A stretch of DNA of 64,000 nucleotides. It comes from Amycolatopsis sp. GM8. Its GTDB lineage: Bacteria; Actinomycetota; Actinomycetes; Mycobacteriales; Pseudonocardiaceae. The notes under the pieces are model-generated. The model was not told the DNA's origin. It made no database searches and saw only the letters and a list, made by a program, of their open reading frames with translations. Shown one piece after another: positions 1 to 64,000 of this stretch; positions within the stretch are counted from its first letter, which is position 1, and each line of letters begins with the position of its first letter. Position numbers and translations under genes: made by a program. Location: the NCBI RefSeq assembly GCF_021653975.1, contig NZ_JAJKFK010000002.1, positions 62,001 through 126,000 of the forward strand. The letters run 5' to 3'.

Positions 1-1
1 G

Positions 2-271
2 GAGATCCCGGGCTTCGAGTGCCCGACGCCCAAGGGTGCCTTCTACGTGTACCCGTCGGTGAAGGGCGTGCTGGGGAAGGAAATCCGGGGCGAACGGCCT
101 TCGGACTCACTGGAACTGGCGGACCTCATCCTGCGCGAGGCGGAGGTCGCGGTCGTCCCCGGCGAGGCCTTCGGCACGCCCGGCTACTTCCGGTTCTCGT
201 ACGCCCTCGCTGAGGCGGATCTGGTGGAGGGTGTTGGCCGGGTTGCGAAGCTGATGGCCGAGGCGCGGTAG
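2..271 (+). CDS. Aspartate aminotransferase, C-terminal fragment (window edge)
   Basis: The reading frame is open from base 2 and stops at 269-271, so only the last 89 residues are in the window. They carry the end of a fold-type I PLP aminotransferase: a PKGAFYVYP segment, then [11 protein letters not shown] and a PGYFRFSYA segment. That last segment contains the arginine that binds the substrate carboxylate in this family. The family transfers the amino group between aspartate and 2-oxoglutarate in the cytosol. In actinomycetes an aspC-like gene commonly lies near the secE/rpmG/hadAB region, which fits this location. The PLP lysine is upstream of the window, so the exact subfamily is inferred. 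Confidence 0.85.
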
Positions 272-286
272 TTTTCGGGATTAAAA

Positions 287-503
287 GATGCCTCGCCGGC
301 GGGCTGGCTCCGGGATGAGGGGGCCCAGAGGATCTTGCGTTGGGTGGGTGGTCGGGGTGGGTTGTCATCCCGTCGCCTGCGGTTTGTGAATATCACTTTG
401 CTCCGGGGCCGCAAGGTTTGTGCTGTCGGCCGCCGGTTTCGGCGTAGGTTGCGGCCCCGGCTCAAAGTGATGGTTCCGGTTTCAGGCGACGGGATGACAA
501 CCC
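287..503 (+). repeat. Dispersed palindromic element, copy 1
   Basis: A block of about 217 bp also occurs at 56567-56785 in the same orientation. It opens with GATG followed by CTCGCCGG, then GGATGAGGGGGCCCAG, then a variable stretch. It ends in a long hairpin: perfect 21-bp arms at 359-379 and 483-503, and a second inner stem of about 23 bp (about 391-413 with 449-471, two mismatches). The left arm begins GGGTTGTCATCCCG. The element fills the convergent gap between the aminotransferase and hadB, so it may also end transcription. No protein-coding frame is credible in it. Whether it is a mobile MITE/REP-like unit or a structured RNA is not decidable here. Confidence 0.75.
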
Positions 504-543
504 AAGCCCTCGGGTTTAAAGACAAACCCGCACCGGGCAGCGA

Positions 544-945
544 TCACCGCACTACGGCATTCGCCTTTCCCAGCACCGTTTTCCCCTCGAACTTCGCCGT
601 GATGTCCACCCGGGCGCTGCCGTCCTCGCGGACCTCGGCGATCTTGGCGGTGAACTCGATCATGGCGCCTTTGTCGTCGTCCGGGACCACGACCGGGCGG
701 GTGAATCGACAGCCGTATTGCACCAATCGCCCCGGGTCGCCCAGCCAGTCCGTCACGATGCGGCCACCGAGCGCCATGGTGAGCATGCCGTGCGCGATGA
801 CATCCGGCAGGCCGACCTGCTTCGCGAACCGTTCGTTCCAGTGGATCGGGTTGAAGTCCAGCGCGGCCCCGGCATATCGCACCAACCGGTCCCGCGTCAC
901 CTGCACCTGCAGCGGCGGCAGCTCCTCGCCCACCTGAAAGGTCAT
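544..945 (-). CDS. hadB: MaoC-like (3R)-hydroxyacyl dehydratase subunit HadB
   Basis: 133 residues, a single hot-dog domain of the R-specific hydratase (MaoC) type. The motif LDFNPIHWNERFA at about 29-41 contains the D-x-x-x-x-H hydratase signature, with Asp and His as the catalytic pair. IAHGMLTMALGG follows. HadB is the catalytic partner of HadA in a heterodimer that dehydrates 3-hydroxyacyl-ACP in fatty-acid or mycolate-type elongation. The ATG at 945 overlaps the hadA stop as ATGA, so the two are translationally coupled. I chose this start over the longer upstream reading because of that overlap and because MTFQVGEELPP is the usual N-terminus of the family. Confidence 0.88.
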   Translation of the reverse strand: MTFQVGEELPPLQVQVTRDRLVRYAGAALDFNPIHWNERFAKQVGLPDVIAHGMLTMALGGRIVTDWLGDPGRLVQYGCRFTRPVVVPDDDKGAMIEFTAKIAEVREDGSARVDITAKFEGKTVLGKANAVVR

Positions 946-1388
946 GATTCCCCCCGGACCACGAGCTGGGCGCGCGACGTGCACACATGCGAACCGTCGA
1001 TGTCGGCGATGTCCGCGCGCACCGTCATGAAGTCGTTCCCCGCCCGGGTCATGATGTCCTCGATGTGCGTCGTCAACCGCAACTGGTCGCCGGCGTGCAC
1101 CGGCCGCGAGTGCACGAAGCTCTGGTCCCCGTGCACCATCCTCGAGTAGTCCAGCCCCAGCTCCGGGTCGGCGACGACCGCGTTGATCGCGGCCAGGTTG
1201 ATGATCGTGAGGAACGTGGGCGGGGCGATGACATCCCGGTACCCGGCGGCACGAGCCGCTTCCGGGTCGTAGTAGACCGGGTGCTCGTCGCCGATCGACT
1301 CCGCGAACTCACGAATTTTCTCCCGCGCGACCTCGTAAATGCTGGTCGGCGGGTAACTACGCCCGATGAACGACTGGTCCAGTGCCAC
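942..1388 (-). CDS. hadA: HadA-type dehydratase subunit (MaoC N-terminal-like, UPF0336)
   Basis: 148 residues from a GTG start, reading VALDQSFIGRSYPP. This matches the usual MALDQ start of the family, so I prefer it to the longer GTG at 1424, which overlaps the kinase gene. It is a hot-dog fold protein with a DEHPVYYD segment and a PPTFLTI segment. HadA lacks the hydratase Asp-His pair of HadB and is thought to bind the acyl chain in the HadAB heterodimer. In many actinomycetes hadA directly follows rpmG. Here about 6.5 kb of sugar-utilisation genes separate them, and hadA starts 10 bp after a ROK kinase stop, with only a weak ribosome-binding site. Confidence 0.85.
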   Translation of the reverse strand: MALDQSFIGRSYPPTSIYEVAREKIREFAESIGDEHPVYYDPEAARAAGYRDVIAPPTFLTIINLAAINAVVADPELGLDYSRMVHGDQSFVHSRPVHAGDQLRLTTHIEDIMTRAGNDFMTVRADIADIDGSHVCTSRAQLVVRGES

Positions 1389-1398
1389 GCCCAGAACA

Positions 1399-2268
1399 TT
1401 ACCCAGCGAGCGCGATGGCACCACGCAGGGCGCCGTCGTCGGCGAACCTGGCCGGCACCACCTCGGGCGGGAACGGCACGGCCCGCGCCAGCCGTTCCCG
1501 CAGCGCGGGCAGGATCACGTCGTTCGAACCGGCCAGCCCACCACCGACCGCGATCCGCCGCGGATCCAGTGTGATGGCCAGGTTCGCCAGTTGCACCGAC
1601 AACTCCTCGAGCGCCCCCGACACCAGCCCCTTCGCCGTCGGGTCCCGCCTCGCCAGGGCGAACAGCTCCGCCGCCGTCACCGGACGCCCCAGCACCTCGC
1701 TCGCGAACAATCCCAAACCGCGCCCGCCGACGACCTGCTCCAGCGGCGCCATCCCGGCCGCGAAGCCCTCGTCACCGCCGTCGCGCAGGTTGTAGCCGAT
1801 CTCCCCCGCCGCCCCGTTCGCGCCGGTCAGCACCTTCCCGCCGACGATGATCGCCGCCGCGACGCCGGTGCCGAGCGACAGGAACACCGCCGGATCCGCG
1901 CCCGCCAGCGCTCCCCACCGCGACTCCGCTAGACCGGCCGCCTTCACGTCCGTGCCCACGGTGACGGGTGCGCTGAACTCCGCCGCCACCAGCTCGCGCA
2001 ATCGCAGGCTCCCCCAGCCCGGCACGTTCGGCGCGAGCAGGATCTTGTCCGGCAGCACAATGCCCGGGCTCACCACCCCGACGGCCGTGGGTTCGCGGCC
2101 GCCGAGCAGGTCGCGCGCGGCGGCCAAGGCCCGCGACACGACCTGCTCGGCACCCAGTTCGGCCTCGGTGTCCAGGCGGGTCTGGCTCACCAAGGTGCCC
2201 GCCTCGCCGGCGACCCCGATCGCGACCTTCGTGCCGCCGAAATCGACGCCCAGAACGAGTTCGCTCAC
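1399..2268 (-). CDS. ROK-family sugar kinase, probable glucosamine or N-acetylglucosamine kinase
   Basis: 289 residues. The N-terminus LVLGVDFGGTKVAIGV is the phosphate-binding loop of the actin-like ATPase fold. SLGTGVAAAII and NGAAGEIGY are the ROK core motifs, and VAVGGGLAG-like residues near the C-terminus (IAVGGGLAG) bind adenosine. The zinc motif CxCGxxGCxE found after GEIGY in most ROK kinases is absent, which occurs in a subset of the family. GTG at 2268 overlaps the glucosaminidase stop as GTGA. The preceding permease and exo-glucosaminidase suggest that it phosphorylates the glucosamine released from chitosan oligomers, as csnK does in Kitasatospora/Streptomyces chitosan operons. 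Substrate is inferred, not seen. Confidence 0.82.
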   Translation of the reverse strand: MSELVLGVDFGGTKVAIGVAGEAGTLVSQTRLDTEAELGAEQVVSRALAAARDLLGGREPTAVGVVSPGIVLPDKILLAPNVPGWGSLRLRELVAAEFSAPVTVGTDVKAAGLAESRWGALAGADPAVFLSLGTGVAAAIIVGGKVLTGANGAAGEIGYNLRDGGDEGFAAGMAPLEQVVGGRGLGLFASEVLGRPVTAAELFALARRDPTAKGLVSGALEELSVQLANLAITLDPRRIAVGGGLAGSNDVILPALRERLARAVPFPPEVVPARFADDGALRGAIALAG

Positions 2269-4952
2269 CCGGCCACCGTAAGCGCCGGTGTGTTGAACCC
2301 GGACACGCTCACCTTCGGCGCCGCCACCGGGTCGTAGTGCGCCGTGACCGTCTGCGATTCGCCGGGCCACAACGTGATGTCGTTGTCGCTCCAAGTCGCC
2401 GAGGGGATATCCACGCGCAGGAAGAACGCCACCTTGTCCGACGTGTTCGTGAGCGTGACCGACGTAACGCCCGGCCTGGGCGTGCTCGCGACCGCCTCGA
2501 CCGTGGTCTTCGGCAGCGTCTGCAACGCCGAGAAGTCGGCGTACTGCGTCATTGTCGCCTGCGGGTTGCCCATGGTGGCCGCCCAGTCGACGACATCCGG
2601 CTTGATCGAGCGCCAGTAGGTGTTCCGGTCGACGACCTTGCCATGCTGGCTCAACAGCAGCTCGACGAAGTACATCGAACCACTGCCAGGCACCTTCGGC
2701 GCGAGCACGTCGTTGCGAACCTCTTGGCTGCCAAGGGAAAGCCCACCTACCTGCTGGTCGTCGAGCAGCTTCCCGTTCAGGTCGTAGACCTTCGCCTCGA
2801 CACTCAGCTCGCGCTGCGTGTCGCCACCCAGGTTGTCCACCGTGACCTTGTCGTCGTCATAGCCGAGCAGTGCGTGCAGCGGCTTGTTCGCCTTCTGCGC
2901 GCCATAGTAGGCGCCCGGCTGGTCACCGTCGTAGTTGTAGAGCGACCACAGCAACGTCGGCCAGCCCTTGTTGAGCTGCCAGTACACGACGCCGGTCGAC
3001 GGGTTCGCCTTGTCCGTCGAGTGGTCCAGGAACGCCTCGAACTGCGACCGGGTGTTCTCGTAGTTCTGCACCTGCGCCAGCTCCACATAACTGTCCAAAG
3101 AGGACCAGTTGCCGTAGCGAGCCTTCAGCGCGGTGTCGAACGTATAGAGCGTCCCGAAGGCGTAACCGCCGTGGCCGGGCTCGAAGTTGGCGTGATACTG
3201 GTTGTACGCCGGGTCCTGCCAGAGCTTCGCCTGCTCCTCCGGGGAAAGGAAACGCTTGATCGAGTCGAGGGTCGGCACGGTGTCCCCGGCGCTCTGCTCG
3301 CTCGCGAAGCCCCACGCGCCGCCCACGTTCGACCGGCTGCCGTCACCCGGGTCGTAGTGGCTGGTGTCGTACCAGTACGACGGCGGCACCCAGTCGTACG
3401 GGCCTTCCTTCTCCCCCGCCTGGCCGAGCGTCGGCGTGCTCTTGTACTCGGCCGAAGCGATGATCGGGACCTGGAAGTCCGCCTCGGCGAACCCGGCCAG
3501 CGACTCCCTTTCCTGGCGTGGCAACGGTTCGTTGTCGCTCCAGCCGTAGGTGATCACGCTCGGGTGGCCGCGCTCGCGCTCGCCGATGCTGCGCGCGGAG
3601 TCGTGCATGATCCGGAAGTCGCGGTTGGTGAGGTTCGCTTCGCTGTCGGGCTGCCACGCGTCACAGCAGATGAACCCGCCCAGCACCAGGATTCCCGCGC
3701 GGTCCATCTGCTCGTAGAAGTCCTGCGGCATGTCGTGGCCTTCGAGCCGGACGCCGGTGAACCCCAGGTTCTTGATCAGCTGGACCTGGTGTGCCACATC
3801 GGACTTCGAGTAGCGCAGGAACAGATCCGGCGCATACCCGCCGCCGCGGAACACGAACTCCTTGCCGTTGACCGCGAAGATCCGCGCGCCCTCGGGCAGC
3901 TGTGGTGAGCCGCCGACCAGCCGGGTCGTGACGGTGCGGATGCCGAAGGTGTCGCTGGACGTGGTGGACACCTTGCCGTTCTGCGCAACCGCGGTGCCCA
4001 GCGTGTACAGCGGCTGGTCGCCCATCGAGTAGGGCCACCAGACCTTCGGCTGGGTGATCGTGACCGGCGCGAACGTGACCGTCTTCGTGCTGTGCGCGGG
4101 CACGGTCACGGTCTGCCGCACCGTGATCGGCTTCCCGCCGCCCGGCGGGGTGATCGTCGCGGTGACGTCACCTCGCTGCTCGCGGCCGGCGTTGTTGGTG
4201 ACGTCGAGCTTCGCGGTCAGCTTCGAAGCCGACAAATCGGCCGTGTTCTGTTGCAGGACATGCGCGTTCGAGCCGGTGAGCGCGTCGGAGATCTGCAGCT
4301 GGATCGGGTACTGGATACCGGTGTTGTTGTCCGGCGGGAACTGGTTCCAGTCCACGTCGTCCACGGTGTACATCTTGGTCGGGTCGTTCGGGTACATCTT
4401 GATCGCGAGGGAGTTCTTGCCCTGCCGGACGAACGACGTGATGTCGAAAGTGTGCCCGGCGAAGGCGCCGCTCACCACGTCCAGGCCGGCGACCTGCTTG
4501 CCGTCTACCCACACATCGGCCTCGCCGACGACGCCCGGGATGGTCATCTTCACGTCCTGGCCGGGGTTCGCGTCCAGGGTGAAGTCGGTGCGGAACCACC
4601 ACGGCACGGCGAACCGCGGCACGGTGACCGGGCCGAGCTTGTCCACGTAGCCGAAGCATTTCCGCATGTTGTCGGAGTAGAAAACGTTGGGACACGCGCC
4701 GTTCTGCAGCAGCGCGTTGATCTCCGTGCCGGGCGCGCCCGCATCGTCGGGCTTGACCGGCAGCCAGTTCGTCGTGCGATAGGCGGGGTTCGAGATCCGC
4801 TCGGCCAGGTCGGTGGCGACGGTGCTGCTCTGCACCTGCCAGCCCTGCGAGCCGACGGTGATCAGGCCCGTGTCGTGCGGCTGGGCCGCCGCCGCTGGCG
4901 TGAGCGATGCCGTCGCCAGCAGGACGACGGCCCCCAGCGCGATCGTCCTCAT
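2265..4952 (-). CDS. csxA: Secreted exo-beta-D-glucosaminidase, glycoside hydrolase family 2
   Basis: 895 residues with a Sec signal peptide (hydrophobic run 3-22, AAAAQ cleavage region). A jelly-roll domain (about 90-230) precedes an immunoglobulin-like domain (about 230-340), a TIM barrel (about 350-640) and two C-terminal beta domains. YGWSDNEPLP places the predicted acid/base at E475, and WGFASEQSAG places the predicted nucleophile at E552. Both motifs match the CsxA subgroup of GH2. The enzyme removes glucosamine from the non-reducing end of chitosan oligomers outside the cell. The protein is shorter than the characterised Amycolatopsis orientalis CsxA (about 1,030 residues from memory) and appears to lack a C-terminal carbohydrate-binding module. 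The ATG overlaps the permease stop as ATGA. Confidence 0.88.
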   Translation of the reverse strand: MRTIALGAVVLLATASLTPAAAAQPHDTGLITVGSQGWQVQSSTVATDLAERISNPAYRTTNWLPVKPDDAGAPGTEINALLQNGACPNVFYSDNMRKCFGYVDKLGPVTVPRFAVPWWFRTDFTLDANPGQDVKMTIPGVVGEADVWVDGKQVAGLDVVSGAFAGHTFDITSFVRQGKNSLAIKMYPNDPTKMYTVDDVDWNQFPPDNNTGIQYPIQLQISDALTGSNAHVLQQNTADLSASKLTAKLDVTNNAGREQRGDVTATITPPGGGKPITVRQTVTVPAHSTKTVTFAPVTITQPKVWWPYSMGDQPLYTLGTAVAQNGKVSTTSSDTFGIRTVTTRLVGGSPQLPEGARIFAVNGKEFVFRGGGYAPDLFLRYSKSDVAHQVQLIKNLGFTGVRLEGHDMPQDFYEQMDRAGILVLGGFICCDAWQPDSEANLTNRDFRIMHDSARSIGERERGHPSVITYGWSDNEPLPRQERESLAGFAEADFQVPIIASAEYKSTPTLGQAGEKEGPYDWVPPSYWYDTSHYDPGDGSRSNVGGAWGFASEQSAGDTVPTLDSIKRFLSPEEQAKLWQDPAYNQYHANFEPGHGGYAFGTLYTFDTALKARYGNWSSLDSYVELAQVQNYENTRSQFEAFLDHSTDKANPSTGVVYWQLNKGWPTLLWSLYNYDGDQPGAYYGAQKANKPLHALLGYDDDKVTVDNLGGDTQRELSVEAKVYDLNGKLLDDQQVGGLSLGSQEVRNDVLAPKVPGSGSMYFVELLLSQHGKVVDRNTYWRSIKPDVVDWAATMGNPQATMTQYADFSALQTLPKTTVEAVASTPRPGVTSVTLTNTSDKVAFFLRVDIPSATWSDNDITLWPGESQTVTAHYDPVAAPKVSVSGFNTPALTVAG

Positions 4953-6352
4953 TGGGCGTACGCCTCGCGGATTTCCTTTTCACCGAACGGCCAGGTCTTC
5001 TCGACCGCCGCCCAGATCAGGAACGCGATGATCCCGGCGACGATCCACGCCAGCGTGAGCCACTTCGACAGTGTGGTCGCCGAGTAGAAGATGTAGCCCC
5101 AGCCCACGAGCGCGAGGAGCGTCGGCACCGGGTACAGCCACTGCCGGTACGGCCGCTTCAGGTCCGGCTGGCGGCGCCGGAGCGTCCAGATCGCCGCCAC
5201 CTGAGCGACCGACTGCACGATCACGAGCACTGCCAGCGCCATGTTGATCACGTCGGTGAGCGTGAACAGCGAGCCGACGGCGGTGATCACGCCCATCGCC
5301 AGCAACCCCACGACCGGGAAGTTCAAGCGCGGGTGCAGCCGGGAAAACCACGGCAGGAACACCTTGTCGCGCGCGGCTTCGTAGGGCACCCGGGACCCGC
5401 CGAGCAGGCCCGCGAACACCGAGCCGAACGCGGTGATCACGATCGCGACGGTGATGACCTTGGCGGCCACGCCGCCCCAGGTCCGTTCCAGCACCAGCGA
5501 CGCGATCGACGTCGAGTCCTTCACCTCCTGCCACGGCACCGCGCCGAGCACGCCCACCTGCAGCAGGAAGTAGAGACCCATGATGCCGAGCACCGAGTAG
5601 ATGATCGACCGCGGCAGCGTGCGGCCGGGGTCGTGCAACTCCGCGCCGAGGTAGGCGGTGGTGTTGTAGCCGAGGTAGTCGTAGATCGCGATCACGAGAC
5701 CCGCGCCGAGGCCGGTCCAGAACGCGCCGCCGGAACCGAACGCGCCGGGCGTGTAGCCGAACGCCTGGCCGCCGTTGAAGTGCGTGAACGCGGCGATGAC
5801 GACGGCGAGCACCGAGAACAGCATGATGCCGAACAGGACCGTGGTCAGCTTGCCGATGTCGCCGATCCGCCGCCACAACGCGAAGACCACGATCACGACG
5901 ACCGCGATCCCGATGACGTGCCCGAGCGCCGTCGTGTTGCCGTCGGCGTCGACCACGCCGGGCACGAGGTAGCCGAGGTAGGTGACCAGGCCGATCACGC
6001 CGGTCGACATGATCAGCGGGATGAACAGGACGGCGCTCCAGGCGAACAGGAACGGCATCAGCCGGCCGGTCCGGTACCGGAAGGCTTCGCGCAGGTAGAT
6101 GTAGGTGCCGCCGGCGCCGGGCAGCGCGGCGCCCAGCTCGGCCCAGATCAGGCCGTCGGCGAGGGCGATGATCGCGCCGATGATCCAGCCGAACATCGCC
6201 TGCGGGCCGCCCATCGTCGCGACCATCAGCGGGATGGTGACGAACGGGCCGATGCCGCACATCTGGGTCATGTTGATCGCGGTTGCCTGCCAGGGGCCGA
6301 TCTGCCGCTGCAGGCCGGTGGTTTCGAGACCGGAACGGGTGGGTGAGCTCAC
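4949..6352 (-). CDS. APC-superfamily permease (amino acid or amino sugar)
   Basis: 467 residues with about twelve hydrophobic helices, no signal peptide and a cytoplasmic C-terminus. GIGPFVTIPL at about 33-42 is the glycine-rich break in helix 1 characteristic of the APC (LeuT-fold) superfamily, and helix 6 carries YDYLGYNTTA. The family co-transports amino acids or amines with protons. It is the first gene of a three-gene coupled operon with a glucosaminidase and a ROK kinase, so I infer uptake of glucosamine or a related product. An APC carrier in place of the ABC sugar transporter usual in chitosan operons is unusual. GTG at 6352 has GGAGG seven bases upstream. Confidence 0.78.
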   Translation of the reverse strand: MSSPTRSGLETTGLQRQIGPWQATAINMTQMCGIGPFVTIPLMVATMGGPQAMFGWIIGAIIALADGLIWAELGAALPGAGGTYIYLREAFRYRTGRLMPFLFAWSAVLFIPLIMSTGVIGLVTYLGYLVPGVVDADGNTTALGHVIGIAVVVIVVFALWRRIGDIGKLTTVLFGIMLFSVLAVVIAAFTHFNGGQAFGYTPGAFGSGGAFWTGLGAGLVIAIYDYLGYNTTAYLGAELHDPGRTLPRSIIYSVLGIMGLYFLLQVGVLGAVPWQEVKDSTSIASLVLERTWGGVAAKVITVAIVITAFGSVFAGLLGGSRVPYEAARDKVFLPWFSRLHPRLNFPVVGLLAMGVITAVGSLFTLTDVINMALAVLVIVQSVAQVAAIWTLRRRQPDLKRPYRQWLYPVPTLLALVGWGYIFYSATTLSKWLTLAWIVAGIIAFLIWAAVEKTWPFGEKEIREAYAQ

Positions 6353-6372
6353 GGCGCGCCTCCAACCAGTTT

Positions 6373-6391
6373 GTTAAGAAGGTTTCTTAAC
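6373..6391. promoter_or_regulatory. Perfect palindrome, candidate ROK-regulator operator
   Basis: GTTAAGAAGGTTTCTTAAC: two perfect 8-bp arms around a 3-base spacer, in an AT-rich island between the divergent permease operon and the ROK regulator. It lies 21 bases upstream of the permease start and 73 upstream of the regulator start, where one dimer could repress both. ROK repressors of chitosanase operons (CsnR type) bind palindromes of this kind; the link to this protein is inferred. Confidence 0.6.
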
Positions 6392-6463
6392 ATAGTCCTG
6401 ACGCTGGGGGAAGAGTGCGCCGTAAACTGGCGGGCGCTGAGGTGCGGAAAGTAGGGGTGTGGG

Positions 6464-7630
6464 GTGGAGGTCGGTACTCCGGCGAGCATGCGTGAGCTGA
6501 ACCAGCGCGCGGTGCTGGAACGCTTGCGGCGCAAGGGGCCCGCGACCCGGCCGCAGATCGCCGCGGACACCGGGCTGTCGAAGCCGACGGTCGGGCAGGC
6601 GCTGCTCGACCTCGAACAGCACGGCCTGGTGCGCACCGCGGGCCGCACGATCTCCGGTCCCGGCCGGTCCGCGGTGGTGTACGAGGTGAACCCGGCCGCC
6701 GGGCATGTGCTGGGGATCGACATCGGGCGCGGGCTCGTGCGGGTGGCCGTCGCCGACCTGTCGGGCACCGTGGTCGCGCGGTTCGACGAGCGGAACAAGG
6801 CCCGGTCGGCCGGTGCGCTGATGCGGTCGGTGCGCTCGTCGGCGGAGGCCGCGGTCGCACAGGCGGGACTGCGGTTCGGCGACATCGTCGCGACCGTCGT
6901 CGGCACGCCCGGCGTCCCCGATCACCGGTCCGCGACCCTGCGGCGTGCGCCGAACCTCCCGGGCTGGGAACGCAAAGGGCTGTTGAACGAGCTGTCTTCG
7001 GTGCTGGGCACGGAACTCGTGGTCGAAAACGACGCGAACCTCACGGCCATCGGCGAGCACGAGGCCGGGGCCGCGCGCGGCGTCGACGTGTTCGTGTGCG
7101 CGACGGTCGGCACCGGGATCGGCATGGGCATCGTGGTCGACGGCGCGCTGTTCCGCGGGGCGCACGGGGCGGCCGGGGAGATCGGGTACCTGCCCTACGG
7201 CTGGCCGCCGCCGAGCTCGCCGCCGCGGGAAGGGATGTTGGAGTCCGCGGCGGCGGCGCATTCGGTGGTGGAGATGGCTTCGGCGCGGGGGTTGTCCGTG
7301 CGGACCGCGAAGGAGGTCTTCCGGCTGGCTCGCGAGGGGGATGCCCGGGCGCTTTCCGCTGTCGAGGAGGAGGCGGCCCGGTTGGCTTTCATGATCGCGT
7401 CGGTGGCTGCGGTGATCGATCCTGCGCTGGTCGTGCTCGGGGGCGGGATCGGGAAGAACGTCGATCTGCTGGCCGAGCCGTTGGAGCGGGCGCTGGCGCA
7501 TGCGACGCCGTTGCGGCCGAAGATCGTGCCTGGGGAGTTGGGGGAGGATGCGGCACTGACCGGGGCGATCGCGACGGCGCTACGGACGGCGCGGGATGTG
7601 GTGTTCGTGCGGCGGGGTCAGGTTTTGTGA
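6464..7630 (+). CDS. ROK-family transcriptional repressor (CsnR/NagC-like)
   Basis: 388 residues. An N-terminal winged helix-turn-helix (about 8-65; RPQIAADTGLSKPTVGQAL) is fused to a ROK sugar-kinase-like domain with VLGIDIGRG, a VENDANLTAIGEHE segment and TVGTGIGMGI. The CxCGxxGC zinc motif is replaced by a proline/glycine-rich LPYGWPPPSSPP segment, as in a subset of ROK proteins. It is divergent from the permease-glucosaminidase-kinase operon with a palindromic operator between them, so it probably represses that operon and itself until an amino sugar binds. It starts at GTG 6464 because the HTH begins almost at once and no upstream in-frame start has a better ribosome-binding site. Confidence 0.85.
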   Translation: MEVGTPASMRELNQRAVLERLRRKGPATRPQIAADTGLSKPTVGQALLDLEQHGLVRTAGRTISGPGRSAVVYEVNPAAGHVLGIDIGRGLVRVAVADLSGTVVARFDERNKARSAGALMRSVRSSAEAAVAQAGLRFGDIVATVVGTPGVPDHRSATLRRAPNLPGWERKGLLNELSSVLGTELVVENDANLTAIGEHEAGAARGVDVFVCATVGTGIGMGIVVDGALFRGAHGAAGEIGYLPYGWPPPSSPPREGMLESAAAAHSVVEMASARGLSVRTAKEVFRLAREGDARALSAVEEEAARLAFMIASVAAVIDPALVVLGGGIGKNVDLLAEPLERALAHATPLRPKIVPGELGEDAALTGAIATALRTARDVVFVRRGQVL

Positions 7631-7693
7631 GGGCTCGTCGCTTGGCCGCGACCTCGCTGAACGAGGCCACCCCGCCCCAACTCGCCGAGTGTT

Positions 7694-7822
7694 CAACGGT
7701 CGTCACACCGCGTCAAGGGCGCCTTCGGCGTCGCTTCGCGATGGGCGTTGCCCACCCTTGACACGGCGCGCCGACCGCTGAGGAGGCTTCGTGTTGGGGT
7801 CGGGGGGAGGGTGTGGGCGGAG
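7694..7822 (+). repeat. Second dispersed palindromic family, copy 1
   Basis: Imperfect inverted repeat (26-base arms at 7694-7719 and 7755-7780, both ending or starting at the CAAGGG/CCCTTG junction) around a core CGCCTTCGGCGTCGCTTCGC. The same core, arms and a G-rich flank (GGGGTCGGGGGGAGG here) occur in inverted orientation at 56336-56477. It fills most of the 291-base gap between the ROK regulator and the rpmG terminator. I see no gene in this gap. Confidence 0.7.
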
Positions 7823-7866
7823 CCTTGCTCGGGCCCGTTGCCGGGTGGCGGTTGTGTGGGCGCGCA

Positions 7867-7900
7867 CAAAACCGCCCCGGCCGTGTGTCGCCGGGGCGGT
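7867..7900 (-). terminator. Rho-independent terminator of rpmG
   Basis: Perfect 10-bp stem (ACCGCCCCGG at 7871-7880 with CCGGGGCGGT at 7891-7900). On the minus strand it is followed by TTTT (7867-7870). It starts 22 bases after the rpmG stop. Confidence 0.85.
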
Positions 7901-7921
7901 GTGCGGGTCTGGAAGGAACGC

Positions 7922-8086
7922 CTAGCGGGTTTCCTTGTGCATCCGGTGCTTACCGCAGTTCGGGCAGAACTTCTTCATCTCCAAGCGGTCCGGGTCGTTG
8001 CGCCGGTTCTTCTTGGTGATGTAGTTGCGGTGCTTGCACTCCTCGCACGCCAGCGTGATCTTCGGTCGCACGTCGGTGGCAGCCAC
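7922..8086 (-). CDS. rpmG: 50S ribosomal protein L33
   Basis: 54 residues from a GTG start ([14 protein letters not shown]). Two zinc-knuckle pairs, CEEC at about 14-17 and CPNC at about 41-44, make this the cysteine-containing (zinc-binding) L33 form. Length and the [19 protein letters not shown] core are typical. It lies downstream of tRNA-Thr and tRNA-Met on the same strand, the standard actinobacterial arrangement. It has its own terminator, so hadAB is not in its operon here. Confidence 0.95.
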
Positions 8087-8131
8087 GGCTACAGCCTTTC
8101 TCTACAAAACTCGAATCCCCCTGGCGGGGGT

Positions 8132-8150
8132 TTGGGGGTTCGACCCCCAA
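8132..8150 (-). other. Small stem-loop between tRNA-Met and rpmG
   Basis: TTGGGGG (8132-8138) pairs with CCCCCAA (8144-8150) across TTCGA. It sits in the 121-base spacer between the tRNA-Met 3' end and rpmG and could be a processing or attenuation structure. The central GGTTCGA-CC resembles a tRNA T-arm by chance or descent. No function is established. Confidence 0.35.
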
Positions 8151-8207
8151 GTTCTTGGCGGACCGAGCACGTCCGCGCCTTCCGCGAACAAGCCCCGCCC
8201 ACTCGGG

Positions 8208-8280
8208 TAGCGGTGGCCGGACTTGAACCGGCGACACAGCGATTATGAGCCGCTTGCTCTGCCAACTGAGCTACACCGCC
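8208..8280 (-). tRNA. tRNA-Met (anticodon CAT), elongator type
   Basis: A 73-nt cloverleaf folds by eye. The acceptor stem GGCGGTG pairs with CACCGCT, including one G-U pair. The anticodon loop is CTCATAA with CAT at the anticodon positions, and the T-arm is GCCGG-TTCAAGT-CCGGC. The first acceptor pair is a G-U rather than the unpaired C-A of an initiator, so this is an elongator. No CCA is encoded. Confidence 0.93.
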
Positions 8281-8357
8281 CTGTGCGTGCCCACCGCCCG
8301 GGGGTCCAAGGGCACCGGAAGCATCGGCTCCCTGAGACAGGTTAACACCTGCCCGCG

Positions 8358-8430
8358 AGCCCCTTTACGGAATCGAACCGTAGACCTTCTCCTTACCATG
8401 GAGACGCTCTGCCGACTGAGCTAAAGGGGC
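8358..8430 (-). tRNA. tRNA-Thr (anticodon GGT)
   Basis: A 73-nt cloverleaf: acceptor GCCCCTT/AAGGGGC, anticodon stem TCTCC/GGAGA with loop ATGGTAA (GGT), T-arm TACGG-TTCGATT-CCGTA. It lies 77 bases upstream of tRNA-Met on the same strand. This is the conserved tRNA-Thr/tRNA-Met/rpmG group of actinobacteria. Confidence 0.94.
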
Positions 8431-8504
8431 GGATCAACGCGTTCACGTTGAAGCCTCGAAGAGCCTACCCAATCCGTGGACCGGCACGTGCACCGGGGTG
8501 GCCG

Positions 8505-11129
8505 CTACGTCAGCAGCGTCAGGATGGTCTCCCGTTGCCGGCCCGCTGACCTCGCCGTTCGGGCCTGCAGCCAGGCCTCCAGGCGGTCCTCGGCCAGCGG
8601 CCGCGAAATCAGGTACCCCTGCGCCACGTCACAGCCCATCGCCTCGAGCTGGTCGCGTGCGACGTCCTCCTCGACGCCCTCGGCGACCACCGTCAGCCCC
8701 AGCGAGTGGCCCAGTTCCACGATGGACCGGACCACCGCGAGGTCCCCGAGGTCCGTCCCCATCCCCAGCACGAAGCTCTTGTCGATCTTGACCTCGTCCA
8801 CCGGCAGGCGCCGCAGGTAGGCCAGCGACGAGTAGCCGGTACCGAAGTCGTCGACCGCCAGCACGATGCCCAGCGCGTGCAGCTCCTGCAGGATCGGCAG
8901 CGCCTTCTGCGGGTCCGCCATCACGCCCGACTCGGTCAGCTCGAACGTCAGCAGCTCCGGCGGCACATCGAAGCGCCGTAGCGCCTCGACGACCTTCGCC
9001 GGGAAGTCTTCGTCCGCGAGGTTCCGCACGGACAGGTTGACGGCGACCGCGATCCGCAGCCCCTCGTCCATCCACTTCCGCACCCGGATCAGCGACTGCT
9101 CCAGCACGAACCCGGTGAGCACCCCGATCAGCCCGGCCGCCTCGACGGCCGGCACGAACTCGTCCGGGTCGAGCTTGCCGAACTCCGGGTGCACCCACCG
9201 CACCAGCGCCTCGACCCCGAGGACCTGCTTGCTGGGCAAGGAGATCTTCGGCTGGTAGTGCACGCTCAGCTGGCCCTCTTCCAGTGCCTGCCGGAACTGC
9301 GTGACCATCTGGAAGCGGCGCAGGAAGATCTGGCCCATGCTCGGCACGTAGCCGCGGACCTCCTCGCCGCCGCGGGTGGCCCGCACGGCGACGTCGGCCC
9401 GCTGCAGCAGCGTGTCGATGTCCAGTGTCTCCGCCTCGTCGGCGGACGGCGTGGCGTAGCCCACCATGGCGTTCGCCTCGACGGTGAGCCGGTCCACCGG
9501 GTACGGCGCGGACAGCTGCTCGCGCAGCCGTTCGGCGGCCTCGTGGATCTGGGTGCTGTGGTAGCCGACGAGCAGCGCCGCGAACGACGCGCCTTCCAGC
9601 CGGGCCAGCGGCACGTCCGGGCCGAGCGCGTCCCGGATCCGCCGTCCCGCGGCGATCACCATCCGGTCCGCCCACGCGTAGCCGAGCGCGTCGCTGACGG
9701 TCGAGAACACGTCGAGGTCGACCCGCAGCACGGCGCCGTCCCGCCGGTCCCGCAACGGTTCCCGGGCGACCTGGCGGAAGCCCGGCCGGTTCAGCAGCCC
9801 GGTGAGCGGGTCGTGGTAGGCGTCGTGGCGCAGGGTCGCCAGCAGCCGCCGATTGTCGAGCGCCGTCGCGAGGTGACTGGCCATCGTGCCGAGCAGCTGC
9901 ACGTCGTACTTGCCGAACCCGCGCCACCGCGAAAGCCGGTCGTGCGCTTCGACGAGACCGAGCAACTGGTTGGCGCTGCGCAGCGGCACCACCAGCGCCT
10001 CCTGCGCACCACGGTCGAGCAACGCGGACGCGACGTCGGAATTCGCTTCGGTGATACGGAAATGCCGGACGTGCGAGCCGGGCAACCGGACCAGCGCGTC
10101 CTCGCCCACCATGTCGCCGAGCGGCAACGGCTCCCCCGCGACGACCGTCGTCATCGCGGCGGTCGGTTCGAGCCGCAGCCGCAACACCACCCGCGCCGCC
10201 GCCAGCTGGTCCTTGATGCGCTCGGCGATCGTGGCCCAGTCGCTGACGTTGACGCCGCCGGTCAGATCGTCGACCCGGGTGGCGGGGCGGGCGGCCGCCT
10301 GCTGACCGGAACGGGCCACCATCAGGCTGACGTCTGAAAGCGCTTCCATATCGCGCTGCTCGCGCAACAGATCCGAATAAGCCCAGTACAGCGCGGAAAG
10401 TCCGAGGAAGACCGCGACCACCAGTGGCCAGGCGTTGCTGGTGCCGGCGATCACGAGGTAACCACTGAGGCCGACCGACGCGTTGACGAAGCCGACCACG
10501 AGGATGCGCCCGGTCAGCCGCAGCGCGGTGCCGACCCGCATCCGCCGCCGCAGCACGCGCACCGCCGCGAGTGCGAGCAGCGTGCTGGCCAGCGGCGCGG
10601 TCAGGGTGCCGGCGAGCGCGGCCGGCCAGGTCATCGCGGTGCTGCCCATCGCGTGCTGGACCAGACCAGCCACGGCGAACGCGCTGGTGATCTCGAGCAG
10701 GAAGGCGCCGGCGTTGTACAGCACGCGACCGGAGACCCGCCGGACGAGCAGGGTGCTGATGCCCGCGACGAGGTGGGCGACCAGCACGACCTCGAACGGG
10801 GCCACGAAGAAACCGATGACGAGCGGGATCTCGGTGAACGAGATGGTCCACGAGATACCGCTGCGGACGTCGACGTTGATGCCGAGCTGCTCGGCGAGCA
10901 GGAACGACAGCGCCAGCACCGGGCCGATCCACCAGAGCTCGGCGCTGCCGTGGAAAGGCAGCCACAGCAAGGAAACCAGGGTCGCGGCGACGATGCCGGA
11001 GGTGAGCACGGTCAGCGTGTAGAGCCGGAACCGCCGCTCATCGCCGCGCGCCTCACCGGAGGGCGGGCGGGCGCTGCCATCGGACAGCGCAGGGACGGGT
11101 GCATCTGGCGTGCGGCTGCTGCCCGCCAT
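8505..11129 (-). CDS. Membrane GAF-GGDEF(degenerate)-EAL cyclic-di-GMP phosphodiesterase
   Basis: 874 residues. The start is ATG 11129, with AAGGAGG five bases upstream, rather than the longer reading. About eight transmembrane helices (about 35-270) are followed by a GAF-like region (about 300-430), a GGDEF-type domain (about 440-600) and an EAL domain (about 620-870). The GGDEF signature is replaced by LEGASFAAL, so diguanylate cyclase activity is unlikely. The EAL domain looks intact: EALVRW, VNLSVRNL, ELTESGV, DDFGTGYSSL, KIDKSFV, EGVE and QGY are all present. It should hydrolyse c-di-GMP to pGpG at the membrane, perhaps with the degenerate GGDEF domain sensing GTP. In actinomycetes c-di-GMP controls development; the signal sensed here is unknown. 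Confidence 0.88.
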   Translation of the reverse strand: MAGSSRTPDAPVPALSDGSARPPSGEARGDERRFRLYTLTVLTSGIVAATLVSLLWLPFHGSAELWWIGPVLALSFLLAEQLGINVDVRSGISWTISFTEIPLVIGFFVAPFEVVLVAHLVAGISTLLVRRVSGRVLYNAGAFLLEITSAFAVAGLVQHAMGSTAMTWPAALAGTLTAPLASTLLALAAVRVLRRRMRVGTALRLTGRILVVGFVNASVGLSGYLVIAGTSNAWPLVVAVFLGLSALYWAYSDLLREQRDMEALSDVSLMVARSGQQAAARPATRVDDLTGGVNVSDWATIAERIKDQLAAARVVLRLRLEPTAAMTTVVAGEPLPLGDMVGEDALVRLPGSHVRHFRITEANSDVASALLDRGAQEALVVPLRSANQLLGLVEAHDRLSRWRGFGKYDVQLLGTMASHLATALDNRRLLATLRHDAYHDPLTGLLNRPGFRQVAREPLRDRRDGAVLRVDLDVFSTVSDALGYAWADRMVIAAGRRIRDALGPDVPLARLEGASFAALLVGYHSTQIHEAAERLREQLSAPYPVDRLTVEANAMVGYATPSADEAETLDIDTLLQRADVAVRATRGGEEVRGYVPSMGQIFLRRFQMVTQFRQALEEGQLSVHYQPKISLPSKQVLGVEALVRWVHPEFGKLDPDEFVPAVEAAGLIGVLTGFVLEQSLIRVRKWMDEGLRIAVAVNLSVRNLADEDFPAKVVEALRRFDVPPELLTFELTESGVMADPQKALPILQELHALGIVLAVDDFGTGYSSLAYLRRLPVDEVKIDKSFVLGMGTDLGDLAVVRSIVELGHSLGLTVVAEGVEEDVARDQLEAMGCDVAQGYLISRPLAEDRLEAWLQARTARSAGRQRETILTLLT

Positions 11130-11355
11130 GCAACCTCCTTCCCCGCCCGAAGGCCCCCACGTCATCCGCCACGTGATCTCCGCCGCGAATGAGGTGACAC
11201 TGTACCCCGGAGGGCGTACTTCAGCCTCTTTCCAGCTGCCATGAGATCAGCCCATAGTTAACAATGTGCCAACTACGCTGAGCTGCGACGACTACCGGGT
11301 GAAACGTGCACCCGTTCACCATTTCCTCCGATAACAAGCCGTAACCGGACCTGCT

Positions 11356-12333
11356 GTGGCCCCGATCGGGCATTGGGTCTTCAATACGCGCATGAACACG
11401 GAGGCGACGCTGGCGTCGCACGCCGGCCGACTGAACAGCGCCGATCCCCTGCTGCCCTCGGCAGACCCGTTCGCGGGTCACGGTGGCGAGGCCACGGCGT
11501 TCGACGCGCGGGACGGCGATTCGTCGGCCGCCGGACTCGCGATCCGGACGGAAGTGGCCGCGAACTCCCGTGACTCTCTGTGGCGAGCACTGGTCGAACA
11601 CCGGCTCACGGTGCGGCTCTCGGGTCCCGCGCCAGCTAAATCGTTAGCGAGAATTCTCACGCGATGGGAGGACCACCTCGCCGAGGTGGCGCCCCGCGGG
11701 GACTGGGACACCGCGGCCGTCGTCCCCCGGCCCAGCCGGGATCCGGCGGGTTCGGCCGAGCTGCTGCGGCACGGTTTCGCCCCCGTGCGGGTGCTGGCGG
11801 TCCGCCCGGCCGACCGGCTCACCGCGCCCGGGCCCGCCGCCGAACCCGGTGTGCGGATCCGCCCGGCCGAGGAAGGCGACCTGGCGACCGCGGTCGAGCT
11901 GTATACGGAGCTGCAGCGGTACGACGCGCAGTTCGGCCTGGTGACCCTGCGGGAGAACGCGAACCAGCTGCTCACCGAAGACCTCGCGGGGCAGCTGGGG
12001 CGGACCGAGCCGACGGTGTGGATCGCCGAGTTGTACGGACGACCGCTCGGCCTGCTGCGGCTGCAGTTCCCGCCCGAGACCGGCTGGATCGCTCCTTATG
12101 TCTCGGCGGATCGGGTCGGTTACCTCTCTTCTCTGCACGTCGCGGAGGCCGCGCGGTCTTCGGGCGTCGGCACGGCGCTCGCGGCGCACGCCCATCAGCT
12201 GTTCGACGAGGTCGGCGTCGACGCTGTGTTACTCCATCACGCGCTGGCGAACCCGACTTCTACGCCGTTCTGGTGCGGGCAGGGATACCGCCCACTCTGG
12301 ACATACTGGTATCGCCGCCCCGCAGTGCGATAG
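11356..12333 (+). CDS. GNAT-family N-acetyltransferase
   Basis: 325 residues. The C-terminal part (about 155-320) is a GNAT fold: a GVRIRPAEEGDLATAVELY start, a core strand VGYLSSLHVAEAAR, the acetyl-CoA loop ARSSGVGTAL and the helix AHQLFDEVGV. The N-terminal part of about 150 residues is not a second clear GNAT domain and I do not recognise it. The start is uncertain: GTG 11356 gives the full frame, ATG 11392 is an alternative, and neither has a clear ribosome-binding site. It is followed after 9 bases by a methyltransferase gene. The acetyl acceptor is unknown. Confidence 0.75.
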   Translation: MAPIGHWVFNTRMNTEATLASHAGRLNSADPLLPSADPFAGHGGEATAFDARDGDSSAAGLAIRTEVAANSRDSLWRALVEHRLTVRLSGPAPAKSLARILTRWEDHLAEVAPRGDWDTAAVVPRPSRDPAGSAELLRHGFAPVRVLAVRPADRLTAPGPAAEPGVRIRPAEEGDLATAVELYTELQRYDAQFGLVTLRENANQLLTEDLAGQLGRTEPTVWIAELYGRPLGLLRLQFPPETGWIAPYVSADRVGYLSSLHVAEAARSSGVGTALAAHAHQLFDEVGVDAVLLHHALANPTSTPFWCGQGYRPLWTYWYRRPAVR

Positions 12334-12342
12334 AACACTCAT

Positions 12343-13194
12343 GTGGGTGACAGGCAGCGTTCCGCACCGGCCGCGCCCGATGGCGTCGACACGGAGAGAC
12401 CGTCGGTAGCGCGGGTCTACGACTGGTACCTCGGTGGCGACCAGAACTGGGCGATCGACCGGGAGTTCGGCAAGCGCGCCGTTGAGCTGTTCCCGCAGGT
12501 CAAGGACGTGGCCCGGCAGAACCGGGAGCTGCTGGGGCGGATCGTGCGGGCCGCGCTGGAGGCCGGCATCCGGCAGTTCCTCGACCTGGGCTCCGGGGTG
12601 CCGACCGTCGGCAACGTGCACGAGGTGGTGCGCGAGCACCTGCCCGAGGGCGAGGCAGCGACCGTCGTCTACGTCGATTACGAGCCCGTCGCCGCGGCGC
12701 ACGCGATCGTACTGCTGGAGCGGGACGGGTCGACGGACTGGAGCGGTCTGGTCCAGGAGGACCTTCGCGACGCGGACGCCGTGCTGACGAACCGCACCAC
12801 CAAGCGGCTCATCGACTTCCGGCGGCCGGTATGCGTGCTGATGCTCGCGGTGCTGCACTTCGTCGGCGGCGACGACCAGCCGGACGAGATCATCGCGCAG
12901 TACCAGCAGAAACTCGCCCCGGGCAGCTGGCTCGGGATCTCGCACATCACCGACGAGAACGTGCCGGCCGAGGAGGTCGCGGCGGTGCGCGCGCTGGCCG
13001 ACAGCTACGAGCACACCAGCAACCCGATGTGGGTGCGCGGGAGTGGGGAGCTCGAACCGTGGTTCGGCGCCTGGCCGCTGCTCGAACCCGGCCTGGTACC
13101 GGTCGCGGACTGGCGCCCGGACTGTGCGCTCACCCCCGCGGGACGCCGCGCGCGGCCGTTCGGGCTGGCCGGCGTGGCCGCCCGGCCGAGCTGA
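12343..13194 (+). CDS. SAM-dependent methyltransferase, DUF574 family
   Basis: 283 residues. The opening PSVARVYDWYLGGDQNWAID and the FLDLGSGVPTVGNVHEV SAM-binding loop are the hallmarks of the actinobacterial DUF574 (Methyltransf_19) family. VYVDYEPVAAAHA is the acidic second strand. Family members are abundant in actinomycetes with Rossmann-type methyltransferase folds, and most have no known substrate. It probably forms a transcription unit with the GNAT gene 9 bases upstream. The start is GTG 12343 in preference to ATG 12341, which is out of frame. Confidence 0.85.
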   Translation: MGDRQRSAPAAPDGVDTERPSVARVYDWYLGGDQNWAIDREFGKRAVELFPQVKDVARQNRELLGRIVRAALEAGIRQFLDLGSGVPTVGNVHEVVREHLPEGEAATVVYVDYEPVAAAHAIVLLERDGSTDWSGLVQEDLRDADAVLTNRTTKRLIDFRRPVCVLMLAVLHFVGGDDQPDEIIAQYQQKLAPGSWLGISHITDENVPAEEVAAVRALADSYEHTSNPMWVRGSGELEPWFGAWPLLEPGLVPVADWRPDCALTPAGRRARPFGLAGVAARPS

Positions 13195-13260
13195 TCTTAT
13201 TCCCGGATGCGCGCTCGCTCATAGCGAACTACCTGCGGAAACAAAACGGGACGCGACGAA

Positions 13261-13281
13261 GTTGAGTGGTACAGACTCAAC
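13261..13281. promoter_or_regulatory. HAIR element (HspR operator) upstream of lon
   Basis: TTGAGT-N7-ACTCAA, flanked by G and C, matches the HspR-associated inverted repeat. It ends 17 bases before the lon ATG, overlapping the 5' region just before the AAGGAG ribosome-binding site. HspR represses chaperone genes and, in Streptomyces, lon. Heat-shock induction of lon here is the expected consequence. Confidence 0.85.
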
Positions 13282-13298
13282 TAAGAAGGAGCGTCCCG

Positions 13299-15701
13299 AT
13301 GACCGAAATCAGGCTCCTGCCCGTACTCCCCCTCGATGACGACGTCGTGCTGCCCGGCATGATCGTCCCGCTCGAGCTCGACGTCGCCGAGACCCGTGCC
13401 GCGGTCGAGTCCGCCCAAGCCGGGGCCGCACGGACGTCGGGCCCGTCGTTCCCGGGCATCCGCTCGGTGCCGGCCACCACGGCCGAGGTGCTGATCGTCC
13501 CCCGCGTGCACGGCGAGTACGCCGAGCTGGGCACGATCGCGACCATCGAGCGGGTCGGGCGGATCCCCGGCGGCAAGGCCGCCGTCCTGCTGCGCGGCGC
13601 CCGCCGGGCGGCCGTCGGCGCGACCGGCGACGGACCAGGCGCGGCGCGCTGGGTGCGGGCCGAAGACGCGCCGGAGCTGACCGACGACCGTGCGCAAACG
13701 CTGGCCACCGAGTTCAAGGCTGTCGTCATCTCGACTTTGCAGCAGCGCGGCGGCTGGCAGATGATCGACGCGGTCCAGGAGCTGGCGGACCCGTCCGCCA
13801 TCGCCGACCTGGCCGGCAACGCGCCGTACCTGGACCTGGAACAGAAGCTGGAGCTGCTGCGCACGCTCGACGTCGCGGTCCGGCTGGAGCGCGCGCTCGA
13901 ATGGAGCCGCGCGTACCTGGCCGAGCTGGAGGTCACCGACACGATCCGCAAGGACGTGGCCGAGGGCATGGAGAAGCAGCAGAAGGAGTTCCTGCTGCGG
14001 CGCCAGCTCGAGGCGATCCGCAAGGAGCTCGGCGAGCTGGACGGCTCGAGTGAGAGCGAGGACGACTACCGCGCCCGCGTCGAGAAGGCCGACCTGCCCG
14101 AACAGGTCCGCAAGGCCGCACTGTCCGAAGTGGACAAACTGGAGCGGACGTCGGACCAGTCCCCCGAGGGCGGCTGGATCCGGACCTGGCTGGACACGGT
14201 GCTGGAGCTGCCATGGAAGACACGGACGAGTGACCGCTTGGACATCGCGGGCGCGCGGGCCGTGCTCGACGCCGACCACTCTGGTCTGGACGACGTGAAG
14301 GAACGCATCATCGAGTACCTGGCAGTGCGTGCGCGGCGCCAGGAGTCCGAGGTCGGTGGCCGGCACAACGGCGCCGTGCTGGCGCTCGTCGGTCCGCCCG
14401 GGGTCGGCAAGACGTCGCTCGGCGAGTCGGTCGCGAAGGCAATGGGCCGCAAGTTCGTCCGCGTCGCGCTCGGTGGCATCCGGGACGAGGCGGAGATCCG
14501 CGGGCACCGGCGCACCTACGTCGGCGCGCTGCCGGGCCGCATCGTCCGCGCCATCAAGGAAGCCGGCTCGATGAACCCGGTCGTGCTGCTCGACGAGGTC
14601 GACAAGGTGGGCGCCGACTACCGCGGCGACCCGACCGCGGCGCTGCTGGAAGTCCTTGACCCGGAACAGAACCACACGTTCCGCGACCACTACCTGGAGG
14701 TCGAGCTCGACCTGTCGGACGTGGTGTTCCTGGCGACGGCGAACGCGCTGGAGACGATCCCCGGCCCGCTGCTGGACCGGATGGAGCTCGTCACCCTCGA
14801 CGGCTACACCGAGCACGAGAAGGTGACCATCGGGCGTGACCACCTGCTGCCGCGCGAGCTGGAGCGGGCGGGCATGAAGCCGGGCGACGTGGTGCTGACC
14901 GACGTCGCGCTGAGCCGGATCGCCGCCGAGTACACCCGCGAGGCGGGCGTGCGGAACGCGAACCGGACGATCGCGAAGGTGCTGCGGAAGATCGCGACCC
15001 GCGTCGCGCTCGACCAGGAGTCCTTGCCGATCACGGTGGACGCCGAGGCCCTGACGGACTACCTCGGCCGGCCGCGGCACCTGCCGGAGTCGTCGCTGCC
15101 CGCGTCGACCCAGCGCACCTCGACCCCAGGCGTGGCAACAGGTCTGGCGGTGACCGGTGCCGGTGGTGATGTCCTCTACGTGGAGGCGTCGCTGGCGGAC
15201 CCCGAGTCCGGCGGCACCGGGCTGACCCTGACCGGCCAACTGGGCGACGTGATGAAGGAGTCGGTGCAGATCGCGCTGTCGTACCTGCGGTCGCACGGCG
15301 CGGAGCTGGAGCTGCCGGTCGGTGACCTGAAGGAGCGCGGCATCCACGTGCACGTGCCCGCGGGCGCGGTGCCGAAGGACGGCCCGTCGGCCGGGGTCAC
15401 GATGACCACGGCGCTGGCGTCGCTGCTGTCGGGCCGGGTGGTCCGGGCGGATGTGGCGATGACCGGTGAGGTGTCGCTGACCGGGCGGGTGCTGCCGATC
15501 GGTGGCGTCAAGCAGAAGCTGCTGGCGGCGCACCGGGCGGGGATGAAGACGATCATCATCCCGCAGCGCAACGAGCCGGACCTCGACGACGTCCCGGCGG
15601 ACGTCCTGGCCGAGCTGGACGTGCACCCGGTGTCGAACGTCCGCGAGGTGCTCGACCTGGCGCTCACCCCGGCTTCCACGCCGGTGGCGCAGGCGGCCTG
15701 A
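13299..15701 (+). CDS. lon: ATP-dependent Lon protease
   Basis: 800 residues, full length for LonA. An N-terminal substrate-binding domain (about 1-200, LPVLPLDDDVVLPGM) and a helical region precede the AAA+ module, which carries Walker A GPPGVGKTSLG and Walker B VVLLDEVDK. The C-terminal protease domain has the catalytic serine in KDGPSAGVTM and the catalytic lysine in KQKLLAAHRAG. It degrades misfolded and regulatory proteins in the cytosol using ATP. The start ATG 13299 has AAGGAG eight bases upstream. A HAIR operator precedes it, so it belongs to the HspR regulon. It stands alone, ending at a strong bidirectional terminator. Confidence 0.97.
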   Translation: MTEIRLLPVLPLDDDVVLPGMIVPLELDVAETRAAVESAQAGAARTSGPSFPGIRSVPATTAEVLIVPRVHGEYAELGTIATIERVGRIPGGKAAVLLRGARRAAVGATGDGPGAARWVRAEDAPELTDDRAQTLATEFKAVVISTLQQRGGWQMIDAVQELADPSAIADLAGNAPYLDLEQKLELLRTLDVAVRLERALEWSRAYLAELEVTDTIRKDVAEGMEKQQKEFLLRRQLEAIRKELGELDGSSESEDDYRARVEKADLPEQVRKAALSEVDKLERTSDQSPEGGWIRTWLDTVLELPWKTRTSDRLDIAGARAVLDADHSGLDDVKERIIEYLAVRARRQESEVGGRHNGAVLALVGPPGVGKTSLGESVAKAMGRKFVRVALGGIRDEAEIRGHRRTYVGALPGRIVRAIKEAGSMNPVVLLDEVDKVGADYRGDPTAALLEVLDPEQNHTFRDHYLEVELDLSDVVFLATANALETIPGPLLDRMELVTLDGYTEHEKVTIGRDHLLPRELERAGMKPGDVVLTDVALSRIAAEYTREAGVRNANRTIAKVLRKIATRVALDQESLPITVDAEALTDYLGRPRHLPESSLPASTQRTSTPGVATGLAVTGAGGDVLYVEASLADPESGGTGLTLTGQLGDVMKESVQIALSYLRSHGAELELPVGDLKERGIHVHVPAGAVPKDGPSAGVTMTTALASLLSGRVVRADVAMTGEVSLTGRVLPIGGVKQKLLAAHRAGMKTIIIPQRNEPDLDDVPADVLAELDVHPVSNVREVLDLALTPASTPVAQAA

Positions 15702-15710
15702 CGAAGAAAA

Positions 15711-15755
15711 CGACTACGCCGGTGAGGACCCCAGTGGTTCTCACCGGCGTAGTCG
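15711..15755. terminator. Bidirectional terminator between lon and siderophore permease operon
   Basis: A perfect 16-bp stem (15711-15726 with 15740-15755; arm begins CGACTACGCC) with a 13-base loop, preceded by AAAA. It serves lon on the plus strand and the convergent permease operon, whose stop is at 15757, on the minus strand. Confidence 0.88.
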
Positions 15756-15756
15756 T

Positions 15757-16776
15757 TCACGCGCGGCGGCGCCACTGACGGACCAGCACCCACGCGAGGT
15801 ACAGCCCGCCGAGCGCACCCGTCACCACGCCGACCGGCAGCCGCCCGCCGAACACCCGCTGCGCTGCGAAATCGCTTGCCACCAAAAGGAAAGCACCCAT
15901 CAACGCGGAGGTGAGCAGGGCCGGGCCCGCACCGCCGGACAGCCGGCGCGCGACCTGCGGGGCGGCGAGCGCGAGGAACGCGATCGGTCCGGCGACGGCG
16001 ACCGCGAACGCCGCCAGCGCGACACTCACCGCCAGCAGCACCAGCCGCGTCCGCTCCGTGCGCACGCCGAGCGCCTGTGCCTTGTCGTCCCCCAGTTCCA
16101 GCAACGACAACCGCCGTGCGTAGGCCAGCGCGATCGGCAGCAGCACCGCGAGCGCGAGGCCGGAAACCGTTACGTGCGCCCATTCCCGGCCGTTGAGCCC
16201 ACCCACTTGCCACGCCTGCGCGACGATCGCGTCCTGCAGCGAAGCGCGCGTGATGAGATACGAGTTGATCGCCAGCAGCAGCGCGCTGACGCCGATACCC
16301 ATCAGGATCAGCCGCATCCCCTGCACCCCACCGCGATACGACAGCAGGTACAGCACGATCGCGGTCACGATGCCGCCGACGAGCGCGCCGGCGGAGATCG
16401 CGGCCATGCCGCCGTCCAACACGAGGATCACGAAGAACGCGCCGACGGCCGAGCCCTGGGTGAAGCCGATGACGTCCGGGCTGCCGAGCGCGTTCCCGGA
16501 AACGCTCTGCAGGATCCCGCCGCTCACGCCGAGCGCGGCGCCGACGAACAGTCCGGTGAGCAGCCGCGGCAGGCGCAGCGTGGTCACGACGAAATCCGCG
16601 CCGGGTGGGCCGTCACCGAACAAGGTCCGGACCACTTCGGGCACCGAGAGCGGGTAGTCGCCGGTGGTGAGCGCGACCATGCTGATCGCGAACGTCGCCA
16701 CTGCCAGGGCGGTCGCGACGAGGACGGCGCGCGGATGCACGCGAAGCGAAACGGGTCCGGTACGCAGCGCGGTCAC
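15757..16776 (-). CDS. Ferric-siderophore ABC transporter permease (FecD type), pair 1
   Basis: 339 residues, FecCD/BtuC family, about nine to ten membrane helices. Typical segments are LRLPRLLTGLFVGAALGVSG, NALGSPDVIG and LPVGVVTGALGG. It forms the inner-membrane channel for ferric siderophore with the adjacent FecC-type subunit. The GTG at 16776 overlaps the upstream stop as GTGA; the longer frame upstream is a shadow of the partner gene. No ATP-binding subunit follows. The operon reads away from an iron box shared with a siderophore-binding lipoprotein gene. Confidence 0.92.
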   Translation of the reverse strand: MTALRTGPVSLRVHPRAVLVATALAVATFAISMVALTTGDYPLSVPEVVRTLFGDGPPGADFVVTTLRLPRLLTGLFVGAALGVSGGILQSVSGNALGSPDVIGFTQGSAVGAFFVILVLDGGMAAISAGALVGGIVTAIVLYLLSYRGGVQGMRLILMGIGVSALLLAINSYLITRASLQDAIVAQAWQVGGLNGREWAHVTVSGLALAVLLPIALAYARRLSLLELGDDKAQALGVRTERTRLVLLAVSVALAAFAVAVAGPIAFLALAAPQVARRLSGGAGPALLTSALMGAFLLVASDFAAQRVFGGRLPVGVVTGALGGLYLAWVLVRQWRRRA

Positions 16777-17801
16777 AGCCGCGCCAACTTCCTGCGGCGG
16801 CACAACAAGACGAACACCGGCGCGCCGACGATCGCGGTCACGATCCCGACTTCGATCTCCTCGACGCCACCGATGACGCGGCCGAGGATGTCCGAGCCGA
16901 TCAGCAGGATCGGCGCGAGCACCATCGAGTACGGCAGCACCCACCGCTGGTCCGGGCCGACGAGCAGCCGCGCCGCGTGCGGTATCGCCAACCCGACGAA
17001 GGTGATCGGCCCGGCGGCCGCGGTCGCCGCGCCGCACAGCAGGGTCACCGCGATCGCGACGAGCACCCGGGTGCGCCCGAGGTGCGCGCCGACCGCTTTG
17101 CCCGCCTCGTCGCCGAGCGCGAGCGCGTTGAGGGCGCGCGCCTGCGAGAGCGCGAGCAGGATGCCGGCCACGATGAACGGCGCGACCTGGCCGACCACGT
17201 CCATCCGGCGCGAGGCGAGCGAACCGACGTCCCAGAACCGGAACTGGTTGAAGGTCAACGGGTTCAGCAGCAGCACACCCACCACGAACGCGAACAGCAC
17301 GGCGGTGATCGCGGCGCCGGCGAGCACGAGCCGTTCCGGAGTGGCGGAACCGCGCCCCGCCGTGCCGAGGATGTAGGCCAGCACCGCGGCGACGGCCGCA
17401 CCGGCCAGCGCGAACCACAGGTAGCCGGTCAGCGAGGTGATCCCGAGGAAGCCGATCGCGACGACGACCGCGGCCGACGCGCCCATGTTCACGCCGAGCA
17501 GGCCGGGGTCGGCGAGCGGGTTGCGGGTGAGCGCCTGCATGAGCGCGCCGCCGAGCCCGAGCCCCGCGCCGACGAGCAGGCCGAGCAGCGTCCGCGGGAT
17601 CCGCAGGTCGTGGATGATCACGGCCTCGCTGGAGCCGTCGCTGTGCCAGAGCAGGTCCCAGGTCGCCGTGAACGGGATGCCCTTGGCGCCGACCCACAGG
17701 CCGGCCAGGCAGGTGAAGACGAGCAGTGCCAGGGCGAGCACCAAGCCCGATGCTCTCGAAACTGAGCGCCGCTCTCGGGCTTGCTCAGTGTTCACCGCCA
17801 T
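16773..17801 (-). CDS. Ferric-siderophore ABC transporter permease (FecC type), pair 1
   Basis: 342 residues, FecCD family with about ten helices. The signature segments LRIPRTLLGLLVGAGLGLGG and ALTRNPLADPGLLGVNMGA are present, with GDEAGKAVGAHLGRTR at the coupling interface to the ATPase. It is the first gene of the permease pair and starts four bases from an iron box (17806-17824), so it is expected to be derepressed by iron starvation. It resembles the FecC-type gene at 45386-46369 closely in layout, giving two parallel uptake channels in one cluster. Confidence 0.92.
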   Translation of the reverse strand: MAVNTEQARERRSVSRASGLVLALALLVFTCLAGLWVGAKGIPFTATWDLLWHSDGSSEAVIIHDLRIPRTLLGLLVGAGLGLGGALMQALTRNPLADPGLLGVNMGASAAVVVAIGFLGITSLTGYLWFALAGAAVAAVLAYILGTAGRGSATPERLVLAGAAITAVLFAFVVGVLLLNPLTFNQFRFWDVGSLASRRMDVVGQVAPFIVAGILLALSQARALNALALGDEAGKAVGAHLGRTRVLVAIAVTLLCGAATAAAGPITFVGLAIPHAARLLVGPDQRWVLPYSMVLAPILLIGSDILGRVIGGVEEIEVGIVTAIVGAPVFVLLCRRRKLARL

Positions 17802-17805
17802 GAAG

Positions 17806-17824
17806 TTAGAGTAGCCTTACCTAC
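17806..17824. promoter_or_regulatory. Iron box (DtxR/IdeR/DmdR-type operator), permease side
   Basis: TTAGAGTAGCCTTACCTAC matches 14 of 19 positions of the TTAGGTTAGGCTAACCTAA consensus. It lies directly upstream of the fecC-type gene (start 17801) in the divergent promoter region. Confidence 0.75.
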
Positions 17825-17892
17825 CTATCGACTTCCGAGGCGGGGCGCCTGATTGGTCCGGGTTCGTGATCTACAGCGCCTTGACTTGAAAC

Positions 17893-17911
17893 TTTGGGTA
17901 GGCAAACCTAA
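17893..17911. promoter_or_regulatory. Iron box, binding-protein side
   Basis: TTTGGGTAGGCAAACCTAA matches 16 of 19 positions of the iron-box consensus. It ends six bases before the ATG of the lipoprotein gene. There is no room for a ribosome-binding site after the box, so the transcript may be leaderless and bound repressor would cover the transcription start. Confidence 0.8.
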
Positions 17912-17916
17912 CTGCC

Positions 17917-18924
17917 ATGACCTCTTCGTTCACGCGCCGGTTCCTGGCGGGCGCACTGGCCTCGGCGTTACTGGTCGTGACCGGGTGCGGCGCCGGGAGT
18001 GACACGGCACAGCAGGCGCCCGGCGCCGACGGTGGGGCGTACCCGGTCACGATCGCGCACAAGTACGGCAGCACCACGATCACGGCCGCACCCAAGCGGG
18101 TCGTCACCGTCGGCCTGACCGAGCAGGATTCGTTGCTCGCACTGGGCGTGGTGCCGGTCGGCACCACCGAGTGGTTCGGCAAGTTCCCCGGCGCGATCGG
18201 CCCGTGGGCGCAGGACGAGCTCGGCACCGCCCCGAAGCCGGAAGTGCTGTCCGACACCGACGGACCGCAGTACGAGAAGATCGCCGCGCTCCGGCCGGAC
18301 CTGATCATCGGCCTGTACTCCGCGCTGACCCAGGAGCAGTACGACACGCTGTCGAAGATCGCGCCGACGGTCGCCCAGCCCAAGGACGTCAGCGACTACG
18401 GCATCTCCTGGCAGGAATCGACGCGCACGATCGGCAAGATCCTCGGGAAATCGGCGGAGGCCGGCAAGCTGGTGTCCGATGTGGAGGCTCGCTTCACCAA
18501 GGCCCGTGCGGACAATCCGGCGTTCGCCGGCGCGACCGCGCTCGTCGTGACCAACTACCAGGGCTATTTCGTGTACAGCAGCGAAGATCCGCGCTCCCGG
18601 GTGCTGACCTCGCTCGGCTTCGTGCTGCCCGGCGATCCGGCCACCAACAACAAGTTCGGCGCCAACATCTCCGCCGAGCACACCGATCTGCTCAACGTCA
18701 AGGCGCTCGTCTGGCTCACGAACGCCGACACCCACAACACGCTCAACGCCGACAAGCTCTACTCGAACCTCGACGTCGCCAAGCAGAAGCGCGAAGTCTT
18801 CGTGCCCGACGACACCGAATACGGCAGCGCGATGTCCTTCGTGAGCGTGCTGAGCCTGCCGTACCTACTGGACCAGCTCGTACCGCAGCTCGCCGCAGCT
18901 GTCGACGGTAATCCCGCCACCTGA
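17917..18924 (+). CDS. Ferric-siderophore-binding lipoprotein 1
   Basis: 335 residues. The n-region MTSSFTRRF, a hydrophobic stretch and the lipobox VVTGC (Cys24) predict a lipoprotein anchored outside the membrane. The rest is a FecB/FhuD-type class III binding protein: YPVTIAHKYGSTTI, PKRVVTVGLTEQDSLLALGV, then IAALRPDLIIGLY and a C-terminal lobe. It captures ferric siderophore for a FecCD permease. The second binding-protein gene follows after 20 bases, giving two probable paralogues in one iron-controlled operon, perhaps for different forms or species of siderophore. Confidence 0.92.
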   Translation: MTSSFTRRFLAGALASALLVVTGCGAGSDTAQQAPGADGGAYPVTIAHKYGSTTITAAPKRVVTVGLTEQDSLLALGVVPVGTTEWFGKFPGAIGPWAQDELGTAPKPEVLSDTDGPQYEKIAALRPDLIIGLYSALTQEQYDTLSKIAPTVAQPKDVSDYGISWQESTRTIGKILGKSAEAGKLVSDVEARFTKARADNPAFAGATALVVTNYQGYFVYSSEDPRSRVLTSLGFVLPGDPATNNKFGANISAEHTDLLNVKALVWLTNADTHNTLNADKLYSNLDVAKQKREVFVPDDTEYGSAMSFVSVLSLPYLLDQLVPQLAAAVDGNPAT

Positions 18925-18944
18925 TGAGGAAAGGCAAGTTCTCC

Positions 18945-19949
18945 ATGTCCCGTAAGAGAGTTCTCGGTGCACTGCTGCTCGCCGGCGCCGTTTCGTTCGG
19001 CCTGGTCGCGTGTGGCGACGTGCAGGACTCGTCGTCCTCGCCCAGCTCGGCCCCCGCCGCGGCCGCCGACGCGGCGGCGTTCCCGGTGACGATCACGCAC
19101 AAGTTCGGCTCGACCACGATCGAGAAAGCGCCTTCACGTGTCGTCGTGATCGGCACGTCGAGCGACGACCTGGACGCGGCGCTCGCACTCGGGGTGACGC
19201 CGGTCGCGTTCTTCGACAAGTCCGGTTCGGACGGGGTGCCCAGCTACCTGCAGGGCAAGCTGGACCCCTCGAAGACCAAGCTCGTCAACGCTGCCAACGG
19301 GGTCAACGCCGAAGAGGTCGGCGCGCTCACCCCCGACCTGATCCTGGCCACCGCCGACTACGGCCTCGATCAGGAGTACGCGAACCTCTCGAAGGTCGCG
19401 CCCACCATCGGTTACGCGACCGAGTGGGGCGCGCAGACCTGGCAAGAACATGTGCAGGTGACGGCGAAGGCGCTCGGCAAGACCGCCGAGGCGCAGAAGA
19501 TCATCGACACCACGCAGGCCGCGATCGACAAGGTGAAGGCGGACTACCCGAAGGCGGCGGGCAAGACGTTCACCGCGTCGGTCGGCAACACCCCGGGCAA
19601 GGTGTTCACGCTCGTGTCGCAAAAGGACTTCGCCGTGCAGCTGGTCCAGTCGCTGGGCCTGAAGCTGAGCCCGGCGATCGCCGGGCTGGGGCAGAACGAC
19701 TCCGGCAGCCCGACGGGTTCGCTGACCCCGGAGCAGTACGACAAGCTGGGCGCGGATCTGGTGATCATCGCCTTCACCTCGCCGGACCTGCAGCAGGCCT
19801 TCGAGAGCAACCAGCTCGTGGCGAGCGTCAAGTCCGGCGACTACCTGGTAGTCGACATGGAGACGATCTCGGCGCTGCGCTACCCGACGGTCTATGACAT
19901 CCCGTGGGTGCTGGACAAGCTGAAGCCGGGCCTGGCGAAGCTTTCCTGA
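18945..19949 (+). CDS. Ferric-siderophore-binding lipoprotein 2
   Basis: 334 residues from ATG 18945, which has AGGAAAGG ten bases upstream. An in-frame ATG at 18924 that overlaps the preceding stop would add seven residues. MSRKRVLGALLLAG and the lipobox LVAC predict a lipoprotein. The FecB-type core reads FPVTITHKFGSTTI, PSRVVVIGTSSDDLDAALAL, then VGALTPDLILATADYG. It diverges clearly from the first binding protein outside the opening motif, so ligand range may differ. It ends at a strong bidirectional terminator. Confidence 0.92.
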   Translation: MSRKRVLGALLLAGAVSFGLVACGDVQDSSSSPSSAPAAAADAAAFPVTITHKFGSTTIEKAPSRVVVIGTSSDDLDAALALGVTPVAFFDKSGSDGVPSYLQGKLDPSKTKLVNAANGVNAEEVGALTPDLILATADYGLDQEYANLSKVAPTIGYATEWGAQTWQEHVQVTAKALGKTAEAQKIIDTTQAAIDKVKADYPKAAGKTFTASVGNTPGKVFTLVSQKDFAVQLVQSLGLKLSPAIAGLGQNDSGSPTGSLTPEQYDKLGADLVIIAFTSPDLQQAFESNQLVASVKSGDYLVVDMETISALRYPTVYDIPWVLDKLKPGLAKLS

Positions 19950-19952
19950 CCT

Positions 19953-20001
19953 GACAACGAAGGCCTCCTCCCTGCTAGTTCGGGAGGAGGCCTTCGTTGT
20001 C
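19953..20001. terminator. Bidirectional terminator between binding-protein and NRPS operons
   Basis: A perfect 20-bp stem (19953-19972 with 19982-20001; arm begins GACAACGAAG) with a 9-base loop TGCTAGTTC. It lies three bases after the binding-protein stop codon and three bases from the convergent NRPS stop codon at 20005. Confidence 0.9.
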
Positions 20002-20004
20002 GCG

Positions 20005-23000
20005 TCAGGACAGTTCAGCGTCCACATCGGACTCGTCGAGCGCGTCGACCTCCAGGTAGATCTCGGCGACCTGCGCGAGCCTGCCGGGGGTGGTCTCGTC
20101 GGCGAGCAGGCGGGCGGCCATCGCGCTCACGCTGAGCGTCGCGAACAACGTCCGCACCGAGATCCCGTTGCTGTCCAAGGCTTCCCGCAACCGGCCGACG
20201 ATCATCGTGGCCAGCACGGAGTCACCGCCGAGGGCGAAGAACGGGTCGTCGACGCCGACCCGGCCGACCTCCAGGACGTCCGCCCACACCTTCGCGAGCA
20301 CCTGCTCCAACGGTGTTTTCGGCGCCACGTAGGAGTCCGTCTCGGCCGCCCAATGCGTCGCGACGGCGCGCCGGTCCACCTTTCCGTTGGCGGTCAACGG
20401 CATTTCGCCGAGCACCACCACCCGCGCGGGCACCATGTGCGGCGGCAGCATCGTCCGCGCGAACTCGCGCACCTCGTCCGCCATGACCTCGCCCGCGACC
20501 GCGGCCACGAGCTGGTTGCCCGCCACACCGGCGATCCCGCGCCGGACCGCGGGATGCTCGGCCAGCGCGGCCTCGATCTCGCCCAGCTCGATCCGCACTC
20601 CTCGCACCTTGACCTGGTGATCACGGCGGCCGAGGAACTCGAGCGTCCCGTCGGGCCAGTACCGCGCCATGTCGCCGGTGCGGTACCAGCGGCGCCCTTC
20701 GTACTCCACGAACCGGTCGGCCGTACGCTCCGGATCGGCGCGATAACCATGTGCGACACCATCTCCGCCGATCCACAGCTCGCCGCCGACCCAGTCCGGG
20801 CAGTCGCGGCCACGGGAATCGACCACGCGGCAGGCGACGTTGCGCAGCGGCGTGCCGTAGGGCACCGACCGCCACTGCGTCGGCACGCCGTGCACCTCGC
20901 ACACCGTCGAGTGGATCGCGGTTTCGGTAGTGCCGCCGAGTCCGGCGAACCGGCAGCGCGGCGCGTGTGCGGCGACGCGCCCGGGCAGGTCGGTGCCGAC
21001 CCAGTCGCCGCCGAGCAGCACGGTGCGCAGCCCGGTCAGCTCACCGGGGCGGGCGGAGACCAGCAGCATGTCCAGCAGCGCCGGCACGCAGTTGACGAGG
21101 GTAACCCCTTGCGCCGCAACGAGTTCGGCCCATGCTCGGGCGTCCTTCCGGTCGCCTTCCTCGACGAGGACGACCGCGCCACCGGCACCGAGCAGACCGA
21201 AGATGTCGTACACGGAGAGGTCGAAGTCCAAAGCGGACACTGCGAGGCAGCGGTCCGACTCGCCGATGCCGAAGCGCTCGCTGAGGTCGTCGATCGTGTT
21301 CATCGCCGCCCGGTGCGGGACCTCGACACCCTTGGGCTCGCCGGTGGATCCCGACGTGAACAGCACGTAGGCCACCGACTCCTCGTCCACGCGCACGGGT
21401 TCGGCGAGTGGTTCGGCGTTGCTGTCGGCGCTGGTCAGGACGGTGCGGAGGCCTGCAATGCGGCGGATGCGCTCGGCTCGCGCCGACGGCTGGTCGACGC
21501 CGATCGGCACATACGTGGCACCGGCGGCGAGCACGCCGAGGACCGCCGCGATCTGGTCCGGACCTTTCGGCAGGCTCACGCCGACCGTGTCCCCCGGCGA
21601 GACGTCCAGCGACGCCGCGATCTTGAGCGCGCGCTCGGCGAGTTCGCCGTAGCTGATCGAGCCGGTGGCCCACAGCAAGGCTGGTGCATCAGGGTTTTGC
21701 CGCGCCCGCTCGAAGAACCCGTCGTGCAGGAGCTTCCCGCTCCGCGGACCGGCGGTGTCGTTGACCTTCGCGCGGACTTCGGCTTGCGCCGAGGGCAGCG
21801 CACCGCCCACCGGGCGGTCCCAGGCCGCGTCGTCCTGGCCGAGCCGGGTGATCAGGCTGTGGAAGGCGGCGAACATGTCGTCGATCAGGCCGCCCGGGAA
21901 GGCGTTTTCACGCACGTCCCAGTTGATCAGCAGGCCCCCGTTGACCTCGGTGACCTGCGCGTCCAGCAGCACCTGCGGGCCCTGCGAGATGATCCACACG
22001 GCCTCGCCGAACAAGCGGCGGACATCGGCGTCGAACAGCTCGCCGAGGTTCAGCGCGCTCGTGAACACGACGGGTGCGAGCACCTGCTCGCCCTGGTGCC
22101 GCGACAGGTCCCGCAGCACCTCGACACCCGAATAAGCCGCATGCGCGGCGTCGGCGTGCATCCGGTCCTGCAGCGCCCGCGCGTGGTCCACAAAGGACGC
22201 CTCCGCGGACAGGTCCACGTCCAGCAGCACGGATCCGGTGAAGTCGCCGACGAGCTGGTCGACCTCCGGGTGTGCGCTCTCTCGGTCGAACATCGGCACG
22301 TTGAGCAGGAACCGCGGCTGCGCGCTCCACGACGCGAGCGACTCCGCGAACGCGGTCGCGACGACCATCGCCGGGGTCAATCCGTGCTCGTGCGCCCGCG
22401 AGGAAAGGTTCTTGCGGTCCTCCGGCGCGAGCCAGTGGTGCCGCCGGGTCACGCGCGTCGCGTCGCCGCGCTCGCCCTCCGGCACGAGCGGCAGGTCGGG
22501 CGCCGCAGGCAGTTCCGGAATCCTTTGCTGCCACCATTCGCGGGCCCGCTCGCGGTCGGCCTGCCGCGCCGGCTCGCGTTCGGCCAGGTAGCGCGGGTAG
22601 CTGTAACCGATCGGCTCGAACTCGGGGTTCTCGTAGAACCGCGCGAGGTCGGCGAGCAGCACGCGGTAGCTGAGCGCGTCGGCGGCGAGCATGTCGACGT
22701 CGACGTGCAGCCGCGTCCGACCAGCGGACAGGCGGCTGAGCTGGATCGCGAACACCTCGCCCTCGGCGACGTTGAGCCGCTCGTGCGAGGATCGGTCCCG
22801 GATCGCTTCCAGCTCCGTCTCGTCCTCGATGTCATGCACGACGAGCAACGGCTGGGCGCGCTCGGACAAGATCTGCTGACGGCCGTCGTCGGTGAACTTC
22901 GCGCGCAGCATGCCATGTCGCTCGACCAGCGCCCGCACGGCTTGTTCGAGCTTCGCCGGGTCGACATCCTGGCCGTCGAACTCGACGTAGAGGTGTGCGG

Positions 23001-23355
23001 CGACCGAACCGAGCGTGGTCTCCTCGTCACGGCCGATCCAATACGCGTGCTGCATCAGCGCCAGCGGGAACGGCTCGCTCTCGTCGATGTCCATCGTGAC
23101 AACGGGTTCCGGCGCGACCCCGGCCGCGTCGGCGAGCACCTCGCGCCAGCCGGCGAGCGTCGGGCTCTTCGCCAGCTGCGCGAAGCCGACCTTGATCCCG
23201 CGGCGGCGCCACTTGTTCGCGACCTGCATGAGCTGAATGGAGTCCAGGCCCCACTCGATCAGGCTGTCGCTTTCGGACAGTCCGGCCGCTTCCGGGCCCA
23301 GTAGGTCGGTGACCTCCCGCAGGAGCTCCCCCGCCGTCGGCTGCTGACTCACCAC
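20005..23355 (-). CDS. NRPS-D: ArCP-Cy-A-PCP, loading and heterocyclisation module
   Basis: 1,116 residues. An aryl-carrier domain (about 1-80; GLDSIQLM, Ser39) is followed by a cyclisation domain (about 95-530). The latter carries the Cy signature D-x4-D-x2-S as DMLAADALS (221-229), PVVFTS and [12 protein letters not shown]. An adenylation domain (about 545-1020; [22 protein letters not shown]) and a PCP (about 1025-1100; LGGDSVLA) complete it. The salicyl-AMP ligase should load the ArCP; Cy then condenses and cyclises Cys, Ser or Thr to a hydroxyphenyl-thiazoline or oxazoline. My hand-read code is D-L-Y-N-L-G-L-I-H-K, nearest to cysteine codes but with two differences. There is no epimerase, so the product passes to an LCL condensation domain. 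It starts at GTG 23355 or 23352 (GTGA overlap with NRPS-C). Confidence 0.93.
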
Positions 23356-26300
23356 GTGCCCAGCTCCTCTTCGAACTCGTCGAACTCGTCCTGACTGATA
23401 TCCACAAGGGACAGATCGGGTTTGGCTTCCGCCAGCGCTTCCCCGAGTTTCTGTACCAGAGCCGCCACGTCGTGCGGGCTGATCAGGCTGATGCGCAGCT
23501 CACCGTCGATGGCGGCCGCGTTCACCTCCAGCGCCCAGTCCGGGCGCCTGCCGGGCTTCGGCGGCACGCGCAGCATCGGCGCCTCCGGCGCGACCGACCA
23601 GGCCGAGCCGTCGCTCGCGTCGACCCGGCCGAGGTAGTTGAGCACGATGGTCGGCTCCGGCAGGCCGAGCGGGCGCAACAGTCCGTAGCCGAGGCCGTGG
23701 TCGGGCAGGTCTTCGACACGTCCGTTGGCACGCAAGGGAAAGATCGTGGTGAACCAGCCGACCGTCGCGGACAGGTCGACGCCGGGCGCGATCTGCTCCT
23801 CGCGGCCGTGGCCTTCGACGGCGATCACGGCGTTGTCCACGCCGAGGGCCTGGCCGAGCGCGCGGATCAGCGCCTGCTGGACATCGCCGGTGGGCAGCGG
23901 TGCGGTGAACTCGGTGACCTGCGGCTCGGCGGCGATCAGGGGCAGCACCTGGTCGGCGCCGTCGAGGATGCCGCGCCACAGGTCCCACTCGCCGCTGCGG
24001 TCCTGCTGTCCGAGCAGCTCGCTCCAGCGACGGAACGAGGTGCCGGCGCGGATCAGCTCGTGCCCCTGCCAGGCTTCGGCGAGGTCGTCGAGCAGAATCC
24101 GCCAGGACACGCCGTCGACGACGAGGTGGTCGGCGACGATCAGCACCCGGTCGTCGAACCAGACCACCTGCAGCATCCGGTCGTCGGTGAGCCGGCCGCG
24201 CGCGGCGAGCAGTTCGTCGTCCAGGGAGCCGGTGGCCCTGGTCAGGATTTCCTTGGCAGGGAAGGATTCCTCTGGGATGACAAGCGTCTCGCCGTCCCAG
24301 CGGGCGCGCAGGACGTCGTGCCGGTCGAGGATCGCCTGCACGGTGCGCAGGAGTTCCTGTTCCGCCAGGTTTTCCGGTGCCGCGAGGAGCATCGCCTGGT
24401 AGAGCCCGCGGTAACGCATGATCGGCGTCGGCTCGACGCGCCCGTGCGGGGTGCCGGTGTGCACGACGAAGCCACCCGCGGCGGCGAGCCCGGCCGGTGT
24501 GCGGTGTTCGAAGATCTGCCGCGGGGTGAGCGTGATGCCGGCCTTGCGGGCGCGGCTGACGAGCTGCACGGAGATGATGCTGTCGCCGCCGAGTTCGAAG
24601 AAGCTGTCGTGGATACCGACCTCGGGCAAGCGCAGGGTCTCCGCGAAAAGCTTGCACAGCAGACGTTCCCGCTCGTCACGTGGCTTGTCGTCGCCGGCGA
24701 GGGCGGCGAAGTCCGGCGCTGGAAGCGCTTTCCGGTCGAGCTTGCCGCTCGGGCTCAGTGGCAGCTCGGCGAGTGACACGACCGCGGCGGGAACCATGTG
24801 CTCGGGCAGAGTCTTCGCCAGCTCTTGCTTGACGTCGCTTGCGTCGCCGACGACGTACGCGACCAGCCGGCCGTCCCGCACCACGACGGCCGCCTGCTGC
24901 TCGATCGCCGCCTCGATCTCGCCGAGCTCGACCCGGAAGCCGCGGATCTTGACCTGGTCGTCGGTCCGGCCGAGGTAGTGCAGCACCCCGTCGACCTGCC
25001 GCACGAGGTCGCCGGTGCGGTACAAGCGGCCGTTCTCGTGCGCGACGAACCGGGACGCCGTGAGCCCGGGCCGGTTGAGGTAGCCGCGCGCGAGCTGGAC
25101 GCCGCCGAGATACAGCTCCCCCGGCACTCCAGACGGAACCGGCCGGAGAAGGCGGTCGAGGACATGCACTTCGGTGTTCCAGACGGGCGTGCCGATCGCG
25201 ACTTCATCGGTGACGGTCCAATGTGTGACGTCGACGGCAGCTTCGGTGGGGCCGTAGAGGTTGTGCATCCCAGGCTTGGCGATGTCTGCTGGAAGCGCTT
25301 CCCCGCTGGTGATCACCCGCTTGGGCAACGGCTTCTCGCCGTAGGCCCTGAGCATCGATGGAACAAAGTGGACGGTCGTCACCTGGTCCATGATCGACGC
25401 CAGGTAGTCGGGATCCTTGTGACCGCCCGGCTTCGCCACCACCAACTTCGCGCCCGTGATGAGGGGCCAGAAGAATTCCCACACCGACACATCGAAACTC
25501 GACGGCGTCTTCTGCAACACGGCGTCTTCGGGCGTGAGGTGATACTCGTGCTGCATCCACAACAGGCGGTTCACGATCGCCTGATGCGAGACCACGACAC
25601 CCTTCGGGCGTCCGGTCGAACCCGATGTGTAGATCACATAAGCCGCGTTATCCGGGCCCGGCTTTGTCGTCGCAGCGGCCCCATCAAGCGCCGCAGGAAG
25701 AACTACCGTCGGCTGAGCATCGGAGATCATGAACTCCAACCGCTCCTCCGGATACGACGGATCCAGCGGCAGGTACGCACCACCAGCCTTCAGCACACCG
25801 AGGAGCGACACGATCAAATCCAGCGAACGGTCCTGCCGAATCCCCACGATCCGATCCGGACCCACACCCGCCGCGGCCAGACCCGAGGCCAACTCGGCCG
25901 CTCGTGCATCCAACTCCGCGTAGGTCAGCGATTCGCCCTCGAACACCACCGCCGTGGCCTCCGGCGTCCGCGCCACCTGCGCCTCGAACAGCTCGGGCAG
26001 GGTCGTCTCCGGCACCTCGACCGACGGGAACGACTCGGCCTCGCCGAGTGCCAACTGCGACAATGGCCGGTCCGGGTCGCCGACCAGCAGTTCGACCACC
26101 GCCACGAACCGGCGCACAATATCGTCCACTGTGGACCGATCGAACAGGTCCTTGCTGTAGACGAGCCAGCCGTCGATCCCGCTCGTGCCCTCGAAGAGGT
26201 GGAACGACAGGTCCATCCGCGCGGCGTAGAACTCGACGTGTTCCTCGCGCATCGACGCCGCCCCGAACGGCACGGCAGCGCGCGGCGCCTGCTGGTAGGC

Positions 26301-29300
26301 CAGCATCACCTGGAACAGCGGGTGCCTGCCCATCACGCGTGCCGGGTTCGCTGCCTCGACGAGCCGCTCGAACGGCAGGTCCTGGTGGCCGAACGCGCCG
26401 AGATCGGTCTTCCGGACGCGCTCGATGAGCTGCCGGAAGCTCGGGTTCCCGTTGACATCCGTACGCAGGACCAGGGTGTTCACGAAGAACCCGACGAGAT
26501 CGTCCAGCGCTTCGTCGATCCGGCCGGCGATCGGGGTGCCGAGCGGGATGTCGGTGCCGGCGCCCAGGTAGTCGAGCAGGGCGGCGAGCGCGGCCTGCAC
26601 GGTCATGAACACCGTCGAGCCGGTTTCCCTTGCCAGACCGGCGAGCTTGGCCTGCGTCCCGGCCGAGAGCCGGAAGCGCACGGCGTCGCCCTCGAAGCTG
26701 GGGACCGCGGGACGCGGCCGGTCCGCGGGCAACCGCAGCTCGTCCGGCAAGTCCGCGAGCTGGGTACGCCAGTAGGCGAGCTGAGTCGAGGCTGTGCTTT
26801 CCGAATGCGTGCTTTCCGGATCAGCCGCGTTGCCGAGCAGGTCACGCTGCCAGAGCGCGTAGTCGGCGTACTGCACAGGCAACGGCTGCCAGTCCGGCGC
26901 GCGGCCGCGCAGGCGCGCGGTGTAGGCGGTCGTCACGTCGGCCAGCAGCCGTTCACCGGACCAGCCGTCGCTCGCGATGTGATGTGTCAGCAGCGAAAGC
27001 ACCTGGCCGTCGAGCAACCGCGCCTCGAACGGCGGTTCGCGATCGAGTTCGAACGCACGCCGCGCGGCCTCCTCCGCGGCGCCACCGACCTCCAACGCCG
27101 GCGCCCAGTCGAGGATTTTCTGGTACGGCCGCCCCTCGAACTCCGGATAGATCGTGCGCAGCACCTCGTGCCGTCCGACCACATCGGACAGTGCCGCGCG
27201 CAGCGCTTCGATGTCGAGCGGGCCGTCGAGGCGCGCGGCGAGCGGGACGTTGTAGGTCGGGCTCGGGCCTTCCAGTCGGTAGAGGAACCACAACCGTTGC
27301 TGCGCGAACGAAAGCGGGATGCGTCGCGGACGCGGCATCGGCGTCAACGCGGCGCGCTTCCGGTCACCGTCGTCGAGCGCGGCGGCCAGGCGCGCGACCG
27401 TGGGGGCGTCGAATATCGTGCCGATCGCCAGCTCGATCCCGAGTTCGGCGCGTACCCGGCCGACGAGCCTGGTGGCCAGCAACGAATGTCCGCCGAGCGC
27501 GAAGAAGTCGTCGTGCACGCCGACGCGGTCGAGTTCGAGCAGATCGGCGAACAGCCGGGCGAGGGCGCGTTCGCGTTCGGTGCTCGGTTCCGCCTCGCTC
27601 ACGGTGACGGTCGGCTCTGGAAGCGCTTTCCGGTCGAGCTTGCCGCTCGGGGTGAGCGGCACGGCGTCGATCTCGACGATGACCGACGGCACCATGTGCT
27701 CGGGCAGTGACCTCGCCAACTGCCGCTTGGCGTCGCTCGCATCGCCGACGACATAGGCGATCAGGCGCTCGCCCCGCGCGATGACGGCCGCCGCTTCGAC
27801 ACCGGACAGGGCGGTCAGCGCCGCTTCGATCTCGCCGAGCTCGACGCGGAAGCCACGGATCTTGACCTGGTCGTCCGCGCGGCCCAGGTAGTCGAGTGCG
27901 CCGTCTTCGCGCCAGCGCACGAGGTCACCGGTGCGGTACAAGCGGCCGTTCTCGTGCGCGACGAACCGCGAGGCCGTGAGCCCGGGCCGGTTGAGATAGC
28001 CGCGGGCGAGCTGCACACCGCCGAGATACAGCTCTCCCGGCACGCCAGGGGGCACGGGCCGCAGGAACCGGTCGAGGACGTGGAGCTGCGTGTTCCACAC
28101 CGGCCGCCCGATCAGCACCTCGTCGGTCACGGTCCAGTACGTGACGTCGACAGCGGCTTCGGTGGGGCCGTAAAGGTTGTGCATCCCGGGTTTGGCGATG
28201 TCGGCTGGAAGCGCTTCCCCGCTGGTGATCACCCGCTTCGGCAACGGCCTCTCGCCATACGCCCGCAGCATCGACGGTACGAAGTGGACAGTCGTGACCT
28301 GCGGCATCACCGACGCCAGATAATCCGGATCCTTGTGCCCGCCCGGCTTCGCCACCACCAGTTTCGCGCCCGTGATGAGAGGCCAGAAAAACTCCCACAC
28401 CGACACATCGAAACTCGACGGCGTCTTCTGCAGAACGGCATCTTCGGGCGTGAGCTGATACTCATGCTGCATCCACAACAGCCGGTTCACAATCGCCCGA
28501 TGCGAGACCACCACACCCTTCGGCCGCCCCGTCGAGCCCGACGTGTAGATCACATAGGCGGCGTTATCCGGGCCTGGCTTTGTCGTCGGAGCGGCTCCGT
28601 CGAGCGCGGCAGGCAGAACCGCCACCGGCTCGGCGTCGGAGATCATGAACTCCAACCGCTCCTCCGGATACGACGGATCCAGCGGCAAATACGCACCACC
28701 AGCCTTGAGCACCGCCAACAGCGACACGATCAAATCCAGCGAACGGTCCTGCCGAATCCCCACGATCCGATCCGGGCCCACACCCGCCGCGGCCAGCGAC
28801 GACGCCAGCGAAGCAGCCCGCGCATCCAACTCCGCATACGTCAACGACTCACCCTCGAACACCACCGCCGTCGCATCCGGCGTCCGCGCCACCTGCGCCC
28901 CGAACAACTCCGGCAGAGTCGTCGATGGCACCTCGGCCGCGGTGTCGTTCGGCAGCCGCGCGGCGTGGTAATCCAGCCGCCCAACGCCCTGACCTGGCGC
29001 GTCGAGAGCGGCGGTGAGCAGGGACTCCAGGTGCTCCAGGAACCGGTCGATCGTCCGGGCGAGGAACAGGTCGGTGGAGTACGTCGCCTCGATCCGCAGC
29101 TGCCCGTCGGTCAGAAACGCTTCCAGCGCAAGGTCGAACTGCGTGGTGTCGTTGTGCACCGTCTCCCAGGTCGCGGTCACGCCGGGCAGGTCGAGCCCCT
29201 GCAAACCCTGCGTCAGGAACAGCAGCATGACATCGAACAGCACCGAGCGCCCGGCCGTCCGGGGCGGCCGCAGCCGCTCGACGAGCAGGTCGAACGGCAG

Positions 29301-30380
29301 GTCCTGATGCGCATAACTGTCGGTGCACACGCGGTGCACACGCGCGACCAGCTCGGCGAACGACGGCTCGTCGGCCAGATCCGCCCGCAGCACCAGCGTG
29401 TTGCCGAAGTTACCGATGAGCCGCTCGACCTCGCCGGCGTCGCGATTCATTGACGCCGAGCCGATCGGCACATCGGTCACACCCGTGTAGCGGTGCAGCA
29501 GCGCGGCGTAGGCGGCGAGCACAACCATGAACGGCGTGACCCCACGGGCCTGCGCGAACGCCGTCGCCCGCTCGGTCAGCGCCGCGTCGAACGTCCTGAA
29601 GCGACGGTCGCCGCGGCTCGAACGGGCGGCCGGGCGGGGAAAATCGGTCGGCAGCGGCAGGTTCTCGGGCATCGGGTCCAGCGCGCCGCGCCAGTACTCG
29701 AGGTCACCGGCGAGCCGTTCGTCGGTAAGCGTTTTCCGTTGCCACAGCGCGAAGTCCGCGTATTGCACCGTGAGCGGTTCCAGGCCCGACGGCCGTCCCG
29801 CGGTGTCTTCGCGGTAAAGCGCGGACAGGTCGTGGGACAGCGCGTTGAAGGTGAAGCCGTCCCACGCGATGTGGTGCACCGTCATCACGAGCACCCAGTC
29901 GTCGTCGCCTTGCCGGAGCAAGCGCAACCGCAGGGAGTGCTCGCGGGACAGGTCGAAGGCGTGCGCGGACTCCTGCCGGGAAAGCGCTTCCACCGCACGG
30001 GCGCGCTCGTGTTCCGGCAGGCCGCGCAGGTCGGTCTCGGCCATGGTGACCACCGCATATGCGTCGATCACCTGCCGCGGTTCACCGTCCGCGCCGGGCA
30101 CGTAGCGCGTGCGCAGGATCTCGTGCCGCTCCACCAGCCGCTGGAAGGACCGGTGCAGCGCGGCGGTGTCGAGGTCGCCGCGCAGGCTGATCGCAAGGCA
30201 CACGTTGTAGGCGGCGCTGTCCGGTTCGAGCTGCTGCAGGAACCACATTCGGGACTGTGCGTAGGAAAGCGGCAGGTCGTCCTCGCGGTCCCGACGCGGG
30301 ATCTGGTTGGTGCTCGCGAGTCCGGCCTGCGCCAGCCGGCGGCGCAACAGCTCGCGCTTGCGGGCCGCGAGGTCACTCAT
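23349..30380 (-). CDS. NRPS-C: C-A(Ser)-PCP-C-A(Ser)-PCP-E
   Basis: 2,343 residues. An LCL-type condensation domain (HHIAWDG, about 170) is followed by A1 (about 487-930), a PCP (GGHSLLA, about 964), a second LCL domain (HHIASDG, about 1134), A2 (about 1457-1900), a PCP (GGDSIIS, about 1934) and an epimerisation domain (about 1960-2330). Both A codes read D-V-W-H-I-S-L-V-D-K, the serine code. The E domain has [10 protein letters not shown], with the first His of the pair replaced by Asp, and [10 protein letters not shown]. The opening LCL domain fits acceptance of the cyclised salicyl unit from NRPS-D. The predicted output is L-Ser then D-Ser. ATG 30380 overlaps the NRPS-B stop by 8 bases and has AAGGAG upstream. 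Confidence 0.93.
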
Positions 30381-33300
30381 CTGAGATCTCCTTCAGCGCG
30401 GCGAACCATTCGCGCGACAGTTCGTGGATGCGTTCTTCCGGGAAGATCCCGCCGGCCCACTGCCAGTCCGCTTCCAGGACCGAGCCATTGACCAGCGCAT
30501 TGAGCACAAGGCAGTACGGCGCGGGCATTTCGTCGTCCACGCCACCGCCCATCGCGCCGACCTCCGGCGCACCGGACCACGGTTCGTCGTCGGACTCGCC
30601 GACGGTCAGCCGGCCGAGGTAGTTGAATTCGACCTGCGGCTCTGGCAGGCGCGCCAGTTCCGGCGCGGTGTCCGGGTTGAGGTACCGGAGCAGGCCGTGG
30701 CCGATTCCCTTGTCCGGCACGGCAAGTTGCTGTCCGACCTGACGGACGTCGGTGGGATCGATGCGGACGGGATGGACGCTGGTGAACCAGCCGACGGTGC
30801 CGGACAGGTCGGCGCCGGGCACGATCTGCTCCTCCCGGCCGTGCCCCTCCAGTGCGATCAGCACCGAACCACCCTCGCCTCGCCACCGGCCGACGGCGCG
30901 TGCGAACGCGGTCAGCAGCACGTCGTTGATCGTGGCGCCGAGCCGCTCCGGCACGGTGGTCAGCAGCTTTTCGGTGAGTGCGGCGTCGAGGACCGTGCGG
31001 GTGGCCCGCATCGTCGCCCGCGTGTCGAGCGCCGGGTCGAGCCTGCGCTCGCCGAGCACCGGATCCGGGCCGGACAGGATGTCGCGCCACAGGTCCAGCT
31101 CGGCCGACTTCGCTTGCGCCACCTCGGGAAGCGCTTTCGCCCACTCCCGGAACGACGTGCCGACCGGCGGGAGCTCCCGGCCCTGCCACAGATCCGCCAG
31201 CTCAGGGACCAGCACGCCCCACGACGCGCCGTCGACCACGAGGTGATGCAACAGGATCAGGAGACGTCCGTCGCTTTCGCCCTCGAACCACACGAACCGC
31301 GCCATTTCGCCGTTCGCCGGGGACAGCTCACGCAGCTCCTCCTCCATCACGTCAGGGAGTTGTACCGCGACGTCGGTGAGTTCGATCCGGCGGATGGAAG
31401 CGCTTACCGCACCGCGTGGCCGCACCGTGAAGGCACCATCGAAAGTGGACCGCAGCACGTCATGCCGGTCGAGCAGGGTCTGGATCAGCTCCGTGAGCCG
31501 ATCCAACGTCAACCCGGCCGGGGTGCACAGCAGCCGGGCCTGGCTGAGCCGGTCGTACGGTTTGTTGTGGGTGAGCCAGGTCAGCATGGGTGTCAGCGGC
31601 ACCGCGCCGATACCGGCCTCGGGGTCTGCGGAGCGCTTCGCAGTGCCGACGACCTGAGCGAGTTCGGCCACCGTCCGGCGCTCGAACACGTCACGCGGGC
31701 TGAAGCCCAGGCCTGCCGCGCGGGCCTTGCTGACCAGGCGCATCGAGACGATGCTGTCGCCGCCGAGCGCGAAGAAGCTGTCATCGGCGCCGACCTCGCG
31801 CACGCCGAGCACCTCGGTGAACAGCTCCGCCAGCCGCCGCTCGGTATCAGTGCGCGGCGCACGGGTGGTGCCGCGGTAGTCGGGTGCTGGAAGCGCTTTC
31901 AGATCGAGCTTGTCGTTGCGGGTCAACGGGAACCTGTCGACGGCGACGATCGCGGCGGGGACCATGTAGTCCGGCAGGCTCGCGGCCACCCGCTCTCGCA
32001 ACCCTTCCACGCCACCGTTGCGCACCACGACATAGGCGACGAGACGGCGAACGCCGGGGGTGTCCTCGCGCGGTACCACGACGGCCCGCTCGACCCGGTC
32101 GTCCCGCGACAGCACGGCTTCGATCTCGCCGGGTTCGATGCGGAACCCGCGGATCTTCACCTGGTCGTCGACGCGACCGAGGCATTCGATGCGGCCATCC
32201 GCCGTCCAGCGCGCGATGTCACCCGTGCGGTACAGGCGCTGGCCATCAGGGGCCGCGACAAAACGTGACGCCGTGGTGCCCGGGCGGCCGAGGTAGCCGC
32301 GGGCGAGCCCTTCGCCCGCGAGATACAGCTCGCCTTCGACGCCGATCGGGCACAGTCGCAGCCGCCGGTCGAGGATGTAGGCGCGAGCGTTGCCGACCGG
32401 CGAGCCGATGGACGGCGACTCGCTGTCCGCGAAGTCGGCGGCCACGGAGTCCACAGTGCACTCCGTCGGCCCGTACAAGTTGTGCACGGCAAGGTCTTCC
32501 TGGTCGCGCAGCATCCGCCACAGCTCGCCAGGCACGGCTTCACCGCCGACGCCGAGCACCTTCAGCGAGCCCCGCCACGGTTCGTTCGCGATCTGCGCGA
32601 GCAGGGTCGGCGACAACTCGACGAACTCGATCTCGTGCTGGGCAAGGAAATCGCGCAGGAGGTCGGCGTCGCGCCGGACAGCCGGCGGCACGAGGTGCAG
32701 CTCGTGCCCGGCGAACATCCACAGCATCGGCTGCCACGACGCGTCGAACGCCATGGGCCACGCGTGTGCGACCCGCAGCGGCCGCCCGGCCCGGCGCCAC
32801 GCCGGGTCGAACAGCGCCGCGCGATGGCTGACCAGCAGGTTCGTGATCGACCGGTGCGTGACCACGACGGCCTTCGGGGTGCCGGTCGAGCCCGAGGTGT
32901 AGATGACGTAGGCCGGGTTCCCGGGTCGCGCGGATTGCGGCAGGTTTTCGCCGTGCCCCAGCGGAATCTCGGTGAGGACGATGACCGGTTTCGAGTCGGC
33001 GAGCATCGTGTCGAGCCGTTCGGCGGGCCAGTCAGGGTCGAGTGGCAGGTACGCGGCACCGGCCTTGAACACCCCGAGCAGGGCGATGATCATTTCCGCA
33101 CCGGCCGGCATCTTCAGCGCGACGATCTGCTCCGGCCCGGCGCCCTGCTCGACGAGCGCGCGAGCGACGTGGTTGGCGCGGCTGTTGACTTCGGCGAAGG
33201 TCAACTGCCGGTCGTCGGCGATCAATGCGATCGCGTTGGGCGTGCGGCGGGTTTGCTCCTCGAAGACCTCGGACATCGTCGTCGGCGTGACCTCGAGCCG

Positions 33301-34547
33301 GGGGCCGGTGCCGAATTCGATGAGCTGCCGATACTCGGATTCCGGCAGTAGATCGAAGGGCCTGTCCTCGGCGAAATCGGCGGCCGCGCGGGTGAAGTAC
33401 CGGGCGATCGCCTCGATCCGCTCGCGATCGAAGACGTCCGGCCGGTACTCGAAGGTGACGGAAAGCGCTTCCTCGGCCGCGACCGCGAGGGTCAGCGGAT
33501 AGTGCGTCGCGTCTTCGACCTCGACCTGGCTGATCCTGATGCCCGCGCGGTTTTCGCTCTCCCCCACCGCGTCCGAGTCGATCGGGTAGTTCTCGAACAC
33601 GACGAGCGTGTCGAACAGGTCACCGGTGCCGCGCTGGATCTCGGTGAGCCCGAGGTACTGGTGGTCCATCAGCCGCGACTGCCCGGCCTGCAACTCGCCG
33701 AGTGGCGCGTCGGCGCGCACCCGCACCGGAATCGTGTTGATGAACAGGCCCACCATCGAGTCCACACCGGACAGATCCGCCGGACGGCCCGACACTGTGG
33801 CACCGAAGACCAAGTCGTCCCGGCCGGTCAGCCGGGCCAGCACCTGGCCCCACAGCCCCTGCACGACGGTGTTGACCGTCAGGCCTTCCGCGCGCGCACG
33901 GGCATAGAGCCGCTCGCCCGGCAGGTCGATCCGGATCTTGCCGGGACGCGTCGGGACGCGTGAAGCGGTGGGCGCCAGCAGGGTCGGCTCGGCTCCTGCA
34001 AGCGCTTTCTGCCAAGCAGCCGTCGAAGCCTCAGTGTCGCGTGTGGACAACCACGTGAGGTAGTCCCGGTACGGCCTGGGCCGGGCCGGTTCGGTGCCGC
34101 CGTAGAGCGCGAGCAGCTCGCTGACCAGCAGCGGAAGCGACCAGCCGTCGAGCAGGATGTGATGGTTCGTCAGCACCAGCCGGTAGTCGGTCTCGGCCAG
34201 CTTCACCAGCGTCATCCGCAGCAGGGGCGGCTCGGCGAGATCGAACCTCGCCTCCCGGTCTCGCCGCCGGGCCCCGTCGAGATCGCCCTCGACCTCGGCC
34301 CACGGCAGCTCGACCTCGTCGAGGATCACCTGCACCGGATCGTCGACGTCCTCGTACACGAACGCGGCCCGCAGGTTCGCGTGCCGGGCCAGCAATGCCC
34401 GCGCCGCCTCGTGTAAGCGCTTACCGTCGACCTCGCCTTCGAGGCCGAGCACGAACTGCACGGTGTAGACGTCGTCCGCGCTCCGGTCGAACAGGGCGTG
34501 GAACAGCATGCCCTGCTGCAGCGGCGACAGCGGCAGGATGTCCTCGA

Positions 34548-34551
<4 letters not shown>
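30373..34551 (-). CDS. NRPS-B: C-A-PCP-E, probable last module
   Basis: 1,392 residues from GTG 34551, which overlaps the NRPS-A stop as GTGA. The condensation domain opens with [17 protein letters not shown] and has NHHILLDG, the type found after epimerisation domains (DCL). The A domain (about 424-880) has FDASWQPM and gives the code D-A-Q-E-G-G-L-V-D-K by hand. I cannot assign that code; the acidic residue at position 278 would suit an amine side chain such as hydroxyornithine. The PCP (GGDSIVS, about 929) is followed by an E domain ([20 protein letters not shown]). Ending an assembly line with E and no thioesterase is unusual, so release probably needs a separate enzyme. Confidence 0.92.
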
Positions 34552-41480
<6,929 letters not shown>

Positions 41481-41482
41481 GG

Positions 41483-41698
41483 TCAGGACTCGGTTTCCAT
41501 CGCGCGCACGAGGCTGCGTGGCCGCATGTCCGTCCAGTTCGCCTCGATGTGGTCGAGGCACGCCTGCCGGCTGTCCTCGCCGAACACAATCGTCCAGCCC
41601 GAAGGCACCTCGGCGAACGTGGGCCACAGCGAGTACTGGCCCTCGTCGTTGACCAGCGCGTAGAAGCGGCCGCTGTCGTCGTCGAAGGGGTTGGTCAC
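41483..41698 (-). CDS. MbtH-like NRPS accessory protein
   Basis: 71 residues, typical length. The conserved pattern is complete: [20 protein letters not shown], the tryptophans in SLWP and SGWTIVFG, and a C-terminal WTDMRPRSL. MbtH proteins bind adenylation domains and are needed for folding or activity of many of them. It is the first gene of the NRPS operon. GTG 41698 has GGGAGG six bases upstream, and NRPS-A starts two bases after its stop. Confidence 0.96.
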
Positions 41699-41718
41699 GG
41701 AAGCCTCCCGATCATGGG

Positions 41719-41737
41719 TTAACTGAGGCTTACCTTA
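41719..41737. promoter_or_regulatory. Iron box upstream of mbtH-NRPS operon
   Basis: TTAACTGAGGCTTACCTTA matches 14 of 19 iron-box positions. It lies 21 bases before the MbtH start and 12 bases after the hydrolase stop. It implies that the NRPS genes have their own iron-repressed promoter besides read-through from the exporter-hydrolase operon. Confidence 0.75.
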
Positions 41738-41748
41738 GTAAGGCGGAG

Positions 41749-42552
41749 CTAAGTGTGTCTACCCGCGAAAAAGGTGACGAGCGCGGCGTTGACCTCATCC
41801 GGTCGCTCCAGGTAGCCGTAATGCCCGCAGCCTTCGAGCTCGAGATACCGCGCGGACGGGATCGCGTCGGCGACTTCCCTTGCCAGGTAAGCGGGCAACC
41901 GCAGGTCGTCGGCGAATCCGATGACCAGGCACGGAACCTTGATCGCGCGGTAGGCCGGCAGCCGGTTCCCGGTGATGTCCAGGCGCAGCTGCGCGCGCAG
42001 GCCGGGCGTCCAGATGGTGGGCGACAGCGTGAACAGGTCGAGCCAGTCGCGCATCGCCGCGTCATCGTTCAGCGTGCGGGGTGAGAGATTCTGTACCGCC
42101 CGCACCACCGCCTCGTACCGCGCCGGCAGGTCCACGCCACTGTCGCGCAGCTCGCGTTCGGCCTCCCCCATCGCCTCGCGCAGCACGTCCGGGCGACCGC
42201 GCGTCGCCATCATCACCGCCTGCGTGACCAGGTCCGGGCGGGCCAGCGCCAGCTCGGTGACCACCTGCGCGCCCATCGACGTGCCGGCGAGCCGGCACGG
42301 GCCCAGGTCGAGATGCTCGATCAGCTCGGCGGTGTCGGCGACCAGATCGTCGATCGTGAAGTCCGTGTCCTCGCCGGAAAATCCGCGGTTGTCGAACGTG
42401 ATCACGCGGTAGCCGGCGTCGACGAGCGCGGGCACCTGGTGCAGATGCCACACCCGCCCGGTCGCGGCGGTGCCCATCACCAGCACCACGGGTTCGCCGG
42501 AACCCGTGTCCTGATAGGAGATCTTCACGCCGTTGACGGCTGCGAGGGCCAT
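41749..42552 (-). CDS. Alpha/beta hydrolase, candidate releasing or siderophore esterase enzyme
   Basis: 267 residues from ATG 42552 (MALAAVNGVKISYQDTG). Alpha/beta-hydrolase fold with the nucleophile elbow GTSMGAQ, an oxyanion region LVMGTAAT, a late FADDLRL acid segment and the catalytic His in GCGHYGYLERP near the C-terminus. It overlaps the MFS exporter gene by 28 bases and lies directly upstream of the NRPS operon. No TE domain exists in the NRPSs, so it may release the peptide. Alternatively it may hydrolyse the ferric siderophore, as CchJ-like and IroE-like enzymes do. The sequence does not decide between these. Confidence 0.85.
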   Translation of the reverse strand: MALAAVNGVKISYQDTGSGEPVVLVMGTAATGRVWHLHQVPALVDAGYRVITFDNRGFSGEDTDFTIDDLVADTAELIEHLDLGPCRLAGTSMGAQVVTELALARPDLVTQAVMMATRGRPDVLREAMGEAERELRDSGVDLPARYEAVVRAVQNLSPRTLNDDAAMRDWLDLFTLSPTIWTPGLRAQLRLDITGNRLPAYRAIKVPCLVIGFADDLRLPAYLAREVADAIPSARYLELEGCGHYGYLERPDEVNAALVTFFAGRHT

Positions 42553-43781
42553 TGCTCTCCTTGCAGGCTCGCGCGGCGCAGCCGGGGCATCGTCACGGCG
42601 ACAAGGCACACGCCGAACACGCAGATCAGCCCGCCGCCGACGATCGCGCCGGCGCTGCCGAACAGGCGCGCGGCCAGCCCGGCTTCCGCGTTGCCGACCG
42701 CGGGCCCGGTCGTCGCCTGCGCGAGCCACAGGCTCGACACGCGGCCCTGCAACTCGTCCGGCGTGTAGTGCTGGAGCAGCGCGCGGCGCAGGATTTCCGA
42801 CGTGGTGTCACCGATTCCCGCGATCGCCAGGCACATCAGCCCGAGCCACAGCTGTCCGGACAGGCCGAACCCGATGATCGCGAGACCCCACACCAGCACC
42901 GAGGCGATCAGCGCGCGGCCGCTGTGCCGGGCCCGGCCGATCCAGCCGCTGGCCAGCGCACCGAAGAAGGCCCCGACCGCGGGCGCCGTGTAGAGCAGGC
43001 CCACGGTGGACGGGCCGCCGTGGAAAACCTGTTCGGCCAGCTGCGGGAACAGCGCGTACGGCATCGCGAACACCATGGCCCACACGTCGATCAGCAGCAG
43101 CCCGGCGACGACCTGGTTGTGGCGGACGAACCGGAACCCCTCGGCGAGCGATCGCAGCGGATGTTGTGGCTTGTGCTCGGAACGCAACGGTGGAATGGAC
43201 CACATCAGGACGACGCCGAGGATGTAGCCGCCCGCGTCGATCGCGAAGCAGGTCGCGACGCCCGGCCCGGCCGCGATGAACCCGGCGACCGTGGGGCCGA
43301 TCATCGCACCGAACTGGCTGGTCACGGTGAACAGCGCGCCCGCGGCGGCCAGCTGCTTGGCCTCGACCAGCGACGGCACCACCGCCATCAGCGCCGACCC
43401 GCCGAGCCCGTTGATGCTCCCGGCGAGCACGGCCGCGAGGTAGACGACAGCCAGCGCCGGATGCGGCATCGCGGCGTTGATCGCGAGCCCGGCGAGGATG
43501 ACCGCGACCACCGAACGGGTGCCGAGGATCAGCCGCCGCCGGTCGAGCCGGTCGGCGAGCACGCCACCGGAGAGCAACCCCACGAGCAGCGCGAACCCGA
43601 ACACGAGACTGACCAGGCCGACCTGGACGGATGAGCCGGTGAGCTGGTAGACGTGCAGGTTGATGCCGACGTTCGTGAGCGCCGTGGTCAGCACCGTGAG
43701 GGTCTGCGCGGCGAAGACGCGGCGGTACCCCGGACTGGTCCGCAACGGTGTGGTGTCGATGACCAGTTCGCCAAGCCGCAC
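42525..43781 (-). CDS. MFS exporter, EntS-like, probable siderophore efflux
   Basis: 418 residues with about twelve membrane helices. The loop 2-3 motif is GVLADRLDRRRL. Overall layout matches the EntS/multidrug MFS group used for enterobactin export. GTG 43781 has GGGAGGAAGG upstream. It is the first gene of an operon with the hydrolase and is divergent from the salicyl-AMP ligase, sharing the iron box at 43804-43822. It probably exports the finished apo-siderophore. Confidence 0.88.
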   Translation of the reverse strand: MRLGELVIDTTPLRTSPGYRRVFAAQTLTVLTTALTNVGINLHVYQLTGSSVQVGLVSLVFGFALLVGLLSGGVLADRLDRRRLILGTRSVVAVILAGLAINAAMPHPALAVVYLAAVLAGSINGLGGSALMAVVPSLVEAKQLAAAGALFTVTSQFGAMIGPTVAGFIAAGPGVATCFAIDAGGYILGVVLMWSIPPLRSEHKPQHPLRSLAEGFRFVRHNQVVAGLLLIDVWAMVFAMPYALFPQLAEQVFHGGPSTVGLLYTAPAVGAFFGALASGWIGRARHSGRALIASVLVWGLAIIGFGLSGQLWLGLMCLAIAGIGDTTSEILRRALLQHYTPDELQGRVSSLWLAQATTGPAVGNAEAGLAARLFGSAGAIVGGGLICVFGVCLVAVTMPRLRRASLQGEQWPSQPSTA

Positions 43782-43803
43782 GAGGTACCTTCCTCCCGAT
43801 TAC

Positions 43804-43822
43804 ATCGGCTAGCCTAACCTAA
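43804..43822. promoter_or_regulatory. Iron box between exporter and salicyl-AMP ligase genes
   Basis: ATCGGCTAGCCTAACCTAA matches 15 of 19 consensus positions, with a perfect right half CTAACCTAA. It lies in the 69-base divergent promoter, so one operator can serve both directions. Confidence 0.82.
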
Positions 43823-43850
43823 GTTCGTCGCCTGACCCAAGGAGTTGCTG

Positions 43851-45389
43851 ATGTTGGACGGGTGCGTGCCCTGGCCGGAAGACCTGGCCGAGCGCTACCG
43901 GGCGGCGGGCTACTGGACCGGGGAACCGCTGGACACGCTGCTGTGGGACGGGGTTTCGCGGCACCCCTCGCGGGTCGCGCTGGTCGGCGCCGACGGGTCG
44001 CGGTGGACGTATGCCGAACTCGACGCGTGGGTCGCGCGGGTCGCGTCAGGACTGTCGCGGTTGGTCGCACCGCGCGAGCGGGTCATCGTGCAGGTGCCGA
44101 ACATTCCGGAGTTCGTGGCGCTTTTCTTCGCACTGCTGCGGGTGGGCGCTCTTCCGGTGCTGGCGCTGCCTGCGCATCGGGAAGCGGAAATCGTGCCGCT
44201 GTGCGAACTCAGCGAAGCGGTCGTGTACTTCATCGCGGACGAATACCGGGAACTCGGGCGCATCGTGCAGAAAGCCGTGCCCGGCTTGCGGCAGGTCGTG
44301 GTGGTGGACGAGGAGCTGCCGACCGGGGAGCCCGTCGAACTGCCGGAGCCCGACCCCGCGGATGTCGCGCTCTTCCTGCTCTCCGGGGGGACAACGGGGA
44401 CCCCGAAGCTGATCCCCCGTACGCACAACGACTATCTGTACAACGCGCGCGCGAGCGCTCGGGTGGCGGGCTTCGACGAGTCCACTGTGTACCTCGTCGC
44501 ACTCCCGGCGGCGCACAACTTCGCACTCGCCTGCCCCGGCCTGCTGGGCGCCTACGCGGCGGGCGGCACCGTCGTACTCGCGTCGGATCCCAGTCCCGAC
44601 ACGGCTTTCGCGTTGATCGAACGCGAGCACGTCACGGTCACCGCGGTGGTGCCGCCGGTCGCTCTACTGTGGATGGACGCGGCGGAGTTCGCCGACGAGG
44701 ACCTGTCGAGCCTGCAACTGTTACAGGTCGGCGGCGCGAAGCTGAGCGCGGAACCGGCGGGGCGGGTCCGGTCGGCGTTGGGCTGCGCATTGCAGCAGGT
44801 GTTCGGGATGGCGGAAGGGTTGCTGAACTTCACGCGGCTCGACGATTCCGACGAACTGGTGATCACCACCCAGGGCCGTCCATTGTGTCCGGACGACGAA
44901 GTGCGCGTCCTGGATAACGGTGAGCTGCTCACGCGCGGTCCGTACACGCTGCGCGGCTATTACCGTGCGGCGGAACACAACGCGCGCTCGTTCACCGAGG
45001 ACGGCTTCTATCGCAGCGGTGACGTCGTGCGGCAGCTGCCGTCCGGGCATCTGATCGTCGAGGGCCGGGTCAAGGACCAGATCAACCGCGGTGGCGAGAA
45101 GATTCCCGCCGAGGAACTGGAGAACCACCTGCTCGCGCACCCGGCGGTGCACGACGCGGCGGTGGTCGGCATGGCGGACGAGGTGATGGGCGAACGGACC
45201 TGCGCGTTCCTCGTCGTCAAGGGCGAGGCACCCACGCTGCGTGAGGTCACGGCTTTCCTGCGGGAGCGCGGGGTCGCGGCCTACAAGCTGCCGGACCGGG
45301 TCGAGGTGCTGGAGAAGTTCCCGCTCACGAAGGTCGGCAAGGTCAGCAAGGCGGACCTCGCCCGGCGCCTCGCCGGTGACGCCGAGTGA
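43851..45389 (+). CDS. Salicyl-AMP ligase (aryl acid adenylating enzyme, MbtA/YbtE/DhbE type)
   Basis: 512 residues from ATG 43851, with AAGGAG six bases upstream. Stand-alone adenylation enzyme: LFLLSGGTTGTPKLIPRTHNDY is interrupted only by ordinary substitutions from the EntE/DhbE family P-loop, and AAHNF, GMAEGLLNFTRL, YYRAAEHN and the catalytic GKVSKADLARRL end follow. It activates an aryl acid as the AMP ester and loads the ArCP of NRPS-D. The acid is inferred to be salicylate because the cluster has a salicylate synthase and no 2,3-dihydroxybenzoate genes. It heads an iron-box-controlled operon with the second permease pair (GTGA overlap). Confidence 0.93.
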   Translation: MLDGCVPWPEDLAERYRAAGYWTGEPLDTLLWDGVSRHPSRVALVGADGSRWTYAELDAWVARVASGLSRLVAPRERVIVQVPNIPEFVALFFALLRVGALPVLALPAHREAEIVPLCELSEAVVYFIADEYRELGRIVQKAVPGLRQVVVVDEELPTGEPVELPEPDPADVALFLLSGGTTGTPKLIPRTHNDYLYNARASARVAGFDESTVYLVALPAAHNFALACPGLLGAYAAGGTVVLASDPSPDTAFALIEREHVTVTAVVPPVALLWMDAAEFADEDLSSLQLLQVGGAKLSAEPAGRVRSALGCALQQVFGMAEGLLNFTRLDDSDELVITTQGRPLCPDDEVRVLDNGELLTRGPYTLRGYYRAAEHNARSFTEDGFYRSGDVVRQLPSGHLIVEGRVKDQINRGGEKIPAEELENHLLAHPAVHDAAVVGMADEVMGERTCAFLVVKGEAPTLREVTAFLRERGVAAYKLPDRVEVLEKFPLTKVGKVSKADLARRLAGDAE

Positions 45390-46369
45390 GGTCTCGCACC
45401 ACCGGCCTCGTCGTCGCCCTGGTTCTGCTCGTTCTCGTCGCGCTGGTGAGCATCGCGGTCGGCGCGCGCTCGATCCCACTGTCCACTGTGGTCCATCTCC
45501 TGTTCGAACGGGACGGTTCGGACTCCTCGTACGTGGTGTGGACCCTGCGGATTCCGCGCACCCTGATCGGGATCGTGGTCGGCGCGTCACTCGGCGTCGC
45601 GGGCGCGGTCATGCAAGCGCTCACCCGCAACCCGCTCGCCGATCCCGGGCTGCTGGGGGTCAACGCCGGTGCGTCGGCGGCGGCCGCGCTGGCGGTGAGC
45701 GTGCTGGGGTTGACCGATCTGCGGGCGTTCGTGTGGTTCGCGTTCGCGGGGGCGGCGATCGCCGGGACGGTGCTGTACGTCATCGCGGGCCGGGGCGGCG
45801 CTTCACCGGTGCGGCTCGCGCTCGCGGGGACAGCGGTGTCGGCCGCGTTGACCGGGCTCACCCAGGGATTGACCCTGCTGGATCAGCAGACGCTGGACCA
45901 GATGCGCTTCTGGACGGTGGGCTCGCTGCAACGGGCCGACGGCTCGACGCTCGTGCAGGTCGTGCCGTTCCTCGCGGCCGGGTTGATCCTCGCGCTGCTG
46001 CTCGCCCGGCCGCTGAACGCGCTGGCGCTCGGTGACGATGCCGGGAAGGCGCTCGGCGCGCATCTGGGCCGCACGCGTTTGCTGTCGCTGGTGGCGATCA
46101 CGCTGCTGGCCGGGGCCGCGACGGCCGCGGTCGGCCCGCTGGTGTTCGTCGGACTCGCTGTGCCGCATATGGTTCGCGCCGTGACCGGGCCGGATCAGCG
46201 GTGGGTGCTGCCGTACTGCGCGGTGGTCGCGCCGACGTTGTTGCTGGCCGCCGACGTGCTGGGCCGGGTCATCGCGCCCGAAGAGATCGACGTCGGTGTG
46301 GTCACGGCATTCCTGGGGGCGCCGGTGTTCGTGTGGTTGGTGCGGCGGAGCAAGGCGGCGCGGGCATGA
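45386..46369 (+). CDS. Ferric-siderophore ABC permease (FecC type), pair 2
   Basis: 327 residues, FecCD family, about nine helices. It has LRIPRTLIGIVVGASLGVAG, ALTRNPLADPGLLGVNAGAS and GDDAGKALGAHLGRTR, closely parallel to the gene at 16773-17801. The GTG overlaps the ligase stop as GTGA, and its own stop overlaps the next permease. It is the second uptake channel of the cluster, tied to a biosynthetic gene in one operon. Confidence 0.92.
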   Translation: MRSRTTGLVVALVLLVLVALVSIAVGARSIPLSTVVHLLFERDGSDSSYVVWTLRIPRTLIGIVVGASLGVAGAVMQALTRNPLADPGLLGVNAGASAAAALAVSVLGLTDLRAFVWFAFAGAAIAGTVLYVIAGRGGASPVRLALAGTAVSAALTGLTQGLTLLDQQTLDQMRFWTVGSLQRADGSTLVQVVPFLAAGLILALLLARPLNALALGDDAGKALGAHLGRTRLLSLVAITLLAGAATAAVGPLVFVGLAVPHMVRAVTGPDQRWVLPYCAVVAPTLLLAADVLGRVIAPEEIDVGVVTAFLGAPVFVWLVRRSKAARA

Positions 46370-47340
46370 CCAGATCCGTTGTGGTGTCGACAGGTCTGAT
46401 CGCCGTCATTGTCATCGTGTCGGTGATCACCCTCGGCGTCGGCTCGATTTCCGTGGCACCACTGGATGTCGTGCGTACTTTGCTGGGGAACGGCAGCAGG
46501 CTCACCAATTTCGCGGTACTCGACCTGCGGTTGCCGCGCGTGCTGATCGCCCTGTGCGTCGGCGCGGCGCTCGGCATGAGCGGCGCGGTTTTCCAGAGCC
46601 TGTCGCGGAATCCCCTGGGCAGCCCGGACATCATCGGTTTCAACTACGGGGCCACGACCGGTGGGCTCCTGGTGATCCTGGTGTTCGGCGGCGGCCTGCT
46701 GGGGGTTTCGGTGGGCGCCCTCGCCGGCGGGATCGTGACCGCGCTCGCGGTGTATCTCCTTGCGTGGCAACGAGGTGTGCGCGGGACGCGGTTGGTGCTG
46801 GTGGGTATCGGGGTCAGCGCGGTCCTGCAGGCGGTCAACTTCTACCTGATCGTCAACGCGAAACTGGCCGAAGTCTCGCGGGCGACGGTGTGGATCACGG
46901 GGAGCCTCAACAACCTTGGCTGGGAGCACGTCTGGCCGATCGTCATCGCACTCGTGGTGATCGTGCCGCTGTTGCTGGTCGGGGTGCGGTGGCTGAACAT
47001 CCTGGAAATGGGTGACGATTCGGCGGCCGCGCTCGGTGTCCGGGTCGAGCCGAGCCGGCTGTACCTGATCATCGTCGGCACGGCCGCCTGCGCCGCGGCG
47101 ACCGCCGTCGCCGGACCGATCGCCTTCGTGTCGCTCACCGCCCCGCAACTCGCGAAGCGGCTCACACACGCGCCCGGCGCGGGAATCCTGCCGGCCGCCT
47201 GGATGGGTGCGCTGCTGGTGCTGGCGGCGGATTTCGTGGCCCAGCGCGTCGCGGGCAGCGGCACGCTCCCCGTCGGTGTCGCCACCGCGGCCTTGGGCGG
47301 CGCCTACCTGGCCTGGCTCCTGCGCCGCACCCGCCGCTGA
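46366..47340 (+). CDS. Ferric-siderophore ABC permease (FecD type), pair 2
   Basis: 324 residues from ATG 46366 (ATGA overlap with the preceding permease; the longer frame is its shadow). FecCD family: LRLPRVLIALCVGAALGMSG, LSRNPLGSPDIIGFNYGA, MGDDSAAALGV and GTLPVGVATAALGG. It is convergent with the salicylate synthase gene, 7 bases apart. No ATPase subunit follows it. Confidence 0.92.
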   Translation: MTRSVVVSTGLIAVIVIVSVITLGVGSISVAPLDVVRTLLGNGSRLTNFAVLDLRLPRVLIALCVGAALGMSGAVFQSLSRNPLGSPDIIGFNYGATTGGLLVILVFGGGLLGVSVGALAGGIVTALAVYLLAWQRGVRGTRLVLVGIGVSAVLQAVNFYLIVNAKLAEVSRATVWITGSLNNLGWEHVWPIVIALVVIVPLLLVGVRWLNILEMGDDSAAALGVRVEPSRLYLIIVGTAACAAATAVAGPIAFVSLTAPQLAKRLTHAPGAGILPAAWMGALLVLAADFVAQRVAGSGTLPVGVATAALGGAYLAWLLRRTRR

Positions 47341-47347
47341 CCGTCGC

Positions 47348-48601
47348 TTACGCGGGCACGACGTAGGGGGCGACGCTGGTCAGCTTCTCGCAAGTCTCTT
47401 CCAGCTCCCGCTCCGGCGTCGAGTCCACCACGATCCCGGCCCCCGCGCGCAGCCACGTCAGGCCGGATTCCTGATACACCGCCCGCAGGACGAGCGCCGC
47501 GTCCAGGGAACCGTCGTGCGACGTCGCGATCACGGCGCCCGAGTAAAGGCCGCGGGTCTCGTCCAGACGCGCGATCGCGTCGAGCGACTCGCGCTTGGGG
47601 ATGCCCGACGCGGTCACCGCCGGGAAGAGCGCCTCGAGTGCGTCCCACGCCGTCCGCCCGTCCGCCAAGTGGCCGCTGACCAGCGAAGCCAGGTGCTGCA
47701 CGCTGCCACGTTCCTTCACGCCCATGAAGTCCCCGACCCGCACGGACCCCGGGCGACACACCCGGCGCAGCTCTTCCTGCGCGGTGCGCACGGAAACCGC
47801 GTGCTCGAAGATCTCCTTCGGGTTCGACTCCAGTTCCGCCCGCGCCGCGGCATCGGCTTCTGCCCCGCGGCCGAACGCGCGCGTCCCGGCCAGCGGCTGC
47901 GTCGTGACATCGCCCGACGGGGACACGGTCACGACGATCTCGGGACTGAACCCCGCCGCCTCCGCGTCCCCGAGCCGCATCAGGAAGGAGCGCGCGGGGG
48001 TGTTGCCGCGACGCCCGAGCTCGTACGTCGAGACGAGGTCTGCGGCGAACGGGATCCGCACCGACCTGGAGAGAATGACCTTCTGATACTGCCCCTGCCG
48101 GATTTCCTTGACCGCCTGCGCGACGCGCTCGCGGTAGCTCGCCCCATCCGCCCGGACATCGACGGCACGAGGCTCTCCCGGCGAGGCCACCGGCGCGCTC
48201 AGGATCGCGCGAACCCGATCTTCGTCCCCACGGATGGTCACGTCGCCATCGACGACGGTCACCTCGGTCTGTGGCACGAGCAACCGCACCAGCACGCCGT
48301 CCGGTTCGCCCGCACCACGCAGACCCAGCCCGGGCAACAACCCCGAGAATCCAAAGTGGACGCGGCCGTAGGCGCGCCATTCGGGCACCGGCAACGAGTC
48401 CAGCGCTTTCCGCAGCGCCGCGCCGGGCGAACCCGACCATTCGGTGTCGGATTCGATCACACCACGCACCCGGACATGCGACGCGTCGAGCGTGACCGTC
48501 GCCAGCGCGCCGCCCGCGAACGTCCACGCGCCATCTCGTTCGTACACCACATAATCGCCGAAGCCGGCGCGCGCGAGCGCCGTCATCATCCCCAGTGTCA
48601 C
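47348..48601 (-). CDS. Salicylate synthase (MbtI/Irp9/YbtS type)
   Basis: 417 residues, anthranilate-synthase-I/chorismate-binding fold. GQYQKVILSRSV carries the general-base lysine. PLAGTRAFG, NPKEIFEHAVSV and PAVTASGIPKRES are the salicylate-synthase versions of the family motifs, and the C-terminal LRAGAGIV is present. The enzyme converts chorismate to salicylate through isochorismate in one Mg-dependent active site, giving the phenolate starter. I chose GTG 48601, which overlaps the hydroxylase stop as GTGA and has AAAGGAG five bases upstream, over GTG 48607. Confidence 0.93.
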   Translation of the reverse strand: MTLGMMTALARAGFGDYVVYERDGAWTFAGGALATVTLDASHVRVRGVIESDTEWSGSPGAALRKALDSLPVPEWRAYGRVHFGFSGLLPGLGLRGAGEPDGVLVRLLVPQTEVTVVDGDVTIRGDEDRVRAILSAPVASPGEPRAVDVRADGASYRERVAQAVKEIRQGQYQKVILSRSVRIPFAADLVSTYELGRRGNTPARSFLMRLGDAEAAGFSPEIVVTVSPSGDVTTQPLAGTRAFGRGAEADAAARAELESNPKEIFEHAVSVRTAQEELRRVCRPGSVRVGDFMGVKERGSVQHLASLVSGHLADGRTAWDALEALFPAVTASGIPKRESLDAIARLDETRGLYSGAVIATSHDGSLDAALVLRAVYQESGLTWLRAGAGIVVDSTPERELEETCEKLTSVAPYVVPA

Positions 48602-49878
48602 GCCCACTCCTTTACGACATACTCATCCGACCAGTCCAACGCCGGCCGGCGGTCCACGATCGAAGCCAGGATTTCGCCGACCCGCACGGCGGTGTTGGAC
48701 AGCAGCGACGACGTGATGCCGTGCGTGTGCTCGGTGCCGCCCTGCAGATAGATCGCGCCGGGCAGGTCCGGCAGGACGAGCCGGTAGTCCCGTTCGACGC
48801 GCAACCGGCCGTGCTCGTCGCGACGGCACCGCTGTCCGAGATCCCCGAGCAGTGGCGTCGGATCGGCGGACAGGTAACCGGTCGCATACACCACGAGATC
48901 GGCTTCCAGCACGGTTTTTTCGCCGGTGGTAAGCGATTCCACGGTGACACACACCGTCTCGTCCTCGGTGATGTCCACCGGCCGCGAGGTATTGAAGATC
49001 CGCAACCGCGACTTGCCCTGCACCTTTTCCCGGTACACGCGCTTGTACAGATCGTCGATGAGGTCGATGTCCACGGCCGAGTAGTTCGTGTTCGCGTGGT
49101 AGGTCATCAAGCGCCGCTTGACATCCTCGGGCGCCGAGTAAAACGCGTCGACGCCGTCGGGGTCGAAGATCCGGTTGGCGAACGAGCTGTCGTCCGACGG
49201 GCTGTAGCCGTACCGCGCGAAGACCGAGCAGACCTCGGCCGCGGGAAACCTGTCGTGCAGGAACGCGGTCACCTCGGCGGCGCTCTGCCCGGCCCCGACG
49301 ACCACACAGCGCGCGGGATCCCGGACGTCGTCGATCCGGTGCAGCAGCTGCTGGTTGTGCCAGATGCGATCGCTGGTCTCGGCCCCTTCCGGCAGGTTCG
49401 GGCGCAGGCCGGTGCCGACCACGAGGTTGCGCGCGCGGTAGACCTCGCCGCCGGCGGTGCGCACCTCGAAGAACGGGTCACCGCCGCGTACGGAAACCAC
49501 TTCGTGGCCATAGGAAACCTGGTCGTCGACCTTCGCGGCGGCCCACTCGAAGTAGTCGTGGAACTCGATGCGCAGCGGGAACAGGTTCTTGTGGTTGATG
49601 AAATCGACCAGGCGCCCGTGACTGTGCAGGTACGACAGGAAACTGAACGTGCTGGCCGGGTTCCGCATCGTGACCAGGTCCTTGAGGAACGAGACCTGCA
49701 TCGTCGCGTCCTCGAGCAGCATCCCGCGATGCCAGCCGAACCGGGGCTGGCGTTCGAGGAACTGTGCGGTGACCGGCGTGGCAGCGGTGGCGTTGTGCTC
49801 GGCCACGGCGATCGCCAGCGCGAGATTGGAGGGCCCGAAACCCACCCCGATCAGGTCGAACTCCGGCGGTACTGGCAT
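48598..49878 (-). CDS. L-ornithine N5-monooxygenase (lysine/ornithine N-hydroxylase)
   Basis: 426 residues. Class B N-hydroxylating monooxygenase with the FAD site GVGFGPSNLALAI, LLEDATMQVSFLKDLVT substrate region, the NADPH site VVVGAGQSAAEVTAFL and the ATGY motif VVYATGYLSA. It hydroxylates the side-chain amine of ornithine (inferred over lysine from the NRPS code) to supply N5-hydroxyornithine. It is first in an operon with the salicylate synthase and divergent from the formyltransferase across paired iron boxes, so both hydroxamate-forming steps are co-controlled. Confidence 0.94.
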   Translation of the reverse strand: MPVPPEFDLIGVGFGPSNLALAIAVAEHNATAATPVTAQFLERQPRFGWHRGMLLEDATMQVSFLKDLVTMRNPASTFSFLSYLHSHGRLVDFINHKNLFPLRIEFHDYFEWAAAKVDDQVSYGHEVVSVRGGDPFFEVRTAGGEVYRARNLVVGTGLRPNLPEGAETSDRIWHNQQLLHRIDDVRDPARCVVVGAGQSAAEVTAFLHDRFPAAEVCSVFARYGYSPSDDSSFANRIFDPDGVDAFYSAPEDVKRRLMTYHANTNYSAVDIDLIDDLYKRVYREKVQGKSRLRIFNTSRPVDITEDETVCVTVESLTTGEKTVLEADLVVYATGYLSADPTPLLGDLGQRCRRDEHGRLRVERDYRLVLPDLPGAIYLQGGTEHTHGITSSLLSNTAVRVGEILASIVDRRPALDWSDEYVVKEWA

Positions 49879-49904
49879 GCCCGTCCCATCTGTCGATGTA
49901 CAAC

Positions 49905-49943
49905 CGAGGCAACCCTAACCTAACTTAGGTGAGCCTCTGCTAC
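49905..49943. promoter_or_regulatory. Back-to-back iron boxes, hydroxylase/formyltransferase promoter
   Basis: Two 19-base matches abut. 49905-49923 ends in the perfect right half CTAACCTAA (13 of 19 overall). 49925-49943 starts TTAGGTGAG (13 of 19). Their junction ACCTAA-C-TTAGGT is a perfect palindrome. The arrangement would place repressor dimers on both divergent promoters. Confidence 0.7.
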
Positions 49944-49985
49944 TACATTTGGGCGTGATGTTGATCCCTGACACGAGGAGGACCG

Positions 49986-50927
49986 ATGCGGGTCGCGATG
50001 TTCGGGTACCAGACCTGGGGGCACCGCACGCTGCGCGCGCTGCTGGACTCGGAGCACGACGTGGTCCTGGTGGTGACCCATCCCAAGAGCGACCACGCGT
50101 ACGAGAAGATCTGGTCCGACTCCGTGGCGGATCTCGCCGAGGAGCACGGCGTTCCGGTGCTGCTGCGGAACCGGCCCGATGACGTGGTCACCCACCTCAA
50201 GGAGGCCGAGCCGGACATCATCGTGGCGAACAACTGGCGCACCTGGCTGCCGCCGGAGATCTTCACCCTGCCGCGGCACGGAACGCTGAACGTGCACGAC
50301 TCGCTTTTGCCCGCCTACGCCGGATTTTCGCCGCTGATCTGGGCGCTGATCAACGGCGAGCCGGAGGTCGGCGTCACCGCCCACATGATGGACGAGGAAC
50401 TGGACGCCGGGAACATCGTGCTGCAACGCTCGGTAGCCGTCGGGCCGCGTGACACGAGTGCGGACCTGTTCCACAAGACCGTCGACCTCATCGCGCCCGT
50501 GGTGACCGAGGCGCTCGGGCTGATCGCGTCGGGGCGCACAGAGTGGGCGCCGCAGGACCGGTCCAGGGCCAGCTTCTTCCACAAACGGTCCATTGAGGAC
50601 AGCCGGATCGACTGGACCTGGCCGGCGGCGGACCTCGACCGGCTCGTGCGCGCGCAGGTCGACCCGTATCCGAACGCGTTCACGTTCCATCGTGGACAGC
50701 GGCTGCGGATCGTGAAAGCTTCGGTGTCGCAAGGCTTTTACGGTGGGACGCCCGGCCGGATCTTCATCAAGGAAGGTGACGGCGTGGTGATCGTCGCCGG
50801 CGCCGACGCCCGGTTCGGCCGCAACCACGGCCTTGTCGTGGAACGCGTCCGCACCGAGGACGGCACGGAACTGGCGGCCGGCGACTACTTCCGCACGATG
50901 GGCGGTTATCTCACTGGTCAGCCCTGA
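49986..50927 (+). CDS. N5-hydroxyornithine formyltransferase (Fmt-like, CchA type)
   Basis: 313 residues. Methionyl-tRNA-formyltransferase fold with the 10-formyl-THF signature NVHDSLLPAYAGFSP (catalytic Asn and His) and a C-terminal OB-like domain. It has GAGGAGG upstream of ATG 49986. It is divergent from the ornithine hydroxylase behind shared iron boxes, which argues for formylation of N5-hydroxyornithine rather than of initiator tRNA. In coelichelin and amychelin clusters the same pair makes N5-formyl-N5-hydroxyornithine. Its 3' end overlaps the convergent oxidoreductase by 10 bases and marks the cluster edge. Confidence 0.93.
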   Translation: MRVAMFGYQTWGHRTLRALLDSEHDVVLVVTHPKSDHAYEKIWSDSVADLAEEHGVPVLLRNRPDDVVTHLKEAEPDIIVANNWRTWLPPEIFTLPRHGTLNVHDSLLPAYAGFSPLIWALINGEPEVGVTAHMMDEELDAGNIVLQRSVAVGPRDTSADLFHKTVDLIAPVVTEALGLIASGRTEWAPQDRSRASFFHKRSIEDSRIDWTWPAADLDRLVRAQVDPYPNAFTFHRGQRLRIVKASVSQGFYGGTPGRIFIKEGDGVVIVAGADARFGRNHGLVVERVRTEDGTELAAGDYFRTMGGYLTGQP

Positions 50928-51868
50928 GGAAGCAACACGAGCTTGCCCCGGGCATGCCCGCTCTGGCTGATTTCGAGCGCGGCGCGCCACTGCTCGAGCG
51001 GGAACGTGCGGGCGACCGGGATGGTGAACCGGCCGTCCGCGGTGTGCTGGGCGAACTCGCCGAGCACGTCCCAGGCCAGCGGCTGGGTCTCGGTGAAACT
51101 GGTGCGGATTCCGAGTTCGGTGGCGGCGGTCATGTCGGTGACGGTGAGCACGCGGCGCGGATCACCATTCGCGACCTGAAGGAGGCCGGGCAGTGCGCCA
51201 CTGGGCGGCGCGACGTCCAGGACCAGATCCACCGGCCCGTCGGCCACTTCCTTGACCCGCGCGGCCAATCCGTCGCCATAGGAGGTCACCGTCGCGCCCA
51301 GGGCACGCAGGCGTTCGGCGTAGGTGTCGCCGGCGGTGGCAAGCACCCGCGTGCCCCGCATCAGGGCGATCTGCACGGCGGCGAACCCGACCATGGTCCC
51401 GGCGCCGTTGACCAGCAGCCTGTGCTCCGCCGTGACGCCAAGGCTTTCGACGCTTCGGTACGCCGTCTCGACCGCCAACGGCAGCGCGGCCGCCTGGACG
51501 AGGTCGAGTCCCGAAGGAACGCGAGCCCAATGGTTCAAGATCGCGAAGTCCGCCGCGCCGGCGCTGTGCCCACCGGCGTAGTCGGCCGCGCCCAGGACGG
51601 CATCGCCGACGGCGACGCCGGTGACCCCTTCGCCGACCGCGTCGACGGTCCCGGACACGTCGAGGCCGATGCCGCGAGGCAGCTTGCCGGGGAACAAGCC
51701 ACCGCACAGGGCCCAGTCGGCCGGGTTCAGCCCGCACGCGTGCACAGCCACGCGAATCCGATCGGGGCCTGGGCTCGGCACTTCGGCCCGCTCCAGCCGC
51801 AGCACGTCGGCCGGCTCGCCGTACTCGTGGAAGCGGACCGCGTTCATGGTGGAGGCGTGATCAGTCAT
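50918..51868 (-). CDS. MDR-superfamily NADPH:quinone-type oxidoreductase
   Basis: 316 residues, zinc-free medium-chain dehydrogenase/reductase: VRFHEYGEP start, a GLNPADWALCGG segment, GLDVSGTVDAVGEGV, the NADPH loop NGAGTMVGFAAVQIA and HARGKLVLLP at the end. Such enzymes reduce quinones or enones, and the substrate is unknown here. It is divergent from a TetR gene with repeated candidate operators between them, a standard arrangement for inducible detoxification. It is probably unrelated to the siderophore cluster. Confidence 0.88.
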   Translation of the reverse strand: MTDHASTMNAVRFHEYGEPADVLRLERAEVPSPGPDRIRVAVHACGLNPADWALCGGLFPGKLPRGIGLDVSGTVDAVGEGVTGVAVGDAVLGAADYAGGHSAGAADFAILNHWARVPSGLDLVQAAALPLAVETAYRSVESLGVTAEHRLLVNGAGTMVGFAAVQIALMRGTRVLATAGDTYAERLRALGATVTSYGDGLAARVKEVADGPVDLVLDVAPPSGALPGLLQVANGDPRRVLTVTDMTAATELGIRTSFTETQPLAWDVLGEFAQHTADGRFTIPVARTFPLEQWRAALEISQSGHARGKLVLLPQG

Positions 51869-51885
51869 GGTTTTCCCCGCATAAT

Positions 51886-51942
51886 GTCAGAGTCTGTCGC
51901 TACCACCGCAGGCTAGCACGTGACGTCAGAGCCTGTCGCTAC
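51886..51942. promoter_or_regulatory. Paired candidate TetR operators
   Basis: An 18-base direct repeat, GTCAGAG(T/C)CTGTCGCTAC, occurs at 51886-51903 and 51925-51942, starts 39 bases apart. Each contains an imperfect dyad (GTCAG/CTGTC). The pair spans the gap between the divergent oxidoreductase and TetR genes; the second copy runs into a TACACT -10-like sequence close to the TetR ATG. Confidence 0.6.
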
Positions 51943-51951
51943 ACTGGGGAC

Positions 51952-52521
51952 ATGCCCCGCGACGGAGGACCCGCCCGCCTGCGCCTTCAGCAGGCGGCGC
52001 TGGAGCTGTACCAGGAACACGGCTACGACCAGGTCACCACGGCCGAGATCGCGGCACGGGCGGGCGTCACCGAGCGCACCTTCTACCGGCATTTCGCCGA
52101 CAAGCGCGAAGTCCTTTTCGACGGCGAGAAAGTCCTGCGCGACGCACTGGTCACCGTCGTGGCCGGCGCGCCCGAATCCCTTGCGCCGCTTCCGGTCCTG
52201 CTGAGGGCCTTTCGTGCGGTGATACCCATGCTGGAGCGCAACCGCCCCTTCTCCGAACCGAGGCGGCACGTCATCGCCGCCACCCCGGCTCTCCGCGAGC
52301 GGGCACAGGCGAAAACGACCATCCTGACCGAGGCCCTCGCGACCGCGTTACGCGAGCGCGGTGTCTCCCAATCCGTGGCCTCACTGGCCGCCCAGATCGG
52401 GATGGCCGCCTTCGGCCAGGCCGCCGCCGTCTGGTTCAACCATCCTGACCGAGACCCCGACAAGCTCCTGTCTGCCGCCTTCGAGGACATCCGCGCCCTC
52501 GGCGCGCCCCTGGCACCGTGA
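51952..52521 (+). CDS. TetR-family transcriptional regulator
   Basis: 189 residues. The N-terminal HTH (about 10-55: ALELYQEHGYDQVTTAEIAA, then GVTERTFYRHFADKREVLF) is a textbook TetR DNA-binding domain. The C-terminal ligand-binding half is unassigned. It is divergent from the MDR oxidoreductase and very likely its repressor. The ATG is 9 bases after the second operator-like repeat, so autorepression is expected. Confidence 0.92.
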   Translation: MPRDGGPARLRLQQAALELYQEHGYDQVTTAEIAARAGVTERTFYRHFADKREVLFDGEKVLRDALVTVVAGAPESLAPLPVLLRAFRAVIPMLERNRPFSEPRRHVIAATPALRERAQAKTTILTEALATALRERGVSQSVASLAAQIGMAAFGQAAAVWFNHPDRDPDKLLSAAFEDIRALGAPLAP

Positions 52522-52531
52522 GAATGTCCTT

Positions 52532-53506
52532 TTAGGACTTCTTAGCCCGGCTCGGTGCGACGCGCGGTGGTTCGTTCGGCATCTTGGGGTAGACCGGCGG
52601 CCACGGCGCGTCCATCAGCCCGTTTTCCATGTCCCGGCGCGACATCTCCAGCAGCGGCTCGAGCGACTGCGGCGTCATGCCGGCCCACGGATCTCCGCGC
52701 TCGGCGACGAGTGCCGGGACGGTGACGATGGTCAATCCGGCCGGCTCGACGGCGGCCAGTTCGTCCCAGCCGATGGGTGCCGAGACCTGCGCGCCGACGC
52801 GCGGGCGCACACACCAGGCACCGAAAACCGTTTTGTGCGGGGCATTCTGGTTGAAGTCGACGAACACGCGGGCCCCGCGTTCTTCCTTCCACCACTGCGC
52901 GGTGATCAGGTCCGGATGCCGCCGTTCCAGCTCGCGGGCGAGCGCGACGGCCGCCGCGCGCACCTGGTGGCCGTCCCAGTTCGGGTGCAGCGCAACGTAA
53001 ACGTGCAAGCCACGCGAGCCCGTCGTCTTGAGGTGCGCTTCGATACCCAGTTCCCGCAGCAGCGCGCGGGTGATTCCGGCGGCCTGGCGCACCTGGTCGA
53101 ACACGACGCCCGGCGACGGATCGAGGTCGATGCGCAGCTCGTCGGTCACCTCCGGCGTCGCCGCGTGCACCGGCCAGACGTGGAAGCCGATGCAGCCGAG
53201 GTTGACCGCCCACAGGATGTGCGCGAGATCCGCCGCCACCAGCGCGTCGCTGGTCGTGCCGTTCGGCGTCGAGACCACCGTCGTGGTGACCCAGTCCGGT
53301 GTGGACTTCGGAACCCGCTTCTGGAACCACGATTTCCCGCTCGCCCCGTCGGGATACCGTTCGAGCAGCAACGGCCGCCCGCCCAGCCGGGCGAGCAGCG
53401 GCCCGGCCACCGCCTCGTAGTACCGGACGAGATCGAGCTTCGTCTCGCCGCGCTCGGTGAAGTACACCTTCTCCGGGTGCGAGATCTCCACGCCGCCGAC
53501 GTTCAC
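52532..53506 (-). CDS. LigD-type polymerase/primase domain protein
   Basis: 324 residues, stand-alone archaeo-eukaryotic primase fold of the NHEJ PolDom family: ISHPEKVYF start, LLLERYPDG, the catalytic DELRIDLDPSPG (two Asp) and TGSRGLHVYV, with a later FVDFNQNAPHKT supplying the third Asp. Such proteins fill gaps and add ribonucleotides at DNA ends. GTG 53506 overlaps the upstream ligase stop as GTGA, so polymerase and ligase are made together. This corresponds to the separate LigC/PolD pairs of mycobacteria rather than to a fused LigD. No Ku gene is in the window. Confidence 0.9.
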   Translation of the reverse strand: MNVGGVEISHPEKVYFTERGETKLDLVRYYEAVAGPLLARLGGRPLLLERYPDGASGKSWFQKRVPKSTPDWVTTTVVSTPNGTTSDALVAADLAHILWAVNLGCIGFHVWPVHAATPEVTDELRIDLDPSPGVVFDQVRQAAGITRALLRELGIEAHLKTTGSRGLHVYVALHPNWDGHQVRAAAVALARELERRHPDLITAQWWKEERGARVFVDFNQNAPHKTVFGAWCVRPRVGAQVSAPIGWDELAAVEPAGLTIVTVPALVAERGDPWAGMTPQSLEPLLEMSRRDMENGLMDAPWPPVYPKMPNEPPRVAPSRAKKS

Positions 53507-54579
53507 GACCGTACCTCACCGAACAAAGTGGACAGTTCCGCCGGTGCGATCTCCTCCAGCTGCCCGTAGGTGCACGACTCGGGTTCCCGGTCCCCGCGGA
53601 ACCGGACGAGTCGCGTGCCGTGCCGGAACCGCCCGCCCTGCACGTGCTCGTACCGCACCTCGGCGACCAGCTCGGGCCGGATCGGCTCCCACGCGAGGTC
53701 TTTGCCTACGCTCCAACGACTTTGCGCACCTGGCATCCGCCCACCCCATTCGGACTGCGCCTCCGCCCAGCGGCGCCACGGATGCTCGTCGAGCGCGTTC
53801 TCGCGCAACGGCGCCAGCTCGTCGACGAGCTCCTTGCGCCGGGCCACGGTGAAACTGCTCGCCACACCGACGTGATGCAGCGTGCCGTCGTCGTCGAACA
53901 GTCCTAACAGGAGCGAGCCGACGCCTTTTCCGTCTTTGTGCCAGCGAAAACCAGCGACCACACAGTCGGCCGTGCGCTCGTGCTTGACCTTCCACATGAC
54001 ACGCTTGTCCTGCTCGTACGCCTGGTCCGCGGGTTTCGCCATCACGCCGTCGAATCCGGCGCCCTCGAACCGGTTGAACCAATCCTGTGCCACGTCGGGA
54101 TCCCCGGTCATCGGCGTCAGGTGCACGCGCGCGAACTCGCGGCTGACCATGCCCTCCAGCAGCCGGCGCCGCTCCGCGAACGGCTCGGCCATCAAATCGC
54201 GGTCGTCGAGGGAAAGCAGATCGAAGACGACGAAACTCGCCGGGGTTTCCGCGGCGAGTTTGCGCACCCGGGACGCGGCGGGATGCAACCGCAGTTGGAG
54301 GGTCTCGAAATCGAGCCCGTGCTCGGTGACGATCACGATCTCGCCGTCCACCACGCAGCGTGCCGGAAGCGCTTCCTTGAGTAGCTCGACCAGTTCGGGG
54401 AAATAGCGTGTCAGCGGCCGGTCATTGCGCGACCCGAGCTCCACCTCGTCGCCGTCGCGGAACACGATGCATCGGAACCCGTCCCATTTCGGTTCGTAAC
54501 ACAGGCCGGATGCGCGCGGGACCTCGTGCACGGCCTTGGCCAGCATCGGCCGGACCGGCGGCATCACGGGAAGGTCCAC
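53503..54579 (-). CDS. ATP-dependent DNA ligase, LigC-like
   Basis: 358 residues. The nucleotidyltransferase domain starts with EPKWDGFR, whose Lys (about 31) becomes AMP-linked. DGEIVIV (motif III), FDLLSLD (IIIa), DGVMAKP (IV) and the WKVKHERTADCVV region (V) follow, then an OB-fold C-terminal part. It seals nicks using ATP, probably in end-joining or short-patch repair with the coupled PolD-like protein. It starts at ATG 54579 with MDLPVMPPVRPMLAKA. Confidence 0.92.
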   Translation of the reverse strand: MDLPVMPPVRPMLAKAVHEVPRASGLCYEPKWDGFRCIVFRDGDEVELGSRNDRPLTRYFPELVELLKEALPARCVVDGEIVIVTEHGLDFETLQLRLHPAASRVRKLAAETPASFVVFDLLSLDDRDLMAEPFAERRRLLEGMVSREFARVHLTPMTGDPDVAQDWFNRFEGAGFDGVMAKPADQAYEQDKRVMWKVKHERTADCVVAGFRWHKDGKGVGSLLLGLFDDDGTLHHVGVASSFTVARRKELVDELAPLRENALDEHPWRRWAEAQSEWGGRMPGAQSRWSVGKDLAWEPIRPELVAEVRYEHVQGGRFRHGTRLVRFRGDREPESCTYGQLEEIAPAELSTLFGEVRS

Positions 54580-54702
54580 GGGACCGATGCTAGGCCATCC
54601 GCGCCGCGCAAGCGTCCCACTCGACCGAGTGACTCAGCTTTTGCGGAACTTCGCAGGCCGACCCACTATTTCGTCATTGATTTTCCAGGAAGGAGAAACC
54701 CA

Positions 54703-55491
54703 GTGGCCACAAGTTATTTGGCAGCTGTCGACTTCGGACAGGGCGTGTCGAACGCCTGGAGCGCGGTTGCCACCTTCGTCCCCAAGTTAGCCGCGTTCCT
54801 GGTGATCATGCTGATCGGCTGGATCGTGGCGAAGGTGCTCGCGAAGGTCGTGAGCACGATCCTCGGCAAGGTCGGTTTTGACCGGGTGGTCGAACGTGGT
54901 GGCATCAAACAGATGCTGGCGAACAGCAAGTACGACGCCACGGGCATCATCAGCAAGCTCGTGTACTACGCGATCTTGCTGATTTTCTTGCAGATCGCAC
55001 TCGGCGCGTTCGGGCCGAACCCCGTGAGCTCGATGGTGACGAGCATCGTCGCGTGGCTGCCGAAGGCGGTGGTCGCGATCATCATCGTGGTGATCGCCGG
55101 TGCCATCGCCCGGGCGGTGCGGGATCTCGTGGGCAGCGCGCTCGGCGGGTTGTCCTACGGGAAGGTGCTCGCGACCGTGGCCGCGGTGTTCATCTGGGGC
55201 CTGGGCATCATCGCCGCGCTGAACCAGATCGGCGTCGCGACGACGGTGACCACGCCGGTGCTGGTCACCGTGCTCGCCATCGTGGCCGGCGTGATCGTCG
55301 TCGGGGTGGGCGGTGGTCTGGTTCGGCCGATGCAGCAGCGGTGGGAGAACTGGCTGGGCCGGGCGGAAAGCGAGTTGCCCGCGGCCAAGGCGCATGCGGA
55401 GGCTTATCAGCGTGGCCGCGAGGATGCGGCCCGGCATGCCGAACCGGCGACCGAGGAGATACCGGCTTCCGCGCCGCAGCGTCAAGAATGA
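54703..55491 (+). CDS. Membrane protein with conserved TM-helix (CmpX/MscS-related) repeats
   Basis: 262 residues from GTG 54703, with AGGAAGGAG upstream; the longer frame is not coding-like. About five hydrophobic helices include the FVPKLAAFLVIMLIGWIVAK type segment and a second similar LPKAVVAIIIVVIAGAIARA segment. These are the conserved TM helix (PF05552) seen in CmpX and some mechanosensitive-channel relatives. The C-terminal tail (about 225-262) is charged and alanine-rich. It is probably a stress-related membrane protein. Its 3' end overlaps a convergent small gene by 10 bases. Confidence 0.8.
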   Translation: MATSYLAAVDFGQGVSNAWSAVATFVPKLAAFLVIMLIGWIVAKVLAKVVSTILGKVGFDRVVERGGIKQMLANSKYDATGIISKLVYYAILLIFLQIALGAFGPNPVSSMVTSIVAWLPKAVVAIIIVVIAGAIARAVRDLVGSALGGLSYGKVLATVAAVFIWGLGIIAALNQIGVATTVTTPVLVTVLAIVAGVIVVGVGGGLVRPMQQRWENWLGRAESELPAAKAHAEAYQRGREDAARHAEPATEEIPASAPQRQE

Positions 55492-55823
55492 GCGTCGAAC
55501 CGCCTGGCGAGCGAGCAGATCGCGAGCAGGCGGGCGGTGAACCAGTCGGCGCGGGTCCAGTCCGCGGGTGAGGTGAAGCGCCAGCCGTGCTCCTTGGCCT
55601 GGTCAAGGAGCCCGCTGGCGTACCCCGCGAGCAACACGACCCCGGCGATGGCCGCTGAGCCCTCCACGCCGTACGTCACAATGTCGCGAACCGCGGCGGC
55701 GTGCTGGTCGATCGCCGCGAGCAACCCCGGCGTCGCCGCAGCCGCCAACAGACCGGCGCTCAACTGCGTGTGCAACCGGTCCAGCGTCCTGCGCGCCGAG
55801 AACTCGGCCACCCAACCTGCCAT
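55482..55823 (-). CDS. Small actinobacterial protein, possibly DUF6401-like
   Basis: 113 residues from ATG 55823 (MAGWVAEFSARRTLDRL). Alanine-rich helical protein with AAIDQHAAAVRDIVTYG and a C-terminal WTRADWFTARLLAICSLA. It resembles, from memory, short proteins annotated as DUF6401 natural-product-associated proteins; this is tentative. No catalytic motif, signal peptide or clear membrane segment is visible beyond a hydrophobic stretch AAIAGVVLLAGYASGLL. It is convergent and overlapping with the membrane-protein gene. Confidence 0.55.
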   Translation of the reverse strand: MAGWVAEFSARRTLDRLHTQLSAGLLAAAATPGLLAAIDQHAAAVRDIVTYGVEGSAAIAGVVLLAGYASGLLDQAKEHGWRFTSPADWTRADWFTARLLAICSLARRFDAHS

Positions 55824-55900
55824 AGCGCCCACGGTAACCCGAACGGGTGTATTCGAGGGTCGGGATTGTGACCGATCCGGCGCGGCCGATCGCGCCAAAA

Positions 55901-55921
55901 CCACAGCTTGACGCGCTGTGG
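55901..55921 (-). terminator. Hairpin with T-tract, minus strand
   Basis: CCACAGC (55901-55907) pairs with GCTGTGG (55915-55921). On the minus strand the stem is followed by TTTT (55897-55900). It lies 78 bases upstream of the small gene at 55482-55823, so it may insulate that gene from transcription across the repeats. Confidence 0.45.
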
Positions 55922-55982
55922 TGCTGACGTTTCAGGTGGGGTGGCAACCACCCCCGCACTGCGAGCCACCACACCCGCACGA

Positions 55983-56251
55983 ACAGCGAACTCGCGCACG
56001 TGAGGGGCAAACTCACGCGCACAGCGAGCAAACACGCGGACGCGACGAGCAAACACGCGGACGCGACGAGCTAACACACCCGCGCGGCGGGCAAACACGG
56101 CCACGCGAACGGCAAACGAGGCGCGCGGCGGGCCTGCTCACCCCGCGAACGGCAAACTCATGCGCACAGCGAGCAAACACGCGCGCGCAGCGGGCAAACT
56201 CACGCGCGCAAGCGGCAAACACGCCCGCGCGGCGGGCAAACACGCGCGGGG
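55983..56251. repeat. Imperfect tandem repeat, period about 21 bp
   Basis: About 12 degenerate copies of a unit such as GAGCAAACACGCGGACGCGAC, which occurs twice in exact succession (about 56026-56067). GCAAAC recurs at about 20-22-base steps through the block. All frames give 7-residue-periodic junk peptides, so I treat it as a non-coding minisatellite. Confidence 0.75.
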
Positions 56252-56335
56252 CCTAGGCCCGGCAAAGAATGGTGACAACAAGGCCGGCGCCACGGGACCT
56301 GGGAACGGAAGGGAACGGAGCGGGACGGAACGGGA

Positions 56336-56477
56336 CAGCGAGAAGCAGCCCATCCACACCTCCCCCAACCCCGATAGAAAGCCGCCCTAGCGGTTGGCAC
56401 GTCGTGTCAAGGGTGACCGCGCCAGCGGTCATCGCGATAGCGACGCCGAAGGCGCCCTTGATACGACGTGCCAACCG
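56336..56477 (-). repeat. Second dispersed palindromic family, copy 2
   Basis: Arms at 56391-56413 and 56455-56477 pair at 22 of 23 positions (arm begins CGGTTGGCACGTCG). On the minus strand the core CGCCTTCGGCGTCGCTATCG and the G-rich flank match the copy at 7694-7822. Confidence 0.72.
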
Positions 56478-56515
56478 TTAGACGATCAGGCGATCGGGGT
56501 GGGCGAAGCCCCGGA

Positions 56516-56556
56516 CCCGGCGCGAAGCGCCGGGACCCTCGCGCGGAGCGCGAGGG
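56516..56556. other. Two adjacent perfect GC hairpins
   Basis: CCCGGCGC-GAA-GCGCCGGG (56516-56534) is followed after one base by CCCTCGCGC-GGA-GCGCGAGGG (56536-56556), then AAAAGAAAAAG. Both stems are perfect with 3-base loops. They sit directly before copy 2 of the 287-503 element. A terminator role is possible for minus-strand or plus-strand RNA but unproven. Confidence 0.6.
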
Positions 56557-56566
56557 AAAAGAAAAA

Positions 56567-56785
56567 GATGTCCTCGCCGGACGGGCAGGCTCCAGGATGA
56601 GGGGGCCCAGGGGATCTCACCTTTTCGAGGTGGCTGAGTTGGGTGGTCATCCCGTCGCCTGCGGTTTTCGAATATCACTTTTCGCCAGAGCCGCAAGCTT
56701 TGTGTTCTCGGCCGCCGGACCCAGCCAAGGTTGCGGCCCTGACGAAAAGTGATCGTTCCTGTGTCAGGCGACGGGATGACCACCC
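56567..56785 (+). repeat. Dispersed palindromic element, copy 2
   Basis: Same plan as 287-503: GATGTCCTCGCCGG, GGATGAGGGGGCCCAG, a variable stretch, then perfect 21-bp arms at 56641-56661 and 56765-56785 with an inner stem (ATCACTTTTCG.../...CGAAAAGTGAT). The outer arm reads GGGTGGTCAT here and GGGTTGTCAT in copy 1, with the opposite arm changed to match. It ends 44 bases before the DUF429 gene. Confidence 0.75.
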
Positions 56786-56829
56786 AACTCGGCCCGTGGC
56801 CTCACGCCCCGCCCTGCGAAAATCTCCCC

Positions 56830-57507
56830 GTGTCTCGGGTACTGGGTGTGGATGCCTGTAAAGCCGGGTGGTTCGGCGTGGCGCTCGGCGATGGGTGCGC
56901 TTACGTCGCCGGGACCATCGCGGAGTTGGTCGGGCGGGCTGAAGCCGATGGGCCCGTCGACGTCGTCGGTATCGATATCCCGATCGGGTTGCCCGACACC
57001 ACGCGGCGGCAGGCCGATGTGCTGGCCCGCCAGGCTATCGGCCGACTCCGCGCCTCCGTGTTCATCACACCGGTCCGGCCCGCGCTTTCGGCGCCTGATC
57101 ACCGGACCGCGAGTGAGCTGAACCGGAAGCTCGCCGGCGAGGGCATCTCCATGCAGGCCTTCCGCTTGACACCGAAGCTCTTGCAGGTCGAGGCGTGGGC
57201 GCGCGTGACACACCATCGGGTCGTCGAGGTGCATCCCGAGGTTAGCTTCGCCACGTTGGCGGGCGAGCCGCTCACCGCGAGTAAGCACACGTGGGCGGGG
57301 GCCGAACTGCGCCGTGGCCTGCTCGGCAACGCCGGAATCGACCTCCACGACCTGGGCTCGCCCGGCCGATTCGCCGGGGTCGACGACGTGCTCGACGCGG
57401 CGGTCGTCGCCTGGACCGCGCGCCGGGTCGCGGCGGGCGAGGCCCGCGCGATGCCCGATCCGCCGGAGGCGTTCAGCGACGGGTGGCCGAGCGCGATCTG
57501 GCGATGA
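56830..57507 (+). CDS. DUF429 family protein (predicted RNase H-like nuclease)
   Basis: 225 residues from GTG 56830 (VSRVLGVDACKAGWFGVAL). The opening LGVDACKAGW, then VGIDIPIGLPD, VEVHPEVSFA and GVDDVLDAAVVAWTARR, are the conserved acidic motifs of DUF429. That family is predicted to have an RNase H-like fold and no established substrate. It starts 44 bases after the palindromic element, which may contribute its leader. It is followed after 30 bases by a VOC gene on the same strand. Confidence 0.85.
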   Translation: MSRVLGVDACKAGWFGVALGDGCAYVAGTIAELVGRAEADGPVDVVGIDIPIGLPDTTRRQADVLARQAIGRLRASVFITPVRPALSAPDHRTASELNRKLAGEGISMQAFRLTPKLLQVEAWARVTHHRVVEVHPEVSFATLAGEPLTASKHTWAGAELRRGLLGNAGIDLHDLGSPGRFAGVDDVLDAAVVAWTARRVAAGEARAMPDPPEAFSDGWPSAIWR

Positions 57508-57537
57508 GTTTCGCCGCCGTCGCCGGTCTCTTCGCGT

Positions 57538-57894
57538 ATGACACAGATCAACGGGATGGCGACGGTGGCAATCCCCGTCGCCGATCAGGAACGGGCGTTC
57601 GAGTTCTACGTGGGCACGCTCGGGTTCGAGAAGCGCCGCGATCTCCCGGGCGGGGGCACGCGCTGGCTGGAGGTGGCGCCGCCGGGGTCACCGACCTCGG
57701 TCGCGCTCGTCGTGGGCGAAGGCGGGGTGGACACCGGCATCCGCTTCACCACCACGGACGCCACCGCCGATCATGAGACCCTGCGCGCCGCCGGGGTGGA
57801 CGTGGACGCGGAAGTCCTTCGCTGGCAAGGAGTTCCGCCGATGTTCACGTTCCGCGACCCCGACGGGAACAGGCTCGTCATCGTGGAGGTCTGA
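57538..57894 (+). CDS. VOC-superfamily (glyoxalase-like) protein
   Basis: 118 residues with two beta-alpha-beta-beta-beta repeats. ATVAIPVADQERAFEFYVGTLG opens the first and FTFRDPDGNRLVIVEV closes the second, with the final Glu a typical metal ligand. Members include glyoxalases, dioxygenases and resistance proteins; this one is unassigned. It is convergent with the SDR gene, 2 bases apart. Confidence 0.88.
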   Translation: MTQINGMATVAIPVADQERAFEFYVGTLGFEKRRDLPGGGTRWLEVAPPGSPTSVALVVGEGGVDTGIRFTTTDATADHETLRAAGVDVDAEVLRWQGVPPMFTFRDPDGNRLVIVEV

Positions 57895-57896
57895 CC

Positions 57897-58667
57897 TCAG
57901 CCGCAGCCGACGACACCGCCGTCGACGGGGATGGTCGCGCCGGTGAGGTACGCGCCCGCGGTCGAGGACAGGAAAATCACCGTGCCCGCGATATCCGCCG
58001 GCTGCCCGAACCGTCCGAGCGGGATCCCGTTCTGGATCATCTCGTTCATGCTGGGGTCGTCCAGCATGAATTTCGTCATCTCGGTGAGGAAGAAGCCGGG
58101 CGCGATCGCGTTGACCGTGATCGCCTCGCCCGCCAGCCGCTGCGCGAGATGCCGGGTCAGCATGTGCACCGCGGCCTTGCTGGCCGAGTACGAGTAGTTC
58201 TCCGTGAACGGCACGCGCAGCCCGTCGATCGACCCGATGTTGATCACGCGGGCGGGCCGGTCCTCGGCCGCGCGCAACGCCGGCAGCAGCGCGGTGGTCA
58301 GCTCGAACAACCCGGTCACGTTGGTGGACAGCACCTTCTCCCAGCCCTTGGTCGGGAAGTCCTCCAGCGGCGAGCCCCACGCGGCGCCCGCGTTGTTCAC
58401 CAGCACGTCGAGCTTGCCGCCGAAATGCTCGCCGACGGCCGCCACGAGCCGCTCGATGTCCTCGCAGGAGGTCAGGTCCGCCTGCAGCGCGTGGCATTCA
58501 CCAGTCTGCGAGAGTTCGGCGGCCAGTGCCCGGGCGGCGTCGGGCTTGCGGGCACAGATGATCACGCGCGCGCCCGCGTCCACCATGCCGCGGGCGATCA
58601 TCTCGCCGATACCCCGCGAGCCGCCGGTGATCAGCACGGTCTTGCCTGACACGGAGAAAAGGTTCAT
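57897..58667 (-). CDS. Short-chain dehydrogenase/reductase
   Basis: 256 residues, classical SDR. The NAD(P) site is TGGSRGIGE (about 15-23). NNAGAAWG, the catalytic Ser in NIGSIDGL, and Tyr/Lys in YSYSASKAA follow, with PGFFLTEM and the C-terminal PVDGGVVGCG. The Arg in the ARKPD segment suggests NADPH preference. The C-terminus and length resemble 3-oxoacyl reductases and the RhlG-type group. It is divergent, over 175 bases, from the VOC gene at 58843 and may belong to the oxoamine synthase-CAR locus; that link is inferred. Confidence 0.9.
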   Translation of the reverse strand: MNLFSVSGKTVLITGGSRGIGEMIARGMVDAGARVIICARKPDAARALAAELSQTGECHALQADLTSCEDIERLVAAVGEHFGGKLDVLVNNAGAAWGSPLEDFPTKGWEKVLSTNVTGLFELTTALLPALRAAEDRPARVINIGSIDGLRVPFTENYSYSASKAAVHMLTRHLAQRLAGEAITVNAIAPGFFLTEMTKFMLDDPSMNEMIQNGIPLGRFGQPADIAGTVIFLSSTAGAYLTGATIPVDGGVVGCG

Positions 58668-58842
58668 GGCCGTAGCCTAGAGGCTTGTCCTCGCCCGGGC
58701 TCCTGGGTTAGGTTTCGCGACGTGAATACTGGGACGGCTCACAGCCACGCACGGATTGGCGACCCGGTAGCTCCTTGAGCGCCCGCGCGGGCTCTGGCCC
58801 GCCCGCCGCGTCCCCGTTTTCACATGCCAAGGAGCAGAAACC

Positions 58843-59217
58843 ATTTCCGCGAAATTCAATCACACCATTATCGCTTCCCATGACCGGCACGAATCGGCCC
58901 GGTTCTTCCGGGAACTGTTCGAGGCGGAGGAAGCGCCGTCTTGGGGCGTGTTCACCAATGTCCTGTTCGACGACGGGGTCCTGCTGCAGTTCGCCGAGCC
59001 ACCGGTGGAAATCCAGATGCAGCACTACGCGTTCCTGGTCGACGACGAACTGTTCGACCGCGCGTACGCCCGCCTTCGCGAGCGCGGTATCGAGCACTGG
59101 GCCGATCCGTTTCGGAAACGGCCCGGTGAGACCAATACCGAGCACGGTGGCCGCGGTGTGTACTTCCTGGACCCGTCCGGGCACGGTATCGAGATGATCA
59201 CCCGGCCGTACCTGTGA
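58843..59217 (+). CDS. VOC-superfamily protein with apparent ATT start codon
   Basis: 124 residues if read from ATT 58843, which has AAGGAG ten bases upstream and gives (M)SAKFNHTIIASHDRHESARF. That is the usual N-terminus of this VOC group, with its first metal-site His. The frame has no ATG, GTG or TTG after its upstream stop (58777-58779) until GTG 58948. Starting there would delete the first 35 residues. The rest is intact: LQFAEPPVEIQMQHYAFLV, HGGRGVYFLDPSGHGIEMI. The start is therefore a rare codon or a mutated ATG. It is convergent with the oxoamine-synthase-like gene, 7 bases apart. Confidence 0.75.
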   Translation: MSAKFNHTIIASHDRHESARFFRELFEAEEAPSWGVFTNVLFDDGVLLQFAEPPVEIQMQHYAFLVDDELFDRAYARLRERGIEHWADPFRKRPGETNTEHGGRGVYFLDPSGHGIEMITRPYL

Positions 59218-59224
59218 ACCGCGC

Positions 59225-60457
59225 TCAGAAGCCGTACTTCTGCTTCAGCTCGGCGAGTGTGTCGACGAACCCGTCCACATGTTCGTCGGAGAGCCGGTTG
59301 TTCATCATCAACCGGATCACGGCACGGTTCTTCGGCACGGCCGGGTAGCCGAACATCGGCACCAGGTACCCGCGTTCGATGAACTCCGCGCGCACGCGCA
59401 CGGCGATGTCGTTGGCGCCCACCAGAATCGACGTGATGTACGTCGGTGTGGGGTTGATGGTGCACCCGATCCGCAGCAGCCGCTCCCGCACCCGGTCGAC
59501 CCGGTCGAGATAGTGCTCCATCACCGACGGGTCGCGGCGCATCCGGCGCAGCACGTGCACGATGGCGCCGGCGGTCGGCGGCTGGATGTTGGTGGTGAAA
59601 ACCGTTGTGCCGGAAAGGAAACGGAACGCGTCGAGCGCGTCGGCCGGTCCCGCGAGGGCGCCGCCGCTCAGGCCGACCCCCTTGCCGAACGACACCATCT
59701 GGAAGGTCACCCGGCGCAGCGCCTCGTACTGGGCGGCGAACCGGCGCCCGCCGTTGCCGTACACCATGAAACCGTTGGCGTCGTCGACGAAGCTGACCGC
59801 GCCGAACTCCTCGCACAGGTCGAGGATTTCGCCGACCGGAGCCAGCGAGCCGTCCGCGGAGTAGACGGTCTCGAAGCCGACGACGATCTTGCGCCCTTCC
59901 AGCCTTTCCAGCTCGCTCCGGAGGCTGGTCATGTCGTTGTGGTCGAACATGATCAGGTTGCGGCCGAACTTGAATCGCTCCGCGGCCTTCCACATGCTCC
60001 AATGGCATTCGCGGTCGAGCACGAGCACCGTGTCGGTGTTGTCCACACCATCGTCGTTGTTGAACGAGAACCGGGCGCTCATCGCGTTCACGAAGCCGAT
60101 GTTCGCGAGCATCCCGGTGGCGAAGGTGAGCGCCCGCTCCTTGCCGGTGATCTCGGCGACGAGCGCCTCCAGTTCCAGGTGCGGCCGGGAGACGCCCTGG
60201 ATGATCCGGGAGCCGCCGACGACCAGGCCGTAGTTCGCCGCCGTCTCGGCGAACACGGTGCGCACGTCCGGATCGTGCTGCCAGCCCAGGATGCCGATAC
60301 CGCAGAAGTTGACCATCTTCTTGCCGTCCATGCTGACGATCGCGTCGTTGACGTCGTCGAGCTCGGGCAGCTTGATGAATTCGCCGGTTCCTCGCGCGCC
60401 GTCGAGCCAGGTGGAGAAACCCCAGCGGGCCAGTGCCGGGTCCGCGGACCGCGTCAT
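59225..60457 (-). CDS. Alpha-oxoamine-synthase-like PLP enzyme
   Basis: 410 residues, fold-type I. VNFCGIGILGW, GVVGGSRI-like LVVGGSRIIQG, then ECHWSMWKA (aromatic-stacking His) and FETVYSADGS are the expected landmarks. VSFGKGVGLSGG contains the PLP lysine. This layout matches 8-amino-7-oxononanoate synthase, serine palmitoyltransferase, KBL and CqsA, which condense an amino acid with an acyl thioester. However, the usual DEAHS motif reads DDANG here, losing its His. Acyl donor and amino acid are unknown. ATG 60457 is 14 bases after the sulfotransferase stop, so the two genes form an operon. Confidence 0.8.
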   Translation of the reverse strand: MTRSADPALARWGFSTWLDGARGTGEFIKLPELDDVNDAIVSMDGKKMVNFCGIGILGWQHDPDVRTVFAETAANYGLVVGGSRIIQGVSRPHLELEALVAEITGKERALTFATGMLANIGFVNAMSARFSFNNDDGVDNTDTVLVLDRECHWSMWKAAERFKFGRNLIMFDHNDMTSLRSELERLEGRKIVVGFETVYSADGSLAPVGEILDLCEEFGAVSFVDDANGFMVYGNGGRRFAAQYEALRRVTFQMVSFGKGVGLSGGALAGPADALDAFRFLSGTTVFTTNIQPPTAGAIVHVLRRMRRDPSVMEHYLDRVDRVRERLLRIGCTINPTPTYITSILVGANDIAVRVRAEFIERGYLVPMFGYPAVPKNRAVIRLMMNNRLSDEHVDGFVDTLAELKQKYGF

Positions 60458-60471
60458 GATCGTTCCTCGTT

Positions 60472-61599
60472 TCAGAGCAGGGCGCCGAGTCGGGAGTCGA
60501 CCTCGTCGGCGGTGATGCCGTAGTCGGTCAGGTCGTACTGGTGCGAGCGGAGCCGGTCGTCCTCGGCGACCACGTCGCGCATGGCGGCGCGGACGTCGTC
60601 GGTGAGGTCCAGCCCGAGGTGCTGGTAGATGCCGGCGAGGACGGCCACCGGGTCGGCGGTGAACTCGTCGAACTCGACGTCGTAGAACCTGGCCGGGTCG
60701 TGCTTGGCCCGGTCCGCGGCGTACCGCTCGAGCGTGCGGGCGCCGAATTCGAGTAGGACGGGGCCGATGGCCTCGCCGCGGAAGGTGGCGGACCGGCCCT
60801 CGGTCATCTTGCTCACCATGCTGCACGCCGATCCGAGCACCGTGCTCGCCGGCCTGCGGTGGGTCTGGATCACCAGGGCGTCCGGGAAGGTCGCGAGCAG
60901 CGCGTCCAGGCACACCAGGTGACTGGAAGACTTGAGTACCCAACGCTTTCCGGGGTCGTTGAGGCCGATCAGCTGCAGGCTGCGGCGATATCGCCGGTAG
61001 GTTTCGGTGAAGTCCTGGTCCGCCAGCCAGGACGAGTACGTCGGCAGGTTCCCGGTGAACTCGAAGTAGGCCGAGAGCATCGACTGGCGGGTCAGCAGCC
61101 AGCACTCCTCGACTTCGCCGGCCTTGCGGTTGTGGATGCCCAGGTAGCCCGGAACCTGCTCGACGAACCCGTCGATGCCGCTCTGCACCATCTGGAAGAT
61201 CGGGTTGGCGGCCCAGGTCGAGCGCTCCGGCCGCGGCTGCGGCGCGTAGCCCAGCCACATCTCCAGGCCCTGGTGCGCCGGGTCGGCGGTGAGCATCCGG
61301 TGCAGCGTGGTCGTGCCGGTGCGCGGCATGCCGACGATGAAAACGGGCTTCTCGATCGGGACCTGGGCGTGTTCGGGGTACTGCTGCCACTGGGCCTCGC
61401 TGAACAGGCGGGCCATCAGGATGCCGCGCAGCTCGTCCCGGACCAGCTGGAAACCCTCGGGCGTCAGGTCGGCCTCTTCCTGGTAGGAAGCGAGCAGGAC
61501 CTCGAGCCCTTTCCGGTAGTCCGGCGAACCGAAGTCGGTGAGCCCGGTGAGATCGGAGGCTGCGGTCTCCAGTTCCTCAACTGTTCCGATCTTGTCCAC
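60472..61599 (-). CDS. PAPS-dependent sulfotransferase family protein
   Basis: 375 residues from GTG 61599, with GGAG upstream; longer frames are not family-like. VFIVGMPRTGTTTLHRML is the 5'-phosphosulfate loop (about 110-127), and HRRPASTVLGS is the 3'-phosphate binding segment. The LKSSSHLVCLD stretch and the C-terminal QYDLTDYGI resemble the mycobacterial Stf-like group. It would transfer sulfate from PAPS to a hydroxyl or amine of a lipid or small molecule. It is first in the operon with the oxoamine-synthase-like gene and divergent from carboxylic acid reductase. Confidence 0.85.
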   Translation of the reverse strand: MDKIGTVEELETAASDLTGLTDFGSPDYRKGLEVLLASYQEEADLTPEGFQLVRDELRGILMARLFSEAQWQQYPEHAQVPIEKPVFIVGMPRTGTTTLHRMLTADPAHQGLEMWLGYAPQPRPERSTWAANPIFQMVQSGIDGFVEQVPGYLGIHNRKAGEVEECWLLTRQSMLSAYFEFTGNLPTYSSWLADQDFTETYRRYRRSLQLIGLNDPGKRWVLKSSSHLVCLDALLATFPDALVIQTHRRPASTVLGSACSMVSKMTEGRSATFRGEAIGPVLLEFGARTLERYAADRAKHDPARFYDVEFDEFTADPVAVLAGIYQHLGLDLTDDVRAAMRDVVAEDDRLRSHQYDLTDYGITADEVDSRLGALL

Positions 61600-61778
61600 T
61601 GAGTATTCTCCTCTGATCCGCCGGCGGCGTTGTCCGACAATTCTCGTGACATGACGAGCATATGAAGACAATTAATTTTCCAGCCAACTGATTCCGTGGC
61701 TTTATCAAGCCATGAAGGGCCGCGATCAATGCCCTCGAAGCCGAATTCTGGGCAGTATCGCCCCCATAATGCGTAGTC
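61600..61778. promoter_or_regulatory. AT-rich divergent promoter region, sulfotransferase/CAR
   Basis: A 179-base gap that is markedly more AT-rich than its surroundings, for example ACAATTAATTTTCC near 61669. A small dyad CTCGT-GACATG-ACGAG (61643-61658) could be an operator. No regulator gene is adjacent. Confidence 0.5.
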
Positions 61779-64000
61779 ATGATTGACGGAGGTTCGAAGG
61801 CCCGGCGGGCGCGCCGCGTCGCCGAGTTGCACGCCACCGACGCTCAGTTCCGCGACACCAGGCCACTCGAGTCGGTCACCGCGGCGATCCGGCAGCCAGG
61901 ACTGCCGCTCGGGCGGGTCGTGGCCACCGTCATGGCGGGCTACGCCGACCGGCCCGCCCTCGGTGAACGCGCGAAGGAACTGGTCACCGATGCGGCGACC
62001 GGCCGTAGGACACTTCGCCTGCTGCCCCGGTTCGACACGATCAGCTACCGTGAACTGTGGTCACGGGCCGGCGCGATCGCGACCGAATGGCACCACGATC
62101 CGCGGTCTCCGTTGCGGGCGGGCGAGTTCGTCGCCACCTTCGGGTTCGCCAGCACCGACTACGCCACGCTCGAACTGGCCTGCGTCCGGCTCGGCGCGGT
62201 GCCGGTGCCATTGCACTCCAGCGTGTCCGCCGGCCACCTGAAGCCGATCATCGGCGAGACCGAGCCACGCATCCTCGCCACCAGCCTCGAACTGCTGGAC
62301 ACCGCTGTCGAGTGCGCGCTGGGCGGCACATCGTTGCGCCGCCTGGTGGTCTTCGACTACCACCCGGACGTCGACGAGCAGCGCGAGAAGTTCGAGGCCG
62401 CGCACCGGCGCCTGGCCGGCAGCCCGATCGTGCTGGACTCGCTGACCGGCGTCATCGCGCGGGGCAGGGCCCTGCCCTCGCTGCCGTTGTTCGAAGCCGA
62501 CCCGGCGAGCAACCGGCTGGCGATGCTCATCTACACGTCCGGCAGCACCGGGACACCCAAGGGCGCCATGTACACCGACCGCATGGTCATCCCGGCGTGG
62601 CGCGGGTTCTGGCCCCGGGTCGACGATCTGCCGATCATCGGCGTGCACTGCATGCCGATGAGCCACGTGTCGGCGCGCGCCGCCTTTTCCGGCACGCTCG
62701 CGGCCGGTGGCATCGGGTACTTCACGGCGAAGAGCGACTTGTCCACGCTGTTCGAGGACATCGGACTGGTCCGGCCGACGGCGCTGCGGCTGGTGCCGCG
62801 CATCTGCGACATGCTTTTCCAGCGGTACCAAAGCGAACTGGACCGGCGGGCGCCCGGCGAAGGGGTCGCGGCGGCGGTGCGCAAGGAGCTGCACGAGCGG
62901 TTCCTCGGCGGCCGGGTTGTGTGGGCGGGCAGCGGGTCCGCGCCGATGACGGCCGAGATGTCCGCTTTCGTCGAGTCCTGTGTGGACGTTCCGTTGCAGG
63001 ACGGCTTCGGCTCGACCGAAGCGGGCCGGATCCTGATCAACGGGAAGGTGTGCCGGCCGCCGGTGCGCGACTACAAGCTCGCCGACGTGCCGGAACTGGG
63101 CTACTTCCGCACTGATTCGCCCCATCCGCGCGGTGAGCTGCTGGTCAAGACGGACGCCATCATTCCCGGCTACTACAAGCGTCCCGACGCGACGGCGGAG
63201 ATCTTCGACGCCGACGGCTACTACAAGACCGGCGACATCATGGCCGAGACCGGGCCGGACGAGCTGGCCTACGTCGACCGCCGGACGAACGTGCTGAAGC
63301 TGTCCAACGGTGAGTTCGTGGCGGTCTCACGGCTGGAGTCGGTGTTCGTCACCAGTCCCCTGGTCCGGCAGATCTTCGTCTACGGCAACAGCGAGCGCGC
63401 CTCCCTGCTCGCAGTGGTGGTGCCCACGGCCGACGCGCTCGAACGCGGTGAGGATGCGAAATCTCTGATCAGCGAGTCGCTGCGGCAGACGGCGAAGGAT
63501 GCGGGCCTGCGGCTTTTCGAGCTCCCACGCGACTTCCTGGTCGAGACCGAACCGTTCAGCACCCGGAACGGCCTGCTGTCCGACGTCCGGAAACTGGTGC
63601 GCCCCAAGCTGAAGGAGCACTACGGCGAGCGCCTCGAAGGGCTGTACGCCGAGCTCGCCGAGCGGGAGGCCGACGAGCTGAGCGCGCTGCGCCGAACCGG
63701 GCGGCAGCAACCGGTGCTCGACACCGTGTTGCGGGCGGCCCAGGCGATGCTCGGGTGTGCGAGCACCGAGTTGAGCGGCGAGGCGCACTTCACCGATCTC
63801 GGCGGCGATTCCCTGTCGGCGCTGTCTTTTTCCTCCCTGCTCAAGGAAATCTTCGGGATTGACGTTCCGGTGGGCGTCATCGTCAGCCCCGCCAACGACC
63901 TGCGGCAGCTGGCGAACCACATCGAGACGGCACTGGAGCCCGGGCCGGACCGGCCGACGTACGCGAGCGTGCACCGGTCCGGGAGTGTGCGGGCCAGTGA
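61779..64000 (+). CDS. Carboxylic acid reductase (CAR), truncated by the window end
   Basis: 740 codons are in the window from ATG 61779, and the frame stays open to base 64000. Nearly all of the adenylation domain and the carrier domain are present: [65 protein letters not shown], then the phosphopantetheine site LGGDSLSAL (about 680). The arrangement is that of Nocardia/Mycobacterium CAR. That enzyme reduces acids to aldehydes with ATP and NADPH through a C-terminal reductase domain, here beyond the window. A weak ribosome-binding site suggests a leaderless transcript or a start that needs checking. The partner genes suggest that its aldehyde or acyl substrate is shared with the oxoamine synthase. 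Confidence 0.9.

Follow-up and report, generated by a model that had tools for sequence, protein, structure and literature searches.

A non-colinear order of assembly proposed for an amychelin-type siderophore synthetase of Amycolatopsis sp. GM8

The window, by which we mean the whole 64,000-nucleotide stretch of Amycolatopsis sp. GM8 DNA analysed here, carries on its minus strand an MbtH gene and four NRPS genes, transcribed in the order MbtH, A, B, C and D. A sequence-only reading had given this order, together with a span of 20005-41698; the gene layout bears out the order, and the span is correct for NRPS-D through MbtH. NRPS-A starts at about 41480 and NRPS-B probably at 34551, within a GTGA overlap. 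The features of the synthetases are as follows.

20005..23355, minus strand: NRPS-D, the starter, ArCP-Cy-A-PCP without E (domain search, Cy motif DMLAADALS, ML tree)
23349..30380, minus strand: NRPS-C, LCL-A(Ser-type)-PCP-LCL-A(Ser-type)-PCP-E (domain search, structure matches, codes, ML tree)
23352..23411, minus strand: acidic docking-like C-terminal tail of NRPS-C (conserved ending in relatives)
30373..34551, minus strand: NRPS-B, the last module, DCL-A(code DAQEGGLVD)-PCP-E, with neither tail nor TE (domain search, structures, tree)
30376..31596, minus strand: terminal E domain of NRPS-B (TIGR01720, solved-structure matches, E clade)
34548..34551, minus strand: GTGA overlap of the NRPS-A stop and the likely NRPS-B start
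34548..41480, minus strand: NRPS-A, DCL-A(Ser-type)-PCP-LCL-A(fhOrn-type)-PCP-E (domain search, structures, codes, tree)
34551..34628, minus strand: docking-like C-terminal tail of NRPS-A, 26 residues (split versus fused orthologues)
41483..41698, minus strand: MbtH-like protein (PF03621)

The synthetase genes are accompanied by genes for starter supply, ornithine modification, export and uptake.

15757..16690, minus strand: fourth FecCD permease, boundaries approximate (PF01032 at residues 337-640 of the ORF 15757-17697)
16773..17801, minus strand: third FecCD permease (PF01032)
17893..17911, plus strand: second iron-box-like palindrome, 5′ of the binding-protein genes
17917..18924, plus strand: siderophore-binding protein 1 (PF01497)
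18924..19949, plus strand: siderophore-binding protein 2 (PF01497)
41749..42552, minus strand: alpha/beta-hydrolase whose nucleophile elbow reads GTSMG, the putative free-standing release enzyme in the AmcB role (profile match)
42525..43781, minus strand: EntS-type MFS exporter (PRK10489, 378 bits against a cut-off of 324)
43804..43822, plus strand: iron-box-like palindrome in the divergent promoter (3 mismatches, 0 expected)
43845..45389, plus strand: salicylate (aryl)-AMP ligase (best match TIGR02275, 653.5 bits, under the cut-off of 723.6)
45386..46369, plus strand: FecCD-type siderophore permease 1 (NCBIfam profile match)
46360..47340, plus strand: FecCD-type siderophore permease 2, start approximate (NCBIfam profile match)
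47348..48607, minus strand: salicylate synthase (TIGR03494, 494.9 bits, above the cut-off of 325.2)
48598..49878, minus strand: amino-acid N-monooxygenase, taken as L-ornithine N5-monooxygenase (PF13434, Lys_Orn_oxgnase, 364.7 bits)
49986..50927, plus strand: formyltransferase, proposed to formylate N5-hydroxyornithine (PF00551 and PF02911)

Family matches thus point to an ornithine hydroxylase and a formyltransferase for the supply of formyl-hydroxyornithine (fhOrn), the sole sizeable NCBIfam match of the N-monooxygenase being to the histamine N-monooxygenase model, at 191 against a cut-off of 700. The iron-box-like site of the divergent promoter has a match at the same place in all 16 clusters scanned. 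A survey of 17 genomes found the alpha/beta-hydrolase in 15 of 15 amychelin-type relatives and did not find it in two Crossiella-type genomes; this survey and the iron-box scan both leave out G287, G257 and G130. No thioesterase domain was found by domain search in the four NRPS.

Condensation domains were typed in two ways, by match to solved structures and by a maximum-likelihood tree. The first domains of NRPS-A and NRPS-B best match McyB, the post-E domains of PvdL and bacitracin synthase 3, and the N-terminal domains of TycB and SrfA-C. The first domain of NRPS-C best matches Txo1 and Txo2, followed by a module named ‘amino acid adenylation domain protein’, PCP-C didomains and TycC. The tree contains 83 of the 205 domains found, 9 from the window and 74 labelled by position, omitting 47 N-terminal, 27 C-terminal and 10 unplaced domains and 38 of the 46 other Cy domains. 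The first domains of NRPS-A and NRPS-B (A_C1 and B_C1) lie in a single clade (100/100) with all eight of the domains placed immediately after an E domain, three of the eight being fused A-B proteins of the same family as the window's cluster, and with six rule-labelled LCL domains. Both domains of NRPS-C and the second of NRPS-A (C_C1, C_C2, A_C2) lie in a clade (100/99) that holds 28 LCL-labelled rows but not one of the eight post-E domains. The labels come from an automatic position rule with no hand curation, and their agreement with the clades is imperfect: 12 LCL-labelled rows fall among the Cy domains, and six, PCP-preceded by label, in the D-donor clade. The tree program (treekit) warns that the E and Cy branches, which are long, join. 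A_C1 and B_C1 are assigned, on tree position and structural likeness, as DCL domains. The PCP motifs are LGGHS ahead of LCL and LGGDS ahead of E, fitting the rule given in the available text of PMC10212144. A dual E/C reading of A_C1 and B_C1 was rejected, the extra N-terminal His motif, in the form we presume for it, not being found in the queries; the argument is weak, as the motif matched 0 of 17 rows tested, with no positive control.

The sequence-only reading had described NRPS-A as opening with DCL and closing with E, NRPS-C as opening with LCL and closing with E, and NRPS-D as opening with ArCP and Cy and lacking a terminal E, and these descriptions hold. It had named beforehand, as evidence against itself, a first domain of NRPS-A or NRPS-B in the LCL clade or of NRPS-C in the DCL clade; the tree gives neither placement. 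For NRPS-B the DCL domain stands, but a terminal E domain had been overlooked. This domain carries HHxxxDG and scores 86.6 bits with TIGR01720 against a cut-off of 74.2; its matches among solved structures are the E domains of PvdL, bacitracin synthase 3, TycA and GrsA, and the tree puts it in the E clade (100/100), so that the features defining an epimerization domain are all present. E segments were scanned individually, since whole-protein NCBIfam scans are too general for domain typing; those of NRPS-A and NRPS-C score 54.4 and 38.1, under the same cut-off of 74.2.

Two C3 motifs depart from the standard form, HHxxxDE in the second C domain of NRPS-A and DHxxxDG in the E domain of NRPS-C, and could be taken as marks of a silent or broken cluster that makes no product. 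Yet every relative that shows the domain in question has the same departure (18 of 18 and 19 of 19, respectively, a regex match in the E motif of G140 being spurious), and both hence predate the strain. All four NRPS reading frames run uninterrupted from start to stop codon, and iron-box-like sites are present, the promoter one conserved. We consider a cluster without a product very improbable.

In what order do the proteins act? The donor rule requires that D precede C, followed by A and B in either order, reducing 24 possible orders to two. The sequence-only reading had held that only D-C-A-B satisfies all the donors. That argument fails, because NRPS-B also ends in E and D-C-B-A fits equally well; donor configuration was rejected as sole proof of order, since two orders remain. 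The order D-C-A-B itself stands on other evidence. In six Amycolatopsis relatives, unlike the window, A and B form one open frame with A first: G146, G064, G113, G162 (A. tucumanensis), G175 (A. deserti) and G130 (A. thermalba). The fused orthologues are 70-72 percent identical to NRPS-B of the window (best local match, five examined). The six group together in a tree of the starter gene (SH-aLRT 93); they form one clade and probably go back to a single fusion event.

The C-terminal tails vary with the fusion. All 12 split orthologues of NRPS-A have a tail and none of the six fusions does, while NRPS-B has none in any of 18 clusters. NRPS-C has an acidic tail ending EFE(E/V)ELGTW in 18 of 18 clusters, split and fused alike, and in a nineteenth, G257, it ends ..EEFEEELDTW; a contig end truncates the G257 cluster, and the start of NRPS-A lies outside the stretches used for G287 and G130. 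With B before A and A last, the chain would be Sal-Oxz-Ser-D-Ser-D-X-Ser-D-fhOrn, and the DCL domain that opens NRPS-B and the E domain that closes it would permit this. Against such an order, A and B are a single protein with A first in the six relatives, the GTGA overlap couples A to B, and the docking-like tail is borne by A and never by B, so that B looks terminal; we regard it as highly unlikely. Since the fusions join A to B, the A tail is absent from them and B is tail-less, D-C-A-B is preferred as the best order, and is well supported by these comparisons of sequence. Most likely, then, the enzymes work in an order that differs from that of their genes. Among the papers found on docking and fusion in non-colinear siderophore synthetases, none concerns the amychelin-type family by its title.

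The adenylation domain of NRPS-D has the code DLYNLGLIH, identical in 14 of 14 and which we take to be of the Cys/Ser/Thr heterocyclization type. The remaining codes are three of Ser type, DINYWGGIG (A_A2, in NRPS-A) and DAQEGGLVD (NRPS-B). DINYWGGIG occurs in 17 of 17 true A_A2 rows, the eighteenth row so labelled (G257) being excluded because it comes from a truncated NRPS-C whose module was mis-assigned; DAQEGGLVD does not vary among 18 clusters. The module-4 code is changed in 4 of 16 clusters. A literature search with four A-domain code strings gave no match.

The code DAQEGGLVD does not by itself say hydroxyornithine, and presumably resembles Gln-type codes. The order could thus be as proposed with a last residue of Gln, Arg, Orn or another kind, giving a linear C-terminus and a congener that binds iron more weakly. 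The Lentzea counterpart of the module is reported as D-arg in the available text of PMC9120177. However, the code is invariant, a hydrolase in the AmcB role is present in all the amychelin-type clusters examined, and the amychelins are described as ending in cyclic hydroxyornithine (PMC13238742, available text). Moreover CahC, an E-ending protein with a Gln-like A domain, puts N-OH-Orn into cahuitamycin analogue 5, and its authors doubt Gln (PMC4757757, available text). CahC offers a precedent for loading of hydroxyornithine by NRPS-B, and a different last residue is in our view very unlikely. Piperazate was rejected as last residue: the genome of the window has no match to FMN_bind_2 (PF04299), the family that holds the piperazate synthases, which argues against it.

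The proposed assembly is as follows. Salicylate from the salicylate synthase would be adenylated by the ligase and loaded onto the ArCP of NRPS-D, whose Cy domain would form an oxazoline with Ser (or Thr). NRPS-C would add L-Ser and then D-Ser, and NRPS-A L-Ser and then D-N5-formyl-N5-hydroxyornithine. NRPS-B would add the last residue, most likely N5-hydroxyornithine, and epimerize it. As there is no thioesterase domain, release is assigned to the stand-alone alpha/beta-hydrolase, which would free the peptide as a cyclic hydroxyornithine lactam; AmcB is described as a free-standing hydrolase, with cyclization of the terminal hydroxyornithine as its predicted role (PMC12305651, PMC10683483, available text). 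This assembly would yield salicyl-oxazoline-Ser-D-Ser-Ser-D-(formyl-hydroxy-Orn)-D-cyclo(hydroxy-Orn), for which we compute C30H42N8O14 and an [M+H]+ of 739.2893 if every assignment holds. The corresponding computed values are 757.2999 for the ring-opened form, 792.2008 for the ferric form and 753.3050 with a Thr-oxazoline. An amychelin-like product had been anticipated from the salicylate synthase and hydroxyornithine formylation, and this class is well supported by the module set and the accessory genes. Taken whole, an amychelin-type cluster working as D-C-A-B towards a hydroxyornithine lactam is a reading we hold to be very probable.

While the cluster is ordinary, it makes a clean worked case for reading a synthetase whose proteins act in another order than their genes: the donor rule leaves two of 24 orders, and natural fusions and the presence or absence of tails pick one. 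The covariation of fusion and tail, and the change of module-4 code in a quarter of the clusters scored, are modest extras. The fused and split orthologues would serve well as a pair on which to try out the engineering of docking domains in siderophore synthetases. More speculatively, the product might be an amychelin congener not yet described, with another C-terminal residue for example, and the family more broadly a natural experiment in NRPS docking. If so, one lineage would have exchanged the A-to-B docking pair for a fusion, with loss of the tail, and others would have altered the specificity of module 4 alone.

Several known clusters are related in design, as far as the available text of the cited papers describes them. 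The kasichelin cluster (kas) has a Cy starter, two E-ending modules and a D-hydroxyornithine lactam end like that predicted here; its E-ending last module gives the D-ornithine-derived lactam, a 130-Da C-terminal residue (PMC12305651). Unlike the window it has only three modules, a beta-aminoisobutyrate or beta-alanine linker and, in that description, no AmcB homologue. Kineochelin (kin, Actinokineospora) shares the salicyl oxazoline, fhOrn, two Ser, cyclic hydroxyornithine and a last module without TE (PMC13238742), but differs in Thr-oxazoline, Gly, D-Ser-D-Ser, L-hydroxyornithine and an ArCP-TE didomain release protein. The gobichelin cluster (gob) makes a mixed-ligand siderophore with the cyclic hydroxyornithine end predicted here (PMC13238742). 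The cahuitamycin cluster (cah, Streptomyces gandocaensis) is likewise non-colinear, with a Cy starter predicted for Cys but loading Ser, the Ser/D-fhOrn protein CahB, the E-ending CahC and release in trans by an alpha/beta-hydrolase (PMC4757757); in contrast to the window it uses piperazate and beta-Ala, with fewer Ser, and the GM8 genome lacks a PF04299 match.

Similar clusters occur in other Amycolatopsis and in Lentzea and Saccharothrix. Closest in design is the amychelin cluster itself (amc, Amycolatopsis/Streptomyces sp. AA4, MIBiG BGC0000300), which by the description in PMC9120177 has the same six modules; the polymer string of that paper, which runs A, B, C, D, belongs to a Lentzea cluster and is not the gene order of AA4. 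Each of the 17 relatives read for gene order has that of the window or has A and B fused. Salicyl starter, TE-less last module and stand-alone release hydrolase all agree with the window (PMC9120177, PMC12305651, PMC10683483, PMC13238742), and at the level of these descriptions, which give a module list and not the amc sequence, no difference between the two was found. The system of the window is thus of the amychelin type already known, and not a new kind.

The synthetase genes lie in an 8.16 Mb genome of 22 contigs. Among named relatives its starter gene NRPS-D is closest to those of A. pithecellobii (90% identity), A. sacchari (88%) and A. bartoniae (87%), which assigns the genome to Amycolatopsis. 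Pfam matches and motif positions give the following arrangement, in transcription order.

41483-41698, minus strand, MbtH
34548 to about 41480, minus strand, NRPS-A, C-A-PCP-C-A-PCP-E
30373-34551, minus strand, NRPS-B, C-A-PCP-E; a GTGA marks its likely start, overlapping the NRPS-A stop
23349-30380, minus strand, NRPS-C, C-A-PCP-C-A-PCP-E
20005-23355, minus strand, NRPS-D, carrier-Cy-A-PCP

They are flanked by genes for an alpha/beta-hydrolase, an EntS-type exporter, an aryl-AMP ligase, permeases, salicylate synthase, a Lys/Orn-family N-monooxygenase, a formyltransferase and two siderophore-binding proteins; no uptake-system ATPase was found among the subset of window ORFs scanned. Two palindromes with at most three mismatches to an iron-box consensus occur at 17893 and 43804, against none in 100 shuffles, and the divergent promoter has a match in 16/16 clusters scanned (3 mismatches in 15, 4 in one). 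Beside the cluster are an S-adenosyl methyltransferase-like protein (PF04672; 12343-13194) and a GAF-GGDEF-EAL protein (8505-11165), and an open frame that matches A domains and carriers weakly (61770-63998) reaches almost to the window end.

The condensation domains were typed by structure comparison and by phylogeny. Compared with solved structures, NRPS-A and NRPS-B have first domains that best match McyB, the C domains after E in PvdL and bacitracin synthase 3, TycB and SrfA-C; that of NRPS-C best matches Txo1, Txo2, one further NRPS module, PCP-C didomains and TycC. We take TycB and SrfA-C to begin with a D-donor domain, and TycC to hold L-donor domains. The last domain of NRPS-B best matches E domains, and its TIGR01720 score (86.6 bits) exceeds the cut-off of 74.2, while the terminal domains of NRPS-A (54.4 bits) and NRPS-C (38.1 bits) match below it. 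A tree holds 83 of the 205 domains found, 9 from the window and 74 from fetched loci, the latter labelled by position; these labels are imperfect, which counts against the reading, and the tree drew a treekit warning that long branches meet between the E and Cy sides. Its E clade (100/100) holds 12/12 position-labelled E domains and all three of the window. The D-donor clade (100/100) holds the first domains of NRPS-A and NRPS-B, six others and 8/8 domains that follow E, three of these eight being from fused A-B proteins of the same amychelin-type family. Both C domains of NRPS-C and the second of NRPS-A cluster with 28 LCL-labelled rows (100/99), and the Cy domain of NRPS-D is placed among Cy domains. 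The window carriers, with LGGHS ahead of LCL and LGGDS ahead of E, obey a motif rule given in PMC10212144, in agreement with the tree.

The C-domain phylogeny proposed with the sequence-only reading thus places the first domains of NRPS-A and NRPS-B outside the LCL clade and that of NRPS-C outside the DCL clade. Together with the structural matches it upholds a DCL start for NRPS-A and NRPS-B and an LCL start and E end for NRPS-C; the domain string and the placement of Cy likewise bear out an aryl carrier and Cy start, with no terminal E, for NRPS-D.

Two core motifs depart from HHxxxDG throughout the family. The second C domain of NRPS-A (37422-38666) has HHxxxDE in 18/18 clusters where it is visible, and the E domain of NRPS-C (23352-24458) has DHxxxDG in 19/19. 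Single relatives have lost the glycine from the E motif of NRPS-A (HHLAVDS in G230, G245 and G176) or NRPS-B (HHLVVDA in G223). These motif changes, too, count against the reading.

What order do these types allow? The sequence-only reading held that D-C-A-B alone fits the donor configurations. This is incorrect. It did not report the terminal E of NRPS-B, which allows D-C-B-A as well, so that with this domain included the donor rule (DCL after a protein ending in E, LCL after one lacking it) retains 2 of 24 orders. The choice between them is settled in favour of D-C-A-B by protein fusions and terminal tails. NRPS-A and NRPS-B form one open frame, A first, in six relatives (G146, G064, G113, A. 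tucumanensis G162, A. deserti G175 and A. thermalba G130), and all six junctions were inspected. A quick tree built on the ArCP-Cy portion of NRPS-D groups these genomes together (SH-aLRT 93), so the fusion likely arose once, and as evidence for order it represents one clade, which counts against the reading. The tail LTPSDVPL...QLDK..AKW.KK ends NRPS-A in 12/12 split clusters with a visible end (11 plus G287, where it differs slightly) and is absent from 6/6 fusions. NRPS-B ends without such a tail in 18/18, and NRPS-C ends in an acidic tail in 18/18, split or fused. On the simplest reading of these sequences the A tail would dock to NRPS-B and the C tail to NRPS-A, leaving NRPS-B last. Three Crossiella-type clusters fit C ahead of a DCL-first partner, since a DCL-first gene comes after a related C-type gene on one strand there, though the cluster is a different one. 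The order D-C-A-B is therefore well supported by fusions and tails, where the donor rule alone was insufficient.

Nine-residue adenylation codes were read from an alignment. DVWHISLVD, which we take to specify Ser, occurs in both A domains of NRPS-C (18/18 each) and in the first of NRPS-A in 12/16. The second of NRPS-A has DINYWGGIG (17/17 true rows), presumably formyl-hydroxyornithine; NRPS-D has DLYNLGLIH (14/14), presumably Cys/Ser/Thr; and NRPS-B has DAQEGGLVD (18/18). No paper in the literature collection searched contains DINYWGGIG(K), DAQEGGLVDK or DLYNLGLIHK. FMN_bind_2 (PF04299), which we take to be the piperazate synthase family, has no match in the genome. In the other four clusters (G230, G176, G245 and G140; loci L132-L135 and L148-L151) module 4, which holds the first A domain of NRPS-A, has the code DAWQVGVVQ, DAWQIGVVQ or DIWHIVLLQ in place of the Ser-type code. 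Three are in the genus holding Lentzea pudingi and L. terrae and one in another genus. The remaining modules read keep their usual codes; the change at module 4 predicts further congeners.

For NRPS-B we infer hydroxyornithine from the known products amychelins, gobichelins, cahuitamycin analogue 5 and kasichelin; that its code by itself does not name this substrate counts against the assignment. Cyclic hydroxyornithine ends the amychelins and gobichelins (PMC13238742). CahC of cahuitamycin, with an A domain like Gln-activating ones, put N-OH-Orn into analogue 5 (PMC4757757). Kasichelin has a terminal E module and a D-ornithine lactam, and amychelin is released by AmcB (both PMC12305651).

How widespread is the cluster? 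A starter of at least 78% identity is found in 19 of 297 genomes searched, the window's own included, and in the stretches read 16 of these have the full A-B-C-D set, the cluster being cut in G257, G287 and G130. Neither N-monooxygenase nor formyltransferase is in the fetched stretch of G230, G245, G140, G176 or G232, nor is a formyltransferase in that of G223; a monooxygenase lies elsewhere in the genome in the first five and G287 (6/6; best match 67-73% identical). Crossiella and kin (L152-L157, L032) have a related cluster in which the starter gene lies on the opposite strand and a C-type gene precedes a DCL-first one; roughly 400 inserted residues interrupt the first A domain of the latter. 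This cluster probably makes a different mixed-ligand siderophore.

Among known systems, strain AA4's amychelin cluster and Lentzea clusters have the same module strings as the window cluster, and the polymer given for the Lentzea cluster runs A, B, C, D (PMC9120177); A. methanolica is named an amychelin producer in PMC10296737 and PMC8150894. The match with AA4 supports the amychelin-like mixed-ligand class that had been proposed. With these strings and the starter in 19 genomes, we file the window cluster with that of amychelin, a known system, its product and stereochemistry being predicted.
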